From Hyphomicrobiales bacterium (GTDB lineage Bacteria; Pseudomonadota; Alphaproteobacteria; Rhizobiales; Xanthobacteraceae), in contig JAFKKH010000007.1 of assembly GCA_017305665.1 (NCBI GenBank), positions 124,001-188,000 on the forward strand: 64,000 bases of DNA, read 5' to 3'. A program made the position numbers and the translations under genes. The notes beneath the pieces were generated by a model. That model worked only from the letters and a program-made list of their open reading frames with translations, made no database searches and had not been told where the DNA came from. This document shows positions 1-64,000 of this stretch, piece after piece. Position 1 is the stretch's first letter. Each line of letters starts with the position of its first letter.

Positions 1-150
1 AGCTCCACCGTTGTTTACCGCTCACCCTATTGGTCGGTTCTCATGGTCGCGTCAGCTACCGTTCGCGTCGGCGGTTGACGAAGTCTTTCGGCTGCGCCAA
101 TAATCGCGCGCATCAACGCGCTCGAACATCAATCCGGCACGGCGGTCTTT

Positions 151-858
151 TTGGTTTCCAAACCCCAGAAGCGCATTTCCAAATCCAAGCGAAGCGCGCG
201 TCCGCGACCGGCTCCGACATCGAAACGCAAGGGAGCGTCGCCGGGCCAGGCGGCGCGCGCCGCTGCCCCCATTTCCAAATCGGAAAGGTCGCGCGATTCG
301 ATCCTGGGCGCCGCGGCCAAGCTGTTTCGCCGCCAGGGCTACTCCGCGACCACGCTGCGCCAGATCGCAGCCATGGCTGAAATCAAGGCGGGCAGCGTCT
401 ACTACTATTTCGACTCCAAGGAACAGATCCTCAACGAGGTTCTGGACCTCGGACTGTCCGCCGTGTTCGACGCCGTCAAGAAGGCCCTGCGCGACGCCGG
501 CGAGGTTTCGCACCGCCGCCGTATCGGGCTGGCGATCGAGGCGCACCTGTCGGCGCTGCTCGAAGCCAGCGATTTCACGTCCGCCAATATTCTCATCTAC
601 GGCCAGTTGCCCGAAGCCCTGAAGAAGACGCATCGCCCGCTGCGCAGGGCCTACGCAAAGTACTGGGACAAGCTTTTCCTCGATGCACGCCGCGCCGGAG
701 AAATTCGCGCCGATATCGAGATCGTGCCGTTGCGGATCTTCGTGCTGGGCGCACTGAACTGGACCATCGAATGGTTCAGTCTCGACAGCAAGGATGCCGT
801 CGTCAAACTGGCCCGCCGCACCGAACTCCTGATCTTCGACGGCGTCAAGAAAGCCTAG
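151..858 (+). CDS. TetR/AcrR-family transcriptional regulator
   Basis: TetR-type DNA-binding repressor. A helix-turn-helix lies at about residues 50-95 and ends in the typical recognition segment GSVYYYFDSKEQIL (81-94). The C-terminal ligand domain cannot be assigned a ligand by eye. The first 48 residues are rich in Lys, Arg, Ala and Pro and look disordered; TTG at 151 is the longest possible start and a shorter protein is likely. It is convergent with the crotonase at 889-1674. It sits at the edge of a group of divergent gene pairs that share the palindrome CTAACA-N2-TGTTAG, so I infer that it is their repressor, as acyl-CoA-responsive TetR proteins (AtuR, KstR types) often are. No copy of that palindrome is visible upstream of it within the window. 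Confidence 0.88.
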   Translation: MVSKPQKRISKSKRSARPRPAPTSKRKGASPGQAARAAAPISKSERSRDSILGAAAKLFRRQGYSATTLRQIAAMAEIKAGSVYYYFDSKEQILNEVLDLGLSAVFDAVKKALRDAGEVSHRRRIGLAIEAHLSALLEASDFTSANILIYGQLPEALKKTHRPLRRAYAKYWDKLFLDARRAGEIRADIEIVPLRIFVLGALNWTIEWFSLDSKDAVVKLARRTELLIFDGVKKA

Positions 859-888
859 CGCACAAGACCTTCCCCGAGGCTGTGGCAT

Positions 889-1674
889 CTATTTGCCCTG
901 CCAGACAGGTTTGCGCTTTTCGGCAAACGCTTTCGGACCCTCGATGGCATCGAGGCTGGCATAGGTTTCGACGTGAAGCCGGGCCGCCTCGACCAATCCG
1001 TCCGCACACCCGAGATCCATTGCCGCGAGCACGCTCGCCTTGGCCGCCTTGACGGACAGCGGCGCGCCTTCGACGATTCCGCGCGCCAGTTGCTGCGCTC
1101 GCGCGCGAACAGCATCAGGCGTATCTTCCAGATAGTTCAGAAAGCCATGCTCGGCGAGCCGTTCGATCGGCATCGTCTCGCCGGTCAGGACGAGCTCCAT
1201 GAGCAGCGGCTGCGGCAGCATCCACAACAACGGCACGGCCCACGGCGAACCGCGCCCCATCTTGACTTCGGTGATGCCGGCGCGCGTGCCGCGAAGGCCG
1301 ACCCGCAGATCGGACTTGATGGACAGCAACATGCCGCCTGCCATCAACGAGCCGGTCATCGCGGCGATGATCGGCTTCGACACCTTGCGCATCGCGGTCT
1401 GCATCGGGTCACGCATCAGGGTCAGGATGTCGACACCATCCCGCGCCCGGATTTCGGCCGCCTGCTTGAGATCGAGTCCGGCCGAAAACACGCCGCAATC
1501 GGTCGAGGTGAGGATTACCACCCTGGCCTGTGGATCGTTCTCGACGCGCTCCCATGCGTCGGTCAGGGCGTTCATCGCCTCCACCGACAGCGCGTTCTTG
1601 CGTTCGGGCCGATCGATCGTCACAGTCACGACGCCATCATCCAGCGCATAACGGACGGGTTCATGCTCGGACAT
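889..1674 (-). CDS. Enoyl-CoA hydratase/isomerase (crotonase) family protein
   Basis: Crotonase-fold enzyme acting on an acyl-CoA. The N-terminal part reads VTIDRPERKNALS, as is usual for the family. The oxyanion-hole region is present (FSAGLDL and AMTGSLMAGG). Of the two catalytic glutamates of true hydratases, the first position is Leu (GGMLLS, about 113-118) while the second is kept (ITEVKMG, Glu136), so isomerase or other crotonase chemistry is as likely as hydration. ATG 1674 is chosen because GGAAG lies 9 nt upstream; ATG 1683 and a longer frame to 1740 are possible but would run towards the operator. The gene is divergent from the SDR at 1762, sharing the operator at 1695-1712, and is probably controlled with it. 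Confidence 0.9.
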   Translation of the reverse strand: MSEHEPVRYALDDGVVTVTIDRPERKNALSVEAMNALTDAWERVENDPQARVVILTSTDCGVFSAGLDLKQAAEIRARDGVDILTLMRDPMQTAMRKVSKPIIAAMTGSLMAGGMLLSIKSDLRVGLRGTRAGITEVKMGRGSPWAVPLLWMLPQPLLMELVLTGETMPIERLAEHGFLNYLEDTPDAVRARAQQLARGIVEGAPLSVKAAKASVLAAMDLGCADGLVEAARLHVETYASLDAIEGPKAFAEKRKPVWQGK

Positions 1675-1694
1675 CGTCTTCATCTTCCGGAAAT

Positions 1695-1712
1695 TTCTAA
1701 CATCTGTTAGAA
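1695..1712. promoter_or_regulatory. Operator copy 1 of the CTAACA-N2-TGTTAG palindrome
   Basis: TTCTAACATCTGTTAGAA is a perfect inverted repeat apart from its two central bases. It lies between the divergent crotonase (start 1674) and SDR (start 1762) genes. The same motif recurs at 4719, 6722, 9727 and 13059, each time in front of acyl-CoA metabolism genes. The size and shape suit a TetR dimer; binding by the regulator at 151-858 is inference. Confidence 0.75.
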
Positions 1713-1761
1713 TACTCTCGAACCGCCCGAATACAACCACTATTCAACGAGCAGGATGATC

Positions 1762-2613
1762 ATGCAGCCAATGCCCGCCATGCGCTTCGCCGCGGACCTT
1801 CTGAAGGGCCAGGTCGCGCTCGTCACCGGAGGCGGAACCGGAATGGGCCGTGCCACCGCGATCGAAATGGCGCGCTGCGGCGCGGACGTGGTGGTGCTGG
1901 GTCGCCGCGCCGAGCCGATCGGGGATTGCGCGAACGTCATTCGCGAACTCGGTCGCAAGGCCGTCGCGATCTCCACCGACATCCGCCTGCCCGAGCAGAT
2001 CGAAAGCGCCATACAGCGCATCAAGAACGAGTTCGGCCGGCTCGACATTCTCGTCAACAACGCCGGCGGCCAGTTCGTGACGCCGGCGCGCGAGCTCAAC
2101 AACAAGGGCTTCGAGACCGTGATCCGCAACAACTTGATCGGATCCTGGCAGATGACCAAGGCCGTCGCCGATCACTTCATGCTGGAGCACGGCGGCTCGA
2201 TCGTCTTCGTGACGGCCTGCGTCCGGTCCGGTCTGAGCGGCTTCGTGCACACGGCGGCGGCGCGCGGCGGCGTGCTCGCGATGATGAAGACACTGGCGTT
2301 CGAGTGGGCGGAATTCGGCATCCGTCTCAACTGCGTCGCCCCCGGAACGGTGCGAACCGAAGGCATGGATCACTATCCTATCGCACCGGAGCAGTGGCTC
2401 AAGCTGAACCGGAATATCATGGGCCACATGGGCGACGTCGGCGACATCTCGGCGGCGATCATTTTTCTCAGTTCGTCGCTGGGGAAATTCGTCACCGGCG
2501 AGGAATGGTACATCGACGGCGGCGAGACGCTGCACCTCGCCCACGATGCCCGCCAGATGATCGACATGGCGAAATTTTCCCGGCGTGAGCCCGGCGTTTC
2601 CAAGGATAAGTAA
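1762..2613 (+). CDS. SDR oxidoreductase of the peroxisomal 2,4-dienoyl-CoA / trans-2-enoyl-CoA reductase type
   Basis: NAD(P)-dependent short-chain dehydrogenase/reductase. The nucleotide-binding motif TGGGTGMG is at about 22-29 and NNAG at 99-102. The usual YxxxK is replaced by HTAAARGGV (His163 to Arg168), with a Lys at 176. This His-x-x-Ala-Ala-Arg form is typical of the PECR/DECR subgroup, which reduces 2,4-dienoyl-CoA or trans-2-enoyl-CoA rather than alcohols, so I favour an unsaturated acyl-CoA reductase. ATG 1762 is preferred to ATG 1756 because AGGA ends 5 nt upstream of it. It is divergent from the crotonase across operator copy 1 and convergent (14 nt gap) with the FadH-type reductase, a second and unrelated route for the same kind of step. 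Confidence 0.88.
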   Translation: MQPMPAMRFAADLLKGQVALVTGGGTGMGRATAIEMARCGADVVVLGRRAEPIGDCANVIRELGRKAVAISTDIRLPEQIESAIQRIKNEFGRLDILVNNAGGQFVTPARELNNKGFETVIRNNLIGSWQMTKAVADHFMLEHGGSIVFVTACVRSGLSGFVHTAAARGGVLAMMKTLAFEWAEFGIRLNCVAPGTVRTEGMDHYPIAPEQWLKLNRNIMGHMGDVGDISAAIIFLSSSLGKFVTGEEWYIDGGETLHLAHDARQMIDMAKFSRREPGVSKDK

Positions 2614-2627
2614 GGACGACCGATCGC

Positions 2628-4688
2628 CTACAGCGCCTGGGCGACCCGCACCCCTTCATCCACGGCACGCATGGCGTCGAGTTCCGCGGCTTCCCTGGCG
2701 CCGCCGATGATGTGAAGCTCGATGCCGTCCTGCTTCAGGTCGTCGAACAAGGTGCGGTTCGAGTCCTGCCCGGCACAGACCACGATCGTATCGGCTTCGA
2801 TCAATTGCGGGACGCCGTCGACCAGCACGTGCAATCCCTTGTCGTCGATCCGCTCGTAGCTGACGCCGGCCACGATCCTGACGCTGCGCTTGGCAAGGCT
2901 GCTGCGCAGGATCCAGCCGGTCGACACGCCGAGATTCACGCCCGGCCGGGTCGCCTTCCGTTGCAGCATGGTGATCTCGCGCGGACTTTGCCGCGGCGCG
3001 AGTGGGTCCCCCTTCAGGCCGCCGGCTTCGGCAAGGCCGGCATCGATATTCCATTCGGCCTGAAACTCCGTCACATCCAGCCCGCGCGCCTTCGGGGCTT
3101 CGCCCGGCCGGGAGTGGCAGAGATATTCCGCGACGTCGAACCCGATTCCGCCGGCGCCGATGATCGCAACCCGGTGACCGGCGTTTCGTTTGCCGCTGAG
3201 CAAATCGGCATAGGACACGACCTTCGGATGATCGATGCCCGGAATATCCGGCATGCGCGGATGCACGCCGGATGCAACCACCACAGCCTCGAACGCCTCC
3301 CTGCGAAGATCGCCGGCGTCAGGCGATTCATTAAGACGCAATTCAACACCACCGTCCGAAATCCGGCCGCGATAGTAGCGCAGCATCTCGTCGAATTCGG
3401 CCTTGCCGGGAACGGCGCGAGCGAGATTGATCTGGCCGCCGACGCGGTCGGTGGCTTCGAACAGCGTGACCTTGTGTCCCCGGCGGCTCGCCTCGGCTGC
3501 CGCCGCGAGCCCTCCCGCGCCGGCGCCGATCACGGCGACCTTGCGTGCTTTCGCCGCCGGACCGTCGTCGAATTCCGTTTCGCGACAGGCTCGCGGATTG
3601 ACCAGACACGTCGCGCTGCGATTGGAAAAGATCAGATCGAGACACGCCTGATTGCAGGCGATGCACGTGTTGATCTGGTCGGCGTTCCCCTCCCGCACCT
3701 TCCTCGCGAAATGTGGGTCCGCCAGCATCGGGCGCGCCATCGACACCAGATCGCTGTCTCCCGCCGCAAGGATCGCCTCGGCAACATCGGGCGTGTTGAT
3801 CCGGTTGGACGCGACGACGGGAATGCCGACGACCCGCTTCAGCCGCGCGGCGGCGAAGCGCCACGCGGCGCGCGGGATCGGATAGGCGATGGTCGGGACC
3901 CGCGCTTCGTGCCAGCCGATCCCGGTATTAAGGATATCGGCGCCGGCCGTTTCGACCCGGCGCGCCAGCCGGTCGATCTCATCACCAGTCGCACCGTTCT
4001 CGACCAGATCGGCCGCGGAGATGCGATAGATGATTAGAAACTCCGGACCGGTGGCCGCGCGCACGCGCTTGACAAGCTCGACCGGGAGCCGGTGGCGATT
4101 TTCTTCCGATCCGCCCCATTCATCATTGCGGTCATTGGTACGCAACACCGTGAACTCGTTGATCAGATAACCTTCCGACCCCATGATCTCGACGCCGTCG
4201 AAGCCGGCCTCCTTCGCCAGCATCGCGCAGCGGACATAGTCCGATATGGTCTGCTCGATCTCGGCCACGCTCATGGCGCGGGGCACGAACTTGTTGATGC
4301 GCGAGCGGATGCTGGACGGCCCAAGGCATTCCTCTTGCTTGGCGTAGCGGCCGGAATGCAGGATCTGCAGGCAGATCTTGCCGTCATACCGATGGACCGC
4401 TTCGGTGACGCGCTGCAGTTCCTGCGCCTGCGCGCGTTCGGTTAAAATCGGACCGCCGGGCTCGATGAGACCGGCCGTGTTCGGTGCGTAGCCGCCGGTA
4501 ATGATCAGGCCGACCTCGCCCCTCGCCCGTTCGGCGAGAAACACCGCCATCTTGTGCAGCCCGTTCTCCTCCATGTCGAGACGGGTATGCATCGAGCCCA
4601 TGATCATCCGGTTGCGCAATGTCGTGCGCCCAACCTTGAGCGGCGCCAACAGATTTGGATAGTGCGACGTTCCGGGATTGCTGGTCAT
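2628..4688 (-). CDS. fadH: 2,4-dienoyl-CoA reductase, FadH type (FMN/FAD/4Fe-4S)
   Basis: NADPH-dependent reductase that removes double bonds during oxidation of unsaturated acyl-CoAs. The order is an N-terminal Old-Yellow-Enzyme TIM barrel (about 10-330), a 4Fe-4S segment with Cys342, Cys345, Cys349 and Cys361 (spacing 3, 4, 12, as in E. coli FadH), then FAD and NAD(P) domains (GAGAGG near 390 and GAGGIG further on). The active-site pair of FadH is kept: Tyr174 in GSEGYLINEF and His260 in NTGIGWHEAR. Its 686 residues compare with about 670 in E. coli. ATG 4688 is used; an in-frame TTG directly precedes it. It is divergent from the acyl-CoA dehydrogenase at 4806, with operator copy 2 between them. 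Confidence 0.93.
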   Translation of the reverse strand: MTSNPGTSHYPNLLAPLKVGRTTLRNRMIMGSMHTRLDMEENGLHKMAVFLAERARGEVGLIITGGYAPNTAGLIEPGGPILTERAQAQELQRVTEAVHRYDGKICLQILHSGRYAKQEECLGPSSIRSRINKFVPRAMSVAEIEQTISDYVRCAMLAKEAGFDGVEIMGSEGYLINEFTVLRTNDRNDEWGGSEENRHRLPVELVKRVRAATGPEFLIIYRISAADLVENGATGDEIDRLARRVETAGADILNTGIGWHEARVPTIAYPIPRAAWRFAAARLKRVVGIPVVASNRINTPDVAEAILAAGDSDLVSMARPMLADPHFARKVREGNADQINTCIACNQACLDLIFSNRSATCLVNPRACRETEFDDGPAAKARKVAVIGAGAGGLAAAAEASRRGHKVTLFEATDRVGGQINLARAVPGKAEFDEMLRYYRGRISDGGVELRLNESPDAGDLRREAFEAVVVASGVHPRMPDIPGIDHPKVVSYADLLSGKRNAGHRVAIIGAGGIGFDVAEYLCHSRPGEAPKARGLDVTEFQAEWNIDAGLAEAGGLKGDPLAPRQSPREITMLQRKATRPGVNLGVSTGWILRSSLAKRSVRIVAGVSYERIDDKGLHVLVDGVPQLIEADTIVVCAGQDSNRTLFDDLKQDGIELHIIGGAREAAELDAMRAVDEGVRVAQAL

Positions 4689-4718
4689 CAACGCGGCTCA
4701 CGGTGGCGGTTGCGGAAT

Positions 4719-4736
4719 TTCTAACACTTGTTAGAC
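4719..4736. promoter_or_regulatory. Operator copy 2 of the CTAACA-N2-TGTTAG palindrome
   Basis: TTCTAACACTTGTTAGAC carries both perfect half-sites (CTAACA at 4721 and TGTTAG ending at 4734). It lies between the divergent FadH-type gene (start 4688) and acyl-CoA dehydrogenase (start 4806), so one bound dimer could control both. Confidence 0.75.
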
Positions 4737-4805
4737 TGGATAAAAATCGGGCCGAATGCAAGCAATCGAGTACAAGCACCGGCCCTTGTTCGCAGGGAAA
4801 CCGCC

Positions 4806-5996
4806 ATGGATTACGCGCTCAGCGAACAGCAACAGGCATTTCGCGAGACCGCGGAGCGATTTGCAAGGCAAAAGCTCGCCCCGAATTACCAGAAGCGGGC
4901 CAAGCAGCATCGCATCGATCGCGCAATGCTTAAGGAGATGGGCGATCTCGGGCTGATCGGCGCCGACCTGCCGGAACAATATGGCGGTCTCGGCGAGAGC
5001 AGCGTCACCGCCGGACTCATCATCGAGCAGATCGCTTACGGCGACTTCAACGCCAGTTACGTTCAATTGCTGGCCTCGCTGATGGGCGGAATGATCGCGC
5101 AGCACGCTTCGCCCGATATCGCCGGCGAATGGCTGCCGCGCGTCACCGGCGGCAAGGCCATCATTGGTCTTGGCCTGACCGAACCGCGTGGCGGATCGGA
5201 CGCCGCCAACCTGGTCTTGCGCGCCGAGAAGTCCGGTAACGGCTACCGTCTCAACGGCGAAAAGACCTCGATGAGCTTTTCGGACCAGTGCGACGCCGCC
5301 GTCATCTTTGCGCGTACCGGCAGCGTCGAGGACGGCGCGCGCGGGGTCAGCGCCTTCTTTGTCGACCTCAATCAACCCGGCATCACGCGCACGCATTTCG
5401 ACGACATCGGCACCAAGCCTGTGGGCCGGGGCTCGGTGTTCTTCGACGACGTCTTCGTCCCCGCCGAATGCCTGATGGCCGAGGAAAACAAGGGCTTTTC
5501 CAAGATCATGTCCGGCTTCGACTACAGCCGCGCCCTGATCGGACTCGAATGCATCGGTCCGGCGCAGGCATCGGTCGATGAAGCCTGGCAATACAGCGCG
5601 GGCCGCATCGCGTTCGAGCGACCGATCGCACAATATCAAGGCGTCAGCTTTCCGCTGGCGGAAGCCGAAACCCAGCTCACCATGATGCGGCAACTCTGCT
5701 TCTACACGCTGTCGCTGCGCGACCGGGGGCTCGCCCACACCGCGGAAGCCGCGATGTGCAAATGGTACGTGCCGAAAACGACCTGCGAGATCATCCACCA
5801 GTGCCTGCTGACCCACGGCCATTACGGCTACACCACGGATTTGCCGTTCCACCAGCGCTACATCGACGTCATGGGCCTTCAGATCGGCGACGGCACCGCG
5901 CAGATCCAGAAGCTCGTTATCGCGCGGGAGAAAGTTGGACGCGTCGCGGTGCAATACGCGAAGCAACCCAAGGGGTCCAGGAAGACGCCGGAATAG
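4806..5996 (+). CDS. Acyl-CoA dehydrogenase family protein (Glu-to-Asp at the usual catalytic site)
   Basis: FAD enzyme of the acyl-CoA dehydrogenase superfamily, 396 residues. The N-terminal helical domain starts with MDYALSEQQQAFRETAERF, the middle domain carries LGLTEPRGGSDAAN, and the C-terminal part reads GHYGYT and IGDGTAQIQKLVIAR. In medium- and short-chain enzymes this last motif is YEGT, with the catalytic Glu; here it is Asp362. Asp may still act as the base, but activity and specificity could differ. ATG 4806 has AGGGAA upstream; a longer open frame to 4728 would overlap operator copy 2 and is rejected. It is divergent from fadH and convergent (15 nt) with the transglutaminase-like gene. 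Confidence 0.92.
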   Translation: MDYALSEQQQAFRETAERFARQKLAPNYQKRAKQHRIDRAMLKEMGDLGLIGADLPEQYGGLGESSVTAGLIIEQIAYGDFNASYVQLLASLMGGMIAQHASPDIAGEWLPRVTGGKAIIGLGLTEPRGGSDAANLVLRAEKSGNGYRLNGEKTSMSFSDQCDAAVIFARTGSVEDGARGVSAFFVDLNQPGITRTHFDDIGTKPVGRGSVFFDDVFVPAECLMAEENKGFSKIMSGFDYSRALIGLECIGPAQASVDEAWQYSAGRIAFERPIAQYQGVSFPLAEAETQLTMMRQLCFYTLSLRDRGLAHTAEAAMCKWYVPKTTCEIIHQCLLTHGHYGYTTDLPFHQRYIDVMGLQIGDGTAQIQKLVIAREKVGRVAVQYAKQPKGSRKTPE

Positions 5997-6011
5997 ACGT
6001 TCGCGGCGCTC

Positions 6012-6695
6012 TTATTGCCCGCCGTCGAAGGCGGCGTCCCGAACCGGCATCCGATCGAGACTGGACTGCCACAGCTTCGGATAGGTGGCGCGGAAATCCT
6101 GCAGCAGTTGTTCGATCGGCGGATCGGCAAACCAGCCGCGATCGTTGACGTATTCCATATGCCGCCGACTATGGCTGTCGAATTCGTGAAACAACGCGTC
6201 GCTTTTGCCGTCGAAGATCAAAGGCCTGACGCCGAACCGCTCGCACATCTCGGTATTGAAGGCCGGCGTCACCTTGAACTGCCGGCCATCGAGCCACACC
6301 GCAACGTAGCCGTGATAGATGAACAGGTCGGTTCCCATCAACTCCGCGAGCTTCGGCGAATTCAGGTGATTGCGGACATCGGCGAACCCGACGGCCGCTG
6401 AAATCCCGGCGGCCCGCAGCGCTGCGGTCAGCAAAATCGCCTTCGGCACGCAATAGTTCGACGGCTTCCCGACAACCCGGCTGGCGCGATAGTCGTCCGC
6501 GGTCGTGCCGATATCGAATGGATTGTATCGGATCCGGTCGCGAACCGCGTCGAACAACCGGATCGCCTTCCCGGTCTGCGACTGATCACTCGCGCCTTGC
6601 AGGCTGCGCGCAACGAACTCGCGAACCTCGGGCGAATTGCTGTCGACAAACTGCGTCGAGGCTAAAAAGCCGGAATCGCTGACATCCATTTCCAT
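6012..6695 (-). CDS. Transglutaminase-like domain protein
   Basis: Protein of about 227 residues with a transglutaminase/cysteine-protease-like fold. The probable nucleophile is Cys82 in SNYCVPKAILL, and His128 in YHGYVAVWLDG fits the second residue. At the place where Asp usually follows, the protein reads KVTPAFN, so the triad is Cys-His-Thr or uses another acid. No signal peptide is seen, so it is probably cytoplasmic. ATG 6695, ATG 6689 and ATG 6716 are all possible; the last is only 7 nt from the operator. It is divergent from the acyl-CoA ligase at 6832 with operator copy 3 between them, so it appears to be co-regulated with acyl-CoA breakdown. I do not know its substrate; amide or thioester hydrolysis or transfer is a guess. 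Confidence 0.85.
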   Translation of the reverse strand: MEMDVSDSGFLASTQFVDSNSPEVREFVARSLQGASDQSQTGKAIRLFDAVRDRIRYNPFDIGTTADDYRASRVVGKPSNYCVPKAILLTAALRAAGISAAVGFADVRNHLNSPKLAELMGTDLFIYHGYVAVWLDGRQFKVTPAFNTEMCERFGVRPLIFDGKSDALFHEFDSHSRRHMEYVNDRGWFADPPIEQLLQDFRATYPKLWQSSLDRMPVRDAAFDGGQ

Positions 6696-6721
6696 CCGCC
6701 GTTCTTTTCGTCCCATCCATA

Positions 6722-6739
6722 TTCTAACAAATGTTAGAA
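6722..6739. promoter_or_regulatory. Operator copy 3 of the CTAACA-N2-TGTTAG palindrome
   Basis: TTCTAACAAATGTTAGAA is an inverted repeat with perfect 8-base arms. It lies 27 nt upstream of ATG 6695 of the transglutaminase-like gene and 93 nt upstream of the divergent acyl-CoA ligase. Confidence 0.75.
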
Positions 6740-6831
6740 ACGAAAGATAGCAACCATTGACGCGAAACGTGCCGAGGCGCTAGCTTCTCGCGCGATCCTG
6801 CAGGTCGCAACGACACCAAGCAAGGGCGTTC

Positions 6832-8796
6832 ATGAACCAGACCATGCCATATATCTGGACGCCGCCATCGGAACTGGTGGCACAGAGCAACCTCACCGCC
6901 TTCCTGCGTGCGACCGGTCATCGGGATTACGACGACCTCGCATCGAAAGCCGAAGCCGATCCTGCATGGCTGATGCAGGAAGTCTTCAAGTTCTGCGACG
7001 TCAGATTTTATCGTCCCTACGACCGGATGCTCGACGTGTCCGGCGGACAGGAATGGGCGCGCTGGTGTGTCGGCGGCACCACCAACATCGTGCTGAACTG
7101 TCTCGACAAGCACCGCAACACGGCAGTGTGGAATCAAACATTCCTGATTTGGGAAGGCGAAGACAAACGCGAACGCCGCTCGGTCAGCTATCGCGAATTC
7201 GACAGCGATGTCGCGAAGCTGGCGCAAGGACTGCACGATATCGGAATCGGACGGGGCGACGTGGTTGCCATTTACATGCCGAACCTGCCCGAAACCTTCG
7301 TCGCATTCTTCGCCATCCTGAAGCTCGGCGCCATCGTCATGCCGCTGTTCTCGGGGTTCGGCCCGGCGCCGATCCAGGCCCGCCTGAATCACGGCGAAGC
7401 GAAGGCGGTGATCACCGCCAACGGCACGTGGCGGCGTGGTGCGCCCGCCCCGCTCAAATCCGTGCTCGACGCCGCTCTGGAGGATGCGCCGACCGTGCAG
7501 CATGTGATCGTCGTCCGCCGCGACGGTCTTGCGATCGACACGCCGATGCAAAAGGGCCGCGACGTCTGGTGGGATGATGCGGTCGCAAGCAAGGATTCAA
7601 CCATCGCAACCGTCGAGATGCAGGCCGAAGATCCCGCCATCCTGCTCTACACGTCCGGCACCACGGGCGAGCCGAAGGGCTGCGTCTGGACCCATATCGG
7701 ATTCATCGGTTCGATGGTGACCCGCGACATGATCATCTGCGGGGATTTCAAATCGTCCGACCGGTTCTTCTTTTTCAGCGACATGGGATGGATGGTCGGC
7801 GCGATGTGTGCCTGCATCCCGAGCTTCGCCGGCGGCAGCCTGCTGGTTGCGGAAGGCACGCCGGATTATCCCGACACCGGGCGGTTCTGGCGCCTGATCG
7901 CCGATCATCGTGTAACTTATCTTGGCGTCTCACCGACCATCGTACGCAGCCTGATGCGTTACGGGCTGGAGATCGAGAATTACGATCTATCCAGCCTGCG
8001 GATCACCGCCTCCGGTGGCGAGGCCTGGACCGCCGTGCCATGGACATGGTTCTTCGAGCACGTCTGCAAGAAAAAAATTCCGATCATCAACATTTCGGGC
8101 GGCACCGAGGTCGGCGGCTGCATCTTCACCGGCACGCCCAATCACCCGATGAACCCGGGTTCTTTCTCGCGGCCCGCACTCGGCGTCGGCGCCGATATCG
8201 TCGACATGAATGGACAGCGCGTGCCTGACGGAACGGTCGGCGAACTCGTGTTGCGGCATTCCTCAATCGGCCTGACCAAGGGTCTCTGGAAGGCCGATGC
8301 GCGTTATATCGAGAGCTACTGGAGCACCCTACCCGGACTGTGGGTCCACGGCGATTTCGCCATGCGCGGCAACGACGGGCTCTACTACATCCTCGGCCGA
8401 TCCGACGACACCATCAAGATTTCCGGCAAGCGCACCGGCCCAGCGGAACTGGAAGGCATCCTGATCGCGACCGGCAAGCTCGCGGAAGCCGCAGTGTTCG
8501 GCATTCCGCATCCGGTCAAGGGCTCGGCAATCGTGTGCGCCTGCGTTCCGATGCCGGGGGTCGAGGGCGACCATGGCCTTGCGGCCCAACTGTCATCGGC
8601 CATCGTCACCGACATGGGCGCGTCGTATCGTCCCGAGACGATTCTGTTTGTCGACGATCTGCCACGTACCCGTAATCTGAAGATCATGCGCCGGGTGCTG
8701 CGCGCCGTGTTCGAGAACAAGGACCCCGGCGATCTTTCCGCGCTGGCCAATCCCGAAGCGATCGATCGGCTGCGTGAAAAACTCGCGTTGATGTGA
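6832..8796 (+). CDS. Acyl-CoA synthetase, acetyl-/acetoacetyl-CoA synthetase-like (AMP-forming)
   Basis: ATP-dependent acid:CoA ligase of the ANL superfamily, 654 residues, the length of acetyl- and acetoacetyl-CoA synthetases. The N-terminal ACAS extension is present, the P-loop YTSGTTGEPKG begins at Tyr273, and the C-terminal domain has the adenylation lysine Lys617 in RNLKIMRR. That lysine region is acetylated in many relatives, but nothing here shows regulation of that kind. It is expected to activate a carboxylic acid for the beta-oxidation genes around it; the substrate cannot be read. ATG 6832 follows operator copy 3. A strong bidirectional terminator lies just after the stop, between it and the convergent crotonase. 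Confidence 0.92.
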   Translation: MNQTMPYIWTPPSELVAQSNLTAFLRATGHRDYDDLASKAEADPAWLMQEVFKFCDVRFYRPYDRMLDVSGGQEWARWCVGGTTNIVLNCLDKHRNTAVWNQTFLIWEGEDKRERRSVSYREFDSDVAKLAQGLHDIGIGRGDVVAIYMPNLPETFVAFFAILKLGAIVMPLFSGFGPAPIQARLNHGEAKAVITANGTWRRGAPAPLKSVLDAALEDAPTVQHVIVVRRDGLAIDTPMQKGRDVWWDDAVASKDSTIATVEMQAEDPAILLYTSGTTGEPKGCVWTHIGFIGSMVTRDMIICGDFKSSDRFFFFSDMGWMVGAMCACIPSFAGGSLLVAEGTPDYPDTGRFWRLIADHRVTYLGVSPTIVRSLMRYGLEIENYDLSSLRITASGGEAWTAVPWTWFFEHVCKKKIPIINISGGTEVGGCIFTGTPNHPMNPGSFSRPALGVGADIVDMNGQRVPDGTVGELVLRHSSIGLTKGLWKADARYIESYWSTLPGLWVHGDFAMRGNDGLYYILGRSDDTIKISGKRTGPAELEGILIATGKLAEAAVFGIPHPVKGSAIVCACVPMPGVEGDHGLAAQLSSAIVTDMGASYRPETILFVDDLPRTRNLKIMRRVLRAVFENKDPGDLSALANPEAIDRLREKLALM

Positions 8797-8802
8797 AAGA
8801 AA

Positions 8803-8826
8803 AAAGGCCGGGCGTACCCGGCCTTT
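8803..8826. terminator. Bidirectional intrinsic terminator
   Basis: A 10-bp perfect stem (AAAGGCCGGG and CCCGGCCTTT) with a 4-nt loop lies between convergent genes ending at 8796 and 8845. It is flanked by an A-tract on the left, which is a T-tract for the minus strand, and ends in TTT on the right, so it can stop transcription from both sides. Confidence 0.85.
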
Positions 8827-8844
8827 CCTGCAGCCGTCAATGCA

Positions 8845-9654
8845 TCAGATCGGGCAGTCCTGCGGGAACACCGGCTTGCGCTTCTCGAGATGCGACGCCA
8901 GCCCTTCCCGCGCTTCATTGCCGGTAAAGCCGAGCATCTCCAATGCCGTCGACGTATCGAACAGCGGCCCGTTGACGCGAAGCCAGTTGTTCAAGGCATA
9001 CTTGGTCCAGCGGATCGCGCTCTGCGCGCCGGTCGCGAGATCCTCGGCGGTTTCCAGCGCGACCTTTTGCAGTTCGGCATCCTCGACACATAGCGACACC
9101 AGCCCGATCCGCTCGGCTTCGGTCCCCGACAGCGGCTTGCAGGTCAGCAGGTAGTATTTTGCCTTGGCCAAACCACACAGCAGCGGCCAGATGATGCAGG
9201 CGACATCGCCCGCCGCAACGCCGAGCCGGGTGTGACCGTCGACGATCCGGGCCGATTTGCCGCAGATCGAGATATCGGCAAGGATGCCGACGACGAGGCC
9301 CGCACCGACCGCGACGCCATTGATGGCCGAGATGATCGGCTTGTTGCAGTTGATGACGTTGTAGACGAGATCTTTGGCCTCTTTCCACGTGGCCATGCGC
9401 GCGCTGGGATTGTCGAGAATGCTTTTGATCAGCTCGAAGTCGCCGCCCGCCGAGAACGCCTTGCCCGCGCCGGTCACAATGACGGCACTGATGTCAGGAT
9501 CGTCGTTGATGTCGCGCCAGATGTGCGTGAGCTGCGTATGCGTCTGCGCATCGACGGAATTGTAGGTTTCGGGGCGGTCGAATGTCAGCCGCAGGATCCG
9601 CTTGGATGGATAATCGATCTTCAAACTGGTGTAGGCGGCATATCGGTCGGACAT
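8845..9654 (-). CDS. Enoyl-CoA hydratase/isomerase (crotonase) family protein lacking both hydratase glutamates
   Basis: Crotonase-fold protein of 269 residues (LTFDRPETYNSVDA near the N-terminus, FSAGGDF in the oxyanion region). At the two places where enoyl-CoA hydratase has Glu it reads GAGLVVG and DGHTRLGVAAGD, so both are missing. It shares the AGD...IWPLL signature with the gene at 43588-44397, which suggests a common subgroup with other chemistry (isomerase, hydrolase or a hydratase using another acid). ATG 9654 is chosen, with AAAGGGAA upstream. It is divergent from the acyl-CoA ligase at 9840, and operator copy 4 lies between them. Confidence 0.9.
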   Translation of the reverse strand: MSDRYAAYTSLKIDYPSKRILRLTFDRPETYNSVDAQTHTQLTHIWRDINDDPDISAVIVTGAGKAFSAGGDFELIKSILDNPSARMATWKEAKDLVYNVINCNKPIISAINGVAVGAGLVVGILADISICGKSARIVDGHTRLGVAAGDVACIIWPLLCGLAKAKYYLLTCKPLSGTEAERIGLVSLCVEDAELQKVALETAEDLATGAQSAIRWTKYALNNWLRVNGPLFDTSTALEMLGFTGNEAREGLASHLEKRKPVFPQDCPI

Positions 9655-9726
9655 GAGCTTCCCTTTGTTGCTGGCGGGGCAATTCTGCGCCCTCGAGCGC
9701 TTTTCGCGCATCCGGTCGTCGATTGT

Positions 9727-9744
9727 TTCGAACAGATGTTAGAA
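9727..9744. promoter_or_regulatory. Operator copy 4 of the CTAACA-N2-TGTTAG palindrome (one mismatch)
   Basis: TTCGAACAGATGTTAGAA keeps the right half-site TGTTAG and has one change (G for T) in the left one. It lies in the divergent promoter region between the crotonase (start 9654) and the acyl-CoA ligase operon (start 9840). Confidence 0.65.
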
Positions 9745-9839
9745 TTTAGATTTGATCGGACAACGCCGCAAGCGTATAGTTTTGCGCATATCGAGGGGCG
9801 GAAAAACAACGAGAATGCGCCTTTGGGAGTGAACGACAA

Positions 9840-11390
9840 ATGACGGGCGAATTCAACGGTGCAGCCGGCTCCGGCCTCACGGTCGGCGAATTGTTCCGCA
9901 CCCGCGCAGAGGTTCAGTCGGCCGACACGGCGATCGAATATCAGGGACGACAGACCAGCTATGGCGAATTGCTCGACCGCGTCGCGCGCGTGACCGCGAT
10001 GCTGGCGGCCAGCGGCCTCCGCCGCGGCGACCGTGTCGCCCTGCTGTCGCGCAACCGGCCCGAATACGTCGAGATCGAACTGGCGGCAGCCAATCTGGGC
10101 GTCATCACCGCCTGCCTGAACTGGCGCCTGTCGCCGCGCGAACTCGCCTATTGCGTCGAACTGGTGTCGCCGAAGCTCGTCATCGTCGAGCCGGATCTGG
10201 CCGGCAATCTCGCGACGTCCGCGGACGGACTTTGGCAAACGCTCGAAATCGGACCGCAGTATGAGCACCTGCTGCAACAGCAGGACGCTCGTCAGGCCCC
10301 GATCGTCGCCGAACCCGAAGACGGTCTGGTGATCCTCTATACCAGCGGCACCACCGGCTTGCCGAAGGGCGCCGTGATTTCACATCGTGCGATGATCGCG
10401 CGATCCCTCGTGTTCAGTTCCGAGTTGTGCATAGCGCCGCGCGACAGCTTCGTCGCCTGGGCGCCGATGTTCCATATGGCTTCGACCGATCACAGCCTCT
10501 CGACCCTGCTCCGCGGCGGTACCGTCGTGATGATCGACGGCTTTCAGACTGAACCGTTGATGGCGGCCATCGAACGCCATCATATCGGCTGGCTGGTTTT
10601 GATCCCCGGCATGGTCGAGGCGTTGTCCGCCGGCATGAAGGCGCAGGCCACGAAAGCGAAGGGCGTCCGCGTGTGTGGCGCCATGGCCGACCTAGTGCCA
10701 CCGCATGCGATCGCGGAGGTGACGGAATTGCTGCAGGCGCCTTATCTCAATAGCTTCGGTTCGACCGAAACCGGCCTGCCTCCAGCGACACGGGCGTTGA
10801 TCGCGCCCGGTCATGTCCCCGAACGGCTGTCGAAGCAGCAAAGCGCGTTCTGTCAGATCAAGCTCGTCGATCCCTCCGACCAGGAGGTCGCGCCGGGCAT
10901 GCCCGGAGAACTGGCCATGCGCGGCGCCACGTTGTTCTCCGGCTACTGGCAGGCCCACGACACCAATGCGCACGATTTCCGTGGCGGCTGGTTCCACATG
11001 GGCGACGTGTTCCGGCGCAACACGGACGGCTCGCTGGATTTCGTCGATCGCGTCAAATACATGATCAAATCCGGCGGCGAGAACGTCTATCCCGCCGAGA
11101 TCGAGCGCGTTCTGATGAGCGACAGCCGCATCACCGAAGTGGCCGTGGTGCGGGCCAAGGATCATAAATGGGGCGAAGTCCCGGTCGCCTTCATCTCCCG
11201 ACGCGAAGACAGCATCACCGAAGCGGACCTGCTTGACTTGTGCCGGCGCGATCTCGCGCCCTACAAGCGGCCGCGGCAATTCAACTTCATCGACTTCTCG
11301 GAGTTTCCCCGCTCGACCAGCGGCAAGGTGCAGCGCCACGAACTGGAAGCGAGACTCGCCGGAACAACGACCGCCGGGACTTCATCGTGA
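9840..11390 (+). CDS. Fatty-acyl-CoA ligase-like AMP-binding enzyme
   Basis: ANL-superfamily acid:CoA ligase of 516 residues, the size of FadD/4-coumarate-CoA-ligase-like enzymes. The P-loop YTSGTTGLPKG starts at Tyr167, the hinge motif is DRVKYMIKSGGENVYPAEIE, and the adenylation lysine is Lys496 in TSGKVQRHE. ATG 9840 has GGGAG upstream. It is the first gene of an operon with a thiolase-like gene (4-nt overlap) and a DUF35 gene (4-nt overlap), so the product of this ligase is probably processed and then cleaved by that pair. It belongs to the presumed TetR regulon through operator copy 4. Confidence 0.92.
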   Translation: MTGEFNGAAGSGLTVGELFRTRAEVQSADTAIEYQGRQTSYGELLDRVARVTAMLAASGLRRGDRVALLSRNRPEYVEIELAAANLGVITACLNWRLSPRELAYCVELVSPKLVIVEPDLAGNLATSADGLWQTLEIGPQYEHLLQQQDARQAPIVAEPEDGLVILYTSGTTGLPKGAVISHRAMIARSLVFSSELCIAPRDSFVAWAPMFHMASTDHSLSTLLRGGTVVMIDGFQTEPLMAAIERHHIGWLVLIPGMVEALSAGMKAQATKAKGVRVCGAMADLVPPHAIAEVTELLQAPYLNSFGSTETGLPPATRALIAPGHVPERLSKQQSAFCQIKLVDPSDQEVAPGMPGELAMRGATLFSGYWQAHDTNAHDFRGGWFHMGDVFRRNTDGSLDFVDRVKYMIKSGGENVYPAEIERVLMSDSRITEVAVVRAKDHKWGEVPVAFISRREDSITEADLLDLCRRDLAPYKRPRQFNFIDFSEFPRSTSGKVQRHELEARLAGTTTAGTSS

Positions 11391-12568
11391 GCGACAGCAC
11401 GCTGCGCGGCAAGGTCGCGGTCATCGGGATCGGACTGTCGCCTGTCGGCAAGGTTCCAGGCAGAAGCCCACTCTGGTTGGCCGCCGATGCCGCGAAGAAA
11501 GCTCTGGCCGACGCCGGACTCGAAAAGAGTGATTTGGATGGCGTGTTGTCATGCCACGCCTTCGCCTCGCCGTTCCATCGGTTCAGTGTGGCTTTCAGCG
11601 AATATTTCGGCATTCAACCGACGTTCTCGAACACGCTGCAGGTATCAGGCGCGACGGCCGCGACGATGTTCAATATCGGCGCCGCCGCGATTCACGGCGG
11701 ACTTGCGAAAGTCGTTCTCGCGGTCGCAAGCGACAGCCTGATGACCGGCCTGACGCCCGATCTGGCATTGCGGTCGCTGACCGAGAGCCGCGATCAGCAA
11801 TATGAAATGCCATTCGGCATTCCCGTCGCGAACACCTTCGCCATGACCGCGCACCGCCATATGAAGGAGTTCGGCACCACCGCCGAGCAACTCGCCGAAG
11901 TCGCGGTGGTTCAGCGCCGTCACGCGGCGCGCACGCCGGGCGCACAACAGACGACTCCAATTACCGTCGACGACGTACTCAATTCCGGGTGGGTGACGAC
12001 CCCTTACCACAAACTCGATTGCTCACTGATCTCGGACGGCGGAGCCGCGTTCATCCTGACGTCGGCGGAACATGCGAGGGAACTCGGCATCGCAAAGCCG
12101 ATCTACATTCTGGGCGGAGGCGAGTGCTACACCCACGAGCACATCTTCCTGATGCCGTCGCTGACGACCACCGGCGCCGTCACCTCCAGCCGCATGGCCT
12201 ACGAGATGGCTGGATATGGCCCGAAAGATATGCACGTCGCCGGCGTCTACGATTGCTTCACCGGCACCGTCATCATGATGCTGGAGGATCTCGGCTTCTG
12301 TCCCAAGGGCGAAGGCGGCCGTTTCGTCGCCGACGGACAGATGACCTATGGCGGGCAAATCCCGTCGAACACCCATGGCGGGCTATTGTCGTTCGCGCAT
12401 TCCGGAATGCCCGGCTCGCTGTTCCATTTCCACGAAGTGATCGCGCAACTGCGTGGCCAGTGCGGCGAACGCCAGGTGCGAGGGGCGGAGCTCGGTCTGG
12501 TCCACAGCCTCGGCGCGGGATTTGCGACCAATGCCACGACCATCCTGGGCACGGAGAACACGTTGTGA
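11387..12568 (+). CDS. Thiolase-like protein (SCP-2 / lipid-transfer thiolase subgroup)
   Basis: Member of the thiolase superfamily, 393 residues, of the kind that pairs with a DUF35 OB-fold protein. No Cys is found where thiolases carry the nucleophile (residues 84-92 read LQVSGATAA), while the C-terminal His-rich segment NTHGGLLSFAHSG is present. Proteins of this type include non-thiolytic enzymes such as the Ltp2/DUF35 retro-aldolases of sterol side-chain breakdown, so C-C cleavage other than classical thiolysis is possible. The GTG start at 11387 overlaps the ligase stop by 4 nt; a longer frame back to 11240 would lie inside the ligase gene and is rejected. The next gene overlaps by 4 nt, implying tight co-translation. 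Confidence 0.9.
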   Translation: MSDSTLRGKVAVIGIGLSPVGKVPGRSPLWLAADAAKKALADAGLEKSDLDGVLSCHAFASPFHRFSVAFSEYFGIQPTFSNTLQVSGATAATMFNIGAAAIHGGLAKVVLAVASDSLMTGLTPDLALRSLTESRDQQYEMPFGIPVANTFAMTAHRHMKEFGTTAEQLAEVAVVQRRHAARTPGAQQTTPITVDDVLNSGWVTTPYHKLDCSLISDGGAAFILTSAEHARELGIAKPIYILGGGECYTHEHIFLMPSLTTTGAVTSSRMAYEMAGYGPKDMHVAGVYDCFTGTVIMMLEDLGFCPKGEGGRFVADGQMTYGGQIPSNTHGGLLSFAHSGMPGSLFHFHEVIAQLRGQCGERQVRGAELGLVHSLGAGFATNATTILGTENTL

Positions 12569-12984
12569 CCGCAACCGACGATGCCAGGAGGAAGCCGCTA
12601 CCGACTCCCGACGCGGATTCGGCTGCACTGTGGCGCGGCCTGCGCGACGGCGTGCTGCTGTTGCAGCACTGCGGCGATTGCCGCCACGTGCAATACTACC
12701 AGCAGGGCATGTGTCGGCAATGCGGCAGCGAAAACCTCTCGCACCGCGCGGCATCGGGGCGCGGCCGGGTGCATTCGTTCAGCGTGGTCCATCGCGCACC
12801 GGGGCCGGCCTTCAAGGACGACACGCCCTACGCAGTGCTGCTGGTGGATCTGGAAGAAGGCCCCCGGATGGTCAGCACCTATACCGGCGGCAAACCCGAA
12901 GACGTGACGTTCGACATGGATGTCGTCCTCGTTTGCGAACGGATCGACGATACAACGACGCTGCCGCGCTTCCGGCGGGCCTAA
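12565..12984 (+). CDS. DUF35 zinc-ribbon / OB-fold acyl-CoA-associated protein
   Basis: Small protein (139 residues) with an N-terminal zinc ribbon, Cys-x2-Cys (CGDC) and Cys-x2-Cys (CRQC), followed by an OB-fold (about 60-135) of the DUF35 family. Such proteins bind CoA thioesters and form complexes with thiolase-like partners (for example ChsH2 with Ltp2). The GTG start at 12565 overlaps the stop of the thiolase-like gene by 4 nt, matching a two-subunit enzyme. A second thiolase/DUF35 pair lies at 28751-30357. Confidence 0.9.
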   Translation: MTATDDARRKPLPTPDADSAALWRGLRDGVLLLQHCGDCRHVQYYQQGMCRQCGSENLSHRAASGRGRVHSFSVVHRAPGPAFKDDTPYAVLLVDLEEGPRMVSTYTGGKPEDVTFDMDVVLVCERIDDTTTLPRFRRA

Positions 12985-13058
12985 GTCAGGACGGCGCGGA
13001 ATATCACCAGAACACCCTGACTTCGCTCCCATGGGGCGTAGCGATCGACATCGATTTT

Positions 13059-13091
13059 CTAACAAATGTTAGGTTTCCGAACGATTGTTAG
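13059..13091. promoter_or_regulatory. Operator copy 5 (perfect) plus a weaker adjacent copy
   Basis: CTAACAAATGTTAG at 13059-13072 is a perfect copy of the palindrome. A second, imperfect copy, CGAACGATTGTTAG, lies at 13078-13091, 19 nt further on, about two helical turns. Both precede the acyl-CoA dehydrogenase-carboxylase operon starting at 13152. The strict half-site is confident; the second site is tentative. Confidence 0.7.
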
Positions 13092-13151
13092 ATTGAAATC
13101 GGACGGAGCTTTTGCTTAAACAGGACGATCGTCCGTCAATCGGAGCCGAAC

Positions 13152-14315
13152 ATGAACTTTGATCTTACGCACGAGCAGCGACAGATCCTCGGCTATGGAG
13201 ACACCATCGCCAAGAAGTTCGACCGCAAATACTGGATGGAGTGCGCCGACAAGCACGTGTTTCCGGAGGCGCTCTACAAGCAGATCGCCGAGGACGGCTT
13301 CGTCGGAACCATGGTGCCGGAGGAATATGGCGGCGCCGGCCAGGGCATGGTCGAAATGCACCTGTTCCTGGAGGGGCTGTCGAACAATGGCATTCCACTC
13401 CTGAACCTCGTCGTCGGCTCGGCGATGAGTTTCGGTTTTATCGCCAAACACGGCTCCGAAGCGCAGAAGAGGCGTTACCTGCCAGATGCGTGCAGCGGCA
13501 AGACGCGCTTCTGCTTCGCGATCACCGAACCCGACGCCGGCACCAACACCATCCGCACCGCCACGATAGCGACAAAACGCGGCAACCGCTTCGCGCTGAA
13601 CGGCCAGAAGACGTTCATCACCGATGCCGATGGCGCCGACTACGCGCTGGTGGTGGCGCGCACAACGCCGCACACCGAGGTTGCGAAGAAGACCGACGGC
13701 TTCACCCTGTTCGTCGTGGACATGAAGGCGAAAGGCCTGGAGAAGCAATACATTCCGATCAGCATTCCCGCGCCGGAAACGCAATGGCAGTTGTTTTTCG
13801 ACGATGTCGACCTCGGACCGGAAGACGTCGTAGGTGAGATCGACAAGGGCTTCAGCATCCTGTTCAAGAGCCTCAATCCGGAGCGGATTCTGGTGGGTTC
13901 GATCTGCTGCGGTCTCGGGCGCTATGCGCTGAACCGCGCGGTCGAATACGTCAACGAGCGCAAGGTCTTCAACAACGTTCCGATCGGCGCTTATCAGGGC
14001 CTGCAGCATCCGCTGGCGAGCGCACGGACCGATGTCGAGATGGCTTCGTTGATGACGCTGAAGGCTGCCTGGACGTTCGATCAGGGGCGCGAGGCCGGCG
14101 AGTTCGCCAACATGGCCAAGCTCGCGGCTGCCGATGCCGGCATCAAGGCGGTGGACACCGCCGTGCAATGCCACGGCGGCAACGGCTTCACCAAGGAATA
14201 CGGCATCTTCGACATCTATCCGTTTGTTCGTTTGCTGAAGACCGCCCCGCTCAATCGCGAAATGATTCTCAATTACATCGGCGAGCACGTGATGGGCTTG
14301 CCGCGCAGCTATTAG
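13152..14315 (+). CDS. Acyl-CoA dehydrogenase
   Basis: FAD-dependent acyl-CoA dehydrogenase, 387 residues. It begins MNFDLTHEQRQILGYG, has FAITEPDAGTNT in the flavin-binding middle domain and the C-terminal CHGGNGFTKEYGIF. It ends in MGLPRSY rather than with the YEGT-type catalytic motif, so its base must sit elsewhere, as in the isovaleryl-/long-chain-type enzymes. It is the first gene of an operon with the two carboxylase subunits and a hydratase (gaps of 10, 19 and 35 nt), as in the leucine/isovalerate (liu) and acyclic-terpene (atu) operons. I infer that it makes the alpha,beta-unsaturated substrate of the carboxylase. ATG 13152 lies 60 nt after the operator pair. Confidence 0.92.
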   Translation: MNFDLTHEQRQILGYGDTIAKKFDRKYWMECADKHVFPEALYKQIAEDGFVGTMVPEEYGGAGQGMVEMHLFLEGLSNNGIPLLNLVVGSAMSFGFIAKHGSEAQKRRYLPDACSGKTRFCFAITEPDAGTNTIRTATIATKRGNRFALNGQKTFITDADGADYALVVARTTPHTEVAKKTDGFTLFVVDMKAKGLEKQYIPISIPAPETQWQLFFDDVDLGPEDVVGEIDKGFSILFKSLNPERILVGSICCGLGRYALNRAVEYVNERKVFNNVPIGAYQGLQHPLASARTDVEMASLMTLKAAWTFDQGREAGEFANMAKLAAADAGIKAVDTAVQCHGGNGFTKEYGIFDIYPFVRLLKTAPLNREMILNYIGEHVMGLPRSY

Positions 14316-14325
14316 GTTTCGTGCG

Positions 14326-15933
14326 ATGACGGTGATGAAGTCCGAGGTTTCGACGGCAAGCGATGAGTATCGCCGCAACCGTGAGGCTTACGAAGCGCGG
14401 ATCGCCGATCTGCACGCCCGTCGCGCAGCAGCGGCCATCGGGGGTCCGGAACGGGCGCGTAAGTTGCACAAGGAGCGCAAGCAGCTCTTGCCGCGGGAGC
14501 GGATCGCCGCCCTGCTCGACCCTGGCTCACCGTTCCTGGAATTCTGTCAGCTTGCCGGCGAAGGCATGTATGACGGCGTGCCGCCCGGCGGAAGCATCAT
14601 CACCGGCGTCGGCATGGTCTCGGGCCGCGCCTGCATGATCATCGCCAACGATGCCACGGTGAAAGGCGGCACCTACTACGGGATCACCTGCAAGAAGCAC
14701 GTGCGCGCGCAGCGCTTCGCCTGGCAGCACCGGCTGCCCTGCGTCACCCTGGTGCAGTCCGGCGGCGCCAACCTGCCGGATCAGCCCAACATCTTTCCCG
14801 ACGAAGGCCAGTTCGGTTCGATCTTCTACAACCAGGTCCGGATGTCGGCCGAAGGCATTCCGCAGATCGCCGTCGTTCACGGGCCATCGACCGCCGGCGG
14901 CGCCTATATGCCCGCGCTGTGCGATGAAACCGTCATCGTGCGCAATCAGGGCGCGATGTTCCTCGGCGGACCGCAACTCGTCTATGCCGCCACCAAGGAA
15001 GAAGTCGGTGTGGAAGCGCTCGGAGGCGGCGAGATGCATAGCCGCGTCAGCGGCGTGACCGACCATCTGGCCGAGAGCGACGGCCACGCCATCGCCATCG
15101 CCCGCGACATCGTTGCGCATCTTGGCGAAATCCCGGCACAGCGGTGGACGGTAGCCCCGCCGCGTCCGCCGCGTGCCGATCCCAACGAAATTTATGGACT
15201 GATCAGCGCCGATCCGCGCGTGCCGACCGACAACCGCGGCATCGTCGCCCGACTCGTCGACGACAGCGAGTTTCATGAGTTCAAGCCGCTGTATGGCGAC
15301 ACGCTGATCACCGGCTTTGCGCGCATCATGGGATTCGAAGTCGGCATCCTCTGCAACAACGGCGTGCTGTTTTCGGAAAGCGCGCTGAAAGCGACCCACT
15401 TCATCGACCTCTGCTGCAAGCGCAACATCCCCCTCCTGTTCATGGCCGATGTAACCGGCTTCATGGTCGGCCGCGAGGCCGAGGAAGGCGGCATTTCCAA
15501 GCACGGCGCCAAGATGATCACCGCGATGGCGAGCGCCAACGTGCCGAAATACACCCTGATCATCGGCAACGCCTACGGCGCCGGTTATCTGTCGATGTGC
15601 GGCCGCGCCTTCCTGCCGAACGCGATGATGATGTGGCCGAACGGACGTTCCGCGATCATGGGTCCCGATCAGGCCGCGACCACGCTCGCCATGGTCAAGG
15701 ACGAAGGCCACAAGCGCGCAGGGACGAGCTGGACCGACGAGGAACGCGAGGCTTATCGCGCGCCGGTCCGCAAGGAATTCGAGGATTTCGCCAGCGCCTA
15801 CAACTTCGCTCGCAACACCTGGTGCGACATGGTGATCGACCCGCTCGAAACCCGTAACGTGATGGCCATGCTGCTCGATCTCGCCGGCCGACTGCCGCAG
15901 CAGGACACCGGCTTCGGCGTGTTCCGGATGTAA
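14326..15933 (+). CDS. Acyl-CoA carboxylase, carboxyltransferase (beta) subunit, methylcrotonyl/geranyl-CoA type
   Basis: Biotin-dependent carboxyltransferase subunit, 535 residues, the usual length. N- and C-terminal crotonase-like halves are visible: SGGANLPDQPNIFPDEGQFG and HGPSTAGGAYMPALCDE in the first, ADVTGFMVGREAEEGGISKHG and GNAYGAGYLSMCGRAF in the second. The sequence is of the methylcrotonyl-/geranyl-CoA carboxylase kind rather than propionyl-CoA carboxylase. Its partner is the alpha subunit 19 nt downstream. No HMG-CoA lyase gene lies nearby, which argues against a plain leucine pathway and leaves geranyl-CoA-like substrates open. ATG 14326 is used; ATG 14335 is an alternative. 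Confidence 0.92.
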   Translation: MTVMKSEVSTASDEYRRNREAYEARIADLHARRAAAAIGGPERARKLHKERKQLLPRERIAALLDPGSPFLEFCQLAGEGMYDGVPPGGSIITGVGMVSGRACMIIANDATVKGGTYYGITCKKHVRAQRFAWQHRLPCVTLVQSGGANLPDQPNIFPDEGQFGSIFYNQVRMSAEGIPQIAVVHGPSTAGGAYMPALCDETVIVRNQGAMFLGGPQLVYAATKEEVGVEALGGGEMHSRVSGVTDHLAESDGHAIAIARDIVAHLGEIPAQRWTVAPPRPPRADPNEIYGLISADPRVPTDNRGIVARLVDDSEFHEFKPLYGDTLITGFARIMGFEVGILCNNGVLFSESALKATHFIDLCCKRNIPLLFMADVTGFMVGREAEEGGISKHGAKMITAMASANVPKYTLIIGNAYGAGYLSMCGRAFLPNAMMMWPNGRSAIMGPDQAATTLAMVKDEGHKRAGTSWTDEEREAYRAPVRKEFEDFASAYNFARNTWCDMVIDPLETRNVMAMLLDLAGRLPQQDTGFGVFRM

Positions 15934-15952
15934 CGACAAAGGATTTCGCCCG

Positions 15953-17959
15953 GTGTTCAAGAAAATCCTGATTGCCAATCGCGGAGAAATCGCTTGCCGC
16001 ATCGCGCGGACCTGCCGGCGGCTGGGCGTTGAGGTTGCCGGAGTTCATTCCTCGGCTGACGCGGGCTCCCTGCACGTCAAGACTATCGGCGAGTCCCACC
16101 TGATCGGCGGCGCGCCTGCATCCGAGAGCTATTTGCGGATTGACGCCGTGATCGCGGCGGCAAAGACCGCCGGCGCCGAGGCCATTCATCCCGGGTTTGG
16201 CTTCCTGGCAGAGAATGCCGCGTTCGCGCGCGCGGTCGAGGCAGCGGGCCTTGTCTTCATCGGCCCCACCCCCGAAGTCATCGAGCGGCTGGGCGACAAG
16301 GCCTCCGCCAAGCGCGAGGCTGAAGCAGCCGGTGTGCCGACGGTGCCCGGCAGCCAGACGCCGAGCGACGATGTGGCAACGATCGCGCGGATCGTGCATG
16401 AGCTTGGACTGCCCGTCATGTTGAAGGCGGCGGCGGGCGGCGGCGGCAAGGGCATGCGCATCGTCTCGCAGCCGGACGGTCTGGCCGACGACATCGAAGC
16501 CGCCATGCGGGAAGCAAAGAACTCGTTCGGCGATGCCGGCCTGATCGTCGAAAAACTGGTCGAGCACGGACGTCACATTGAGGTGCAGATCGCTGGCGAC
16601 GGCAACGGCAGCGTCATTCATCTGTTCGAGCGGGAGTGTTCGCTGCAACGCCGGCACCAGAAACTGATCGAGGAAGCTCCAGCCGCAAACCTCGCCGCTG
16701 ACCTGCGCGAGCGGATGGTGGCCGACGCGACACAGCTCGGCAAACGCCTGAACTACCGCGGCGTAGGCACTGTCGAATTCATCGTCAGCGGCAACACCTA
16801 TTATTTTCTGGAGGTCAATCCCCGCCTCCAGGTCGAGCACCCCGTCACCGAGATGGTGACCGGCGTCGATATCGTCGAGCTGATGCTGCGGATTGCCGCG
16901 GGAGACGGCTTGCCCTTTGCGCAAGATGATATTCGGTGCACGGGACACGCCGTCGAAGCGCGCATTTGCGCGGAAGACCCTGCCAGCAACTTCATGCCCA
17001 GCACGGGGGATCTGGCTTATGTCAAATTCCCCGACACCGACGTTCGGGTCGAGAGTGGCGTCGAAAGCGGATCGACCGTCTCGCCGTACTACGACTCCAT
17101 GCTGGCCAAGCTGATCACATATGCCGGGACTCGCGGCGAGGCCCTCGACAAACTCAGCAGCGCATTGGACCAGACGTCCATCTTCGGCATCGTCACCAAC
17201 CAGAGTTTCCTTGCGCGTCTGATCGATCTACCCGAGACGCGGGACGCCACATTCCATACCCGGTTGATCGACGAACAGATCGACCAACTTCTTGGCAAGA
17301 CAAAGCCGGACACTCAGACGCTGGCACTGGGCGCCTGCTTCTGGATGATGCAGCAGCGCCCACCGGCGGCGAGCCAGCCGGCGCGCAATCCCTGGCAGTC
17401 GCGCGAAACCACGGGCTGGCAGATGTCGGCCAGCGGTGACGGACTGTCGCCCATTCCGATCCTGCACCTCGAGGCTGACGGGGCGAGCGCGGAGATCAGA
17501 TTCGCGCCACGGCTGGCCGATGGCAGCACCACGATCCGCGTCAACGACGATAAATTGTCCGTCAATCTCGCTCCCGATAGCGATGACAATTTTACCGCCA
17601 CCGTGGAAGGCCGCAGCGAGACGGTGCGTATCCGACAGCACGATCAGACATTGTTCGTCCACGATCGCCGCGGCGTGCATACGCTGACCGCCATTCCCTA
17701 TCTGACCTATATCAGCGCTGCAGCGGAGACGAGCGGCGAGCTGCGTGCCCCGATGATGGGCATGATCCGCAAGGTCAATGTCGCGGTCGGCGACCGGATC
17801 AAGGTCGGGGATGTTGCGGCCATTCTCGAATCCATGAAGATGGAAATGCGCATCAGCAGCCAGGTCGACGGCGTGGTAACGGCGGTGAACTGCGGCGCGG
17901 GCGACATGGTCGAGCGCAATGCGGTCGTCGCGGTCGTGGAAGCGGACGGACAAGCCTAA
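15953..17959 (+). CDS. Acyl-CoA carboxylase, biotin carboxylase/biotin carrier (alpha) subunit
   Basis: ATP-dependent biotin carboxylase fused to its carrier domain, 668 residues. The N-terminal domain begins with KKILIANRGEIACRIARTCR, the ATP-grasp glycine loop is AAGGGGKGM, and EVNPRLQVEHPVTE follows. The C-terminal biotinyl domain has the biotin-attachment Lys629 in LESMKMEMRIS. It carboxylates its own biotin, which the beta subunit (14326-15933) then uses to carboxylate a branched enoyl-CoA. The start is GTG 15953, with AAAGGA 9 nt upstream. The hydratase 35 nt downstream is the expected next step, hydration of the glutaconyl-CoA-type product. Confidence 0.93.
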   Translation: MFKKILIANRGEIACRIARTCRRLGVEVAGVHSSADAGSLHVKTIGESHLIGGAPASESYLRIDAVIAAAKTAGAEAIHPGFGFLAENAAFARAVEAAGLVFIGPTPEVIERLGDKASAKREAEAAGVPTVPGSQTPSDDVATIARIVHELGLPVMLKAAAGGGGKGMRIVSQPDGLADDIEAAMREAKNSFGDAGLIVEKLVEHGRHIEVQIAGDGNGSVIHLFERECSLQRRHQKLIEEAPAANLAADLRERMVADATQLGKRLNYRGVGTVEFIVSGNTYYFLEVNPRLQVEHPVTEMVTGVDIVELMLRIAAGDGLPFAQDDIRCTGHAVEARICAEDPASNFMPSTGDLAYVKFPDTDVRVESGVESGSTVSPYYDSMLAKLITYAGTRGEALDKLSSALDQTSIFGIVTNQSFLARLIDLPETRDATFHTRLIDEQIDQLLGKTKPDTQTLALGACFWMMQQRPPAASQPARNPWQSRETTGWQMSASGDGLSPIPILHLEADGASAEIRFAPRLADGSTTIRVNDDKLSVNLAPDSDDNFTATVEGRSETVRIRQHDQTLFVHDRRGVHTLTAIPYLTYISAAAETSGELRAPMMGMIRKVNVAVGDRIKVGDVAAILESMKMEMRISSQVDGVVTAVNCGAGDMVERNAVVAVVEADGQA

Positions 17960-17994
17960 AGTCACCGACGACAGCGAACAACAGGAGCGCAGAC

Positions 17995-18759
17995 ATGCGA
18001 TTGGGATCAGTCAACTACGAAACCAGAGGCAAGGTCGCTCTCCTCACGCTCGACGAACCCCACAAGCTCAATGCCCTGAGCCCCGGCATCCGTCAGGGAA
18101 TTCTCGAAGGACTGGGAAAGGCTGACGCAGACGATGCGATCCGCGTCGTCGTCATTACGGGAAACGGCGACAAGGCTTTCTGTGCGGGTGCCGACATCAG
18201 CAATTTCGAACTTGAGGCCGACAAAGGCAGAAAATTCCTTGCCATGGCCCTCGACGTGCTGGCGGCGCCCGAACGCTGCAGCAAGCCGGTGATCTCGGCC
18301 GTCAACGGCCTCGCCTATGGCGGCGGCTTCGAACTCGCCATTGCATCCGACTTCATCGTCGCGTCCGAGCGTGCGCAATTTGCCGTTCCCGAAATCAAGC
18401 TCGGCCTGCTGCCGGGGTTCGCGATCGTCCGCCTGGCGGACATGGTCGGCCGCGCCAAGGCCAAGGAGCTCAGCATTCTCGGCGACCCGATCTCGGCCGA
18501 CGAGGCGGCGCGGCTCGGGCTGGTGCTCCGCGTCGTCCCCCACGACCGGCTGATGGCGGACGTCATGGAGTTCGCCGATCGGATCGCTTCGAAACCCAAA
18601 CTGGCGGTTCGCATGGCGAAATCATTCTACAATCGCGGTCTCGGCGGCGACGAGATGCGCCACGCGCTCGATGGCTTCCCGCTGCTGTTCATGCACGGGG
18701 ACGCGCGCGAGGGGATCTCCGCGTTTCTCGAAAAGCGGAAAGCCAGATTTGAAGACTGA
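17995..18759 (+). CDS. Enoyl-CoA hydratase
   Basis: Crotonase-family hydratase of 254 residues. Unlike the other three crotonases in the window it keeps both catalytic glutamates, in YGGGFELAIASD and PEIKLGLLPGF, so it is a good candidate for a real enoyl-CoA (glutaconyl-CoA-type) hydratase. The oxyanion motif is FCAGADIS. ATG 17995 has AGGAG upstream. It is the last gene of the dehydrogenase-carboxylase operon and probably hydrates the carboxylated enoyl-CoA, like LiuC or AtuE in the known pathways. The further steps (lyase) are not encoded next to it. Confidence 0.92.
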   Translation: MRLGSVNYETRGKVALLTLDEPHKLNALSPGIRQGILEGLGKADADDAIRVVVITGNGDKAFCAGADISNFELEADKGRKFLAMALDVLAAPERCSKPVISAVNGLAYGGGFELAIASDFIVASERAQFAVPEIKLGLLPGFAIVRLADMVGRAKAKELSILGDPISADEAARLGLVLRVVPHDRLMADVMEFADRIASKPKLAVRMAKSFYNRGLGGDEMRHALDGFPLLFMHGDAREGISAFLEKRKARFED

Positions 18760-18919
18760 ACGGATGCATTGGCTGCGACACGTCTCCCGCGAACGATCAG
18801 CGTCCGGGATGGCGGCGCGATACGGCGTGTCGATGCGCTTTATGGCGAGGGCAGTCGGTGTCTCGACACCATCATGCGACCAAGAGTCTCTCGATCCAAG
18901 GTTTGCTTGCATGACAATT

Positions 18920-18931
18920 TAGCGTTCGCTA
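18920..18931. promoter_or_regulatory. Short palindrome in the promoter region of the first liv operon
   Basis: TAGCG-TT-CGCTA lies in the 260-nt gap between the hydratase (ends 18759) and the LivG gene (start 19020). That gap holds no convincing gene; a lower-scoring inverted repeat (ACTGC-N5-GCAGT) is at 18980-18994. It could be an operator for the operon at 19020-25841, but only one copy is seen. Confidence 0.35.
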
Positions 18932-19019
18932 GCCTAGCAAAAAGCCCTGTCAATAAAGGGCGTTGGAAGATGATTGTGCACTGCCGCGTGCAGTCCGGTC
19001 AGAGGGGTGGAAACAACAC

Positions 19020-19817
19020 GTGGCCTTGGCTGAGGACACTAGCAATCCCGTGCTTGAATGCCGGTCCGTCGAGCGTCGCTTCGGCGGCATCGTGGCATTG
19101 AACGGCATCGACATGGAGATCAGGCGCGGCGAGATATTCGGCCTCGTCGGCCCGAACGGCTGCGGCAAAACGACACTGACGAACGCCATCACGGGTTTCT
19201 ATCCGCCCCAGCGCGGCAACATCCTGTTCAACGGCAACGACATTACCGGCATCGCTCCCCACAAGGTTGCGACTCTCGGAATTGCACGCACCTTCCAGAA
19301 TCTTGCGCTCTTCAACGGCATGAGCGTGCTCGACAACATTCTTCTCGGCCGTCACACCCACATGAAGCCGGGCGTTGCGCGCACCGCGCTCTATTGGTGG
19401 CTGGCGCGGAGTGACGAAACCGCAAACCGTGCGGTCGTGGAGGACGTGATCGACTTCCTTCAGCTCGAAAGCGTTCGCGACGAACTGGTCGACGGCATTC
19501 CGATCGGATTGAAGAAGCGCGTGGAGCTGGCTCGGGCGCTGGCGGCCGAGCCGAACTTCCTGATTCTCGATGAGCCAATGGCCGGTATGAACCAGGAGGA
19601 AAAGGAATACATGGCGCGCTTCATTCTCGATGCGCGCGACGAGCGCAACGTGACCGTGCTTCTCATCGAGCACCACATGGACGTCATCACAGGCATCTGC
19701 GACCGGATGCTGGCGCTGAACTACGGCGCGATGATCGGCTCCGGCAAACCGGCCGACGTGGTCGCCGACCCGCGTGTGGTCGAGGCCTATATCGGAGGCG
19801 CGCATGTCTCCCGTTGA
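19020..19817 (+). CDS. livG: ABC transporter ATP-binding protein, LivG type
   Basis: Cytoplasmic ATPase of a branched-chain-amino-acid-type (HAAT) importer, about 265 residues. Walker A is GPNGCGKTT (44-52), the Walker B segment is NFLILDEPMAG, and the LivG-type signature region IGLKKRVELARALA replaces LSGGQ. The C-terminal YIGG ending is typical of LivG. GTG 19020 is the favoured start; TTG 19026 and a longer frame to 18963 are possible. It opens an operon with an acyl-CoA ligase, LivH, LivM, LivF and a binding protein. The presence of the ligase suggests that the cargo is a carboxylic acid rather than an amino acid. Confidence 0.92.
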   Translation: MALAEDTSNPVLECRSVERRFGGIVALNGIDMEIRRGEIFGLVGPNGCGKTTLTNAITGFYPPQRGNILFNGNDITGIAPHKVATLGIARTFQNLALFNGMSVLDNILLGRHTHMKPGVARTALYWWLARSDETANRAVVEDVIDFLQLESVRDELVDGIPIGLKKRVELARALAAEPNFLILDEPMAGMNQEEKEYMARFILDARDERNVTVLLIEHHMDVITGICDRMLALNYGAMIGSGKPADVVADPRVVEAYIGGAHVSR

Positions 19818-21741
19818 TGCCGCGCCCTCACCCGGTGAAGGCTGGGATTTCTCCGACGACAGCACGTTGATCCGGCTGCTCGCACGCAACGCCGAAAGCT
19901 TTCCCGATCGCGCGGCGATGCGCGAAAAGAGCAAAGGCATCTGGCAGGAGATCACATGGAGCGAACTGCTTGATATCGTCTTGTCGTTCGCGGCCGGACT
20001 GGAAAGTCTCGGCTTCGAGCCGGGCGACACGATGCTCGTGGTCGGTGACAACCGGCCGCGGCTTTATGCAGGCATGCTGTCGGCCGGTGCGCTGAAGGGC
20101 TATGCCATGCCCGCCTTTGCCGATGCAACGCTCGACGAAATCAATCATTTCGTTCACGAGGCAGGCGCACGCTTTGCCCTCGCCGAGGACCAGGAGCAGG
20201 TCGACAAGATGCTCGAACTGCGGGCGCAGGGCGCGGCGATCGAGCACATCGTCTACGATGATCCACGAGGGCTCGCCACCTATCCGCAGCCCGGCCTGAT
20301 CTCGTGGGACACGGTCCAGATCAGGGGCGCCGAGCGGCTCGTGCAGGATCCGTCGCTGCGGGAGAAGCTGATCCGCCGCGCCGAGCCGGACGGGCCGGCC
20401 GTGTTCGTTCATTCGTCGGGCAGCACCGGAAAGCCCAAAGGTATCGTGCTCACACACCGCAACTTCCTGGCCGGCGTCCGCAATGCCTATCGCGGCGGCG
20501 CGTTCGGCTTCGATGAAACGATCCTGGCTTACCTGCCGATCGCCTGGGTCGGGGATTTCGCCGTGACGCTCGGCGCCGGCATGGCGCTGCGGTTTACCAT
20601 CAACGTGCCCGAGCGACAGGAAACGGTTCTGCACGACCTGCGCGAAACGGCTCCGACATTCTATCTGGCGGCGCCGCGCAGTTGGGACAACCTGCTGACC
20701 ACGATCCAGGTTCGCATGGAGGATTCCTCGCGGCTGAAGAAGGCCGTCTATCAGTTCTTCATGTCGTCGTCGCTTGCCGCGGAGCGACGCAAGCTGGATG
20801 GCAAGCAACCCTCGCTCGGCCAAAAACTGCTGGCTCCGCTTGGAGAACTGCTGGTGTGCGGTCCGATCAAGGACCAGTTCGGCCTGTCGCGGCTGCGCGG
20901 CGCCTTCACCGGCGGCGAAGCCATCGGCGAGGACACATTCATCTTCTACCGGGCGCTCGGCATCAAGCTGCGGCAGCTCTACGGTCAGACCGAGAGCAGC
21001 GCCTACAACGCGATCCAGGGGCCCGACGAAGTTCGACTCCACACCGTCGGCCGGCCGCTCCCCGGCGTCGACGTCCGCATCAGCGATGCCGGCGAAATCC
21101 TGATCCGCTCGGGCAGCGTGTTCGGCGGCTACTTCAAGCAGGAGGAGGCCACACGCGAAGCGCTCGACGGCGAGTGGCTGCACTCCGGAGATGCCGGCTA
21201 CCTCGAGCCTGACGGGCACCTCGTGGTGCTCGGCCGCCTTTCCGACGTCGTCCACACCGCACGGGGCGAGCGCTACATCCCGAACTACATCGAGAACCGG
21301 CTCAAGTTCAGCCCCTACATCAAGGATGCCGCGGTGCTCGGACGCGATCGCGACTCGCTCGCGGCGATCGTCTGCATCGACAAGGAGGCCGTCGGACTGT
21401 GGGCTGAACTGCGCGGCATCTCATACATGTCCTACGCGGACCTGTCGCAGAAGCCGCAGGTCGCCGATCTGGTCGCGGAGGCGGTCCGCCATGTCAACGG
21501 CACCCTCCCCGCCGGACAGCAAATCCGACGTTTCGTCTGCCTGCACAAGGAATTCGACGCCGACGACGGCGAGATTACCCGGACCCGGAAAATCCGCCGC
21601 AATGTCGTCGAGTCGCGCTATGCGCCGATCATCGATGCCATCTACGACAACCGGCCAACCGTGCTGATGAAAGCCCAGGTCAGCTACGAGACCGGCGAGG
21701 TCGGCGTCATCGAACGCACCCTCGCGGTTCAGGAGGCCTGA
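19804..21741 (+). CDS. Long-chain acyl-CoA synthetase-like AMP-binding protein, liv-operon type
   Basis: ANL-superfamily acid:CoA ligase of 645 residues. The P-loop reads HSSGSTGKPKG from His203, a variant of the YTSGTTG form. YGQTESSAYN and the segment RGERYIPNYIENRLKFSPYI are of the kind seen in long-chain (FadD15-like) synthetases. It lies inside a transporter operon: ATG 19804 overlaps the LivG gene by 14 nt, preceded by CGGAGG, and LivH starts 2 nt after its stop. Translational coupling to the ATPase and permease genes suggests that imported acid is activated at once, so that CoA trapping drives uptake. The substrate is unknown. Confidence 0.92.
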   Translation: MSPVDAAPSPGEGWDFSDDSTLIRLLARNAESFPDRAAMREKSKGIWQEITWSELLDIVLSFAAGLESLGFEPGDTMLVVGDNRPRLYAGMLSAGALKGYAMPAFADATLDEINHFVHEAGARFALAEDQEQVDKMLELRAQGAAIEHIVYDDPRGLATYPQPGLISWDTVQIRGAERLVQDPSLREKLIRRAEPDGPAVFVHSSGSTGKPKGIVLTHRNFLAGVRNAYRGGAFGFDETILAYLPIAWVGDFAVTLGAGMALRFTINVPERQETVLHDLRETAPTFYLAAPRSWDNLLTTIQVRMEDSSRLKKAVYQFFMSSSLAAERRKLDGKQPSLGQKLLAPLGELLVCGPIKDQFGLSRLRGAFTGGEAIGEDTFIFYRALGIKLRQLYGQTESSAYNAIQGPDEVRLHTVGRPLPGVDVRISDAGEILIRSGSVFGGYFKQEEATREALDGEWLHSGDAGYLEPDGHLVVLGRLSDVVHTARGERYIPNYIENRLKFSPYIKDAAVLGRDRDSLAAIVCIDKEAVGLWAELRGISYMSYADLSQKPQVADLVAEAVRHVNGTLPAGQQIRRFVCLHKEFDADDGEITRTRKIRRNVVESRYAPIIDAIYDNRPTVLMKAQVSYETGEVGVIERTLAVQEA

Positions 21742-21743
21742 AG

Positions 21744-22631
21744 ATGGACGCGCTCCTGCTGCTCGAATCGGCCATCAACGGCGCGCTCGTCGGCCTGATG
21801 TACGCGCTGGTCGCGATGGGGATCGTGCTGATCTACAAATCCTCGTCCGTTCCGAATCTTGCGCAGGGTTCGATGACGATGCTCGGCGCCTATGTGGTGC
21901 TGGCTTTCGCGAACAATGCCGGCGCTCCGATGTGGCTGGCGATCCCGCTCGGCATCGTCACCATGTTCTTTGTCGGCATCGGTATAGAGCGTGTTGCGCT
22001 GCGCCGCCTCGCCGGCCGGCCGATCATCATGATCCTGATGATGACGCTCGGCCTCGAAATCTTCCTGCGCGCCGGCACCATGACGATCTGGGGCGGCACC
22101 GCGCGGCCGATGCCGATCGGCATCAGCGATGCGCCGCTATTCCTCGGACCGCTACTGATCAATCGCGCCTATGCGGTGGGCGCCGCCATCGCGATCGTGA
22201 TGTTCGTCCTGTTCGTGGCGTTCTTCCGGACCCGGCTCGGCGTCGTGCTGCGCGCCATTTCGGACGACTATACCGCGGCGTGGTCCGTCGGCATTTCAGT
22301 CGAGCGCGGCGTCGCGCTGTCATGGGCCATGTCGGCGGTCATGGCCACCATCGCCGGCGTGTTGTGGAGCTCGGTCCAGGGCGCGGACCAGTCGCTCGCG
22401 CTGTTGCTGCTGAAAGGCATCACCGTCGCCGTGCTCGGCGGCATGGACAGCCTCGGCGGAGCTCTGCTGGCGAGCATCCTGCTTGGCGTCGTCGAGGGCG
22501 TCGCCTCGAGCGTCCTCGATCCGATGATCGGCGGCGCAAGCCGCGAACTCGTCGATGCGGCGATGCTGATCCTGACCATCATGATCCGGCCCCACGGCCT
22601 GTTCGGCCGTCACGACATCGAGCGAGTCTGA
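21744..22631 (+). CDS. livH: ABC transporter permease, LivH type
   Basis: Inner-membrane permease of 295 residues with about eight hydrophobic segments, starting with INGALVGLMYALVAMGIVLI, the standard LivH first helix. Later segments include LLKGITVAVLGGMDSLGGAL, the conserved cytoplasmic loop of this family. It should pair with LivM (4 nt downstream) to form the channel and be driven by the LivG and LivF proteins of the same operon. Confidence 0.93.
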   Translation: MDALLLLESAINGALVGLMYALVAMGIVLIYKSSSVPNLAQGSMTMLGAYVVLAFANNAGAPMWLAIPLGIVTMFFVGIGIERVALRRLAGRPIIMILMMTLGLEIFLRAGTMTIWGGTARPMPIGISDAPLFLGPLLINRAYAVGAAIAIVMFVLFVAFFRTRLGVVLRAISDDYTAAWSVGISVERGVALSWAMSAVMATIAGVLWSSVQGADQSLALLLLKGITVAVLGGMDSLGGALLASILLGVVEGVASSVLDPMIGGASRELVDAAMLILTIMIRPHGLFGRHDIERV

Positions 22632-22635
22632 CATC

Positions 22636-23709
22636 ATGCTCTACCGCAAGGCCGGCATCTTCCATACCGACTACGCCGCCGACCGGGCGTTGTTTCCGAT
22701 TCCTGCCGATCGCTGGACGATCGGGCTGCTGCTGCTGATCGCCGCGACGGCGCCGCTCTACATGAACTCGCTCTATCTCAGCAGTTATCTGCTGCCCTGG
22801 CTGGTCTGGACCGCGGCCACACTCGGTCTCAACCTGATTCTCGGCTGGGCGGGACAATTCCATCTCGGCTATGCCGCGGTGATGGGAATCGGCGCCTACG
22901 CCGCCGTGCACGCCGTGCGGACCGGAATTCCCTGGGAAATCGCGATCGTCCTTGCCGGCTTTACCGCTGCGGTCATCGGCATCGGCTTTGCGTTCGCGGC
23001 CCTTCGCGTCAAGGGCCTCTATCTCGCGCTGAGCACGCTTGCCCTGCAATTCGTCATGGACTGGACGATCTCGCATGTCCAGGCGATCAGCGGCGGCACG
23101 CAGGCCACGCTGCAGGCGCCAGACATCCGTCTGCTCGGCATCCCCATCACGTCGGATGCCGGACTTTATTATATCGCGCTGGTCTGGTGCCTTCTGGTGA
23201 CGTCATTCATGCTCAACCTGAAGCGGACCGCACTCGGCCGAGCGCTGGTCGCCGTCCGCGAGAAGGACTATGCGGCAGCCGTCATCGGCGTGAACAGCTT
23301 CTATTTCAAGATGGTCGCGTTCGCGACCTCCTCGTTCATTGGCGGCGTCACCGGCGCGATCCTGATCGGGACCTTCTATCATGCCGTGACGCCCGAACAG
23401 TTCTCGGTGGACGTGTCGATCCAGGCGCTGGCGATGGTGATCGTGGGCGGCCTCGGCAGCATCATCGGAAGCTACTTCGGCGCCGCATTCATCCTGCTGA
23501 TGCCCGGCGTGATGAACAGCTTCATTTCATGGCTCGCCAATCTGCTCGGCCTGTCTCTGAGCCTTGAGACGCTCGCCCATCTGCCTCAGGCGCTGTACGG
23601 AGCGCTGATTATCGTCTTTCTCCTGGTCGAGCCTCTCGGGCTCGGCAAGATCTACAACAATATCCGCGATTACCTTCTGGTCTGGCCATTCGGCTACGTG
23701 AAGAAATAG
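22636..23709 (+). CDS. livM: ABC transporter permease, LivM type
   Basis: Second permease subunit, 357 residues, with nine or more hydrophobic segments. It has the LivM motifs LILGWAGQFHLGYAAVMGIG and VIVGGLGSIIGSYFGAAF. A cytoplasmic N-terminal extension of some 30 residues (MLYRKAGIFHTDYAADRALF) precedes the first helix, as in LivM proteins of transporters linked to acid catabolism. It follows LivH by 4 nt and precedes LivF by 13 nt. Confidence 0.93.
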   Translation: MLYRKAGIFHTDYAADRALFPIPADRWTIGLLLLIAATAPLYMNSLYLSSYLLPWLVWTAATLGLNLILGWAGQFHLGYAAVMGIGAYAAVHAVRTGIPWEIAIVLAGFTAAVIGIGFAFAALRVKGLYLALSTLALQFVMDWTISHVQAISGGTQATLQAPDIRLLGIPITSDAGLYYIALVWCLLVTSFMLNLKRTALGRALVAVREKDYAAAVIGVNSFYFKMVAFATSSFIGGVTGAILIGTFYHAVTPEQFSVDVSIQALAMVIVGGLGSIIGSYFGAAFILLMPGVMNSFISWLANLLGLSLSLETLAHLPQALYGALIIVFLLVEPLGLGKIYNNIRDYLLVWPFGYVKK

Positions 23710-23722
23710 AGGGACGCGCATC

Positions 23723-24529
23723 ATGAGCGAACCGATCGCCGCTAGTGTGCTGACGCTCAACAACGTCGAGGTCGTGTACGACTACGTTTCGCTTGCGATC
23801 AAGGGCGTGTCGCTGGACGTGCCCGAAGGCGGGATGGTGGCCCTGCTCGGCGCCAACGGCGCCGGCAAGAGCACGACGCTGAAATCGATCAGCGGTCTGC
23901 TCGCGGCGGAACGCGGCGAAGTGCGGCGCGGCGACGTCCGGTTCCGCGGCCAGGCTATTGGCGCACTGATGCCGCAGGATCGCGTCCGGCTCGGGATTGC
24001 GCATGTCCTCGAAGGACGGCGAGTGTTTGAACATCTGACACCGTCGGAGAATCTGATCGCCGCATCGGCCTTGCATAGCCGGCAGGACATGAGCCGCAAC
24101 ATGGAGATGGTCTACAGCTATTTTCCGCGCCTTCACGAGCGGCGCGCAACGCCGGCCGGCTATCTGTCCGGCGGCGAGCAGCAGATGCTGGCGATCGGCC
24201 GCGCGCTGATGACCCAGCCGAAGCTATTGATGCTCGACGAGCCGAGCCTTGGCCTTGCGCCGTTCCTCGTCGCCGAGATCTTCCAGATTCTCAGCCGCAT
24301 CAATCGCGAGGAGGGCTTGTCGATCCTGCTCGTGGAGCAGAACGCCATCGCCGCGCTGGAGATCGTTTCGCACGGCTATCTGATCGAGAGCGGCCGCATC
24401 GTCATGCATGACAGCGCCGAGGCTCTGAAGAGAAACCCCGACATTCAGGAGTTCTATCTCGGCGGTGCCGAGAACAAGAACTTTCGCGACATCAAACATT
24501 ATCGCCGCCGGAAGCGATGGCTGACGTAA
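23723..24529 (+). CDS. livF: ABC transporter ATP-binding protein, LivF type
   Basis: Second ATPase of the importer, 268 residues. Walker A is GANGAGKST (43-51), the signature YLSGGEQQMLAIGRALM is intact, and Walker B is KLLMLDEPSLGLAP. It ends in a basic tail (HYRRRKRW) longer than in most LivF proteins. ATG 23723 follows GAGGGA. It forms the heterodimeric motor with the LivG protein of the same operon. Confidence 0.93.
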   Translation: MSEPIAASVLTLNNVEVVYDYVSLAIKGVSLDVPEGGMVALLGANGAGKSTTLKSISGLLAAERGEVRRGDVRFRGQAIGALMPQDRVRLGIAHVLEGRRVFEHLTPSENLIAASALHSRQDMSRNMEMVYSYFPRLHERRATPAGYLSGGEQQMLAIGRALMTQPKLLMLDEPSLGLAPFLVAEIFQILSRINREEGLSILLVEQNAIAALEIVSHGYLIESGRIVMHDSAEALKRNPDIQEFYLGGAENKNFRDIKHYRRRKRWLT

Positions 24530-24590
24530 GGCAGCCGGACTTCCGGAGGTTCATGCCGTTTTCTTGAGACTACATAATGGGAGGAAAACA

Positions 24591-25841
24591 ATGAGAAGAT
24601 TGCTTTGTAGCTTGGCGGCCATGGCCTTTGCCGTGGCCGGAACGTTCCCTGCAGCGGCTGCGGACCCGGTCAAGTTCGCACTGTGTTACGACCTGAGCAA
24701 GGCCTACACGTTCGTGACGCCGCAGATTGCTCAGGCCGCAAAAGACTATGCCGCGCTGCTGAATATGAAGGGCGGCATCGAGGGCCATCCGATCGATGTT
24801 ATCGTTCAGGATCACGGCAACGAGCCCCAACGCGGCATCGAATGCTATGAGAAGCTGAAGCGCGAAGGGGTTATGGTGTTCGACATGCTGTCGACACCGG
24901 TGTCACGTGCCGTGCTGCCGCGCATCATGAAGGACGGCAACATCCTGCTGCAGTCGCTGGTCGGCCGCGGCGATGCGATCGACGGCGACGTGTTCAAATG
25001 GGTGTTCCCGATCGGCCCGACCTATTGGGGCCAGGCCGCCAACGACATCGAATACATCAAGCAGAAGTCGGGCGGAAAGCTGAAGGGCGTCAAGGTCGCG
25101 TTTCTCTACATCGACTATCCCTTTGGACAGGAGCCGATCGGAATCCTGAAGACACTGGCGCAAAAAGAAGGGTTCGACCTGCAACTGTTCCCCTACCCGC
25201 TGCCCGGCAACGAACAGGCATCGGCATGGACCCAGATCCGGCGCTACAACCCGGACTGGATCGTCAGTTGGAGTCTGTCGAAGATGCACATCATCGCATC
25301 GCGCGAGATGAAGCGTAACGGCATTCCGATCGACAAGTATATCGCGGTGAACTGGCTCAACGAGGTCGATATCAATAACATCGGCCCCGCCGAGGCCAAG
25401 GGTCTGAAGCGCGGCACCAACGTCGCCGGCGGCTCCAACCACCCCATCATCCAGGAGATCATCAAGGAGCTCTACGACAAGGGCAAGGGCAACGGCGACC
25501 GCAAGAATCTGGAGGACGTCTATTACAACACCGGGCTTGCGATCTACTCCATTGCTTTCGAAGGCGCCCGCCTCGCCATCAAGAAGGACGGCTGGCCGCT
25601 GACGCCGCAAAAGATCAAGGATGGCTTCGAAAGCCTGAAGGATTACGACGCCAACGGGCTGATGGCGCCCGTTACCGTGACCGCGCATGATCACGGCGGC
25701 GGCGGCAAGACCCGCATTGAGATGTGGGACGGCGCCAAATGGGTTCCGCAGACCGACTGGATCGCGGGTTTCTCGGACGAGGTCTGGAAAGTCGTAAAAG
25801 ACGAATCGGCCAAATACGCAAAGGAAGAGCCTCAGAAATAA
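24591..25841 (+). CDS. ABC transporter periplasmic substrate-binding protein, LivK type
   Basis: Exported binding protein of 416 residues. A Sec signal peptide is clear: MRRLLCSLAAMAFAVAGTFP followed by AAAAD, with cleavage likely after Ala-Ala. The mature part is a type I periplasmic binding protein (VKFALCYDLSKAY...). ATG 24591 has a strong GGGAGG upstream; a longer frame to 24564 is rejected. It is the last gene of the operon, 61 nt after LivF, and should deliver the cargo to LivHM. The ligand cannot be read, but the adjacent acyl-CoA ligase points to a carboxylate. Confidence 0.92.
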   Translation: MRRLLCSLAAMAFAVAGTFPAAAADPVKFALCYDLSKAYTFVTPQIAQAAKDYAALLNMKGGIEGHPIDVIVQDHGNEPQRGIECYEKLKREGVMVFDMLSTPVSRAVLPRIMKDGNILLQSLVGRGDAIDGDVFKWVFPIGPTYWGQAANDIEYIKQKSGGKLKGVKVAFLYIDYPFGQEPIGILKTLAQKEGFDLQLFPYPLPGNEQASAWTQIRRYNPDWIVSWSLSKMHIIASREMKRNGIPIDKYIAVNWLNEVDINNIGPAEAKGLKRGTNVAGGSNHPIIQEIIKELYDKGKGNGDRKNLEDVYYNTGLAIYSIAFEGARLAIKKDGWPLTPQKIKDGFESLKDYDANGLMAPVTVTAHDHGGGGKTRIEMWDGAKWVPQTDWIAGFSDEVWKVVKDESAKYAKEEPQK

Positions 25842-25854
25842 TCTTCACGACGCA

Positions 25855-25891
25855 CCAGGCGCAGCGACGAGCCATTCGTTGCCGCGCCTGG
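25855..25891. terminator. Possible terminator after the first liv operon
   Basis: CCAGGCGC (25855-25862) and GCGCCTGG (25884-25891) form a perfect 8-bp inverted repeat 13 nt after the binding-protein stop, with a shorter nested repeat inside. No T-tract follows, so this is tentative. The rest of the 266-nt gap to the MarR gene holds nothing I can name. Confidence 0.4.
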
Positions 25892-26107
25892 CGCGCGACA
25901 ATTCATTCGGAGCCCGCTTCAGACGACGGAAGCGCCTTTCTTGGGTTTCGATAGACTCCAGTCGCGATGACTTCATTCAGACGAACGGTTTGCCATCGAT
26001 GGCGCCACGGTCGGCAATTCCAATGCGCCGCACCTTGACCATCGATCTCCTGCTGGTGTTCTCTGAAGCGGCCTTTCGGAAACGCCGAACCGGCGCATCC
26101 ATGTCGT

Positions 26108-26635
26108 ATGAAGTCAAGAGCATCCATGCCGGTCCGGGCAAAACCCAGCAAGACGGTGATTATCGACAAGCGCAATCCTGCGCCGGATATTGCGCGCAGC
26201 CTGAAACTTGACCACGGCGTTGGGTTTCTGGTGCGGCTGATCGAGACTCGCGCCACGGCACTCTACGATCAACTCACCGAGCAGAACGAAGTCACGCCGC
26301 GCCAGTTCGGTGCGATGCTGACGCTCTACCAGCGCGGCACCCTGACGCTGACGGAACTGGCTACCCACATCCGGGTCGACCGCAGCACGCTGGGCGAAAT
26401 GATCAACCGCATGGCGGAGCGCGGCCTGATCCGAAAAGAAGCCAACGACGCCGACCGCCGCTCCGCCACCATCACCCTCGACAAGGCGGGCGAACAGGCG
26501 CTGTTGCGACTGGTCGCTGGCGCGGCTCAGTTGCAGGAAGAACTGCTCGCACCCTTGCCGGCCAAGGATCGCGCGCAGTTCCTGCGCTGCATGAAACTGA
26601 TCGCGGAGCCGCCGAAAGGCGGCGACGAGGTTTGA
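26108..26635 (+). CDS. MarR-family transcriptional regulator
   Basis: Winged-helix regulator of 175 residues. The MarR core runs from about residue 60: TPRQFGAMLTLYQRGTLTLT, then the recognition helix RVDRSTLGEMINRMAERGLI and the wing segment DADRRSATITLDKAGEQAL. It has a basic N-terminal tail. MarR proteins usually bind palindromes near their own or adjacent genes and release them on binding phenolic or acidic ligands. The 20-bp palindrome at 26734-26753, just downstream and in front of the HicB-like/Rieske genes, is the obvious candidate site. ATG 26108 or ATG 26126 may be the start. Confidence 0.9.
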   Translation: MKSRASMPVRAKPSKTVIIDKRNPAPDIARSLKLDHGVGFLVRLIETRATALYDQLTEQNEVTPRQFGAMLTLYQRGTLTLTELATHIRVDRSTLGEMINRMAERGLIRKEANDADRRSATITLDKAGEQALLRLVAGAAQLQEELLAPLPAKDRAQFLRCMKLIAEPPKGGDEV

Positions 26636-26733
26636 CCGATCTTTCTACGGTTCCGGCGGACGACGACACGCCTGCCGCCGCTCTCCTGAAGACAACCTCG
26701 CCAGATTCATATTGATCGGTCCTGCCCGCGATG

Positions 26734-26753
26734 TTATTACGTATACGTAGTAA
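26734..26753. promoter_or_regulatory. 20-bp palindrome, probable MarR operator
   Basis: TTATTACGTATACGTAGTAA is symmetric in all but one base pair and contains the perfect core TACGTATACGTA. It is AT-rich in a GC-rich surrounding and lies 98 nt after the MarR gene and 20 nt before the first codon of the HicB-like gene. A TTGATC at 26712 could be the -35 element of a promoter covered by the palindrome. Confidence 0.7.
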
Positions 26754-26772
26754 CTAGTCGCGAGAAACAGCC

Positions 26773-27099
26773 TTGCGCCTGATCGATCATCTGCGCGTGC
26801 CCTATCTTCTGGAGGCGGAAACCGTCGAGCTTCCCGATGGACGCTGGGTCCGCCGCGTTTGTTATCCGGAGCTATCGGGCTGCGTAGCGGAGGCCGCCGT
26901 GGTCGAAGACGCCCTATCGCAACTCGAACGTAAACGGATCCAGATGATTGTACGGATGGTGCGCGACGGCCGCGCACCCACGGCGCCTCGCCCCCCGCTC
27001 AGCGATTCCGACCCGATTTGGATCGCGAAACAAGTGGGCATCGCCGACGAAGACATTTCATTGATCGAACGGGATGGCGCGGCCGGTGTTCCGGCCTGA
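26773..27099 (+). CDS. Small HicB-like domain protein
   Basis: Protein of about 108 residues. The middle resembles HicB-type antitoxins: a CYPELSGCVAEAAVVEDALS segment followed by a helix and a proline-rich turn (APTAPRPPL). No HicA toxin gene or extra DNA-binding domain is seen beside it, so a toxin-antitoxin role is not supported. The start is uncertain (TTG 26773 is the longest; GTG 26797 is possible). It lies between the palindrome and the Rieske oxygenase gene, 23 nt upstream of the latter, and is probably co-transcribed with it. Confidence 0.6.
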   Translation: MRLIDHLRVPYLLEAETVELPDGRWVRRVCYPELSGCVAEAAVVEDALSQLERKRIQMIVRMVRDGRAPTAPRPPLSDSDPIWIAKQVGIADEDISLIERDGAAGVPA

Positions 27100-27122
27100 C
27101 GATTGCCCGAAGGAGAGGACAC

Positions 27123-28439
27123 ATGCTGTCGCACGAGGACAATGAAACGCTGGTTCGGGTCGGGCGCGGAACCCCGATGGGTTCACTGATGCGCCTCTAC
27201 TGGATCCCCTTCTTCTTCTCGAAGGACCTGGAGAAGGACGGCCAACCGAAGCGCGTGATGCTGCTCGGCGAGGACCTCGTGGTCTTCCGCGACACCGAAG
27301 GACGCGTGGGGCTGGTCGCCAATGCCTGTGCCCATCGCGGCGCGCCCATGATGTTCGGCCGCAACGAGGATTGCGGGCTGCGCTGCGTCTATCACGGCTG
27401 GAAATTCGACGTCACCGGCGCCGTGGTCGATACGCCGGCAGAACCGGTCAAGAGCCGGCTCAAGGAAAAGGTGCGGATCACCGCTTATCCGTGCCGCGAG
27501 CGCAACGGCGTGGTCTGGACCTACATGGGACCCGAGGCGGAACTGCCGCCGTTGCCGAACCTCGAATGGAATCTGGTTCCGGCCGAGAATGTCCACCTCT
27601 CCATGCGCATCCAGGAATGCAACTGGCTGCAGGCGCTCGAAGGCGAAATCGATTCAGCCCACGCGCCGATCCTGCATAGCCGCATCGATTCCAAGGGCGC
27701 GATCAATCAGTGGCTGGCGACGCGCGACCTGCGCCCGACTTTCGAATGCATGCGGCAGGACTTTGGCATGAGCATCGGCGCCAAGCGGCGCCTCGACGAC
27801 CAGACCAATTACTGGCGTGTCAACCAGTTCATGCTGCCGTTCTATTCGCTGGTGCCGCCCCAATCGAAATATCCGGAGCTCAGCGGCCATGCCTGGGTGC
27901 CGATGGACGACAATCACACCATCTGCCTGATGTTCTCCTATCATCCGACCGAGCCGCTGCCGGCACGGATGCGCGACGTTTTCGAGCATGGCCATAACGG
28001 CCGGGAATCCGCGCATGCCAGCGCGCAGTCCCTCGTCAAACGCGATCCCTCGACTCCTTACGCGGACTACTGGACCAAGTTCACCCGTGAGAACGGCTTC
28101 CAGTTCGACTATCAGAGCCAGGTCGATACGTGGTTTTCCGGCTTGCCCGGATTGTGGGTGCAGGATGGCGCCTGCCAGAGCGGAACCAAACCGATCGTCG
28201 ACCGCAGCAAGGAAAACCTGGGATCGAGCGACACCGGAATCGCGATGACGCGGCGGCTTCTCCTTGAAGCCGTCAACGCCTATCGCGACCGCGGCATCGT
28301 GCCGGGCGGTGCAAGCGATCCGGACACCTTCATGGTGCGCGCGGTGTCGCTCACGCTCCCGAGCACGACGTCATGGGTCGATTACGGTCGCCCGCATATG
28401 CAGGCGAAGCTGGGCGCCGGCTTCGGCTATGCGTTGTAA
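27123..28439 (+). CDS. Rieske non-heme iron oxygenase, phthalate-dioxygenase/vanillate-demethylase group
   Basis: Terminal oxygenase of a ring-hydroxylating or demethylating system, 438 residues. The Rieske centre is formed by Cys69-x-His71 and Cys88-x2-His91 (CAHRGAP and CVYHGWKF). The mononuclear iron site is seen in EGEIDSAHAPILH, with Asp177, His180 and His185. The sequence is of the single-subunit alpha type that works without a beta subunit. ATG 27123 has GAAGGAGAGG upstream; a longer frame to 27018 is rejected. A ferredoxin gene follows after 12 nt, but no flavin reductase gene. The substrate is probably an aromatic or alicyclic carboxylate, by inference from the neighbours. Confidence 0.93.
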   Translation: MLSHEDNETLVRVGRGTPMGSLMRLYWIPFFFSKDLEKDGQPKRVMLLGEDLVVFRDTEGRVGLVANACAHRGAPMMFGRNEDCGLRCVYHGWKFDVTGAVVDTPAEPVKSRLKEKVRITAYPCRERNGVVWTYMGPEAELPPLPNLEWNLVPAENVHLSMRIQECNWLQALEGEIDSAHAPILHSRIDSKGAINQWLATRDLRPTFECMRQDFGMSIGAKRRLDDQTNYWRVNQFMLPFYSLVPPQSKYPELSGHAWVPMDDNHTICLMFSYHPTEPLPARMRDVFEHGHNGRESAHASAQSLVKRDPSTPYADYWTKFTRENGFQFDYQSQVDTWFSGLPGLWVQDGACQSGTKPIVDRSKENLGSSDTGIAMTRRLLLEAVNAYRDRGIVPGGASDPDTFMVRAVSLTLPSTTSWVDYGRPHMQAKLGAGFGYAL

Positions 28440-28451
28440 GGCCGGACACAG

Positions 28452-28745
28452 ATGATGAGCGACACCATCAATCCGGGCGATGGATTCGATATCCATCTGC
28501 AGCGCAGCGGGCGCACCCTCACCGTGCCGCCGGGCGAGACCATTCTGGACATCCTGCTCGACAACGGCGTCGATGTGGCCTTCTCCTGCTCGGACGGCAT
28601 CTGTGGCACCTGCGAGACCAAGGTGCTCGACGGCATTCCCGACCACCGCGACAGCTTCCTCAGCGACGAGGACAGGGCCGAAAACAGCAAGATCATGATC
28701 TGCTGCTCGCGGTCGAAAACGCCGGTGCTGACACTGGATCTGTGA
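28452..28745 (+). CDS. Plant-type [2Fe-2S] ferredoxin, single domain
   Basis: Electron carrier of 97 residues. The cluster ligands are Cys46, Cys51, Cys54 and Cys84 (Cys-x4-Cys-x2-Cys-x29-Cys), with GIPDHRDSFLSDEDRAENSK between them. This matches the C-terminal ferredoxin domain of VanB/phthalate dioxygenase reductase, whose FMN and NAD domains are absent here. It therefore needs a separate flavoprotein to pass electrons to the Rieske oxygenase encoded 12 nt upstream. Two ATGs (28452 and 28455) can serve as start. It is convergent with the DUF35 gene (gap 5 nt). Confidence 0.92.
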   Translation: MMSDTINPGDGFDIHLQRSGRTLTVPPGETILDILLDNGVDVAFSCSDGICGTCETKVLDGIPDHRDSFLSDEDRAENSKIMICCSRSKTPVLTLDL

Positions 28746-28750
28746 TCCCT

Positions 28751-29164
28751 CTAGAGTGGCCGCGCGGCGAACAGTGGCCCGTCTGTGTACTGCAGGACAA
28801 CGATCTCCACCGCAGTATCGAGCTTCGGCTCCGATTCCGCGAGCACGCGGGTCGCGATCCGCAGGCCCTCGTCGAGATCGACGATACCGACGCGATACGG
28901 CGTCTCGTCCTGAAACACCATGGGCGCGGCGTGCACCACGGTCTGCGAATAGAGCTTGCCGCGACCGGACAACGGCACCCAGCGAACACGCTCCGACCAG
29001 CAGTGCGGGCAAAACGGCTTTGGCGGAAACGTCAGCCGCTCGCAGTCGTCACATCGCGTGGTCTGGAAATGTCCCGATGTCAGCCCCTGCCAGAATCGTT
29101 GCGTGAATTCGGTCATGCGCGGTGGAAAGGCACGGGTGCGGTCGATAGTTTGCGATGCCAGCAT
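28751..29164 (-). CDS. DUF35 zinc-ribbon / OB-fold protein
   Basis: Small CoA-thioester-binding protein, 137 residues. The N-terminal zinc ribbon has CDDC and CPHC, and the OB-fold follows (YSQTVVHAAPMVFQDETPYR). It is the partner of the thiolase-like protein encoded directly upstream: ATG 29164 overlaps that gene's stop codon, and GGAG lies within its last codons. The last gene of a long minus-strand operon that begins with LivH at 37064. This is the second thiolase/DUF35 pair of the window. Confidence 0.92.
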   Translation of the reverse strand: MLASQTIDRTRAFPPRMTEFTQRFWQGLTSGHFQTTRCDDCERLTFPPKPFCPHCWSERVRWVPLSGRGKLYSQTVVHAAPMVFQDETPYRVGIVDLDEGLRIATRVLAESEPKLDTAVEIVVLQYTDGPLFAARPL

Positions 29165-30357
29165 CACTGCACTCCTTCCAGCACATGGACCAGCGCGGCA
29201 TTGTAATTGCCGAGTTCGGCGCTGGTGACGCCCAGCCGCGCGCCTTTGACCTGTCGCTCGCCGGCGCGGCCCGTGAGCTGCTCCTTGAGTTCGAACAGGC
29301 TATAGAACGGCGTGACGTGCGCCGGATGGCCGCGCGATTGCAGCCCGCCAGACGTCGAAATGGGAATTCGTCCGCCGAGCGATGTTACACCCTCCGCGCA
29401 CAACCGCGCACCCTGACCGCGCGGCACGAGGCCCAGCGCCTCGCTCGCCAGCACCTCGATGATGGTGCATGGCGCATAGAGTTCGGCGAGATCGATGTCG
29501 CCAGCGGCGACACCGGCCTCCTGATAGGCCGCCTGCCCGGCGCGCTGCGCCGACACCAGAGCGATCATGTCGTTCGGCACCTCGTTGATCTGGTGGGCAC
29601 CCTCGTGGAAGAATCCGCGGCCGCGCACGCGAACGTAAGGTTTGCCGGATGCTTTCGCGATCTCCTCATCCACCACCACGAGGCAGGCGGCGCCATCGCC
29701 GCGCGGCGGCACCTCATAGAGGCCAAGCGGCTCGACGATCGGCTTTTGCGCCAGCACGTCATCGAGCGTGATCGGTTTGCGGAACTGCGCGATCGGATTC
29801 AGCGAGGCGTGACGGCGGTTCTTGACCGAAACGCTGGCCAGTTCCTCGCGCGAGGAGTTGAATTCGTGGATGTAGCGCGCCGCATCCATGGCGTACCAGG
29901 ATATCGGCGTGAAGCCGAACGGCGCGTGAAAATCCACGTCGCCGGTGGCCTTGATCGAATTCATCATGTGTTCAACGGCCGGGATCGCGGATTCGAAATT
30001 GATCCCCAGCGCCAGCGCCACCCGGGACTTGCCGAGCCGGATGTCGTTCGCTGCCGCTTCGAAAGCGAGCGCCGCCGTCATGCCGTTGCCGAGCACCTCC
30101 TGCACCGTTCCGGTGCAGGGCAGCCGCAAATAGTTCGCGATGAAGGTCGCAAAGTACTTCTGCTGCGTGTAGGGGCGAGGCTGCGCAAACACCAGCGAGG
30201 AAATCTCGTTCTTGTCGAGACCGGCGTCGGCCATCGCCGCGATGACGACCTTGGCGAGGGTTTCATGCTCGAGCACCTGAATGTCGGAATCTCGCGGCTT
30301 CTGCCACTTGGCAACCGGGAGAACTGCCGCACCGAGAATAGCCACGCTTCGTGTCAT
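29164..30357 (-). CDS. Thiolase-like protein (SCP-2 subgroup)
   Basis: Thiolase-superfamily protein of 397 residues. As in the pair at 11387, the usual nucleophilic Cys is missing (the segment reads QEVLGNGMTAALAF, about 86-99), while the C-terminal His motif SGGLQSRGHPAH is present. It should form a complex with the DUF35 protein and either cleave a beta-ketoacyl-CoA or act as an aldolase. ATG 30357 lies 28 nt after the synthetase stop, and this short gap contains the palindrome TCGAACGTTCGA at 30372-30383. Confidence 0.9.
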   Translation of the reverse strand: MTRSVAILGAAVLPVAKWQKPRDSDIQVLEHETLAKVVIAAMADAGLDKNEISSLVFAQPRPYTQQKYFATFIANYLRLPCTGTVQEVLGNGMTAALAFEAAANDIRLGKSRVALALGINFESAIPAVEHMMNSIKATGDVDFHAPFGFTPISWYAMDAARYIHEFNSSREELASVSVKNRRHASLNPIAQFRKPITLDDVLAQKPIVEPLGLYEVPPRGDGAACLVVVDEEIAKASGKPYVRVRGRGFFHEGAHQINEVPNDMIALVSAQRAGQAAYQEAGVAAGDIDLAELYAPCTIIEVLASEALGLVPRGQGARLCAEGVTSLGGRIPISTSGGLQSRGHPAHVTPFYSLFELKEQLTGRAGERQVKGARLGVTSAELGNYNAALVHVLEGVQ

Positions 30358-30371
30358 GGTGTTGCCCTCGT

Positions 30372-30383
30372 TCGAACGTTCGA
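30372..30383. promoter_or_regulatory. Perfect palindrome TCGAACGTTCGA before the thiolase-like gene
   Basis: A 12-bp perfect palindrome in the 28-nt gap between the acyl-CoA synthetase and the thiolase-like gene. A closely related palindrome with the same CGAACGTTC core is at 46978-46995 in another catabolic promoter. It may allow separate control of the last two genes of the operon; this is inference. Confidence 0.4.
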
Positions 30384-30385
30384 CC

Positions 30386-32533
30386 TTATCGGCAGACGAT
30401 CAATGCATCGGCCGCCATCACACCGGTTGCGCTCACGATCACCGGATTGACGTCAATCTGGTCGATGACATCGGCAAGATCATGAGCGAGTTCCGACAGC
30501 CGACAGATCGCATCCACCAGTCCGTCGACATCCACGCCCGGCTTGCCACGAAATCCCGTCAGCAGCGGATAGCCCTTGAGTGAACTCAGCATGTCGCGCG
30601 CCGTTGCGTCCGCGACCGGCGCGAGCCGTACAGAGGTGTCCCCGAGCAGTTCGACCATGATCCCGCCAAGGCCCACCGCGACCAGCGGGCCGAACTGCCG
30701 GTCGTTCTTCACCCCGAGCACAATCTCAACACCGGACGGCGCCATCTCCTGCACGCTGACGCCATCGATCCGTGCTTGCGGCGCATAGCGCGACGCGGAA
30801 GCCAGAATGTCCTGCGCAGCGGCGCGAACGTCCGGCGTCGTCGACAGGCCAAGCCTGACCCCACCGGCCTCGGTCTTGTGCAGAATATCCGGCGATACGA
30901 TCTTGAGCGCTACCGGGCCACCCATCCTCTTCGCGGCTTCAGCCACGGCATCGGGATCGCGCGCCACGGTCTCTTGAGGCACCCTGATCCCATAGCATGC
31001 GAGAATTCGCTTCGAATCCGTCTCCGAGAGCGATTTGCCACGACCGCCAGCTTCCGCCAGGATCTTGCGTGCAGCTTGGGCGGCCGAAGCCGGTGAGCGT
31101 CGTCCACTTTCGACCGACTGCCGCGCGCGGCGCTCGTACCAATCGAACCACGCGCGCAACGTGGCAAAACAGCGGTCAGCCGAGCGGAACATGCAGACGC
31201 GCGGGTCGGCGTCGAGCAACTCACTGCCCGGACCCTGCAGCCATTCGTTCATCCAGACCACCGCAAGCGGCTTGTCCGTGCGCCCCGCGGCCTCGACGAT
31301 GGTCGGGGCCCGTGCACCGCTCGACGAGGCGTGCGCGAAGATCATCGGCATGATCAGCGCACTGAAGCTCGCATCATTCAGAAATGCATCGAGACAGAAC
31401 CCGAAGGTCTCGGACGTCTTGAGAACTTCGGCGGTGAGATCGGACGGATTGGCGACCGAGCCGAAGTCCGGCACCACCGTATACAGGGCTTCCGCAGTCT
31501 TCGCTTCCAGAGTCGGCAGCGGCACGCCGTAGACTTCCGCCTTGTCGGCGCAGATCACCGCAGCGCCGCCCGAAGTGGAGAGGATTCCGACGCCCCGGCC
31601 CGCACTTGGTGCCTTCACCTTGGCAAAGAACGAAGCCGTTTCCAGCACGGATTCGAGATCGTCGACCGCAATTGCGCCCGCCTCCTCAAAGGCCGTCCGG
31701 TAAGCGACGGCCGAGCCGACCATGGTGCCGGTGTGCGACATCGCCGCCTTGCTGGAGGTCTCGCTGTTGCCGGTCTTGTAGACGATCAGCGCCTTGCCGG
31801 CATCGCGCGCCTTGCGCGCTGCGGTCAGGAAGTGCGCGCCGTCCTTCACGCCTTCCAGCAGGCAGATAATGGCCTTGGTGTCATCGTTCTCGGCGAGATA
31901 GGAGATAAAGTCGCAGACATCGACATCGCAGGAATTTCCCGCGGCGAGGTAGTGTGAGAAGCCGATGCCACGTTCCATGCCCTGCAGCACGGTATAACCG
32001 AGCGCACCGCTCTGCGACACGATCCCGATCGGACCAGCGCGATGTCCCATGCCGGCATAGTCGGGCATGAAATTCAATCCGGCCTTCGAGCGCGTATTAG
32101 CGAGACCGACGCAGTTCGGTCCGACCACCCGAACGCCGGTGCGGTGTGCGAGATCGATCAGGCGCTCCTGCGCCTCGACACGATCGGGCTTAGATGTTTC
32201 CGCGAAACCGGACGCATAGACCACCACACCGCCGGCACCCGCCGCCGCCGCGTTTTCGATCATGCCCTCGACCATCGGCCGCGCGACACACAACACCACA
32301 CAATCCGGCCGCTCCGGCAGATCGGCCAGCGACGGCACACAGGGACGCCCGAGCAGGGTCTGGTATTTCGGGTTGATCGCAAAGACCTTGCCCGTGAACG
32401 CCGCCATGTTGGACAGCGTCCGCTCGCCAAACGAGCCGCGCGTTTCAGAGGCACCGACGATCGCGACAACCTTCGGATCGATGAGGCGTGAGAGGTCGGC
32501 CGCCCCGTAGAGCGGCCGTGTTGATGACATCAT
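30386..32533 (-). CDS. NDP-forming acyl-CoA synthetase (acetate-CoA ligase ADP-forming family)
   Basis: Fused ADP/GDP-forming acid:CoA ligase, 715 residues. The order is a CoA-binding Rossmann domain (VVAIVGASETRGSFG from about residue 22), a succinyl-CoA-synthetase-like domain with the phospho-histidine segment SHTGTMVGS, and a C-terminal ATP-grasp domain (GPVALKIVSPDILHKTEAGG). It interconverts acyl-CoA and acid plus ATP, or activates the imported acid more cheaply than the AMP-forming enzymes. It lies between the binding-protein gene and the thiolase pair of the liv-type operon, so uptake, activation and cleavage appear linked. ATG 32533 or ATG 32530 is the start. Confidence 0.92.
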   Translation of the reverse strand: MMSSTRPLYGAADLSRLIDPKVVAIVGASETRGSFGERTLSNMAAFTGKVFAINPKYQTLLGRPCVPSLADLPERPDCVVLCVARPMVEGMIENAAAAGAGGVVVYASGFAETSKPDRVEAQERLIDLAHRTGVRVVGPNCVGLANTRSKAGLNFMPDYAGMGHRAGPIGIVSQSGALGYTVLQGMERGIGFSHYLAAGNSCDVDVCDFISYLAENDDTKAIICLLEGVKDGAHFLTAARKARDAGKALIVYKTGNSETSSKAAMSHTGTMVGSAVAYRTAFEEAGAIAVDDLESVLETASFFAKVKAPSAGRGVGILSTSGGAAVICADKAEVYGVPLPTLEAKTAEALYTVVPDFGSVANPSDLTAEVLKTSETFGFCLDAFLNDASFSALIMPMIFAHASSSGARAPTIVEAAGRTDKPLAVVWMNEWLQGPGSELLDADPRVCMFRSADRCFATLRAWFDWYERRARQSVESGRRSPASAAQAARKILAEAGGRGKSLSETDSKRILACYGIRVPQETVARDPDAVAEAAKRMGGPVALKIVSPDILHKTEAGGVRLGLSTTPDVRAAAQDILASASRYAPQARIDGVSVQEMAPSGVEIVLGVKNDRQFGPLVAVGLGGIMVELLGDTSVRLAPVADATARDMLSSLKGYPLLTGFRGKPGVDVDGLVDAICRLSELAHDLADVIDQIDVNPVIVSATGVMAADALIVCR

Positions 32534-32583
32534 CGTTGCTTGCTCTTGTTGTTATTCGATGCGCTTTGCCCGATGGCACGCGC

Positions 32584-33783
32584 TTACGGCGTGTTGAAGT
32601 TCTTGAGCACCGGCTTCGCAGTGGCCTTCTCGGGCGGCCATACCGTCACGAGCTTGTCGCCCTGGAACTGGGTGATGGTGGTGTCGCGCCCCTTGTTGCG
32701 GCCATTCTGGTCGAACTCCAGATAATCCGACGACGTGATCATCTCGTCCTTGGCGAACTTCACCTTGCGGAGCGCGTCGGCGATATCGGCCGGCTTGAAG
32801 CTCTTCGCGGAATCGAGCGCCCGGATCGCCACCTTGGTGCCGAAATAGCCAAGCGCCGAGTTCAGCGTCAGCGGCTGCTGGAATTTCTTCTCGAAGGCCG
32901 CGCCGATCTTCTGCGCCGCTGGAAGATCGGCCGAGAACGGCGTCACGGCGAATTGCCAGGCCACCAGCTTGCCGAGTTCTTTGCGCAGCTTCGGATCGCC
33001 CGACATGCCGCCGGTGCCGATCACGATGGGATGGAAGTCAAGCTGCTCGTAAGCTTTCGATGCCAGCACACCGGCCCGGAAGTAACCGACCTGGATCACG
33101 ATATCCGGCTGCGAGGCCTTCACCTTGAGCGCCGGCTGCAGCAGATCCTGCGCCGCCGCACCGTAGTCGATGAACGAGACGACCTTGAGGTCCTTGCGGT
33201 CGGCCAGTTGCGCCTTGAGCTGCTTGCCCATCTCGATGCCGTATTCATTGTCGGGACAGAGCACGGCGATCTTGGTCTTCTTCGGATCGAGCTTGTGCAC
33301 CATGTCGAGCGCATGGAAGATGCCGGCGACGTAGTCGCTGTCGATCAGCGTGGTCGACCATGTCCACTTCAGGCTGCCGTTGGTCATGGATTCCTGCTGT
33401 GGAATCGTATTGATGTGCGGAACGCCGTATTTCTCCGCGACCTGCGACAACGGAACAGTTTCGTTGGAGGTCGCTGCGCCCATGACCAGCACGACCTTCT
33501 CCTGATTGATCAGCCGCTCCGTTTCGCCGACCGCATTCACCGGCTTGCTCTGCGAATCGCCCTTGACCAGTTCGATTTGCGCGCCGCCATGATTTTTCAG
33601 GCCGCCTGCCGCATTGGCTTCCTCGATGGCAAGCTCGGTGCCGCGCATGCCGTCGCCGCCGCCGACCGCACCGGGTCCGGTCAATGCATAGACCGCGCCG
33701 ACCTTGACGGCCTCGGCAGCGCTGGCGTTGAACGCCGCCAGCAAAATCGTTGTTGAAAGAAAAAATCCAACCATGCGTTTCAT
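32584..33783 (-). CDS. ABC transporter periplasmic substrate-binding protein, LivK type
   Basis: Exported binding protein of 399 residues with a Sec signal peptide (MKRMVGFFLSTTILLAAFNA, cleavage likely after SAA). The mature protein begins like type I binding proteins (VKVGAVYALTGPGAVGGGDG). It follows LivF in the minus-strand operon and should feed the LivHMGF transporter encoded at 33814-37064. The ligand is unknown. Confidence 0.92.
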   Translation of the reverse strand: MKRMVGFFLSTTILLAAFNASAAEAVKVGAVYALTGPGAVGGGDGMRGTELAIEEANAAGGLKNHGGAQIELVKGDSQSKPVNAVGETERLINQEKVVLVMGAATSNETVPLSQVAEKYGVPHINTIPQQESMTNGSLKWTWSTTLIDSDYVAGIFHALDMVHKLDPKKTKIAVLCPDNEYGIEMGKQLKAQLADRKDLKVVSFIDYGAAAQDLLQPALKVKASQPDIVIQVGYFRAGVLASKAYEQLDFHPIVIGTGGMSGDPKLRKELGKLVAWQFAVTPFSADLPAAQKIGAAFEKKFQQPLTLNSALGYFGTKVAIRALDSAKSFKPADIADALRKVKFAKDEMITSSDYLEFDQNGRNKGRDTTITQFQGDKLVTVWPPEKATAKPVLKNFNTP

Positions 33784-33813
33784 CTGCGTCTCCCTTGCTT
33801 GTTTTATTGGTGT

Positions 33814-34524
33814 TCAGATTCCGAGATAGGCTTGTTTGACTCGCGGGTCCGCCATCAGACCGGAGGCCGGGCCTTCCATCGCAAAATGCCCCTGCTCGAG
33901 GACGTAGCCATGATCGGCGACCTCAAGCGCCAGCGCCGTGTTCTGCTCGACGACAAGGATCGTCATGCCCTGCGCCGCCAGCCGGCGCACCGCGACGAAG
34001 ATCTCGTCGACGACGATCGGCGCAAGACCGAGGCTGGTTTCGTCGAGCAGCAACAGTCGCGGCGACGCCATCAACGCGCGGGCGATCGCAACCATCTGCT
34101 GTTCGCCGCCCGACAGCGTGCCGGCGCGCTGCGCGCCGCGTTCGCGGACTTTCGGGAACAACCCGAACACCATTTTCAGATTTTCGTCGCGCCGGGGACG
34201 CGCGGTTGGCGACGACGAGCCGATCAAAAGGTTCTCGAACACGGTCATGTCCGGGAACAGGCGGCGGCCCTCCGGCACCTGGACAAGGCCAGCGCGGACG
34301 ATGTCCTGCGGCGGCTTGCCGAGGATATCTTGACCGTCGTACCGGATCGATCCGGCCTCGGCAGGAATGATCCCGGATATCGTGCGCAGCAGCGTGGTCT
34401 TGCCGGCACCATTGGCGCCGATCAGGGCGGTGATGCTCCCGGCCTGAATGGAGAGATCGATTCCTCGCAACACGGGCACATCGCCGTAACCGGCGTGCAG
34501 GCCTTTGACATCAAGCAGCGCCAT
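33814..34524 (-). CDS. livF: ABC transporter ATP-binding protein, LivF type
   Basis: ATPase of 236 residues, the usual LivF length. Walker A is GANGAGKTT (36-44), the signature is LSGGEQQMVAIARALM, and Walker B is RLLLLDETSLGLAP, with Thr in place of the usual Pro after DE. It overlaps the LivG gene by 14 nt and is followed by the binding-protein gene. Confidence 0.93.
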   Translation of the reverse strand: MALLDVKGLHAGYGDVPVLRGIDLSIQAGSITALIGANGAGKTTLLRTISGIIPAEAGSIRYDGQDILGKPPQDIVRAGLVQVPEGRRLFPDMTVFENLLIGSSSPTARPRRDENLKMVFGLFPKVRERGAQRAGTLSGGEQQMVAIARALMASPRLLLLDETSLGLAPIVVDEIFVAVRRLAAQGMTILVVEQNTALALEVADHGYVLEQGHFAMEGPASGLMADPRVKQAYLGI

Positions 34525-35245
34525 GATGCCTCCTGCCGAGGTAGGCCTCGATCACGGCGGGATCGGCTGCAACAGTGGCCGGCAGCCCTTCCGCAATCTT
34601 GCGGCCATTGGCCATCACCACGAGCCGATCCGATAGCGACATGATCGCGCGCATGACGTGTTCGACGATCAACAGCGCGATGCCCTCGCGCCGGATGTCG
34701 GCAAGGATCACCATGATCTCGTCGATCTCCGCCGGCGTGAGGCCGGCCATGACTTCGTCGAGCAGCAACAGCCGTGGACGCGTGGCGAGTGCACGCGCGA
34801 TCTCTAGCCGCTTCTTCTCGGGCAATGACAGGTTGCGCGCCAGCACGCCCGCCCGATGATCGAGCCGAACGCGGGTCAGGACCGCCATCGCCTCGGCGCG
34901 CGGGTCGGACGTCTCGCGGTTCGGGCCCAGCACGCCGGCGACCACGTTCTCCAGCACGGAAACATCCCGGAACGGCTGCACGATCTGAAAGGTGCGGCCG
35001 ATGCCGAGCCGGGCCAGGCGATGTGGCGGATGGCCAGTGATATCGCGGCCATCGAACGTGACAGCGCCCTTGGTCGGGCGAATGAAGCCGGAGATGGTTT
35101 CGAACAACGTGGTTTTGCCGGCGCCATTCGGACCGATCAGGCCGACGATCTCATGACTTTCCAGATTGAATGAGACCTCGTCCACGGCACGCAAGCCACC
35201 GAACCAGCGCGAGACGTTGCGAACTTGCAAAAGCGGCGCGCTCAT
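34511..35245 (-). CDS. livG: ABC transporter ATP-binding protein, LivG type
   Basis: ATPase of 244 residues. Walker A is GPNGAGKTT (38-46), the signature region is LSLPEKKRLEIARALA and Walker B is LLLLDEVMAGL; Val replaces the usual Pro after DE. The ATG at 35245 overlaps the LivM stop (ATGA). It pairs with the LivF protein to power the LivHM channel of this operon. Confidence 0.93.
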   Translation of the reverse strand: MSAPLLQVRNVSRWFGGLRAVDEVSFNLESHEIVGLIGPNGAGKTTLFETISGFIRPTKGAVTFDGRDITGHPPHRLARLGIGRTFQIVQPFRDVSVLENVVAGVLGPNRETSDPRAEAMAVLTRVRLDHRAGVLARNLSLPEKKRLEIARALATRPRLLLLDEVMAGLTPAEIDEIMVILADIRREGIALLIVEHVMRAIMSLSDRLVVMANGRKIAEGLPATVAADPAVIEAYLGRRHHGAA

Positions 35246-36192
35246 GCCCGCCTCCGTGCGATCGCATCGCTGAGCAGACCCCAGAGGCCGCGCGGCGCCA
35301 GCCGCATCACCAGCACGAGGATGACGCCGTAGACGATCAGGTGAATGCCGGCGAGTCGACCGGCCAGCATGCCGCGAAGAAGTTCAGTGAGCGGCACCAG
35401 CACGACGGTGCCCAGCAAAGGTCCGAATAGCGAACCGAGGCCACCGACAAAGGAAAACACCAGCGCGTCGATCGAAACGGTGACGCCGAGCACGGACTCC
35501 GGATCGATGAACAGCACGTAGTTGGCGTAGATCGGCCCAACCAGCGCGGCAAGTGCGCCGCTGATCGCCGCCGCGATCACCTTGCCCTGCACGACGTCGA
35601 TGCCGAGCGCAGCGGCGGACCGCTCATTTTCCCGGATCGCCAGAAAGACATAGCCGAGCCGCGAGCGATGAATGGCGATGATGACGATTGCAGCCACGGT
35701 GAGAACGGCGAGCGCCGCGTAGCAATAACCGAGCTTGGAGGTGAACTGCAGATTCGCCAGCGAGGGCCGCGCCGGTATAGCCAGGCCATTGGCCGCGCCG
35801 AGCACCGACACGTTGCTGACGATGTGCAGCGCCATCTCGGCGAGCGCAAGCGTTACCAGCGCGAAATAGACGCCGGACAACTTGCGGCGAAACACCGTGT
35901 AGCCCATCAGCGCACCGAGTGCGCCGCCGAGACAGGCCGCAAGCACCAGGCCAATCCAGGGACTGATACCGAGGTTGAGATAGAGCGCCGTGGACAGATA
36001 AGCACCCGCGCCGACAAACAGCGCGTGCCCCAGCGACATCTGGCCGGCCATGCCGCCGAGGATATTCCAGGCGAGCGCCACCGAGCCATAAAGCGCAACC
36101 AGAACGAAGATATGCTGACCGTAGATCGACAGGAACGGCGCCACGGCGGCGAGCACCGCGACGACGAGGCCGAGCGCAAGCATCGGTTTCAT
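35242..36192 (-). CDS. livM: ABC transporter permease, LivM type
   Basis: Inner-membrane permease of 316 residues with nine or so hydrophobic segments. Family motifs are ILGGMAGQMSLGHALFVGAG and SFVGGLGSLFGPLLGTVVL. The ATG at 36192 overlaps the LivH stop (ATGA); the longer open frame to 36603 is a shadow inside the LivH gene. It forms the channel with LivH. Confidence 0.93.
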   Translation of the reverse strand: MKPMLALGLVVAVLAAVAPFLSIYGQHIFVLVALYGSVALAWNILGGMAGQMSLGHALFVGAGAYLSTALYLNLGISPWIGLVLAACLGGALGALMGYTVFRRKLSGVYFALVTLALAEMALHIVSNVSVLGAANGLAIPARPSLANLQFTSKLGYCYAALAVLTVAAIVIIAIHRSRLGYVFLAIRENERSAAALGIDVVQGKVIAAAISGALAALVGPIYANYVLFIDPESVLGVTVSIDALVFSFVGGLGSLFGPLLGTVVLVPLTELLRGMLAGRLAGIHLIVYGVILVLVMRLAPRGLWGLLSDAIARRRA

Positions 36193-37064
36193 AGCCGGCG
36201 CCCTCCCAGCAATCCCTCCGGCCGGAACAGCAGGAACAGGATGAAGATGGCGTAGGTGATGATGAAGTTGATCGAGCCGCCGGTCAGCAGGCCGCCGACC
36301 GCCTCGACGAGGCCGATGATGAACCCGCCAATCAGCGCGCCGACGAAGTTGCCCATGCTGCCGAGCACGACGACGATGAATGCCGTCAGCGTGAAACTCG
36401 AGCCGACCGACGGGCTGACATAGTTGAACGGCGCAATCAGCGGCGCCACCAAACCGAGCGAGCCGATACCGATACAGAACGCAATCAAATACATCCTGTC
36501 GACATTGACGCCGCTCATCAGCGCCGCGTCGCGATCCTGCGCAGCCGCGCGGATCTGACGGCCGAGTTCGGTCGACCGCAGCAGCCAATACAGTCCGAGA
36601 CACACAGCGATCGACGCAGCACTGGCAATCAGTGCCGCGGCCTGAATGAAGACATTGCCGATCCGCACGATCTGCCCCGAAAGCACCGACGGCATGGTGT
36701 GCAGATCCGCAGTGAAGATCGCGAGCATCGCGTTTTGCAGGATCAGCGACAGACCGAGCGTCACCACGATCTGGTTGTGCTCGGGCGCGAGAATGACCGG
36801 CGCGATGAGCAGCCTGTAGGTGAAGGCGGCGGCCAGCGTGACCAGCGGCAGCACAAGAACCAGCGACAGATAGGGATCGAGGTGAAGCCAGGTCGCGCCG
36901 AGATAGGTCAGGTACAACCCGAGCGCGAGGAAATCGCCATGGGCAAAATTCACGATCCGGAGTACGCCGAAAGTCAGCGTCAATCCCACCGCGACGATCG
37001 CGTAGACGGCACCGAGCAGGAGCCCGTCCGCGAGCGCCTGGGGAAGAAGCGGCAGCAAATCCAT
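36189..37064 (-). CDS. livH: ABC transporter permease, LivH type
   Basis: Inner-membrane permease of 291 residues, beginning with a typical LivH first helix (ADGLLLGAVYAIVAVGLTLT). It is the first gene of the minus-strand operon that runs through LivM, LivG, LivF, the binding protein, the NDP-forming synthetase and the thiolase/DUF35 pair. The promoter must lie in the 256-nt gap before the divergent GntR gene, where the probable GntR operator at 37233-37249 is found. Confidence 0.93.
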   Translation of the reverse strand: MDLLPLLPQALADGLLLGAVYAIVAVGLTLTFGVLRIVNFAHGDFLALGLYLTYLGATWLHLDPYLSLVLVLPLVTLAAAFTYRLLIAPVILAPEHNQIVVTLGLSLILQNAMLAIFTADLHTMPSVLSGQIVRIGNVFIQAAALIASAASIAVCLGLYWLLRSTELGRQIRAAAQDRDAALMSGVNVDRMYLIAFCIGIGSLGLVAPLIAPFNYVSPSVGSSFTLTAFIVVVLGSMGNFVGALIGGFIIGLVEAVGGLLTGGSINFIITYAIFILFLLFRPEGLLGGRRL

Positions 37065-37232
37065 CAGGGCGCCGTCCCGCCGAGCCTGTGCTGCAGCCTG
37101 CGTCCGATCACGACGTTTCTCCCTTTCCCGCCCATTCGTTATGGCCGCGCGACACCGAGCTTAAGACGATCGGGTGACGGTTTATCTTGCCATCGCAACA
37201 CACGACCCGGCGCCCAAGCGGGGATCGTTGTG

Positions 37233-37249
37233 CAATGGACAGACCATTG
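37233..37249. promoter_or_regulatory. GntR-type operator, copy 1 (TGGACAGACCA)
   Basis: CAATGGACAGACCATTG has perfect 6-base arms around a 5-base centre and contains TGG-N5-CCA. It lies between the divergent LivH operon (start 37064) and the GntR gene (37321 or 37369). The core TGGWCAGACCAT recurs at 38348-38360, upstream of the CoA-transferase operon. TGGTNNNACCA-like sites are typical of FadR/FCD-type GntR proteins. Confidence 0.72.
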
Positions 37250-37320
37250 ATGCATTTTAGTTCCGGTGCGTCAAGAACCGTTCGGGACCGCTGTGCAATC
37301 CGTTCGTCTTAGTATATTGG

Positions 37321-38220
37321 ATGACTTGGTCCGCCCGTCGGGCGGATTCCAACGAAACGGACAGGATTGTGAGCAGGAAGACGACGACCGTCGCGACGAA
37401 GAGCCGCGCCAGGAAGAGCCCGCGGCGGCAAGTTACGGCCGAGACAGCGGCAAAGGATCGCTCACAGCCGCAGTTTGCGCCGATCCGCACCAAACGTGTC
37501 TTCGAAGAAATCTGCGAACAGGTCCGCCGCGAGATGGCCACAGGATCGTTGCGGCCCGGCGACAAGCTACCGCCCGAGCGCGAACTCGCCACAAAACTCG
37601 GCGTCAGCCGGGCGGCGGTCCGCGAGGCCCTGCGCAGCCTCGAAATCGCTGGTGTTGTCGGCCTGCAGAAGGGTGCGCGCGGCGGCGCTTTCATCCTGAA
37701 GGGCGATCCGGATCTGGTGACGCAATCGATCCGCGACATGTTCCATCTCGGCCGCATTTCACTGGACAACCTGACCGAAGCGCGCACCCTGGTGATGCAG
37801 CTCGCTATTCAGCTTGCCTGCGAACGAATCCGACCGACCACGATCGCAGCGCTTGAGCGGAACGTCGATCGCCTGACTACGCTCCCCACAACGGGCAAGG
37901 CTTCCGAGCGCGTGGCGATGAGCGCGGAATTCTATCGCCTGATATCTCAGGCCACCGACAACACCGTGCTGCAAATGATCATCGAGGCACTGACAGAGAT
38001 CGTCCTGCAGCAGGTCGTGCAGTCGAATATCGAATTCTTCCCGAACCTGATCGTGCATCGCCGCCGGCTGGTCGAGTACATCGCGTCAGGCCGGATTGAA
38101 GACGCCAAGAAGGAAATGACCGATCATCTGCAGCGGCTTCGCCGCCATTTGATGCGCGCCGAGCGCACCGCCACCGAAGGCAAGTCGGCGCGAACGCTGA
38201 CCGAAGAAACCTCACACTAG
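37321..38220 (+). CDS. GntR-family (FadR/FCD type) transcriptional regulator
   Basis: Regulator with an N-terminal winged helix (about 56-125: LPPERELATKLGVSRAAVRE, RSLEIAGVVGLQKGARGGAF) and a C-terminal all-helical FCD ligand domain with the acid/His pattern of metal-binding FCD proteins (for example VHRRRLVEYI). The first 50 residues are basic and probably disordered; GTG 37369 is a likely alternative start (283 residues). It is divergent from the LivH-led operon and 165 nt upstream of the CoA-transferase operon. A matching palindrome lies in front of each, so I infer that it controls both and itself. Confidence 0.9.
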   Translation: MTWSARRADSNETDRIVSRKTTTVATKSRARKSPRRQVTAETAAKDRSQPQFAPIRTKRVFEEICEQVRREMATGSLRPGDKLPPERELATKLGVSRAAVREALRSLEIAGVVGLQKGARGGAFILKGDPDLVTQSIRDMFHLGRISLDNLTEARTLVMQLAIQLACERIRPTTIAALERNVDRLTTLPTTGKASERVAMSAEFYRLISQATDNTVLQMIIEALTEIVLQQVVQSNIEFFPNLIVHRRRLVEYIASGRIEDAKKEMTDHLQRLRRHLMRAERTATEGKSARTLTEETSH

Positions 38221-38347
38221 TCTACGCCCAAGCACCACACGTCGATCGTGTCGCCTACTCCGGCCGCACGAACCAAAAGCCATGCGCGCTCGCGGTGCGT
38301 GCCATGCCGGGGCGGTCGTTTGACATCGGCGCGAAGCTTCTCCTAGT

Positions 38348-38360
38348 ATGGTCTGACCAA
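38348..38360. promoter_or_regulatory. GntR-type operator, copy 2 (TGGTCTGACCA)
   Basis: ATGGTCTGACCAA contains the perfect palindrome TGGT-CTG-ACCA. Read on the minus strand it becomes TTGGTCAGACCAT, matching copy 1 at all but one of the core positions. It lies 26 nt upstream of the ATG of the CoA-transferase-like operon, a position suited to repression. Confidence 0.72.
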
Positions 38361-38385
38361 TGGACCTTATGCAAAGAAAATCAAA

Positions 38386-39180
38386 ATGACCGACACCGAT
38401 TGCTCGATGGCCGAACTCCACGCGGTGCTGTTGGCACGCGACCTGCGCAACGGCGAAAAGGCGATCGTCGGCACCAACAGCGACGTTCAGGTGGCGGCCT
38501 GCAATCTGGCACGCGCCAGCCACGCGCCGACGCTGTGGTGGGTGTCGGGGCCCGGCGGCATGATCAATTGCAACGAGCCGGTGATCCGCTCCACCGCTCG
38601 CACGGAGAACATCGCCTGGAGCGAGGCGATGATGGATCTGCCGCAGATGGTCGATTTCATCGACTGGAAGCTCCACTTCTTCGATTTCGCGATTCTCGGC
38701 GCGATCCAGATCGACCGCTACGGCAACATCAACACCGTCTGCGTTGGCCCGCATGACAAGCCGCGGCTGCGCGGACCCGGGACGGTCGGTATCAGCGCCC
38801 TCACCGCATTGGCACGGCGCTTTTATGTCGTGATGGCGCGGCACGATCGTGGCAGTTTTCCGGAGCGCGTCGACTTCCTCAACGGTCCAGGCTTTCTCGA
38901 TGGCGGCACCTCGCGCACAGACCGCGGTCTGCCCGAGGGTGGACCGAAATTCGTCCTGAGCCCGCTCGGCGTTTTCGATTTCGAGCCAGTCTCCAAGCGA
39001 ATGCGCGTCAAATCGCTGAATCCAGGCGTTGCGCTCGAGCAGGTTCACAAACAGACCGGCTTCGAATTGCTGGTCGAAGAAACGCCGCCAGTCACCGCAA
39101 TGCCAACTGCGGAAGAGCTGAAAACACTACGCGCCAGCGTCGATACGACTGGCGTGCTGCGTGAGCGCCGCCGCGCTTAA
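38386..39180 (+). CDS. Class I CoA-transferase-like beta subunit (IpdB/GctB-like)
   Basis: Beta subunit of a class I CoA-transferase-fold enzyme, 264 residues. Sequence blocks of the family are visible (VAACNLARASHAPTLWWVSG, GAIQIDRYGNINTVCVG, GPGTVGISALTALARRFYVV). The catalytic Glu that CoA-transferases carry in this subunit, usually in an E-[SAN]-G motif, is not there; the region reads WWVSGPGGMINCN. This is what is described for IpdAB, which hydrolyses a ring in sterol breakdown instead of moving CoA. The putative alpha subunit is not the next gene but lies beyond an acyl-CoA dehydrogenase (40366-41232). It is the first gene of the GntR-controlled operon; the ribosome-binding site is weak. 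Confidence 0.85.
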   Translation: MTDTDCSMAELHAVLLARDLRNGEKAIVGTNSDVQVAACNLARASHAPTLWWVSGPGGMINCNEPVIRSTARTENIAWSEAMMDLPQMVDFIDWKLHFFDFAILGAIQIDRYGNINTVCVGPHDKPRLRGPGTVGISALTALARRFYVVMARHDRGSFPERVDFLNGPGFLDGGTSRTDRGLPEGGPKFVLSPLGVFDFEPVSKRMRVKSLNPGVALEQVHKQTGFELLVEETPPVTAMPTAEELKTLRASVDTTGVLRERRRA

Positions 39181-39217
39181 CCGAATTATCAATCACAAAA
39201 GCACAAGGGAAACACCC

Positions 39218-40366
39218 ATGCATCTGACCGAAGAGCAATCCGCCTTTGTCGAAAGCATCCGGCGGATGGTCGAACGCCATATCGCGCCGATTGCAGCCGA
39301 AATCGACGAGACCGACCGCTTCCCCGAAGAACTCGTGCCGATCTTTGGCGACATGGGCCTGCTGCAGCAGTGGGTGCCGGAGGAATACGGCGGGCCGGGC
39401 GGCAACCTCACCATGCTTTGCCTCGCCAAGCACGAGATCGCAAAAGTCTCCATGGCCTGCTCGATCCTCGCTGGCCAGAACTCCATGGGCATGGTGCTGC
39501 CGGTGCTGCACTTCGGCTCTGAAGAGCAGAAGCGCCGCTTCCTGCCGCTGGCCGCGAAAGGCCGGACGCTCACCGCCGTCGCAATGTCCGAACCGCATTG
39601 CGGCTCCGACGTCGCTGCCATGAAAACAAAGGCGGTGCGCGACGGCTCGTCCTACGTCATCAACGGCCAGAAGTGCTTCATCACCTTCGGCAGCGTCGCC
39701 GACTGGATTATGCTGTTCGCACGCACCTCCGAAGGACGCGGCGTTGACGGCATCAGCGCCTTCATGGTGGACACCAAGACGCCAGGTTTCAAGGTTGGAC
39801 GCAATGAGCGCAAGATGGGACTCGGCGGCGTGCCGAACGTGCAGTTGTTCTTCGAGGACATGCGCATTCCCGTCGAAAATCGTCTCGGCGAGGAAGGCCA
39901 GGGCTTCAAGGCCTGCATGCACATCCTCAATCTCAACCGGCCGACGGTGGCCGCCGCGTCGATCGGCCTCGGCCAAGGCGCACTCGATTGCGCGATCAAC
40001 TACGCTAAGGAGCGCAAGGCGTTCGGCAAGGCCATCGCCACCAATCAGGGCCTGCAATGGATGATCGCCGACATGGCGATCCAGCTCGAGGCGGCCCGGG
40101 CGCTGCTGTTCGAATGCACGCGCCAAGTTGATCTCGGTGACTTCAGCCAGCTTTCGATGATGGCCTCGATGGCCAAGTGCTTCGGCAGTGATGCCGCCAT
40201 GAAGGTGACCACGGATGCCGTTCAGATTTTCGGCGGCGTCGGCTACCTGAAGGATTATCCGGTTGAGCGGATGATGCGCGACGCCAAGATCAACCAGATC
40301 TGGGAAGGCACCAACCAGATCCAGCGCATCGTGATCTCGCGCCACTTGCTGGGAAGAGAAGCCTGA
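39218..40366 (+). CDS. Acyl-CoA dehydrogenase
   Basis: FAD-dependent acyl-CoA dehydrogenase of 382 residues. It begins MHLTEEQSAFVESIRRMVER, has VAMSEPHCGSDVAAM in the middle domain and ends with GGVGYLKDYPVERMMRDAKI and IWEGTNQIQR. The catalytic Glu of short/medium-chain enzymes is present (Glu363 in WEGT). ATG 39218 has AAGGGAA upstream; a longer frame to 39161 is rejected. It is inserted between the beta- and alpha-like CoA-transferase genes, with a 1-nt overlap with the latter, so all three are co-expressed. Confidence 0.93.
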   Translation: MHLTEEQSAFVESIRRMVERHIAPIAAEIDETDRFPEELVPIFGDMGLLQQWVPEEYGGPGGNLTMLCLAKHEIAKVSMACSILAGQNSMGMVLPVLHFGSEEQKRRFLPLAAKGRTLTAVAMSEPHCGSDVAAMKTKAVRDGSSYVINGQKCFITFGSVADWIMLFARTSEGRGVDGISAFMVDTKTPGFKVGRNERKMGLGGVPNVQLFFEDMRIPVENRLGEEGQGFKACMHILNLNRPTVAAASIGLGQGALDCAINYAKERKAFGKAIATNQGLQWMIADMAIQLEAARALLFECTRQVDLGDFSQLSMMASMAKCFGSDAAMKVTTDAVQIFGGVGYLKDYPVERMMRDAKINQIWEGTNQIQRIVISRHLLGREA

Positions 40367-41232
40367 TGTCCAAACTCAAGACCCTCTCCGACGCGCTCGA
40401 CGGCATCGAGGACGGCGCGACCGTCGGTCTCGGCGGCTGGATCTTCAACTCGCAGCCGATGGCGCTGGTCCGCGAGTTGATCCGACGGAAGAAGCGCAAT
40501 CTGCGCCTTGTCCCTGCCCCCGGCAGCATCGCGCCCGACATGCTGATCGGCGCCGGCTGCGTCGCCGAGACCGGCTGCGTGTTCATCAGTTTCGAACAGT
40601 TCGGGCTGGCGCCGCATTTCCGCCGCGCCGCCGAGACCGCCAGCATCAAAATTCACGAACTCGACGGTCCGGCGATCGCCGGTGGCCTGCGGGCCGCGGC
40701 CTGCGACCTGCCCTACGGCCTGATTCCGGACATGTGCACGGATCTGCCGCGGGTCAATCCGCAGACCTATCAGCCCGTTCCACGCCAGCCGGGCGAGCGC
40801 GCCATGTTGAAGGTGCCGGCGATTCACCTGGATGTGCTGCTGCTGCACGCGCAACAGGCCGACGAGCTCGGCAACGTGCAGTATTTCGGCCCGGTGTTCT
40901 TCGACGTGCTGATGGCGCAGGCGGCCAAGAAGGTCATCGTTTCGGTCGACCGCATCGTGTCGAACGAAACCATCCGGCGCGACAATCACCTGACCAAACT
41001 ACCGTCGGCTTTTGTCCACGCCGTCGTCGAGGCGCCGTTCGGTGCCCATCCGACGTCGAGCGGTGGCCTGTATGAAGCCGACGACACGCACCTCGCGGCG
41101 TACGTCAAGGCAAGCGGCAGCACCGAGTCCTTCGCAACATACCTCGACACCTATGTCGGCGGAGCGGCTGTGCATGCCGACTATTGCAAACGCATCGGCA
41201 ATCCACGCTTGCCGGAACAGGCAACTCGATGA
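40366..41232 (+). CDS. Class I CoA-transferase-like alpha subunit (IpdA/GctA-like)
   Basis: Alpha subunit of a class I CoA-transferase-fold enzyme, 288 residues. Typical blocks are DGATVGLGGWIFNSQPMALV, GSIAPDMLIGAGCVAE and FEQFGLAPHFRRAAE, followed by the LHAQQADELGNVQYFGP segment. Glu77 in FEQFG is a candidate for the acid that IpdA uses in hydrolysis; this assignment comes from local context only. The ATG overlaps the dehydrogenase stop (TGATG) and its own stop overlaps the CaiB-type gene (ATGA). It should pair with the product of 38386-39180. Confidence 0.87.
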   Translation: MSKLKTLSDALDGIEDGATVGLGGWIFNSQPMALVRELIRRKKRNLRLVPAPGSIAPDMLIGAGCVAETGCVFISFEQFGLAPHFRRAAETASIKIHELDGPAIAGGLRAAACDLPYGLIPDMCTDLPRVNPQTYQPVPRQPGERAMLKVPAIHLDVLLLHAQQADELGNVQYFGPVFFDVLMAQAAKKVIVSVDRIVSNETIRRDNHLTKLPSAFVHAVVEAPFGAHPTSSGGLYEADDTHLAAYVKASGSTESFATYLDTYVGGAAVHADYCKRIGNPRLPEQATR

Positions 41233-42422
41233 TCGCGCAGCCTTCGACCACACCACGTCCGGGTCCGCTACAGGGAATCCGCGTTCTCGATTTCACCGCC
41301 ATGCTGGCGGGCCCGCACTGCGCCCGCCTGATGGCCGACCTCGGTGCCGAGGTCATCAAGATCGAAGGTCTCGAAGGCGATCTGATCCGCTCACGGCCGC
41401 CGCTGCGCAACGGCAGCAGCACCTATTTCGGTGCCCTCAACTGCGGCAAGAGGAGCCTTGCGATCAATCTCAAGACCAAGGCCGCCAAGGACATCATCTA
41501 CGGGCTCGCCAAAGTCTCCGACGTGGTCGTGGAGAACTTCCGGCCCGGCGTGATGGCCCGCCTCGGTTTCGATTACGCAGCGCTCAGCAAGCTCAATCCG
41601 AAGCTGGTCTATTGCTCGATCTCGGGCTATGGCCAACAGGGCTCAGGCGCGCCGCGCGCCGCCTACGCTCCGATCGTCCATGCCGCGAGCGGCTTCGACG
41701 CGGCCAACCTCACCTATCAGGCCGGACAGGATACACCCGCTTCGACGGGCATCTTTACCGCTGACATCCTGTCCGGCGCCTACGCGTTCGGCGCGATCCA
41801 GGCTGCGCTGGTTCATCGCGAGCGCACCGGAGAGGGACAGTCGATCGATGTCTCGCTGATGGACGCGATGCTCAACCTGCTGGTGTTTGAGTGCCAGGAG
41901 GCGCAATTCCCGAGCAAGCGCCCGCGCCCGGTCTACGTACCCATGAAGAGCACTGACGGCCACGTCATCATCGCGCCCATCAGCCAGAAGAATTTCGAGC
42001 AGATGGCGGATGCCATGCAGCAGCCGGAGCTGAAAACCGATGCACGCTTCGCGACCGGTCCGGCACGTGTCGAGCATTGGAACGCGCTGATGGCGGCCAT
42101 GGAGCAATGGACCCAGCGCCACAGTAGCGCCGAAATCGAATCCATTATGGATGCCAACAGCGTGCCTTGCTCGCGCTTTATCACCGTCACCGACGCCATG
42201 AAGGATACCCAACTCGCCGAACGCGGCAGCTTGTCCAAAATCAAGGACGCAGCCGGCGAGTTCATCGTTCCGAACGCGCCGTTCCAGTTCACGATGACGA
42301 CCGCTGCCGGTCCGACCGTCGCAGCCCTCGGCGCCGACAACACAAGCGTATTGTCGGATATATTGGGAATGTCCCAGGTCGAGGTCGATGCGTTACGAGA
42401 TCAGGGTGTTTTGTCGTCCTGA
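41229..42422 (+). CDS. CaiB/BaiF-family (class III) CoA-transferase
   Basis: Class III CoA-transferase of 397 residues. N-terminal blocks GIRVLDFTAMLAGPHCARLM and DLGAEVIKIEGLEGD are typical, and the catalytic Asp is expected in STGIFTADILSGAYAFGAIQ. It moves CoA between acyl-CoA and free acids without ATP. The ATG at 41229 overlaps the previous stop by 4 nt. As the last gene of the GntR-controlled operon it probably activates the pathway substrate or recycles CoA from its product. It is convergent (17 nt) with the nitronate-monooxygenase-like gene. Confidence 0.92.
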   Translation: MIAQPSTTPRPGPLQGIRVLDFTAMLAGPHCARLMADLGAEVIKIEGLEGDLIRSRPPLRNGSSTYFGALNCGKRSLAINLKTKAAKDIIYGLAKVSDVVVENFRPGVMARLGFDYAALSKLNPKLVYCSISGYGQQGSGAPRAAYAPIVHAASGFDAANLTYQAGQDTPASTGIFTADILSGAYAFGAIQAALVHRERTGEGQSIDVSLMDAMLNLLVFECQEAQFPSKRPRPVYVPMKSTDGHVIIAPISQKNFEQMADAMQQPELKTDARFATGPARVEHWNALMAAMEQWTQRHSSAEIESIMDANSVPCSRFITVTDAMKDTQLAERGSLSKIKDAAGEFIVPNAPFQFTMTTAAGPTVAALGADNTSVLSDILGMSQVEVDALRDQGVLSS

Positions 42423-42439
42423 TCGCCTTACCGATCACA

Positions 42440-43555
42440 TCAATTCGCTTGGTCTTTCGCGCCCAGAGTCCTCAGAGTCGCATCGCACTCTGACTTCAAG
42501 GCTTCCATGATGTCCCGGATCGGACGCTCGTCCTTGATGCGGCCAACGATTTGCCCGGACATATAGCCCATGTAGTCCGCCGCATTGGCCAACTCCAGAC
42601 GCTTGAGCGCCGGTGCAACGAGAAGCTTTTGCGCGGCAAGCGGCAGGGGCTGCGGCGCGCCTGGAGCATCCCATGCGTCGGTCCATTTACTCCGCAGGCC
42701 GCGCAACGGCTTTCCCGTATCGTATTTACGCTGAATGGCGTCCTGAGAACGCGCCGCAATGAAGCGCTTCCGCATGTCGGGCGACAGTTCGCTTTCGGTC
42801 GATCCAAGCCAGATGGTTCCGCACCATACGCCTTCGGCGCCAAGCGCCAGAGCCGCCGCGATATGGCGGCCGCTCCCCACACCTCCGGCAGCCAATACCG
42901 GAATCGGCGCGATCGCATCCACCACCTCCGGCCACAGCACCATCGAAGAAATCGTGCCCGTATGACCGCCAGCTTCGCTACCCTGCGCCACAACCAGATC
43001 CACGCCGGCTTGCACGTGCTTGAGCGCGTGTTCGGCGCTTCCCGCCATCGCACCGACCTTGATTCCACGGCTATGAAGCCTGTCCACGACATACGCCGGA
43101 GGCGCCCCCATGGCACTTAGAACGAACTTTGCCTGCGGGTGCCTGACCACGATCTCAAGAACCTCGAGCACACCCTCCTCCGTGTGCCCGTGCCCCGGCG
43201 GCTTCTCACGAAGCATTTCCGCCTCCACTTCGGGCGGAAGCGGCGGAATTCCAGCATTGTCCAGAAGCTTGTCAACAAAATCGATATACTCCTTCGGCAG
43301 CGCCTTGAGGCGTTCCGACATCGGAACCACCGCTCCAACCTTGTTGGCGAAAAGAACATCGATGCAGTACGGCCGACCGCCGGTTCTCTCATCCATGTCG
43401 GTGAGAATTCGCTCGAGTTCATCCGGCTGGTAATAGCTGGCTGCCAATGCTCCCATACCGCCGGCATTGGTGATCTCGATCGCGACTTCGGGCTTGTGGG
43501 TGAAGCCGAAAATCGGAACGTCGATACCGAACATCTCGGTGATGCGATTGCGCAT
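42440..43555 (-). CDS. Nitronate monooxygenase / 2-nitropropane-dioxygenase-like FMN enzyme
   Basis: FMN-dependent TIM-barrel enzyme of 371 residues. It begins MRNRITEMFGIDVPIFGFTH and carries AQGSEAGGHTG and PVLAAGGVGSGRHIAAALAL, the flavin-phosphate-binding parts of the NMO/NPD family. In catabolic clusters such proteins may act as enoyl reductases or flavin oxidases rather than on nitronates, so the reaction is open. ATG 43555 has AGGAAA upstream; the longer frame to 43759 overlaps the crotonase gene and is rejected. It is the last gene of the minus-strand operon led by the binding protein at 45726-46928. Confidence 0.9.
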   Translation of the reverse strand: MRNRITEMFGIDVPIFGFTHKPEVAIEITNAGGMGALAASYYQPDELERILTDMDERTGGRPYCIDVLFANKVGAVVPMSERLKALPKEYIDFVDKLLDNAGIPPLPPEVEAEMLREKPPGHGHTEEGVLEVLEIVVRHPQAKFVLSAMGAPPAYVVDRLHSRGIKVGAMAGSAEHALKHVQAGVDLVVAQGSEAGGHTGTISSMVLWPEVVDAIAPIPVLAAGGVGSGRHIAAALALGAEGVWCGTIWLGSTESELSPDMRKRFIAARSQDAIQRKYDTGKPLRGLRSKWTDAWDAPGAPQPLPLAAQKLLVAPALKRLELANAADYMGYMSGQIVGRIKDERPIRDIMEALKSECDATLRTLGAKDQAN

Positions 43556-43587
43556 GAAATTTCCTGACTGTCGCATGCAAGGGGGAA

Positions 43588-44397
43588 TCAGCCCTGGCCG
43601 AAGTTCGGTTTGCGCTTCTCCTTGAACGAGAGAGTCGCTTCCTTGTGGTCGGCGGTCTCGAACGTCACTTGCTCCAGCGCCATCGACGCTTCGAGCAGCA
43701 TGTTCACACGCTCCTTCACGATCTGATTGACCGATAGTTTGGTCCAGCGGATCGCCCATGTCGGACCGTTGGCGAGTTCAAGCGCGATTTCACGCGCTTT
43801 GCTCAGCACCTCCGACCGCGGCGCGATGTGATTGACCAATCCGATCCGCTCGGCCTCGCCGCCCTTCAGCAGCGTGCCGCGGATCAGGAATTCCTTGGCC
43901 TTGTTGATGCCGATCAGCAGCGGCCAGATCACCGTGCCGCCGTCGCCGGCGACCAGTCCGACGCGGGACACGTGTGTATCCCCGATGCGCGCGTCCTCGG
44001 CCATCACCGTGATATCGCAGAGCAGAGCATGGGTCGCCGCCAGGCCGATCGCATCGCCATTGATGGCCGCGATAATCGGCTTATCCAGTTCGAGTTGGCG
44101 CGTCACGCCGCGCCGGCTGATCATGGGATCGTGGACCTCGCCCTCTTCAAGAACGTCGCCGCCAGGGCGCTCCGACATCGCCTTGACGTCGCCACCGACG
44201 CTGAAAAAATCTCCTGCACCAGTCAACACGACCGCAGTGACGGCGTGATCATCTGCAAGGTCGTCCCAAATGGTGCGCAGTTCACGGATCAATTTCTGGT
44301 TGATCGCATTGCGTGCCTGCGGCCGGTTCAGCGTCACTGTCGCTACTTTGTCCGATACCTCGACCTTCAAGCATTCATATCTGGCGTAGCGGCTCAT
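43588..44397 (-). CDS. Enoyl-CoA hydratase/isomerase (crotonase) family protein
   Basis: Crotonase-fold protein of 269 residues (VTLNRPQARNAINQ, FFSVGGDVKAM). The usual glutamate positions read GLAATHALLCD and DTHVSRVGLVAGDGGTVIWP, so both hydratase glutamates are missing, as in the gene at 8845-9654; the two clearly belong to one subgroup. ATG 44397 has GGAGACGACA upstream and is preferred to TTG 44409. It follows the dehydrogenase gene after a gap of 164 nt that shows no gene or clear promoter. Confidence 0.9.
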   Translation of the reverse strand: MSRYARYECLKVEVSDKVATVTLNRPQARNAINQKLIRELRTIWDDLADDHAVTAVVLTGAGDFFSVGGDVKAMSERPGGDVLEEGEVHDPMISRRGVTRQLELDKPIIAAINGDAIGLAATHALLCDITVMAEDARIGDTHVSRVGLVAGDGGTVIWPLLIGINKAKEFLIRGTLLKGGEAERIGLVNHIAPRSEVLSKAREIALELANGPTWAIRWTKLSVNQIVKERVNMLLEASMALEQVTFETADHKEATLSFKEKRKPNFGQG

Positions 44398-44561
44398 TGT
44401 CGTCTCCAAAACTGGGTGTTACCTACGGACGGACTTTCAGCCCAGCCCGGATGATTGATGTCTGTGAGTGCCTGGTTTTATTGCCTATCCCGTCGACCCA
44501 GAGCCGAGCGGAAGCACTCATCCTCACGACGCTCATTGGTGACCGTTGAAAGCCCGCCGTA

Positions 44562-45698
44562 TCATAGTGTTCGGGAAATCAACTCCTTCATGACCTCATT
44601 CGAGCCGCCCCAGATCCGCTGGATACGTCCGTCGGTCCACATCCGCGCGACAGGATATTCCAGCATGTAACCGTAGCCGCCATGAAGCTGAACACAGTTG
44701 TCGATAATTTCGCATTGCCTGTCCGTCGCCCACCACTTCGCCATCGCGGCGGTTTCCGGATCGAGCGTTCCGTCAATCAACCGCGCAATGCAGTTTTCGA
44801 CGAACGTGCGAGTTACCGTCACCATGGTCTTCGCCTCTGCCAAAACCATGCGCGTGTTCTGAAAATCGATCAGACGTTTGCCGAAGACTTCGCGTTCCTT
44901 GACGTAGGCGACCGTTTCGGCGAGTGCGGCTTCGGTCAAAGCTAGCGCTTGCATCGCGATGTTGATGCGCTCCTTGGCAAGTTGCTCCATCAACTGATAG
45001 AACCCACGCCCCTCGATGCCGCCGAGCAGATTGTCGACAGGCACCCGCGCGTCGTTGAAGAACAACTCGGCCGTATCCTGCGCCTTAAGTCCGACCTTCT
45101 CCAGCCGGCGGCCGCGCGCGAAACCAGACGTCTCGTCCGTTTCGATCATCAGAAGGCTGAAGCCGCGAACCCCTTGTCCTTCGCTGGCACCGGTTTTGAC
45201 CGCCAGGCAGATCAGATCCGCCGTATGGCCATGCGTGATGAAGGTCTTTTGTCCGTTGACGATGTAGTCGTTGCCGTCGAGGCGAGCATGCGTTCGAATG
45301 GCCCGCACGTCCGATCCTGCGCCTGGTTCGCTCATCGCGAGAGCTGCGACCAGTTCGCCGCTCGCCATGCGCGGCAGCCACCGGTGCTTTTGTTGCTCGG
45401 TGCCGTACTGCATCAGGTATGGTGCCAGGATCACGTTCTGAAGCGGTATGCTGAAATCCGGAAATGCTGCCCGCGCGAGCTCCTCGATGATGATCGACTC
45501 GTGCCAGAAATTACCGCCTCCACCACCGTATTCTTCCGGTGTGCTGGCACAGAGAAAACCGAGAGCACCCGCCTTGCGCCACAAGTCGCGATCGATATAC
45601 CCCCTCGCCCTCCACGCATCGGCATGCGGCGCGACCTCCTCCCTCACAAAGCGACGGACATTCGCCCTGAAAAGATCATGTTCATCGCTGCTAAGCAT
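44562..45698 (-). CDS. Acyl-CoA dehydrogenase, long-chain-type
   Basis: FAD-dependent acyl-CoA dehydrogenase of 378 residues. It contains CASTPEEYGGGGGNFWHESI, LAMSEPGAGSDVRAIRTHAR and the C-terminal IWGGSNEVMKELISRTL. The GGSNE form, with Gly where short/medium-chain enzymes have Glu, is usual in long-chain and isovaleryl-type dehydrogenases, where the base is on another helix. ATG 45698 is used; TTG 45719 is possible, and neither has a strong ribosome-binding site. The gene follows the binding-protein gene by about 27 nt. Confidence 0.92.
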   Translation of the reverse strand: MLSSDEHDLFRANVRRFVREEVAPHADAWRARGYIDRDLWRKAGALGFLCASTPEEYGGGGGNFWHESIIIEELARAAFPDFSIPLQNVILAPYLMQYGTEQQKHRWLPRMASGELVAALAMSEPGAGSDVRAIRTHARLDGNDYIVNGQKTFITHGHTADLICLAVKTGASEGQGVRGFSLLMIETDETSGFARGRRLEKVGLKAQDTAELFFNDARVPVDNLLGGIEGRGFYQLMEQLAKERINIAMQALALTEAALAETVAYVKEREVFGKRLIDFQNTRMVLAEAKTMVTVTRTFVENCIARLIDGTLDPETAAMAKWWATDRQCEIIDNCVQLHGGYGYMLEYPVARMWTDGRIQRIWGGSNEVMKELISRTL

Positions 45699-45725
45699 CA
45701 GAGAGCGCCGCTTTGCCAAATTGAA

Positions 45726-46928
45726 CTACTGCGTGACCAGAGGGCAGCCGCCCTTGTTGAGCGGTCGGACGGCTTTGTCCGCCGGGATCACCCCGATCTG
45801 CTTGTAGTAATCCCACTCGCCTTTGGACTCCTGCGGAGACTTGACTTCAAAGAGGTAGAGATCCCGCGCGACACGACCATCCGCCCGTAGTTTGACGTTG
45901 TGCGACATGAAATCGTTGATCGGCATCTCTCGCATCTTCGCCATCACCTTGTCGGGATCCTTGGATCCCACAGCCTTGATCGCTTTCAGATAATGGTTGA
46001 CGGCACTGTAAGCCCCGGCCTGAACCTGGGTGGGCATGGCCTTCATTCGCGCGTAGAAACGCTTTGCAAAGGCGCGGGTCTCGTCGTTCTGATCCCAGTA
46101 GAACGCTTCGGCGAGTATGATGCCCTGTGCGTCCTTGAGACCGACGCCGTGAATCGCGTCGATCGTTGCCATCAGCGCCGCGAAATGTTGCCCCTGTTGT
46201 TTCAATCCGAACTCCTCGCCCTGCTTTAGAACGGTCGCGAGGTCAGCGCCGGCCTCGACGAGGCCAATCACCTTCGCCTTGGAAGCCTGCGCCTGAAGCA
46301 GAAACGATGAGAAGTCCGTCGATGCCGTCGGCGTCCGAACCGAGCCTACAATCGTTCCACCCGCATCCTTCACCGCAGCCGCCGCGTCACCCTCCAGGCT
46401 CGCGCCGAACACCGTGTCGTTAGTCAGGAAAAACCATGAGTTTTCGCCGCGGCTCACCAGCCCGCTCGTCGGGCCATGACCAAGCGAATAGGTGTCGTAA
46501 GTCCACTGCGCCACATAGGGCGAACATTTCGTGCCCGTCAGTTCGGAGCTCGCCGCGGCATTGAAGAGTGCGAGCTTTTTCCGTGTTCGGGTCATGTCGG
46601 CGATGGCAAGCGCCAGGCCAGAGAACGGCACATCGATGATCGCGTCGACATTTTCATCGTCGTACCATTTTCTGGCGATCGCCACGCCGACATCGACTTT
46701 CAGCTGAAAATCGGCGGATACGACCTCAACGGGTTTGCCGAGAACGAGACCGGCATCTTCGGCGGCAAGCTTTGCTGCTTCCACGCTCCCTCGCCCACCG
46801 GCGGCGGAGTAAACCGAGGATTGATCGCCCAAGACACCGATCTTCACCGGCGTGTCCGACCCGGCAAAGGCGGCTGTCCCCATGACAAGCAGTGGGATGA
46901 CGGTCACCCCGAACGACTTCCACAGCAT
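45726..46928 (-). CDS. ABC transporter periplasmic substrate-binding protein without its own permease genes
   Basis: Exported LivK-type binding protein of 400 residues with a Sec signal peptide (MLWKSFGVTVIPLLVMGTAA, cleavage likely after AFA). The mature part is of the type I binding-protein fold (VKIGVLGDQSSVYSAAGGRG). ATG 46928 has GGGGAG upstream; the longer frame to 46973 is rejected. It opens an operon with an acyl-CoA dehydrogenase, a crotonase and an NMO-like gene but no permease or ATPase, so it may deliver its ligand to one of the three liv-type transporters encoded elsewhere in the window. Confidence 0.92.
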   Translation of the reverse strand: MLWKSFGVTVIPLLVMGTAAFAGSDTPVKIGVLGDQSSVYSAAGGRGSVEAAKLAAEDAGLVLGKPVEVVSADFQLKVDVGVAIARKWYDDENVDAIIDVPFSGLALAIADMTRTRKKLALFNAAASSELTGTKCSPYVAQWTYDTYSLGHGPTSGLVSRGENSWFFLTNDTVFGASLEGDAAAAVKDAGGTIVGSVRTPTASTDFSSFLLQAQASKAKVIGLVEAGADLATVLKQGEEFGLKQQGQHFAALMATIDAIHGVGLKDAQGIILAEAFYWDQNDETRAFAKRFYARMKAMPTQVQAGAYSAVNHYLKAIKAVGSKDPDKVMAKMREMPINDFMSHNVKLRADGRVARDLYLFEVKSPQESKGEWDYYKQIGVIPADKAVRPLNKGGCPLVTQ

Positions 46929-46977
46929 GCTTCGTCTCCCCGATATTGATCTCATTGATCGAGAGCATTGCAAAAAT

Positions 46978-46995
46978 TTGTCGAACGTTCAACAA
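46978..46995. promoter_or_regulatory. 18-bp palindrome in the binding-protein / acyl-CoA ligase divergent promoter
   Basis: TTGTCGAACGTTCAACAA is an inverted repeat with one mismatched pair. It lies 50 nt upstream of the binding-protein gene and in the 242-nt region before the divergent acyl-CoA ligase (47171). Its core CGAACGTTC is shared with the palindrome at 30372-30383. The rest of the region shows no gene. Confidence 0.6.
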
Positions 46996-47170
46996 AAATA
47001 ATGTTGCGTAGCTTTTGGCCATCGGCTTACGATCGACGTGGCGCAGAAGACGCGTCAGCGGACGACCCGATTGGCACCAGGCGCAGATGCCCGGAATGCG
47101 CGTGGCGACCGCTCGACACCCGCTGATGTGCCCCATAGTCAATGAGCGAAAAGACCAGGAAGGGGCGACG

Positions 47171-48784
47171 TTGGCCGAGACAGTTTTTGAGGCGTTGCGT
47201 GAGAGTGTGGCCGCCGCGCCGAATAATCCCTTCATTTGTGTTCCGTCCGGTACGTCTTATGCACCCGATGGTCTTGAATGGACCTATTCGGAGGTGATGC
47301 AACGCGTCTCGATTCTCGCCGACCGATACCGGCAATCAGGCTATGGGCTTGGCCACCGGGTCGCTCTTCTTCTCGAGAACAGACCGGACTATTTCATTCA
47401 TCTGCTGGCGCTGAATGCGGTGGGAGCGAGTATCGTTCCCGTCAATCCCGACCACCGTCACGCTGAACTGCAGTATCAGATGAGCCACAGCGGAGCGCTC
47501 CTCGCGGTCGCTCTCAGTCAGCATGTGGATCGTTTGAAAGCCGTTGCGGCTGAGTTGACGCACCCGCTTGCAGTGATTGATGCAGACAGAATCCTTGAGC
47601 AAATGCCCTCTCCTCCGCGAAAGGCTGCGTCAGGATTGCTCGATCGCAGGACGGAGGCCGGCGTCTTCTACACGTCCGGAACGACCGGGCGGCCAAAAGG
47701 CTGCCTCGTGACCAACGACTATTGGCTTTCGGCGGGCGAATGGTTCTTTGCCCTGTCGAAAGGCGGCGGACGCTTTTCGATTGAACCCGGCCAGGATCGC
47801 CTCTTCAACCCTATGCCCGTTTTCCATGTCCATGCGGGCGTGGTCGCGATGATGCCGATGTTGCTGTCGCAGGGCTGCGTGATCCGCCCCGAATACTTTT
47901 CGGCAAAGCGGTGGTGGAACGAAGTGATAACGACACGGGCCACGATCGTGCACTACATCGGAGCCGTGCCACAGGCGCTCGTTGCCCTCGCCCCAGCGCC
48001 TGACGAACGTGAACACCGTGTGAGATTCGGATTCGGCGCAGGAATGGAGCCAGCCATTCATCGCAAATTCGAAGAACGCTTCGGAATTCCGCATCTTGAA
48101 GTGTGGGGGATGACCGAAGTCGGGCGCTGGACCGCAAACGACGTCGAGCCACGCCCCATCGGCGCCCGCGCCATCGGCCGCGCACTCGCGCCGCTCGAAG
48201 CAAAGGTCATTGACGAACGCGACCGGGAAGTCGCGCCTGGAACGGAAGGCGAGCTTGTGGTTCGGCTGGCCGGCAACGATCCGCGTAAGGGATTTTTTGC
48301 CGGTTATCTCAGCGATGACTCGTCGACCGAAGCGGGCTGGCGTGGCGGCTGGTGGCACTCGGGCGACGTCGTCCGCCAGGGCGACGACGGCAACATCTAC
48401 TTCGTCGACCGAAGAAAGAACATGATCCGCAGGTCCGGCGAAAATATTGCCGCTACCGAAGTCGAGACCGTGCTGCATGGACATCACGCAGTTCGACAAG
48501 TTGCCATCATGCCGGTTCCAGACGAGAAAGCGGGCGAGGAAATTTTTGCGTGTGTGGTCCCCGCCGACGATCACCGGCCCGGCAATGGTCTCGCCCAGGA
48601 TATCGCGGCCTATTGCAGGGAGCAGTTGGCCTACTACAAGGCACCCGGTTGGGTTCTGTTCCTGGATGACATGCCCGTCACGGCCACTCAGAAGATAAAC
48701 AAGGCCAAAATCTTCGAAGCTGGTGTCGATCCGAGAGCGCTGCCGGGAGCAATCGACTTGCGCGCGATGAAAAAGCGCCAGTAG
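47171..48784 (+). CDS. Acyl-CoA ligase, AMP-forming (crotonobetaine/carnitine-CoA-ligase-like)
   Basis: ANL-superfamily acid:CoA ligase of about 537 residues. The P-loop FYTSGTTGRPKGC has Tyr167, WGMTEVGRW follows, the hinge is DRRKNMIRRSGENIAATEVE, and a C-terminal lysine lies in TATQKINKAKIF. TTG 47171 is favoured because AGGAAGGGG ends 5 nt upstream; ATG 47126 (no ribosome-binding site) and a longer frame to 47015 are alternatives. It is divergent from the binding-protein operon and convergent with the TetR gene. It probably activates the acid that the neighbouring dehydrogenase and crotonase then oxidise. Confidence 0.9.
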   Translation: MAETVFEALRESVAAAPNNPFICVPSGTSYAPDGLEWTYSEVMQRVSILADRYRQSGYGLGHRVALLLENRPDYFIHLLALNAVGASIVPVNPDHRHAELQYQMSHSGALLAVALSQHVDRLKAVAAELTHPLAVIDADRILEQMPSPPRKAASGLLDRRTEAGVFYTSGTTGRPKGCLVTNDYWLSAGEWFFALSKGGGRFSIEPGQDRLFNPMPVFHVHAGVVAMMPMLLSQGCVIRPEYFSAKRWWNEVITTRATIVHYIGAVPQALVALAPAPDEREHRVRFGFGAGMEPAIHRKFEERFGIPHLEVWGMTEVGRWTANDVEPRPIGARAIGRALAPLEAKVIDERDREVAPGTEGELVVRLAGNDPRKGFFAGYLSDDSSTEAGWRGGWWHSGDVVRQGDDGNIYFVDRRKNMIRRSGENIAATEVETVLHGHHAVRQVAIMPVPDEKAGEEIFACVVPADDHRPGNGLAQDIAAYCREQLAYYKAPGWVLFLDDMPVTATQKINKAKIFEAGVDPRALPGAIDLRAMKKRQ

Positions 48785-48833
48785 TTTTCCCGCCGCATCA
48801 CTTGGCTCAATGCGGCCAAGCAAAACCTCTGCC

Positions 48834-49472
48834 TCATTTTCGTTTTTTCGGGGGGAAAAACGCATTGAGCAAGTCGTGACATGCCGCCTCCCCCTCCACG
48901 GCCGAAATCGTCTTTGGATCGGCTGCCCAGCCGGACCACCACCCTTCCGTCAATTGCGTGAGCGTAATCGCAAGCCGGTCAGGATTGACGGTGACGCCGT
49001 GAGCATCCGCCGCGCGCTGCAAAAGGTTTGACAGGCCGCGGCGGTAAGGCCGGTTCAATTTCCGGTAGATTTCGGCAAGTTCCGGCGACCAGTGCGACGT
49101 GCTGGCAAGCGCCACCCAAACCAGAACCCGCTCCGGTACAAAAACGGGCGGCCGGAAGCTTACAGCGACGACGGCACGCAAACGGTCCAATGGATCCTGC
49201 CCGGCATCGGCCGCAGCCGCTCTGGTCGCGCGTTCAAAATCCTTGGCCATTTCGCCGACCGCATGAAGCAGCAGCGCATCCTTGCCCCGGAAATAATGCC
49301 CGATCAGCCCACGTGAAAAGCCGGCCGCCTCGCAGATAGTCGCGACAGTCAAATCCTTGTAGCCGTACTCGGCGATCGCTTTCATGACGGCGACCACGAA
49401 CTCCTGCCGCTTCACCCCCTGGTCCGACGATCCCACAGGCCGTCCCCGCGCGCGTCTTTCCGTCTTTTCCAA
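48834..49472 (-). CDS. TetR-family transcriptional regulator
   Basis: TetR-type regulator of about 212 residues. The N-terminal DNA-binding part includes VAVMKAIAEYGYKDLTVATI and CEAAGFSRGLIGHYFRGKDA. The C-terminal part resembles the BetI-type ligand domain (LTQLTEGWWSGWAADPKTIS). TTG 49472 is preferred because AGGAG lies 8 nt upstream; GTG 49514 is the longest frame. An 18-bp palindrome (49523-49540) just upstream is probably its own operator. It is convergent with the ligase at 47171, the likely target pathway. Confidence 0.9.
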   Translation of the reverse strand: MEKTERRARGRPVGSSDQGVKRQEFVVAVMKAIAEYGYKDLTVATICEAAGFSRGLIGHYFRGKDALLLHAVGEMAKDFERATRAAAADAGQDPLDRLRAVVAVSFRPPVFVPERVLVWVALASTSHWSPELAEIYRKLNRPYRRGLSNLLQRAADAHGVTVNPDRLAITLTQLTEGWWSGWAADPKTISAVEGEAACHDLLNAFFPPKKRK

Positions 49473-49522
49473 GAAGCAGGCTCCTTTCCGTCTCCACGTT
49501 TGGCATAAATCCACTGAATTTC

Positions 49523-49540
49523 ATTGGATGTCCATCCAAT
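49523..49540. promoter_or_regulatory. 18-bp palindrome, probable TetR autoregulatory operator
   Basis: ATTGGATGTCCATCCAAT is a perfect inverted repeat apart from its two central bases. It lies 50 nt upstream of the TTG start of the TetR gene, where it would cover the promoter. I see no second copy in the window. Confidence 0.7.
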
Positions 49541-49584
49541 TTGCGACCAGTGCACGACAACTCATTCAGCGAAAGAATGTGGTT

Positions 49585-49605
49585 CCCCCGGCCCCCGGCC
49601 CCCGG
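49585..49605. repeat. Three tandem copies of CCCCCGG
   Basis: A 7-base unit is repeated three times without change in the 200-nt gap between the TetR and aldehyde dehydrogenase genes. Such G/C runs are prone to slippage. No function is evident. Confidence 0.6.
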
Positions 49606-49695
49606 CCAACAACGTTAGTTTCAGGGGCGTCCGATAGCAGCGTCGACCGCTGCGCACGCTGCCGCATTCCCGCCGCCGACTGGCTGCACGGGATA

Positions 49696-49713
49696 GTCGC
49701 GCATTTGCGCGAC
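49696..49713 (-). terminator. Hairpin after the aldehyde dehydrogenase gene
   Basis: GTCGCGC and GCGCGAC form a 7-bp stem around the loop ATTT, 28 nt beyond the stop of the aldehyde dehydrogenase gene on the minus strand. The stem is strong, but no clear T-tract follows, so it is only a possible terminator. Confidence 0.4.
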
Positions 49714-49740
49714 ATGTCGATCATCTCAAACGGTGATCAT

Positions 49741-51213
49741 TCAATCATTGAAGACGATCAGACGCTCGTCGGTCATCTCGCGCATGGCATAGCGCGGCCC
49801 TTCACGACCGATGCCACTGTCCTTGATGCCGCCGTAGGGTAACTGATCGGTCCGCCACGTTGACGTGCCATTGACGATGACGCCGCCGGTGCGGATAGAG
49901 CGGATCGCTTTCAGCGCGACCGGCATCGACTTGGTGAAAACGCCGCACTGCAGCCCGAAGCGACTCGCGCTCACGGCCGCGCATACCTCGTCGAAATCAT
50001 CGAACGGCAACAGACTGACGACAGGACCGAAGACCTCGTCGCACACGACTTTCATCGCAGGATCGACGTCGACCAGCACGGTCGGGACAACCTGAGCGCC
50101 CTTCCGCATGCCGCCGGCGAGAACCTTGGCGCCTCCGGCTGCGGCTTCCTTGATCCAGCTCTCGACGCGCTTGGCCGTGGGTTCATCAATCAACGTTCCC
50201 ACGTCGGTCGCCGGATCGAGCGGATCTCCGGTTTTCAGTTTTTTGACCTCAGTGACCACCGCCGCCACGAAGGCATCATAGATCGAGCGGTGCACATAGA
50301 CCGACTGCACCGAGATGCAGCTTTGCCCGGCCAGCCGCATCGCGTTGCGTGCGCACATCGGTGCGGCTTCCTCGATCGAAGCATCAGCGCAGACGATACT
50401 GGGACCGTTGCCGCCGAGTTCCAGAGCGACACGACGAAGCCCCGACGCCGCCTTGATATCGGCTCCCACGCGGCTCGACCCCGTGAACGTGACGAAATCC
50501 ACGCGCGGATCGCGCACCAGCGCGGGGCCGACCTGATCGCCATACAGAACACTGAGGAAGCCGGGCGGCGTCTCCGCATCGACGAAAAGCTGCGCTAGTT
50601 CGTGAATGACGCCAGGAGTCTGCGGCGGCGCCTTGAGCACGATCGTGTTCCCGGATGCAATCGCCGGCGCGACCTTGTGACAGGCGAGATTGAAAGGCGC
50701 ATTGAACGGTGTGATCGCGCCGACGACACCGACGGGAAATCGCAGCATCATCGCGATCTTGCCGGCGCCCATCGCCGACGCATCAAGCGGAACATGCTGG
50801 CCTTCGATGCGTACGGCCTCTTCGGCCGAAAGCTGGATCGTGTCCTGGGAGCGAATAACTTCGGCGCGCGCATCCTTGATCGCCTTGCCGCTTTCACGCG
50901 TCATGACTTCGGCGATGCGGTCAGCGCGTTCGAGCAGCAACGCGCCAGCCCGCCGCAATATTGCGGCACGCGTAAAGCCGGGCATCGCGGCGGCTTTCGA
51001 CTTGGCGGCCACGGCAGACGACAACGCGTCGTCGAGATCTTTCAGCGTCGATATCGGTGCGCGCGAGACCGGACAATCGCGGTAAGGATCACGGACTTCA
51101 TAAGTATCCGCCGGACACCGCCACTCGCCCGCAACAAGCATGGGAATGGTCGGCATTGTCGTGTCTAACGAGCGCGCTCCCTGCATCACAACGGTCTCCA
51201 TTTCTGAAGGCAT
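49741..51213 (-). CDS. NAD(P)-dependent aldehyde dehydrogenase
   Basis: Aldehyde dehydrogenase superfamily enzyme of 490 residues, the usual length. The catalytic Cys299 is in RLAGQSCIS, the general base Glu265 in ALELGGNGP, the Asn of the oxyanion hole in TPFNAPFNL, and the cofactor loop is TFTGSSRVGADI. It oxidises an aldehyde to an acid or, in some relatives, to an acyl-CoA. Several starts are possible (ATG 51213, 51201, 51186, 51156); the longest is given, and 51186 has GGAG 9 nt upstream. The inverted repeat at 51246-51282 lies upstream and has the TCTCATAT motif also found near the ThDP and transporter genes. Confidence 0.92.
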   Translation of the reverse strand: MPSEMETVVMQGARSLDTTMPTIPMLVAGEWRCPADTYEVRDPYRDCPVSRAPISTLKDLDDALSSAVAAKSKAAAMPGFTRAAILRRAGALLLERADRIAEVMTRESGKAIKDARAEVIRSQDTIQLSAEEAVRIEGQHVPLDASAMGAGKIAMMLRFPVGVVGAITPFNAPFNLACHKVAPAIASGNTIVLKAPPQTPGVIHELAQLFVDAETPPGFLSVLYGDQVGPALVRDPRVDFVTFTGSSRVGADIKAASGLRRVALELGGNGPSIVCADASIEEAAPMCARNAMRLAGQSCISVQSVYVHRSIYDAFVAAVVTEVKKLKTGDPLDPATDVGTLIDEPTAKRVESWIKEAAAGGAKVLAGGMRKGAQVVPTVLVDVDPAMKVVCDEVFGPVVSLLPFDDFDEVCAAVSASRFGLQCGVFTKSMPVALKAIRSIRTGGVIVNGTSTWRTDQLPYGGIKDSGIGREGPRYAMREMTDERLIVFND

Positions 51214-51245
51214 CTAACAGCAGGGAAACGATGACCGCAAACAGA

Positions 51246-51282
51246 ATCTCATATAACAGGTTATGATTTCACGATATGAGAT
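51246..51282. promoter_or_regulatory. Inverted repeat with TCTCATAT motif, probable operator of the aldehyde dehydrogenase gene
   Basis: ATCTCATAT (51246-51254) and ATATGAGAT (51274-51282) form a perfect 9-bp inverted repeat with a 19-nt spacer, which contains ATAAC-AG-GTTAT. It lies 33 nt upstream of the gene. The half-site TCTCATAT recurs at 59329 and 59535, near the divergent promoters of the same module. A binding role for the IclR protein is inferred. Confidence 0.6.
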
Positions 51283-51296
51283 AAATGCGACTTCAG

Positions 51297-52121
51297 TTAT
51301 CGGAGTCCAAATCCCGCCTGACCAAGCCTCCGAGCGCTGTCTGCTATATCGGCATCCGGATTGTGCGAGATCACCTCGAGCATCGGCACTTCCCGGTAGC
51401 CGACCTCATTCAAGATGTCGGGGAGCCCCGAAAGTGGCACATCTCCGAGGCCCAGCGGATCATGCTTGTAGGTCCGCCGTGTCGTATCGGAAAAATGAAC
51501 GAGGCCGAGCCGGCTACGGACGCGCCGCAATCCCTCATGAGGGGACTCCGCAATGAAATGCGCGTTGGCGACGTCGTAGATGATACCGATCTGGTCATCG
51601 CCATAGGCATCCACGACAGTCATCAGCGAATCCGCATCTGGCAGGAATGCGAACGGCATGTTTTCAATGAGAAGGCGAACACCGGATTGCCGCGCAAGCG
51701 GCGCAAGCGTATCAAGTGCCCGATGGAAGTGCGAGACCATGCGCTCGCGCGGCATCGGGAAAAGCGGATTGGCCTTACCCGGCCCGATGATGATATTCTT
51801 GGCGCCGAGCTCACCCGCGCATCGGATAAACCTGACAAGCAGATCGAGCGTATTGGCGCGCATCTCCTCGACCGCCGCGGCGATGTTCATATCGACATTT
51901 GGCATGTTGACAGCGATCAGAGGCAGGCGCTGCTCACAGAGGTCACGCAACGTTCGCATCTGCGAGGCCGGCATATCTGCAGGCCAGAGATGACCGGGAA
52001 AGAACATCAATTCGACCGCGCCATAGCCCTGATCGGCCAACCGGGTAACGATGTCGATCGCGCTATCACTGAATATGTAGGAATAGGTGTTGACACCGAA
52101 GCCGCGATTGCTTGCACTCAT
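51297..52121 (-). CDS. Sugar-phosphate isomerase/epimerase-like TIM-barrel protein
   Basis: Xylose-isomerase-like TIM-barrel (AP endonuclease family 2) protein of 274 residues. Metal-binding positions typical of the family are seen in LLIENMPF (Glu), IYDVANAHF (Asp, His), LVHFSDT (His, Asp) and MLEVISHN (Glu). It could be an isomerase, epimerase or 3-dehydroshikimate-dehydratase-like lyase; the substrate is unknown. The ATG overlaps the stop of the flavoprotein gene (ATGA), so the two are translated together. It is the last gene of a three-gene operon headed by the IclR gene. Confidence 0.9.
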   Translation of the reverse strand: MSASNRGFGVNTYSYIFSDSAIDIVTRLADQGYGAVELMFFPGHLWPADMPASQMRTLRDLCEQRLPLIAVNMPNVDMNIAAAVEEMRANTLDLLVRFIRCAGELGAKNIIIGPGKANPLFPMPRERMVSHFHRALDTLAPLARQSGVRLLIENMPFAFLPDADSLMTVVDAYGDDQIGIIYDVANAHFIAESPHEGLRRVRSRLGLVHFSDTTRRTYKHDPLGLGDVPLSGLPDILNEVGYREVPMLEVISHNPDADIADSARRLGQAGFGLR

Positions 52122-53857
52122 GATGCTGTCTCCTTGGTGGCACTCGACGCAATACCGCCCTGCGCCAGATGCCGGCCGGCGAGGTAACCGAACGTCAGCG
52201 CCGGCCCGAGCGTGATTCCAGGTCCGGGATAGTTGCCGTTCATGATCGAATTCATGTCGTTGCCGCAGGCATAGAGGCCCGGAATCACGTTGCCAACCAC
52301 ATCCAGCACTCGGGCATCGACATCGGTGCGCAGACCGATGGCGGTGCCGAGATCGGCCGCGACGACGGGCAGTGCATAGAAGGGCGCGCGCTCGATCGGC
52401 GCCACACAGGGGTTCGGCGCGTGGCCGGCGTCCCCAAGGAAACGCTGGTAGATGTTCGACCCGCGACCAAACGCATCGTCGCCCAAACGCGCCCTTTCAT
52501 TATAGCCGGCAACTGTCGATGCCAGCGCGTTGGGCTCAATACTGATTACCGTTGCCAGGCTCTCGATCGTCGCAGCCTCGATCAACTCTCCGCTGTCAAT
52601 GTAATGCTTGCGGCGGCGCGTGAACGGTTTGATCCGGCCGAGACCGTAGGTCCAAAGAAAATCGCTGTCGCAGATCAGGTAGAATCTTCGCCCATCCTGC
52701 CCATTGCCATCGCGCAGCATCGCGCGAACAAACTCGTGGTACGATTGCGCCTCGTTGACGAAGCGCTGCCCGTCAGCATTGACGGCGATAAGCCCCGGCT
52801 TGGCGCGGTCCGTGACCGTATGAGGAAAGACACCGCGGTCACCGTCGGATCGCGTGAAGAGCGACACGGGCACCCAGTAGGCGGCATCGGCAATCTTCGA
52901 TCCCATGCCGGCGCCGGCGGCGACCGCGAGACGCAGCCCATCGCCCGTGCCGCCCGCCGATGCGGCGGAGATCGAACCGGCGGCGGCTGGAAAATATGTC
53001 CGGCGCATCTCGGGGTCGTGCGAAAATCCGCCGGTGGCGACCACCACGCCGCGGCGCGCGAAAATACTGCGCCGGCCAGAGTCGGTTGCGATGCGGATGC
53101 CGCGGACCGCGCCGTTTTCAACAATCAACGCCTCAACGTCGGTTCCGAACAGGACATCAACACCGCGCGTCAACAGCGACGCATAGAGACGTCCCGCAAG
53201 TGCATTGCCGAGATGAAGCGACGTTCCTCGCGGTGAACGCAGCCGCTGCCAGAGGTATGCCGCGACAAGCTTCGTTGCACGAATGGTCGAACGCAGCGAG
53301 CGACCGACGCGGCGCAGATGCGGAATATCCACCCGGTTCACCATCATTCCGCCGAACAACGTGAATTCAGGCAGTGGTGGCCTCAGCCGGGCGAAATGCG
53401 CACTCAGCCTGCTCCCATCATACATAACGGGTTCCAGCACGCGCCCACCTGCGGTCGCGCCCGGCAAGTCCGGGTAATAGTCTGGATAAACCTTGACCGG
53501 CTGAAGCCGAACCTCGGTGTGCTGCTCCAGAAACGATATGGCTTCCGGCCCGCGCTGCAAAAACGTATCGCGCAGATTCCGATTGTCGGGTTCGGGAACG
53601 GTGGCCGCAAGGTATTGCTTCGCATCCGCGCGGGTGTCGGCCAGTCCCGCTGCTTGCATGTTGCGATTGGCGGGAATCCAGACCATGCCACCGGACCACG
53701 CCGTCGTGCCCCCGACGAATTCGGTCTTCTCGATTACCAGAACGCGCAATCCAAGCGCCGCGGCCACTGCGGCGGCTGTCATTCCGCCCGCGCCTGCACC
53801 TATGACGATCGCATCGTAGGTGTCGGGTACAGAGACGGGCGCGCTCTGCTGTGGCAT
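52118..53857 (-). CDS. FAD-dependent dehydrogenase, 3-ketosteroid delta-1-dehydrogenase-like
   Basis: Flavoprotein of 579 residues in the fumarate reductase/KstD group. The N-terminal FAD motif is VIGAGAGGMTAAAVAAALG with VIEKTEFVGGTTAWSGG, and the C-terminal block is NYPGPGITLGPALTFGYLAG. The Tyr-Pro-Gly-x-Gly part (Tyr543) matches the Tyr/Gly pair that KstD uses to polarise the ring ketone, so a cyclic or enolisable ketone substrate is plausible; a true steroid is not shown. ATG 53857 has AGGTGG upstream. It lies 43 nt after the IclR gene and overlaps the isomerase-like gene by 4 nt. Confidence 0.9.
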   Translation of the reverse strand: MPQQSAPVSVPDTYDAIVIGAGAGGMTAAAVAAALGLRVLVIEKTEFVGGTTAWSGGMVWIPANRNMQAAGLADTRADAKQYLAATVPEPDNRNLRDTFLQRGPEAISFLEQHTEVRLQPVKVYPDYYPDLPGATAGGRVLEPVMYDGSRLSAHFARLRPPLPEFTLFGGMMVNRVDIPHLRRVGRSLRSTIRATKLVAAYLWQRLRSPRGTSLHLGNALAGRLYASLLTRGVDVLFGTDVEALIVENGAVRGIRIATDSGRRSIFARRGVVVATGGFSHDPEMRRTYFPAAAGSISAASAGGTGDGLRLAVAAGAGMGSKIADAAYWVPVSLFTRSDGDRGVFPHTVTDRAKPGLIAVNADGQRFVNEAQSYHEFVRAMLRDGNGQDGRRFYLICDSDFLWTYGLGRIKPFTRRRKHYIDSGELIEAATIESLATVISIEPNALASTVAGYNERARLGDDAFGRGSNIYQRFLGDAGHAPNPCVAPIERAPFYALPVVAADLGTAIGLRTDVDARVLDVVGNVIPGLYACGNDMNSIMNGNYPGPGITLGPALTFGYLAGRHLAQGGIASSATKETAS

Positions 53858-53900
53858 TCGTTCCACCTGCGATCCCGGCCGCTGGCTGTTCGGATATCGA

Positions 53901-54770
53901 TCAGTCGCTGTAGCCGAATTCTGACGACAGGCGGTTGGCGGCTGTCTGAACGATTCTGGCGCGGCTTTGCAGCGCCTGGATCGACAACCGCCAGATCGGA
54001 CCGGAAATGCCGATCGCGCCGATCACCTGCCCCGTGAAGTTTTTCACTGGCACAGCAACGCAACGGACCTCCGTATTGAATTCGCCGTCGTCGAATGCCA
54101 TGCCGCTGCGGCGGACCTCATCGAGATCGGCCTTGAGGACGTTGGCGTCCGTAATCGCCTTCGGCGTCACCGCGGCCAATTCGTTGCGTTCAAGAAAACG
54201 ATCAAGTTGATCGGGCCGCAGCGCCGCCAAAATCACCTTGCCGAGCGCGGTGCAATGGGCCGGGCGGACGACGCCGACGCGATCCGTGAGTTGGAATGCG
54301 CCAGGCCCGGCAGTTCGCGCGACAACAACAACGGTATCACCCATCCGAACCGCGAAATGGCCGCTCTCGCCGGTCTCGCGCGAAAGGTCTTCAAGAATGG
54401 GCGTCGCCAAACTGACCATCTCGATTTCATCGAGCGCGCTCGCGGCCAGCGCGAACAGCGGGCGGCCGATGCGATAGCGCTTCCCGTCCTTGACCTGCCG
54501 GATGTATCCGAGCGAGACCATGGTCTTGACCAGATGGAACGTTGTGCTGTTGTGCAGCCCGACCCGCTTGCTGAGTTCCGCGAGACTGATGCCTTCGCGG
54601 CTGCGAGCGATCTCTTCCATGATGGAAAAGGCTCGCGCCAGCGACTGAATACCGCCGCGCTGACGATCCTCGGCATCGTCGTCGATATCGTGGACATCGT
54701 CAGTTCGCGCAACGACGGGATCCTGACGTTGCCGCACCGGCGCACTTTTCGACTTCGTTTGCGTCCTCAC
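53901..54770 (-). CDS. IclR-family transcriptional regulator
   Basis: Regulator of about 289 residues. The N-terminal winged helix includes RAFSIMEEIARSREGISLAE and LSKRVGLHNSTTFHLVKTMV, and the C-terminal GAF-like IclR domain has the conserved ALGKVILAAL and GAIGISGPIWRLS. The first 40 residues are polar and rich in Asp and Arg. GTG 54770 is favoured with GGAG 6 nt upstream; TTG 54782 is longer. It heads the operon with the KstD-like and isomerase-like genes. IclR proteins typically control adjacent aromatic or acid catabolic genes and bind inverted repeats; the TCTCATAT sites of this module are my candidate. Confidence 0.9.
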   Translation of the reverse strand: MRTQTKSKSAPVRQRQDPVVARTDDVHDIDDDAEDRQRGGIQSLARAFSIMEEIARSREGISLAELSKRVGLHNSTTFHLVKTMVSLGYIRQVKDGKRYRIGRPLFALAASALDEIEMVSLATPILEDLSRETGESGHFAVRMGDTVVVVARTAGPGAFQLTDRVGVVRPAHCTALGKVILAALRPDQLDRFLERNELAAVTPKAITDANVLKADLDEVRRSGMAFDDGEFNTEVRCVAVPVKNFTGQVIGAIGISGPIWRLSIQALQSRARIVQTAANRLSSEFGYSD

Positions 54771-54864
54771 ATGGATCTCCAACGGATTCTCACACGACTC
54801 TAGATGAACGCTGGCACCGCCACAACATGCCGTCGCGATAGCCTCGCTGTTTCGGCTGCCATGA

Positions 54865-55245
54865 TCATGCCGCCTGATCGTCAGTGACCGGAGACGTAAT
54901 CACGAGAAATACCAGATCGATCAGCCCCGAATTCGAGATGGCGTGCTCGACACCAGGCGGCAGGAAAATTACGTCGTGTTTACGAACCACGTGGTTCTTG
55001 CCCGCGATTTCCATCAGGCCTTCGCCTTCCAAAACGTGATAAATCTGCTCCTGAATCTGATGCTTGTGCCGGGCCACATGGGCCATCGGCTGATACATCG
55101 AGATTCGATAATCCAGATGGCGCGATCTTGCCGTTTCCGGCATGACCAGCGGCTTCGACAACGCACCACCAAAGTGATTGGGAAATTCCCTCCAAGGAAC
55201 CTCTGCGATATTACGGATAAACGCGCCGCTCTCTTCCATCGCCAT
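54865..55245 (-). CDS. Cupin-domain protein
   Basis: Single-domain cupin of 126 residues. Motif 1 is visible in HVARHKHQIQEQIYHVLEGE (His and Glu metal ligands) and motif 2 in FLPPGVEHAISNSG. It may be a metal-dependent isomerase, dioxygenase or decarboxylase, or a sensor; nothing in the sequence decides. ATG 55245 has AGGAG 8 nt upstream. It is the last gene of the operon ThDP enzyme, SDR, flavoprotein, cupin, 11 nt after the flavoprotein gene. Confidence 0.88.
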   Translation of the reverse strand: MAMEESGAFIRNIAEVPWREFPNHFGGALSKPLVMPETARSRHLDYRISMYQPMAHVARHKHQIQEQIYHVLEGEGLMEIAGKNHVVRKHDVIFLPPGVEHAISNSGLIDLVFLVITSPVTDDQAA

Positions 55246-55256
55246 ATACCGTTCTC

Positions 55257-56654
55257 CTATGCTCCGCGCGCACGCATGAACGTCGCCGCTTCTTCGCCCG
55301 CGATTTTTCCGTATACCACCGACCGCAGCATCGACACCGCGTTCGGCGCGGTTCCATGGAAATGGGCGGTCATTTCGCCAGCGGCATAAAGCCCGGGAAT
55401 CGGCAGATCATTCCGCAGAACCTCCGCCTTTTCATTTGTGGCAACACCGCCAAACGTATAAGCGATTGCTCCGATCAACGGATAGGCAAGGAACGGCGGT
55501 TTGCCGATCGGTCGCGCCCAATTCGACTTCGGCGGCATCAATCCCGTCGCGGCGGACAGGCCGTCGCAATGTGTGGCATCGAAGCGCGCGACATCGCCAG
55601 TTGCTGCGGCATTGAACGTCTCGATCGTTCGCTGCAAGGCCCGCGGCGGTACATCGATCATCCGCGCAAGATATTCGATCGTTGCGGCCTCGAACGGCGG
55701 CACATCCGAACGGATCGCGCGTTCGAAACCGGCGATGTCACGTAGCCTGCTATCGAGAATCGCATAGGCGATCGATCCGGGTCGATTGAGATGGATATCC
55801 CGCGCGAAGGTTTCCCAGGTTTCATGAACGAGGCCCGCCCCCTCATCGAAGAAGCGGTTGCCGTTTTTTTCGACCACGATGCCATAGGGATAGACCAGAA
55901 CTACCGGCGCCGGCTTTCGGCTGCGCGGATCGACCGGCTCGGCATGCATCCCGTTCCAATCGCCCGACGGCGTTGCACCGGCCGCGATCGCAAGACGGAT
56001 GCCGTCGCCAGTATTGAAGGATGACCCAGGCGAGATCATCGCCATCGTGCGCGCGCCTGCACCGAAGAACTCGGCCATCATATCCGGATTGCCCTGAAAG
56101 CCGCCGCTTGCGAGCACGATGGCATCCGAATCAATTTTGGAGTCGCCGTTGAGTTCAACACCCCGCACAATTCCGCCTTCGACAATCAATCGTGTGGCAG
56201 ATGCTTCATAGCGGATCGTCACGCCCATGCGGCGGGCGGCCTTCAGCAACTGATCGATGAGAGCGGCGCCGCCGCCAATCGGCTGGATGCGCGGCGGACC
56301 GGCACTCAGGTAATAGGTCGGGGTATCAAACCGCACGCCATGCGCTTCGAGCCACTGCATGGTCGCCGGCGCATGCTCGGCAAGCCTGCGGAAATAAACC
56401 TTGTCGGCCCTTCCCCCGGACGCATGCTGCATGTCTGCTTCGAAATCCGGCGCGATGCGACCCGGCGCGGCCATCCGCATGTAGGACGGACTCCAGCGCG
56501 AATTGCCGCCTGCGGCGTCTTCCCTGGCTTTTTCCAGTAGCGCAATCTCGATCGGGGTTTGCTCGCGAGCCGCATGCTCGGCTGCGCTCACCGCGGCCGA
56601 TAAACCCGCTGCTCCCTGACCAACGATGACAAGTCTCTTGACGTTTGCTGCCAT
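55257..56654 (-). CDS. FAD-dependent oxidoreductase, fumarate reductase/tricarballylate dehydrogenase-like
   Basis: Flavoprotein of 465 residues. FAD-binding motifs are VIVGQGAAGLSAAVSAAEHA and the C-terminal LPIPGLYAAGEMTAHFHGTA. The AGGNSRWSPSYMRMA segment and the lack of a signal peptide or heme domain fit a soluble TcuA-like dehydrogenase rather than a respiratory fumarate reductase. It is not closely similar to the KstD-like protein at 52118; the two probably act on different substrates. The gene is 39 nt after the SDR gene and belongs to the minus-strand operon starting at 59254. Confidence 0.9.
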   Translation of the reverse strand: MAANVKRLVIVGQGAAGLSAAVSAAEHAAREQTPIEIALLEKAREDAAGGNSRWSPSYMRMAAPGRIAPDFEADMQHASGGRADKVYFRRLAEHAPATMQWLEAHGVRFDTPTYYLSAGPPRIQPIGGGAALIDQLLKAARRMGVTIRYEASATRLIVEGGIVRGVELNGDSKIDSDAIVLASGGFQGNPDMMAEFFGAGARTMAMISPGSSFNTGDGIRLAIAAGATPSGDWNGMHAEPVDPRSRKPAPVVLVYPYGIVVEKNGNRFFDEGAGLVHETWETFARDIHLNRPGSIAYAILDSRLRDIAGFERAIRSDVPPFEAATIEYLARMIDVPPRALQRTIETFNAAATGDVARFDATHCDGLSAATGLMPPKSNWARPIGKPPFLAYPLIGAIAYTFGGVATNEKAEVLRNDLPIPGLYAAGEMTAHFHGTAPNAVSMLRSVVYGKIAGEEAATFMRARGA

Positions 56655-56693
56655 CTCTCAAGGCCAATGTATGCGCGCACCGCGCATGCCGCG

Positions 56694-57398
56694 TCAGGTT
56701 ACCAAGGCGCCACCGTCGATATAGACGATCGCCCCGGTCGCAAAGCCGATCGTCATGAATGCGAGAATCTGCCGTGCGATGTCGTCACCGACACCGACCC
56801 GCCCGACGGGAAGCGCCGCGGCGATCTTGGCCAGCATGTCCTGACGCGCGGCTTCCGGCATCGCGGCACGGATCGGTGTATCGATGATGCCCGGCGAGAC
56901 GGCATTGACGCGCACCGGAGCGAGATCGATGGCAAGGCTGCGAGAGAGAGATTCCAGCGCACCGTTGGCCGCGCCGACAATCGCCGAGTTTGGACGCGGC
57001 CGAATGCTGAGAAAACCCGAGACCAACGTCAGCGATCCGCCCGGCTTGATATTCGCCGACCGCGCCACGCGCCACGCGCCCCAGAACTTCCCTTCCATCG
57101 TCAAACGCACATCGTCCATCGATACCGTCTTGAACGGACCGGACTTCAGTTGCGCGGCCGTTACGACCACATGGTCGACTTCGCCCACGCTTCTGAACAG
57201 GCTTTCGATGCTGTCGTCGCTGGTGACGTCCGCCACAATGGCTTTCACCGACAGCGCGTTGGCGGCGACATTCAGACGCTCCGCATTGCGCGATGCGATG
57301 ATGACCTCGGCGCCCTCGCGCTTGGCGAGTTCGGCCGTGGAGAACCCAATGCCTGACGAGCCGCCGACCACCACGACCTTTTGCCCCTGTAGCTGCAT
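56694..57398 (-). CDS. SDR-family protein without the catalytic Tyr and Lys
   Basis: Short-chain dehydrogenase fold protein of 234 residues. The cofactor motif is GGSSGIGFSTAELAKREG and the C-terminal RVNAVSPGIIDTPIR and GAIVYIDGGALVT are standard. Where YxxxK is expected it reads SAIVGAANGALESLSRSLA, with Val and Asn in place of Tyr and Lys. It may be a non-classical enzyme, a binding protein or catalytically dead. ATG 57398 has AAGGAAC upstream; the longer frame to 57449 is rejected. It lies between the ThDP enzyme and flavoprotein genes. Confidence 0.9.
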   Translation of the reverse strand: MQLQGQKVVVVGGSSGIGFSTAELAKREGAEVIIASRNAERLNVAANALSVKAIVADVTSDDSIESLFRSVGEVDHVVVTAAQLKSGPFKTVSMDDVRLTMEGKFWGAWRVARSANIKPGGSLTLVSGFLSIRPRPNSAIVGAANGALESLSRSLAIDLAPVRVNAVSPGIIDTPIRAAMPEAARQDMLAKIAAALPVGRVGVGDDIARQILAFMTIGFATGAIVYIDGGALVT

Positions 57399-57457
57399 GG
57401 CACGTTCCTTGTTGTGCTGTTTCTCTTCTCGGCGATGCAGAACCGCCACGTGATCGA

Positions 57458-59254
57458 TTAAGGGTCGAACTGGACGCCGATGCCCGGCTTGCTGCGGCCG
57501 AGGCCTGGCAACTCCCAGACGCCCGCACCTGACGGATTGACGTCAGCGGCAATATCCACATCGATCAGATAGGGCTTGTTGGCTGCGATGCCTTTCTTGA
57601 TCGCGTCTCCGATATCCGCCGCACGATCGACGCGCACGCCCTCGACGCCGCACGAGCGCGCCATCGCTGCAAAGTCCGGATTGTAGCGTTGCCCCGTTAC
57701 AGGATCGTGGAAGTCGGTCGCGAGTTCGCGGCCTTCCAGATATCCTCGCTGCAAGCCGCGGATCGATGCGTAAGCGTAGTTATTCCAGACCACCCAGACC
57801 ACCGGCAGATTGTACTCAACCGCCGTGCCCAGCACATTGGCATGCATGAAGAACGCGCCATCACCACACACCGAGACGCATGGCCGATCTGGCGCCGCGA
57901 ACTTCGCACCCATGACGCCGGCAACACCGAATCCCATCGGACCGAATCCCATCGAGCCGATCAGCGAATCCGGCCGGCGCGGCTTGCAGAAACCGAGCAG
58001 CCAGTTGTGGTGCACACCGATATCGCTGACGAGAATGGCGTCCTCCGGCAGCGCCTTGTCGATTTCGTGCGCGGCGCGCTGCGGATTAATCGGCACGCTG
58101 TCATCGGAAAAGCCCGGTGCGACGAACTTGTCCCATTCCTGACGATAGGTATCGATCTGCGCCAGCCACTTCCTGCGCGCGTCTTCCCGCTTCGACACGT
58201 CGCGGCGATCGAGCTCCGCATGAATCTGGCGCAGAAAGGTCCTAACATCGGCCATCAGGCCAAGGGCAACCGGATAATTTCGTCCGATTTCCTCCGGATC
58301 GATATCGACATGGATCAGGCGCGTCGGCGGAATCGTGAAGGAATAGCCGGGAATCCACGAACTCGAGGTGCGATCGTCGAAACGCACGCCGAGCGCCAGC
58401 AGGACGTCTGCCTGCCGCGTGGCGTGATTGGCCTGATAGTGTCCGGCACGCGCGACCAGACCGAGCGCGAGCGGATGGTTCATATCGAGCGCACCCATCC
58501 CGCTCGCCGAGAAGGCAACTGGAATCTGAAGACGTTCGGCAAGCCGCTTGAGTTCTTCGGCGGCACCACCGTAGCGAACGCCTTGTCCGACGAGCATGAC
58601 CGGCCGGTCGGCATTGAGCAGCATGTCGACGGCCTTGACGACACCTTCCGGGTCGGCTCCGCAGCGGCTCGAAATATTGGCATTCCACGCCTGCGCGTTC
58701 GGTGCCTCCTGCGAGGCAGATTCCATGAACACGTCAAACGGGACGTCGAGCACCACCGGTCCCGGCCGTCCGGTCACCATTGTCTTCCAGGCCTGCCGCA
58801 CAGCCAACGGCACCATCTCGCCGCGTGTCGGCTGAAACACCTTCTTGCAGATCGAGCGGACCGTGGAAGGAAAGTCTGCCTGATAGTGACGGTACATCTC
58901 CTGAAACGCACCGCGATTGAACTGGCTCGTCGGCACGTTGCCGGTCACGGCCAGAAACGGAACGGAATCGAGATATGCGTTGGCCAATGAGATTGGCAGA
59001 TTCGCTGAACCTGGACCGCAAGACGTGAACGTCGCCGTCGGCTTGCCCGATACGCGGTAATAAACGTCGGCCATGAAGCCGGCGACACTCTCATGGTGCG
59101 TGGAGATCGTCTTGATTTCGCTCGACCGCTCATACAGCGCATCGATGAATTGGATGTTGCCATGACCGCAGAGCCCGAACACCTGCGGCACCTTTTCCTG
59201 GATGAGATAATCGACGATGACTTGAGCACCGTTCAAAGTATTGCGCGACGGCAT
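57458..59254 (-). CDS. Thiamine-diphosphate-dependent enzyme, acetolactate-synthase-like
   Basis: ThDP enzyme of 598 residues with the three-domain layout of acetolactate synthase and benzoylformate decarboxylase. The catalytic Glu55 is in THHESVAGFMADVYYR, the central domain has VMLVGQGVRYGGAAEELKRL, and the ThDP/Mg motif starts at Gly464-Asp-Gly and ends in VVWNN. It cleaves or ligates 2-oxo acids; no regulatory subunit gene is nearby, so a catabolic decarboxylase or lyase is more likely than amino-acid synthesis. ATG 59254 has GGGAG upstream. It is the first gene of the minus-strand operon and is divergent from the binding protein at 59595. Confidence 0.92.
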   Translation of the reverse strand: MPSRNTLNGAQVIVDYLIQEKVPQVFGLCGHGNIQFIDALYERSSEIKTISTHHESVAGFMADVYYRVSGKPTATFTSCGPGSANLPISLANAYLDSVPFLAVTGNVPTSQFNRGAFQEMYRHYQADFPSTVRSICKKVFQPTRGEMVPLAVRQAWKTMVTGRPGPVVLDVPFDVFMESASQEAPNAQAWNANISSRCGADPEGVVKAVDMLLNADRPVMLVGQGVRYGGAAEELKRLAERLQIPVAFSASGMGALDMNHPLALGLVARAGHYQANHATRQADVLLALGVRFDDRTSSSWIPGYSFTIPPTRLIHVDIDPEEIGRNYPVALGLMADVRTFLRQIHAELDRRDVSKREDARRKWLAQIDTYRQEWDKFVAPGFSDDSVPINPQRAAHEIDKALPEDAILVSDIGVHHNWLLGFCKPRRPDSLIGSMGFGPMGFGVAGVMGAKFAAPDRPCVSVCGDGAFFMHANVLGTAVEYNLPVVWVVWNNYAYASIRGLQRGYLEGRELATDFHDPVTGQRYNPDFAAMARSCGVEGVRVDRAADIGDAIKKGIAANKPYLIDVDIAADVNPSGAGVWELPGLGRSKPGIGVQFDP

Positions 59255-59594
59255 GACGAACTCCCGCGTGGCGCGCCGCTTGAGCCCTACGGGCGGCCGC
59301 GCGGCGACGAAATTGTTGGCACCGTATTTCTCATATTACAGAACGTCAATTGATATCATGGGAATATTGCGCCATCATGGCTCGAGCTTCTTGCCTCCAA
59401 AATGGAGATGGAGAGGGGCTCTCGCGCAGTAAAATCAGCCTTTAGTATCTGTTCTGACGACATAACGTCACATTTTCCGGCGTTGACAGGGGAAGCCGAC
59501 TTCGGACAATATATTCTCATAATAAAAAATCACATCTCATATTCCTGCATACAGGAGGAGATGGTCCAAGCCATTCTTTTAGGGGAAACGTCAC
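59255..59594. promoter_or_regulatory. Divergent promoter region with repeated TCTCATAT motifs
   Basis: This 340-nt AT-richer region separates the ThDP-enzyme operon (minus) from the binding-protein/transporter operon (plus). I see no gene in it. TCTCATAT is at 59329-59336 and 59535-59542, and TTCTCATAA at 59514-59522, the last two exactly 20 nt apart. The palindrome TGATATCA is at 59351-59358. The same half-site forms the inverted repeat before the aldehyde dehydrogenase gene. It is probably where the module is regulated. Confidence 0.55.
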
Positions 59595-60833
59595 ATGAAA
59601 CGACACACACGGCGTCAGGTTTTGCAGGCCGGCGCGGCACTCGCTGGATCCGCGACCCTCGGCTTTCCTTCCATCAGCTACGGTCAGAGCGACAAGATCA
59701 AGATCGGCCATCTGACGCCGCTCACCGGCTTTCTCGGCGCGCTCGGGGCCTATGCGCAACTCGGAATCCGCATGGCGGCCGAAGAGATCAATCAATCGGG
59801 CGGCGTGATGGGCCGGCAGATCGATCTGATGTCGGAAGATTCGGTCAACCCGGCGACCGCCGCCACCAAGGCACAACGCATGCTGGAGCAGGACGGAGCT
59901 GTCGTCCTCATGGGCGAAATCAATTCAGCATCGGCCCTGACCATCATGCAGGTCGCCGCGCGCAACAAGAAACTCTACATGCAGATCGGTGCGCGTTCGG
60001 ATGCGCTGCGCGGCAAGAACTGCAATCGCTACACCTTCCATGTCGATATTCCCAACACAGTAATGGTCAATGCTGTCGGCGCAGCGCTGCTGCGCGACAA
60101 CATGGTGAAGGGCAAGAAGTTCTTCACGCTGACGGCGGACTATATTTTCGGACACGACCTGCTGGGCGCCGCCAAGCGATTCTTCAGTGCCAACGACGGC
60201 AATCTTATCGGCGACGAGTTGATCGCGACCGACGTAACCGACTTCAGCCCATATCTGCTCAAGATCCGCCAGGCCAAACCCGACATCGTCTGTTCGAACC
60301 TCGCGGGAAACCAGGTCACGACGCTGATCAAGCAATATGCCGAGTTCGGCCTGCCCTACCCGATCGTCGGGTTCAACCTGAACACCGCCGACGCATGGGC
60401 AGCCGGTGAAGGCAATCTCGCCGGGACATGGCCGACGGTCTGGTATCACACGCTCGATGTTCCAGCCTCGAAGACCTTCGTCGCAAACTTCATCAAGAAG
60501 CACGGCAAGCCGCCGGAGAACCACGCCTGGATCGAATACATTTCGTTGAAGATCATGGCGCAGGCGATGAACGCCACCAAGTCGACGGATACGGAAGCGC
60601 TGATCGCCTACCTCGAAAAGGAAACCGAGTTCGATATCCTGAAGGCGCGCAAGGGTCACTTCCGCTCCTGGGATCATCAACTGATGCAGGAAGCCTATCC
60701 GTTCACGATCAAGGCCAAGGGCGAGGCCAAGGACAAATGGGACTTGCTGGCACTTGGGGCTGCCGTTCCCGGGCCGAACGAGAAACTCGAGGTGCTCGCG
60801 CCGACGCGTGAGCAGAATCCCTGCACGCTGTAA
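59595..60833 (+). CDS. ABC transporter substrate-binding protein, LivK type, probable Tat export
   Basis: Periplasmic binding protein of 412 residues. The N-terminus MKRHTRRQVLQAGAALAGSA has a twin-arginine motif (RRQVL) before a moderately hydrophobic segment, suggesting Tat export, unlike the Sec-type signals of the other three binding proteins here. The mature part (IKIGHLTPLTGFLGALGAYA) has the type I fold. It precedes LivH by 69 nt and should be the receptor of the LivH/LivMGF transporter. Confidence 0.92.
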   Translation: MKRHTRRQVLQAGAALAGSATLGFPSISYGQSDKIKIGHLTPLTGFLGALGAYAQLGIRMAAEEINQSGGVMGRQIDLMSEDSVNPATAATKAQRMLEQDGAVVLMGEINSASALTIMQVAARNKKLYMQIGARSDALRGKNCNRYTFHVDIPNTVMVNAVGAALLRDNMVKGKKFFTLTADYIFGHDLLGAAKRFFSANDGNLIGDELIATDVTDFSPYLLKIRQAKPDIVCSNLAGNQVTTLIKQYAEFGLPYPIVGFNLNTADAWAAGEGNLAGTWPTVWYHTLDVPASKTFVANFIKKHGKPPENHAWIEYISLKIMAQAMNATKSTDTEALIAYLEKETEFDILKARKGHFRSWDHQLMQEAYPFTIKAKGEAKDKWDLLALGAAVPGPNEKLEVLAPTREQNPCTL

Positions 60834-60902
60834 CCTCAAGGTGCGTCCCGACAGACAGGGACGCGCCATCACGCTGAACCCGTCCTGACCCGAGGCCTGC
60901 TG

Positions 60903-61769
60903 ATGTTCCTGCTCGAACAGGTGGTCAATGGCCTCGTGCTCGGAGGCTACTACCTGCTGGTGGCGCTGGGGTTGTCGCTGATCTTCAGCGTCGGCGGCAT
61001 CGTCAATCTCGCGCATGGCGCGTTCTATGCACTCGGGGCCTATGCCTCGCTCGAAATCGCCAAATACACCGGCTTCGGCCCCTCTGTCGTGCTGTCGCCG
61101 GTCGCAGTCGCCTTGCTTGGCATCCTGTTCGAACGGTTCATTCTGAGACGGTTTTATACCGCCGATCCGGTTCTCAGCCTGCTCGTGACGTTCGGCCTTG
61201 CAATGCTCACCGAGCAGCTGATCCGGATCATCTGGGGAGCATCGCCGCTCCCGGCAACCATTCCACCGACGTTTCGCGGCTCGATCATCGTTGGCGATTT
61301 CCTGTTCTCGCGCTACCGGCTGCTTCTGCTCGGTGTGGTCGCCGCGGTTCTGTTGGGAATCTGGCTGTTGCTGCAGAAAACCTCGTTCGGCCGCGTGGTG
61401 CGCGCAGGCATCCAGCGGCCGGACATGGTCGCGGCGCTCGGGATAAAGTTACAGCCTTACATGACGACAGTCGTGATGATCGGCGTCGGAATGGCGGCCA
61501 TGGCCGGCGCGTTCTTCGCACCCATCACCATCGTGCAGCCGGCGATGGGAGCCGAGATCATCAACGTCGCCTTCGTCGTCGTGGTGATCGGCGGCCTCGG
61601 CAGCTTCTGGGGCGTCGTCATCGCTTCGCTTCTGGTCGGCGTGGTGCGTGGCATCACCATTCATTTCGCGCCCGCAGCCGGTGAAGCATCGATCTATGTC
61701 CTGCTGTTTCTGGTGCTGATGCTTCGCCCGCGCGGATTACTCGGCGAGCGCATCGAGAAATTCGAGTGA
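60903..61769 (+). CDS. livH: ABC transporter permease, LivH type
   Basis: Inner-membrane permease of 288 residues with about eight hydrophobic segments (VNGLVLGGYYLLVALGLSLI first). It carries the family loop VVIGGLGSFWGVVIASLLVG. It is followed after 2 nt by a single open frame that joins the remaining three transporter parts, so the whole importer would be made of only three proteins. Confidence 0.93.
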   Translation: MFLLEQVVNGLVLGGYYLLVALGLSLIFSVGGIVNLAHGAFYALGAYASLEIAKYTGFGPSVVLSPVAVALLGILFERFILRRFYTADPVLSLLVTFGLAMLTEQLIRIIWGASPLPATIPPTFRGSIIVGDFLFSRYRLLLLGVVAAVLLGIWLLLQKTSFGRVVRAGIQRPDMVAALGIKLQPYMTTVVMIGVGMAAMAGAFFAPITIVQPAMGAEIINVAFVVVVIGGLGSFWGVVIASLLVGVVRGITIHFAPAAGEASIYVLLFLVLMLRPRGLLGERIEKFE

Positions 61770-61771
61770 AC

Positions 61772-64000
61772 ATGGCTTCCCGCATCTATCAATACCGGCC
61801 TCTGCTGATCGCCATCGTAGCATTGATTGGTCTGCCGCTGCTGGTCCAGGTGCTGGGCCTGTCGCTCAATACGGCGATTGCCATTGTGGCCCTGAGCATT
61901 GCCGCCATGGGCCTGAATGTGTGCGTCGGCTACACCGGCCTCGTCTCGTTCGGGCACGCGACATGGTTCGGTATCGGCGCCTATGCGGCCGGCCTGATCC
62001 AGCTCCATGTCTTCGGCGGCGAGATCTGGCTGCCGATCCTGCTCTCAATGCTGGTGGTCGCGATACTCTCGGCCGCGACCGGTGCGCTGATGTTGCGCCG
62101 TCGCGGCGTCTACTTCTCGCTGTTGACGCTGGCTTTCGCCGCACTGGTCTATACGGTCGCCTTTCGCTGGAGCGAAGTCACTGGCGGCGAAGACGGGCTC
62201 GGCGGCCTCAAGCGCGGCGTCATTGGCTCATGGTCTCTCGACAACTCGCTACACTACTACGTCGTGACATCGCTGATCGCGCTTGCTGTGCTGTTGTTTC
62301 TGCAGCGGTTGACGCGATCATCTTTCGGCCATGTGCTGGTCGCCATCCGTGAAAACACCCAGCGTGCATCGTTTCAGGGCTATCGCATCGAGCACTACAA
62401 ACTCGCCGCCTTCGTCATTTCAGCCGTCATCACCGGGTTGGCCGGCACGCTGGTTGCCTTCCAGACCTATCTGGTATCCGCCGAGGCCGTCTCGGTCGCC
62501 TTTTCCGGCGAACTCCTGGCGATTGTCGTCATCGGCGGCATGCGCAACCTGCTCGGACCCGCCCTCGGTGCGCTGTTCTTTATCCTGTTTCGCGAACTGC
62601 TTTCGATCTGGACCCCGAACTGGTTGCTTTGGTTCGGGCTGATCTTCGTCAGCTTTGTCATATTTTCGCCGGACGGCCTCATCGGCATCTGGGCCAAACT
62701 GCAGCGGCGCTGGAAGCCTCAGCCATCGCTGGCATCGGCGATGAGCAAACGGAAAATCTATGAGGGACTGCCGCTGCCATCCTTCCTGCGGCCCGAAAAT
62801 TCGAACGGAGCCGTACTGCGCGTCGACGGCATTGCCAAGCAATTCGGTGGCATCCAGGCCGTGAAGCATGCAGACATTTCGATCAATTCAGGCCAGATCC
62901 ATGCGCTGATCGGCCCCAACGGTGCCGGCAAGACGACGCTGTTCAACCTGATCTCGGGAATGTTCACCCCCGACAAGGGCACGGTGATCCTCCACGGACG
63001 TGAGATCGGCAAAGAGCGGCCGAACGACATCTGTGACGCAGGCCTGGCGCGCTCCTTTCAGATCACCAACCTCTTCCGCGGTCTGACGATCCGCGAAAAC
63101 ATGAGGCTTTCGCTGCAGGCTCGGCATCATCTCGGTTTCAACGTCTGGCACGACATCGATAGCCATCATGTCGTCAATGCCGAAACAGCGGAACTGATCA
63201 AGTTTCTCGGCCTTGAAGGAATCGAGAACATCCTTGCTGGCGACCTGTCTTATGGCGGCCAGCGTCTCGTCGATCTCGGCATTGCGCTTGGCTGCAAGCC
63301 GGAGGTGCTCCTGCTCGACGAGCCGTTGGCTGGCCTCGCCGCAGCAGAACGCGAACGCGTCGCGCGGCTGGTCAAGGAGATATCCGAACGCGTTCCTGTT
63401 CTCATTGTCGAACACGACATCGACCGCGTGCTCAGCCTGTCACACGTGGTCACCGTGATGAATCAGGGCGAGGTTCTGATGAGCGGTGCGCCAGACGCCG
63501 TGCGCAACGATCGCCGTGTCCAGGAAATCTATACCGGAACCGGCGTTCCACCGGTAGAACATGCCCGTACGCCCGAAGAACAGCAGCATTCGCGGGAAGT
63601 TCTCAAGGTTACGGACGTGAATACGTTCTACGGGAAAAGTCACATCCTCAACAACGCAACACTCGACGTTCGGCAAGGCGAAATCGTCGCACTGCTGGGG
63701 CGCAATGGCGCCGGAAAATCTACTTTTCTGAAATCGATTGCCGGTCTTGTTCCACCAAAGTCCGGAATGGTCGAACTCGATGGCCGGAATATCGCCGGCC
63801 TCTCCGCGCCCGATATCGCACGGCTTGGGATCGGCTACGTTCCGCAAGGGCGTGGGCTCTTCGCCGGGATGTCCGTCGCCGACAACCTGTCGCTCGGTCG
63901 GCTGGCCCGCAAGACGGATGGCAGCGACGGTGTCGTCTGGAGCGAGGAGCAGATCTTTGAGTTCTTCCCCCGGCTGAAAGAGCGGATGAACGTTGCGGCC
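61772..64000 (+). CDS. LivM-LivG-LivF fusion protein (permease plus two ATPases), cut by the window end
   Basis: One uninterrupted frame of 743 codons to the last base. Residues about 1-325 are a LivM-type permease (LSIAAMGLNVCVGYTGLVSF near the start, AIVVIGGMRNLLGPALGALF later). A linker leads to a LivG-type ATPase (about 347-590) with Walker A GPNGAGKTT at 381-389, LSYGGQ at 492-497 and LLLDEPLAGL (Asp516-Glu517). After a polar linker (about 591-609, TGTGVPPVEHARTPEEQQHS) a LivF-type ATPase starts at about 610, with Walker A GRNGAGKST at 643-651 and VPQGRGLF. I translated every codon and found no stop or frameshift. ATG 61772 lies 2 nt after LivH. LivM-LivG fusions are known; a triple fusion is unusual. 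The end of the LivF part lies outside the window. Confidence 0.9.
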   Translation, partial: MASRIYQYRPLLIAIVALIGLPLLVQVLGLSLNTAIAIVALSIAAMGLNVCVGYTGLVSFGHATWFGIGAYAAGLIQLHVFGGEIWLPILLSMLVVAILSAATGALMLRRRGVYFSLLTLAFAALVYTVAFRWSEVTGGEDGLGGLKRGVIGSWSLDNSLHYYVVTSLIALAVLLFLQRLTRSSFGHVLVAIRENTQRASFQGYRIEHYKLAAFVISAVITGLAGTLVAFQTYLVSAEAVSVAFSGELLAIVVIGGMRNLLGPALGALFFILFRELLSIWTPNWLLWFGLIFVSFVIFSPDGLIGIWAKLQRRWKPQPSLASAMSKRKIYEGLPLPSFLRPENSNGAVLRVDGIAKQFGGIQAVKHADISINSGQIHALIGPNGAGKTTLFNLISGMFTPDKGTVILHGREIGKERPNDICDAGLARSFQITNLFRGLTIRENMRLSLQARHHLGFNVWHDIDSHHVVNAETAELIKFLGLEGIENILAGDLSYGGQRLVDLGIALGCKPEVLLLDEPLAGLAAAERERVARLVKEISERVPVLIVEHDIDRVLSLSHVVTVMNQGEVLMSGAPDAVRNDRRVQEIYTGTGVPPVEHARTPEEQQHSREVLKVTDVNTFYGKSHILNNATLDVRQGEIVALLGRNGAGKSTFLKSIAGLVPPKSGMVELDGRNIAGLSAPDIARLGIGYVPQGRGLFAGMSVADNLSLGRLARKTDGSDGVVWSEEQIFEFFPRLKERMNVAA

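Follow-up and report, generated by a model that had tools for sequence, protein, structure and literature searches.

A LivM-LivG-LivF fusion in a Liv-type ABC importer operon of a Hyphomicrobiales bacterium

Five-gene Liv/Bra transporters consist of the same five functional parts as the operon described here, and in them LivM, LivG and LivF are separate genes, whereas here the three are joined in one gene (M-G-F architecture). Such an architecture is not new, being common in related bacteria and carrying a standard database name. Among the best 40 of the 133 records of a plasmid collection matching the fusion (E 1e-100), at least 10 annotate the match as a single gene, 'branched-chain amino acid ABC transporter ATP-binding protein/permease', and in several others the match covers distinct genes; in four of the 10 so-named records, which were inspected, the single gene follows a LivH gene. 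The present protein falls within the PGAP 'ATP-binding protein/permease' class, as permease, LivG and LivF domains occur in that order in one gene. Regarding the literature, none of the titles and abstract beginnings of the best matches pointed to functional work on a fusion of this type, and the only mention met in the search, as far as the accessible part of the source goes, is a table entry for Azospirillum brasilense, 'Putative ABC transporter (protein fusion consisting of two ATP-binding domains and permease)', given there with no family or order (PMC4295147); the accessible parts of PMC2821768 and PMC3223731 have no bearing on the M-G-F fusion.

The frequency of the architecture was estimated in genome samples, where the fusion was matched in 46 of 119 genomes of the family, its own included (E 1e-120 or better), with no match at E 1e-120 in the four same-genus genomes listed. 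When LivH was used as the query in a sample of the phylum, 9 of 398 genomes were matched, again including its own (E 1e-70). The rarity implied by the earlier note on this DNA is thus corrected, as the architecture is widespread among relatives and already named in databases, and the complete protein is now supplied.

The window, meaning the whole analysed stretch of 64,000 nucleotides (G000:C20:124001-188000), contains the operon close to its end, arranged as follows:

55257..56654, - strand: FAD-dependent oxidoreductase, tricarballylate-dehydrogenase-like, under the cut-off of that model
56694..57449, - strand: short-chain dehydrogenase, with a counterpart of at least 50% identity in 37 of 80 relatives, counted regardless of flank
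57458..59254, - strand: thiamine-diphosphate (TPP) enzyme, acetolactate-synthase-like by family searches, divergent
59595..60833, + strand: substrate-binding protein, Peripla_BP_6 (PF13458, E 5.5e-75), found in all 72 relatives with a long enough flank
60903..61769, + strand: LivH-type permease, a separate gene (PF02653), upstream in all 76 relatives with a long enough flank
61766..62740, + strand: LivM-type permease domain, residues 1-325 (Pfam PF02653; modelled as helical in the relative L007)
62741..62809, + strand: LivM-LivG linker, residues 326-348, opening with the conserved MS[RK]RKIYEGLPLP
62810..63538, + strand: LivG-type ATPase domain, residues 349-591 (ABC_tran, weak PF12399, NCBIfam LivG/UrtD)
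63539..63595, + strand: LivG-LivF linker, residues 592-610, between the LivG model end (591) and the LivF model start (611)
63596..64000, + strand: LivF-type ATPase domain, residues 611-846 (Pfam, NCBIfam), cut by the window, with 306 nt more beyond it

The fusion is real and complete. It is a single frame on the + strand, starting at 61766 (GTG), where it overlaps the LivH stop by 4 nt, or at 61772 (ATG), and it has no stop from 61766 to the window end at 64000, in agreement with the earlier reading of an open frame across 61772-64000. Extension into the source contig located the true C-terminus, with the stop at L006:8307, equivalent to window position 64306 and 306 bases beyond the window end, giving a product of 846 residues counted from the GTG. 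A complete LivF following the fusion, which would have spoken against it, is absent: the next gene (L006:8354-9112), read from the other strand, codes for an ABC ATPase of another type, whose best NCBIfam matches are proV and a taurine ATPase, both under cut-off, and which clusters with a putative permease (L006:9109-9921) and a putative binding protein (L006:9918-10904), labelled from their translations. This ATPase is no LivF of the fusion operon. The opposite-strand cluster as a whole (L006:8354-16285) holds this second ABC importer together with CoxG-like, amidohydrolase and molybdopterin-dehydrogenase genes.

The order LivM, LivG and LivF proposed earlier agrees with the domain searches, as Pfam places BPD_transp_2 (PF02653) at residues 34-294, followed by two ABC_tran stretches. 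The BCA_ABC_TP_C motif characteristic of the LivG C-terminus (PF12399) was found at 569-593, where its score of 23.3 bits is under the curated cut-off of 25.5. The NCBIfam LivG/UrtD models match best in the first ATPase (349/350-591) and the LivF/UrtE models in the second (611/613-838/833), each also matching the other half, and the curated models PRK11300 (LivG; 286.3 of 362 bits) and PRK11614 (LivF; 245.5 of 441 bits) remain under cut-off for the fusion. The motifs that we take to be the Walker A, signature, Walker B and H-loop of both ATPases are fully or at least 90% conserved in a 46-row alignment, where no column beyond residue 745 can be invariant because the window's own row ends there. 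The signatures are LSYGGQ in the first ATPase and LSGGEQQ in the second, and the Walker A motifs previously numbered 381-389 and 643-651 from the ATG at 61772 correspond to 383-391 and 645-653 from the GTG. In the region of the LivM-LivG linker, A325, M326, P338 and L341 are invariant in the same alignment.

The AlphaFold2 model of L007, a relative 86-87% identical to the fusion, has a mean pLDDT of 81.2 and a moderate pTM of 0.69; in it a helical region precedes two regions of mixed strands and helices. When this model was submitted to a fold search, the top five rows were subunits of ATPase pairs such as OppD (best 8j5q_D, E 7.2e-26, TMq 0.42) and most of the best 50 rows were full-length exporters such as ABCB1; no TMq exceeded 0.44 among the matches listed, so that the search is uninformative on assembly. 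Searching solved structures with the fusion itself returned single ATPase domains and exporters among the best 60 of 572 matches.

The operon holds every part of a Liv/HAAT-type system, namely BPD_transp_2 permeases, LivG-like and LivF-like ATPases and a Peripla_BP_6 binding protein, and very probably encodes an ordinary Liv-type ABC importer with LivM, LivG and LivF in one polypeptide, a judgement that concerns the fused importer and not its substrate. By analogy with the family, the two ATPase domains of the chain would most probably pair with each other and its permease domain with the separate LivH, so that the G and F domains of one chain would serve both LivM and LivH, while the separate binding protein would hand the substrate over. 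The working importer would then need the products of three genes where the usual one needs five, its M:G:F ratio would be set at 1:1:1 and LivH would have no ATPase of its own, because the architecture joins the three parts.

Whether the fusion might be an assembly artefact, or a frameshift joining separate genes, was addressed with the best 80 of 147 confirmed stretches retrieved by the whole fusion. The M, G and F domains share one frame in 80 of 80 relatives, counting those with at least 60% of each domain covered and repeating the count at 50% identity or more. Neither a stop nor a frameshift occurs at the linkers, which the earlier note had singled out for checking; the LivG-LivF linker is open in frame in the relatives, and the frame is the same in independent assemblies of these. 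Two relatives (L043 and L063) reach contig ends, and in one, L067, the match length is no multiple of three and the frame is shortened, the loss lying in the permease half and not in a linker; this is the sole point in favour of an artefact, and nothing of the kind applies to the window itself. As a whole-fusion query favours fused copies, LivH alone was searched as a correction, giving 41 places in the 119 family genomes (E 1e-60 or better), with the fusion directly adjoining 40 of them; this search reached down to 43% identity and left out clade B of the trees described below, whose LivH is 27-29% identical. The remaining LivH (G048:C381) is found near the end of a 3.3-kb contig, and another contig of that genome (C707) carries fusion residues 228-846 in one frame. 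The artefact reading is refuted for the family, since in the relatives all three domains share a frame, and its probability for this locus is practically nil.

It could also be supposed that a free LivG-LivF protein is made in addition, by initiation at the conserved Met326. The codon is ATG in 36 of 36 loci matching the MS[RK]RKIYEGLPLP-type linker pattern, that of the window included, many of these 36 have a GGAAGAA-like stretch upstream of it, and the residue is unchanged across the 46 alignment rows. However, the pattern was matched in just 36 of the 81 scanned loci, the window's own sequence has no GGAAGAA-like stretch before the ATG, and conservation extends to the residues near Met326, as would be expected from protein function alone, making an internal start very improbable. 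A urea or short-amide importer of the Urt type is equally hard to credit, even though the fusion has its best NCBIfam matches, above cut-off, to UrtD and UrtE, and the binding protein its best to UrtA. The UrtD and UrtE scores, as well as that of LptB, whose model is also above cut-off, sum two ATPase domains, whereas UrtA reaches 112.5 of the 492.75 bits needed for the binding protein and UrtB 173.4 of 250.3 for LivH, and no urease family was detected by Pfam among 25 neighbouring proteins. The urea transporter UrtABCDE was rejected as the equivalog cut-offs of UrtA and UrtB were missed.

Returning to the Liv-type importer, its substrate can be guessed from the neighbouring genes, and the tentative proposal, at somewhat less than even chances, is an organic acid with a cyclic or aromatic structure, as opposed to a branched-chain amino acid. 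Near the operon are the TPP enzyme, the short-chain dehydrogenase, two FAD oxidoreductases, a TIM-barrel protein and an aldehyde dehydrogenase. The TPP enzyme, which scores below the cut-offs of the best 25 of 49 NCBIfam models, has a counterpart of at least 50% identity in 49 of the 69 relatives whose flank is long enough, and is divergent and upstream in 40 of these 49; its absence from the other 20 of 69 at this identity counts against the proposal. Two distant plasmid relatives have as neighbours shikimate dehydrogenase and TIM-barrel genes in one case and TPP-enzyme and sugar-phosphate-isomerase genes in the other, with cupin genes also near; nothing of this kind lies in the stretch shown around two other plasmid relatives, which also counts against the proposal.

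The origin of the M-G-F fusions was studied in trees of the concatenated M, G and F domains from 72 operons (41 M-G-F, 26 separate, 4 M-G plus F and 1 M plus G-F), built with FastTree, IQ-TREE LG+G4 and an IQ-TREE mixture model. The M-G-F rows had been found by their match to the window fusion, a search by which other domain orders could not be found. In all three trees the M-G-F rows form two clades, with 2 state changes, and a single clade of all M-G-F operons was rejected, with a p-AU of 0.00116 (LG+G4) and 0.00096 (mixture) in a test run after the trees had been seen. In single-domain FastTree trees, the state changes numbered 3 for G, 2 for F and 3 for M. Support for the deep nodes is low, a number of terminal branches are long, some rows are unusual in composition, and gains and losses cannot be told apart by counting changes. 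Two origins are suggested because the M-G-F fusions form two separate clades, and it is about an even question whether the architecture arose at least twice independently, with the same order and with LivH left separate both times. An M-G fusion as the step before M-G-F was also considered and rejected, as the four M-G fusions of this genome are scattered over the tree, without any of them grouping as sister to an M-G-F clade (low support).

A double origin would be a mildly new point and, if true, would indicate a built-in asymmetry, in which LivM and not LivH tolerates carrying both motors. The natural fusions would then be single-chain constructs in which each ATPase can be mutated separately at fixed stoichiometry, and with which it could be asked whether the two ATPase sites of a heterodimeric importer are equivalent.

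Comparing the fusion with other systems, the window was said to contain two conventional five-part transporters, and both are present, one at 18963-25841, with five parts by Pfam, and one at 33814-37064, with four parts by Pfam and a probable binding protein (32584-33783) known only from a BLAST match of 23% identity. The genome (5.0 Mb) gave 61 loose first-look LivH candidates, which are not counted loci, and the four same-genus genomes listed (3.4-4.0 Mb) gave 4 to 12. A 590-residue frame at about 73-75 kb of the contig G000:C20 (L092:2228-4000) appears to join LivH and LivM, with its start beyond the fetched stretch. The LivM-LivG fusions of the genome (L088-L091) join two of the three parts, as does the LivG-LivF gene of Thermus oshimai pTHEOS01 (L140). 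That gene (L140:3267-4727), annotated as one, lies next to aromatic ring-hydroxylating dioxygenase genes. A second M-G-F fusion of the genome (L087:5954-8455; G000:C20:232977-235445), about 47 kb further along the contig, has the same order, with binding protein and LivH upstream, and is 41% identical to the window fusion. The single gene of Skermanella rosea pSR-3 (WP_203101472.1; 2517 nt) has the same domains in the same order after binding protein and LivH genes and is 57.8% identical to the window fusion, with neighbours of its own, a GntR regulator upstream and CreA downstream.
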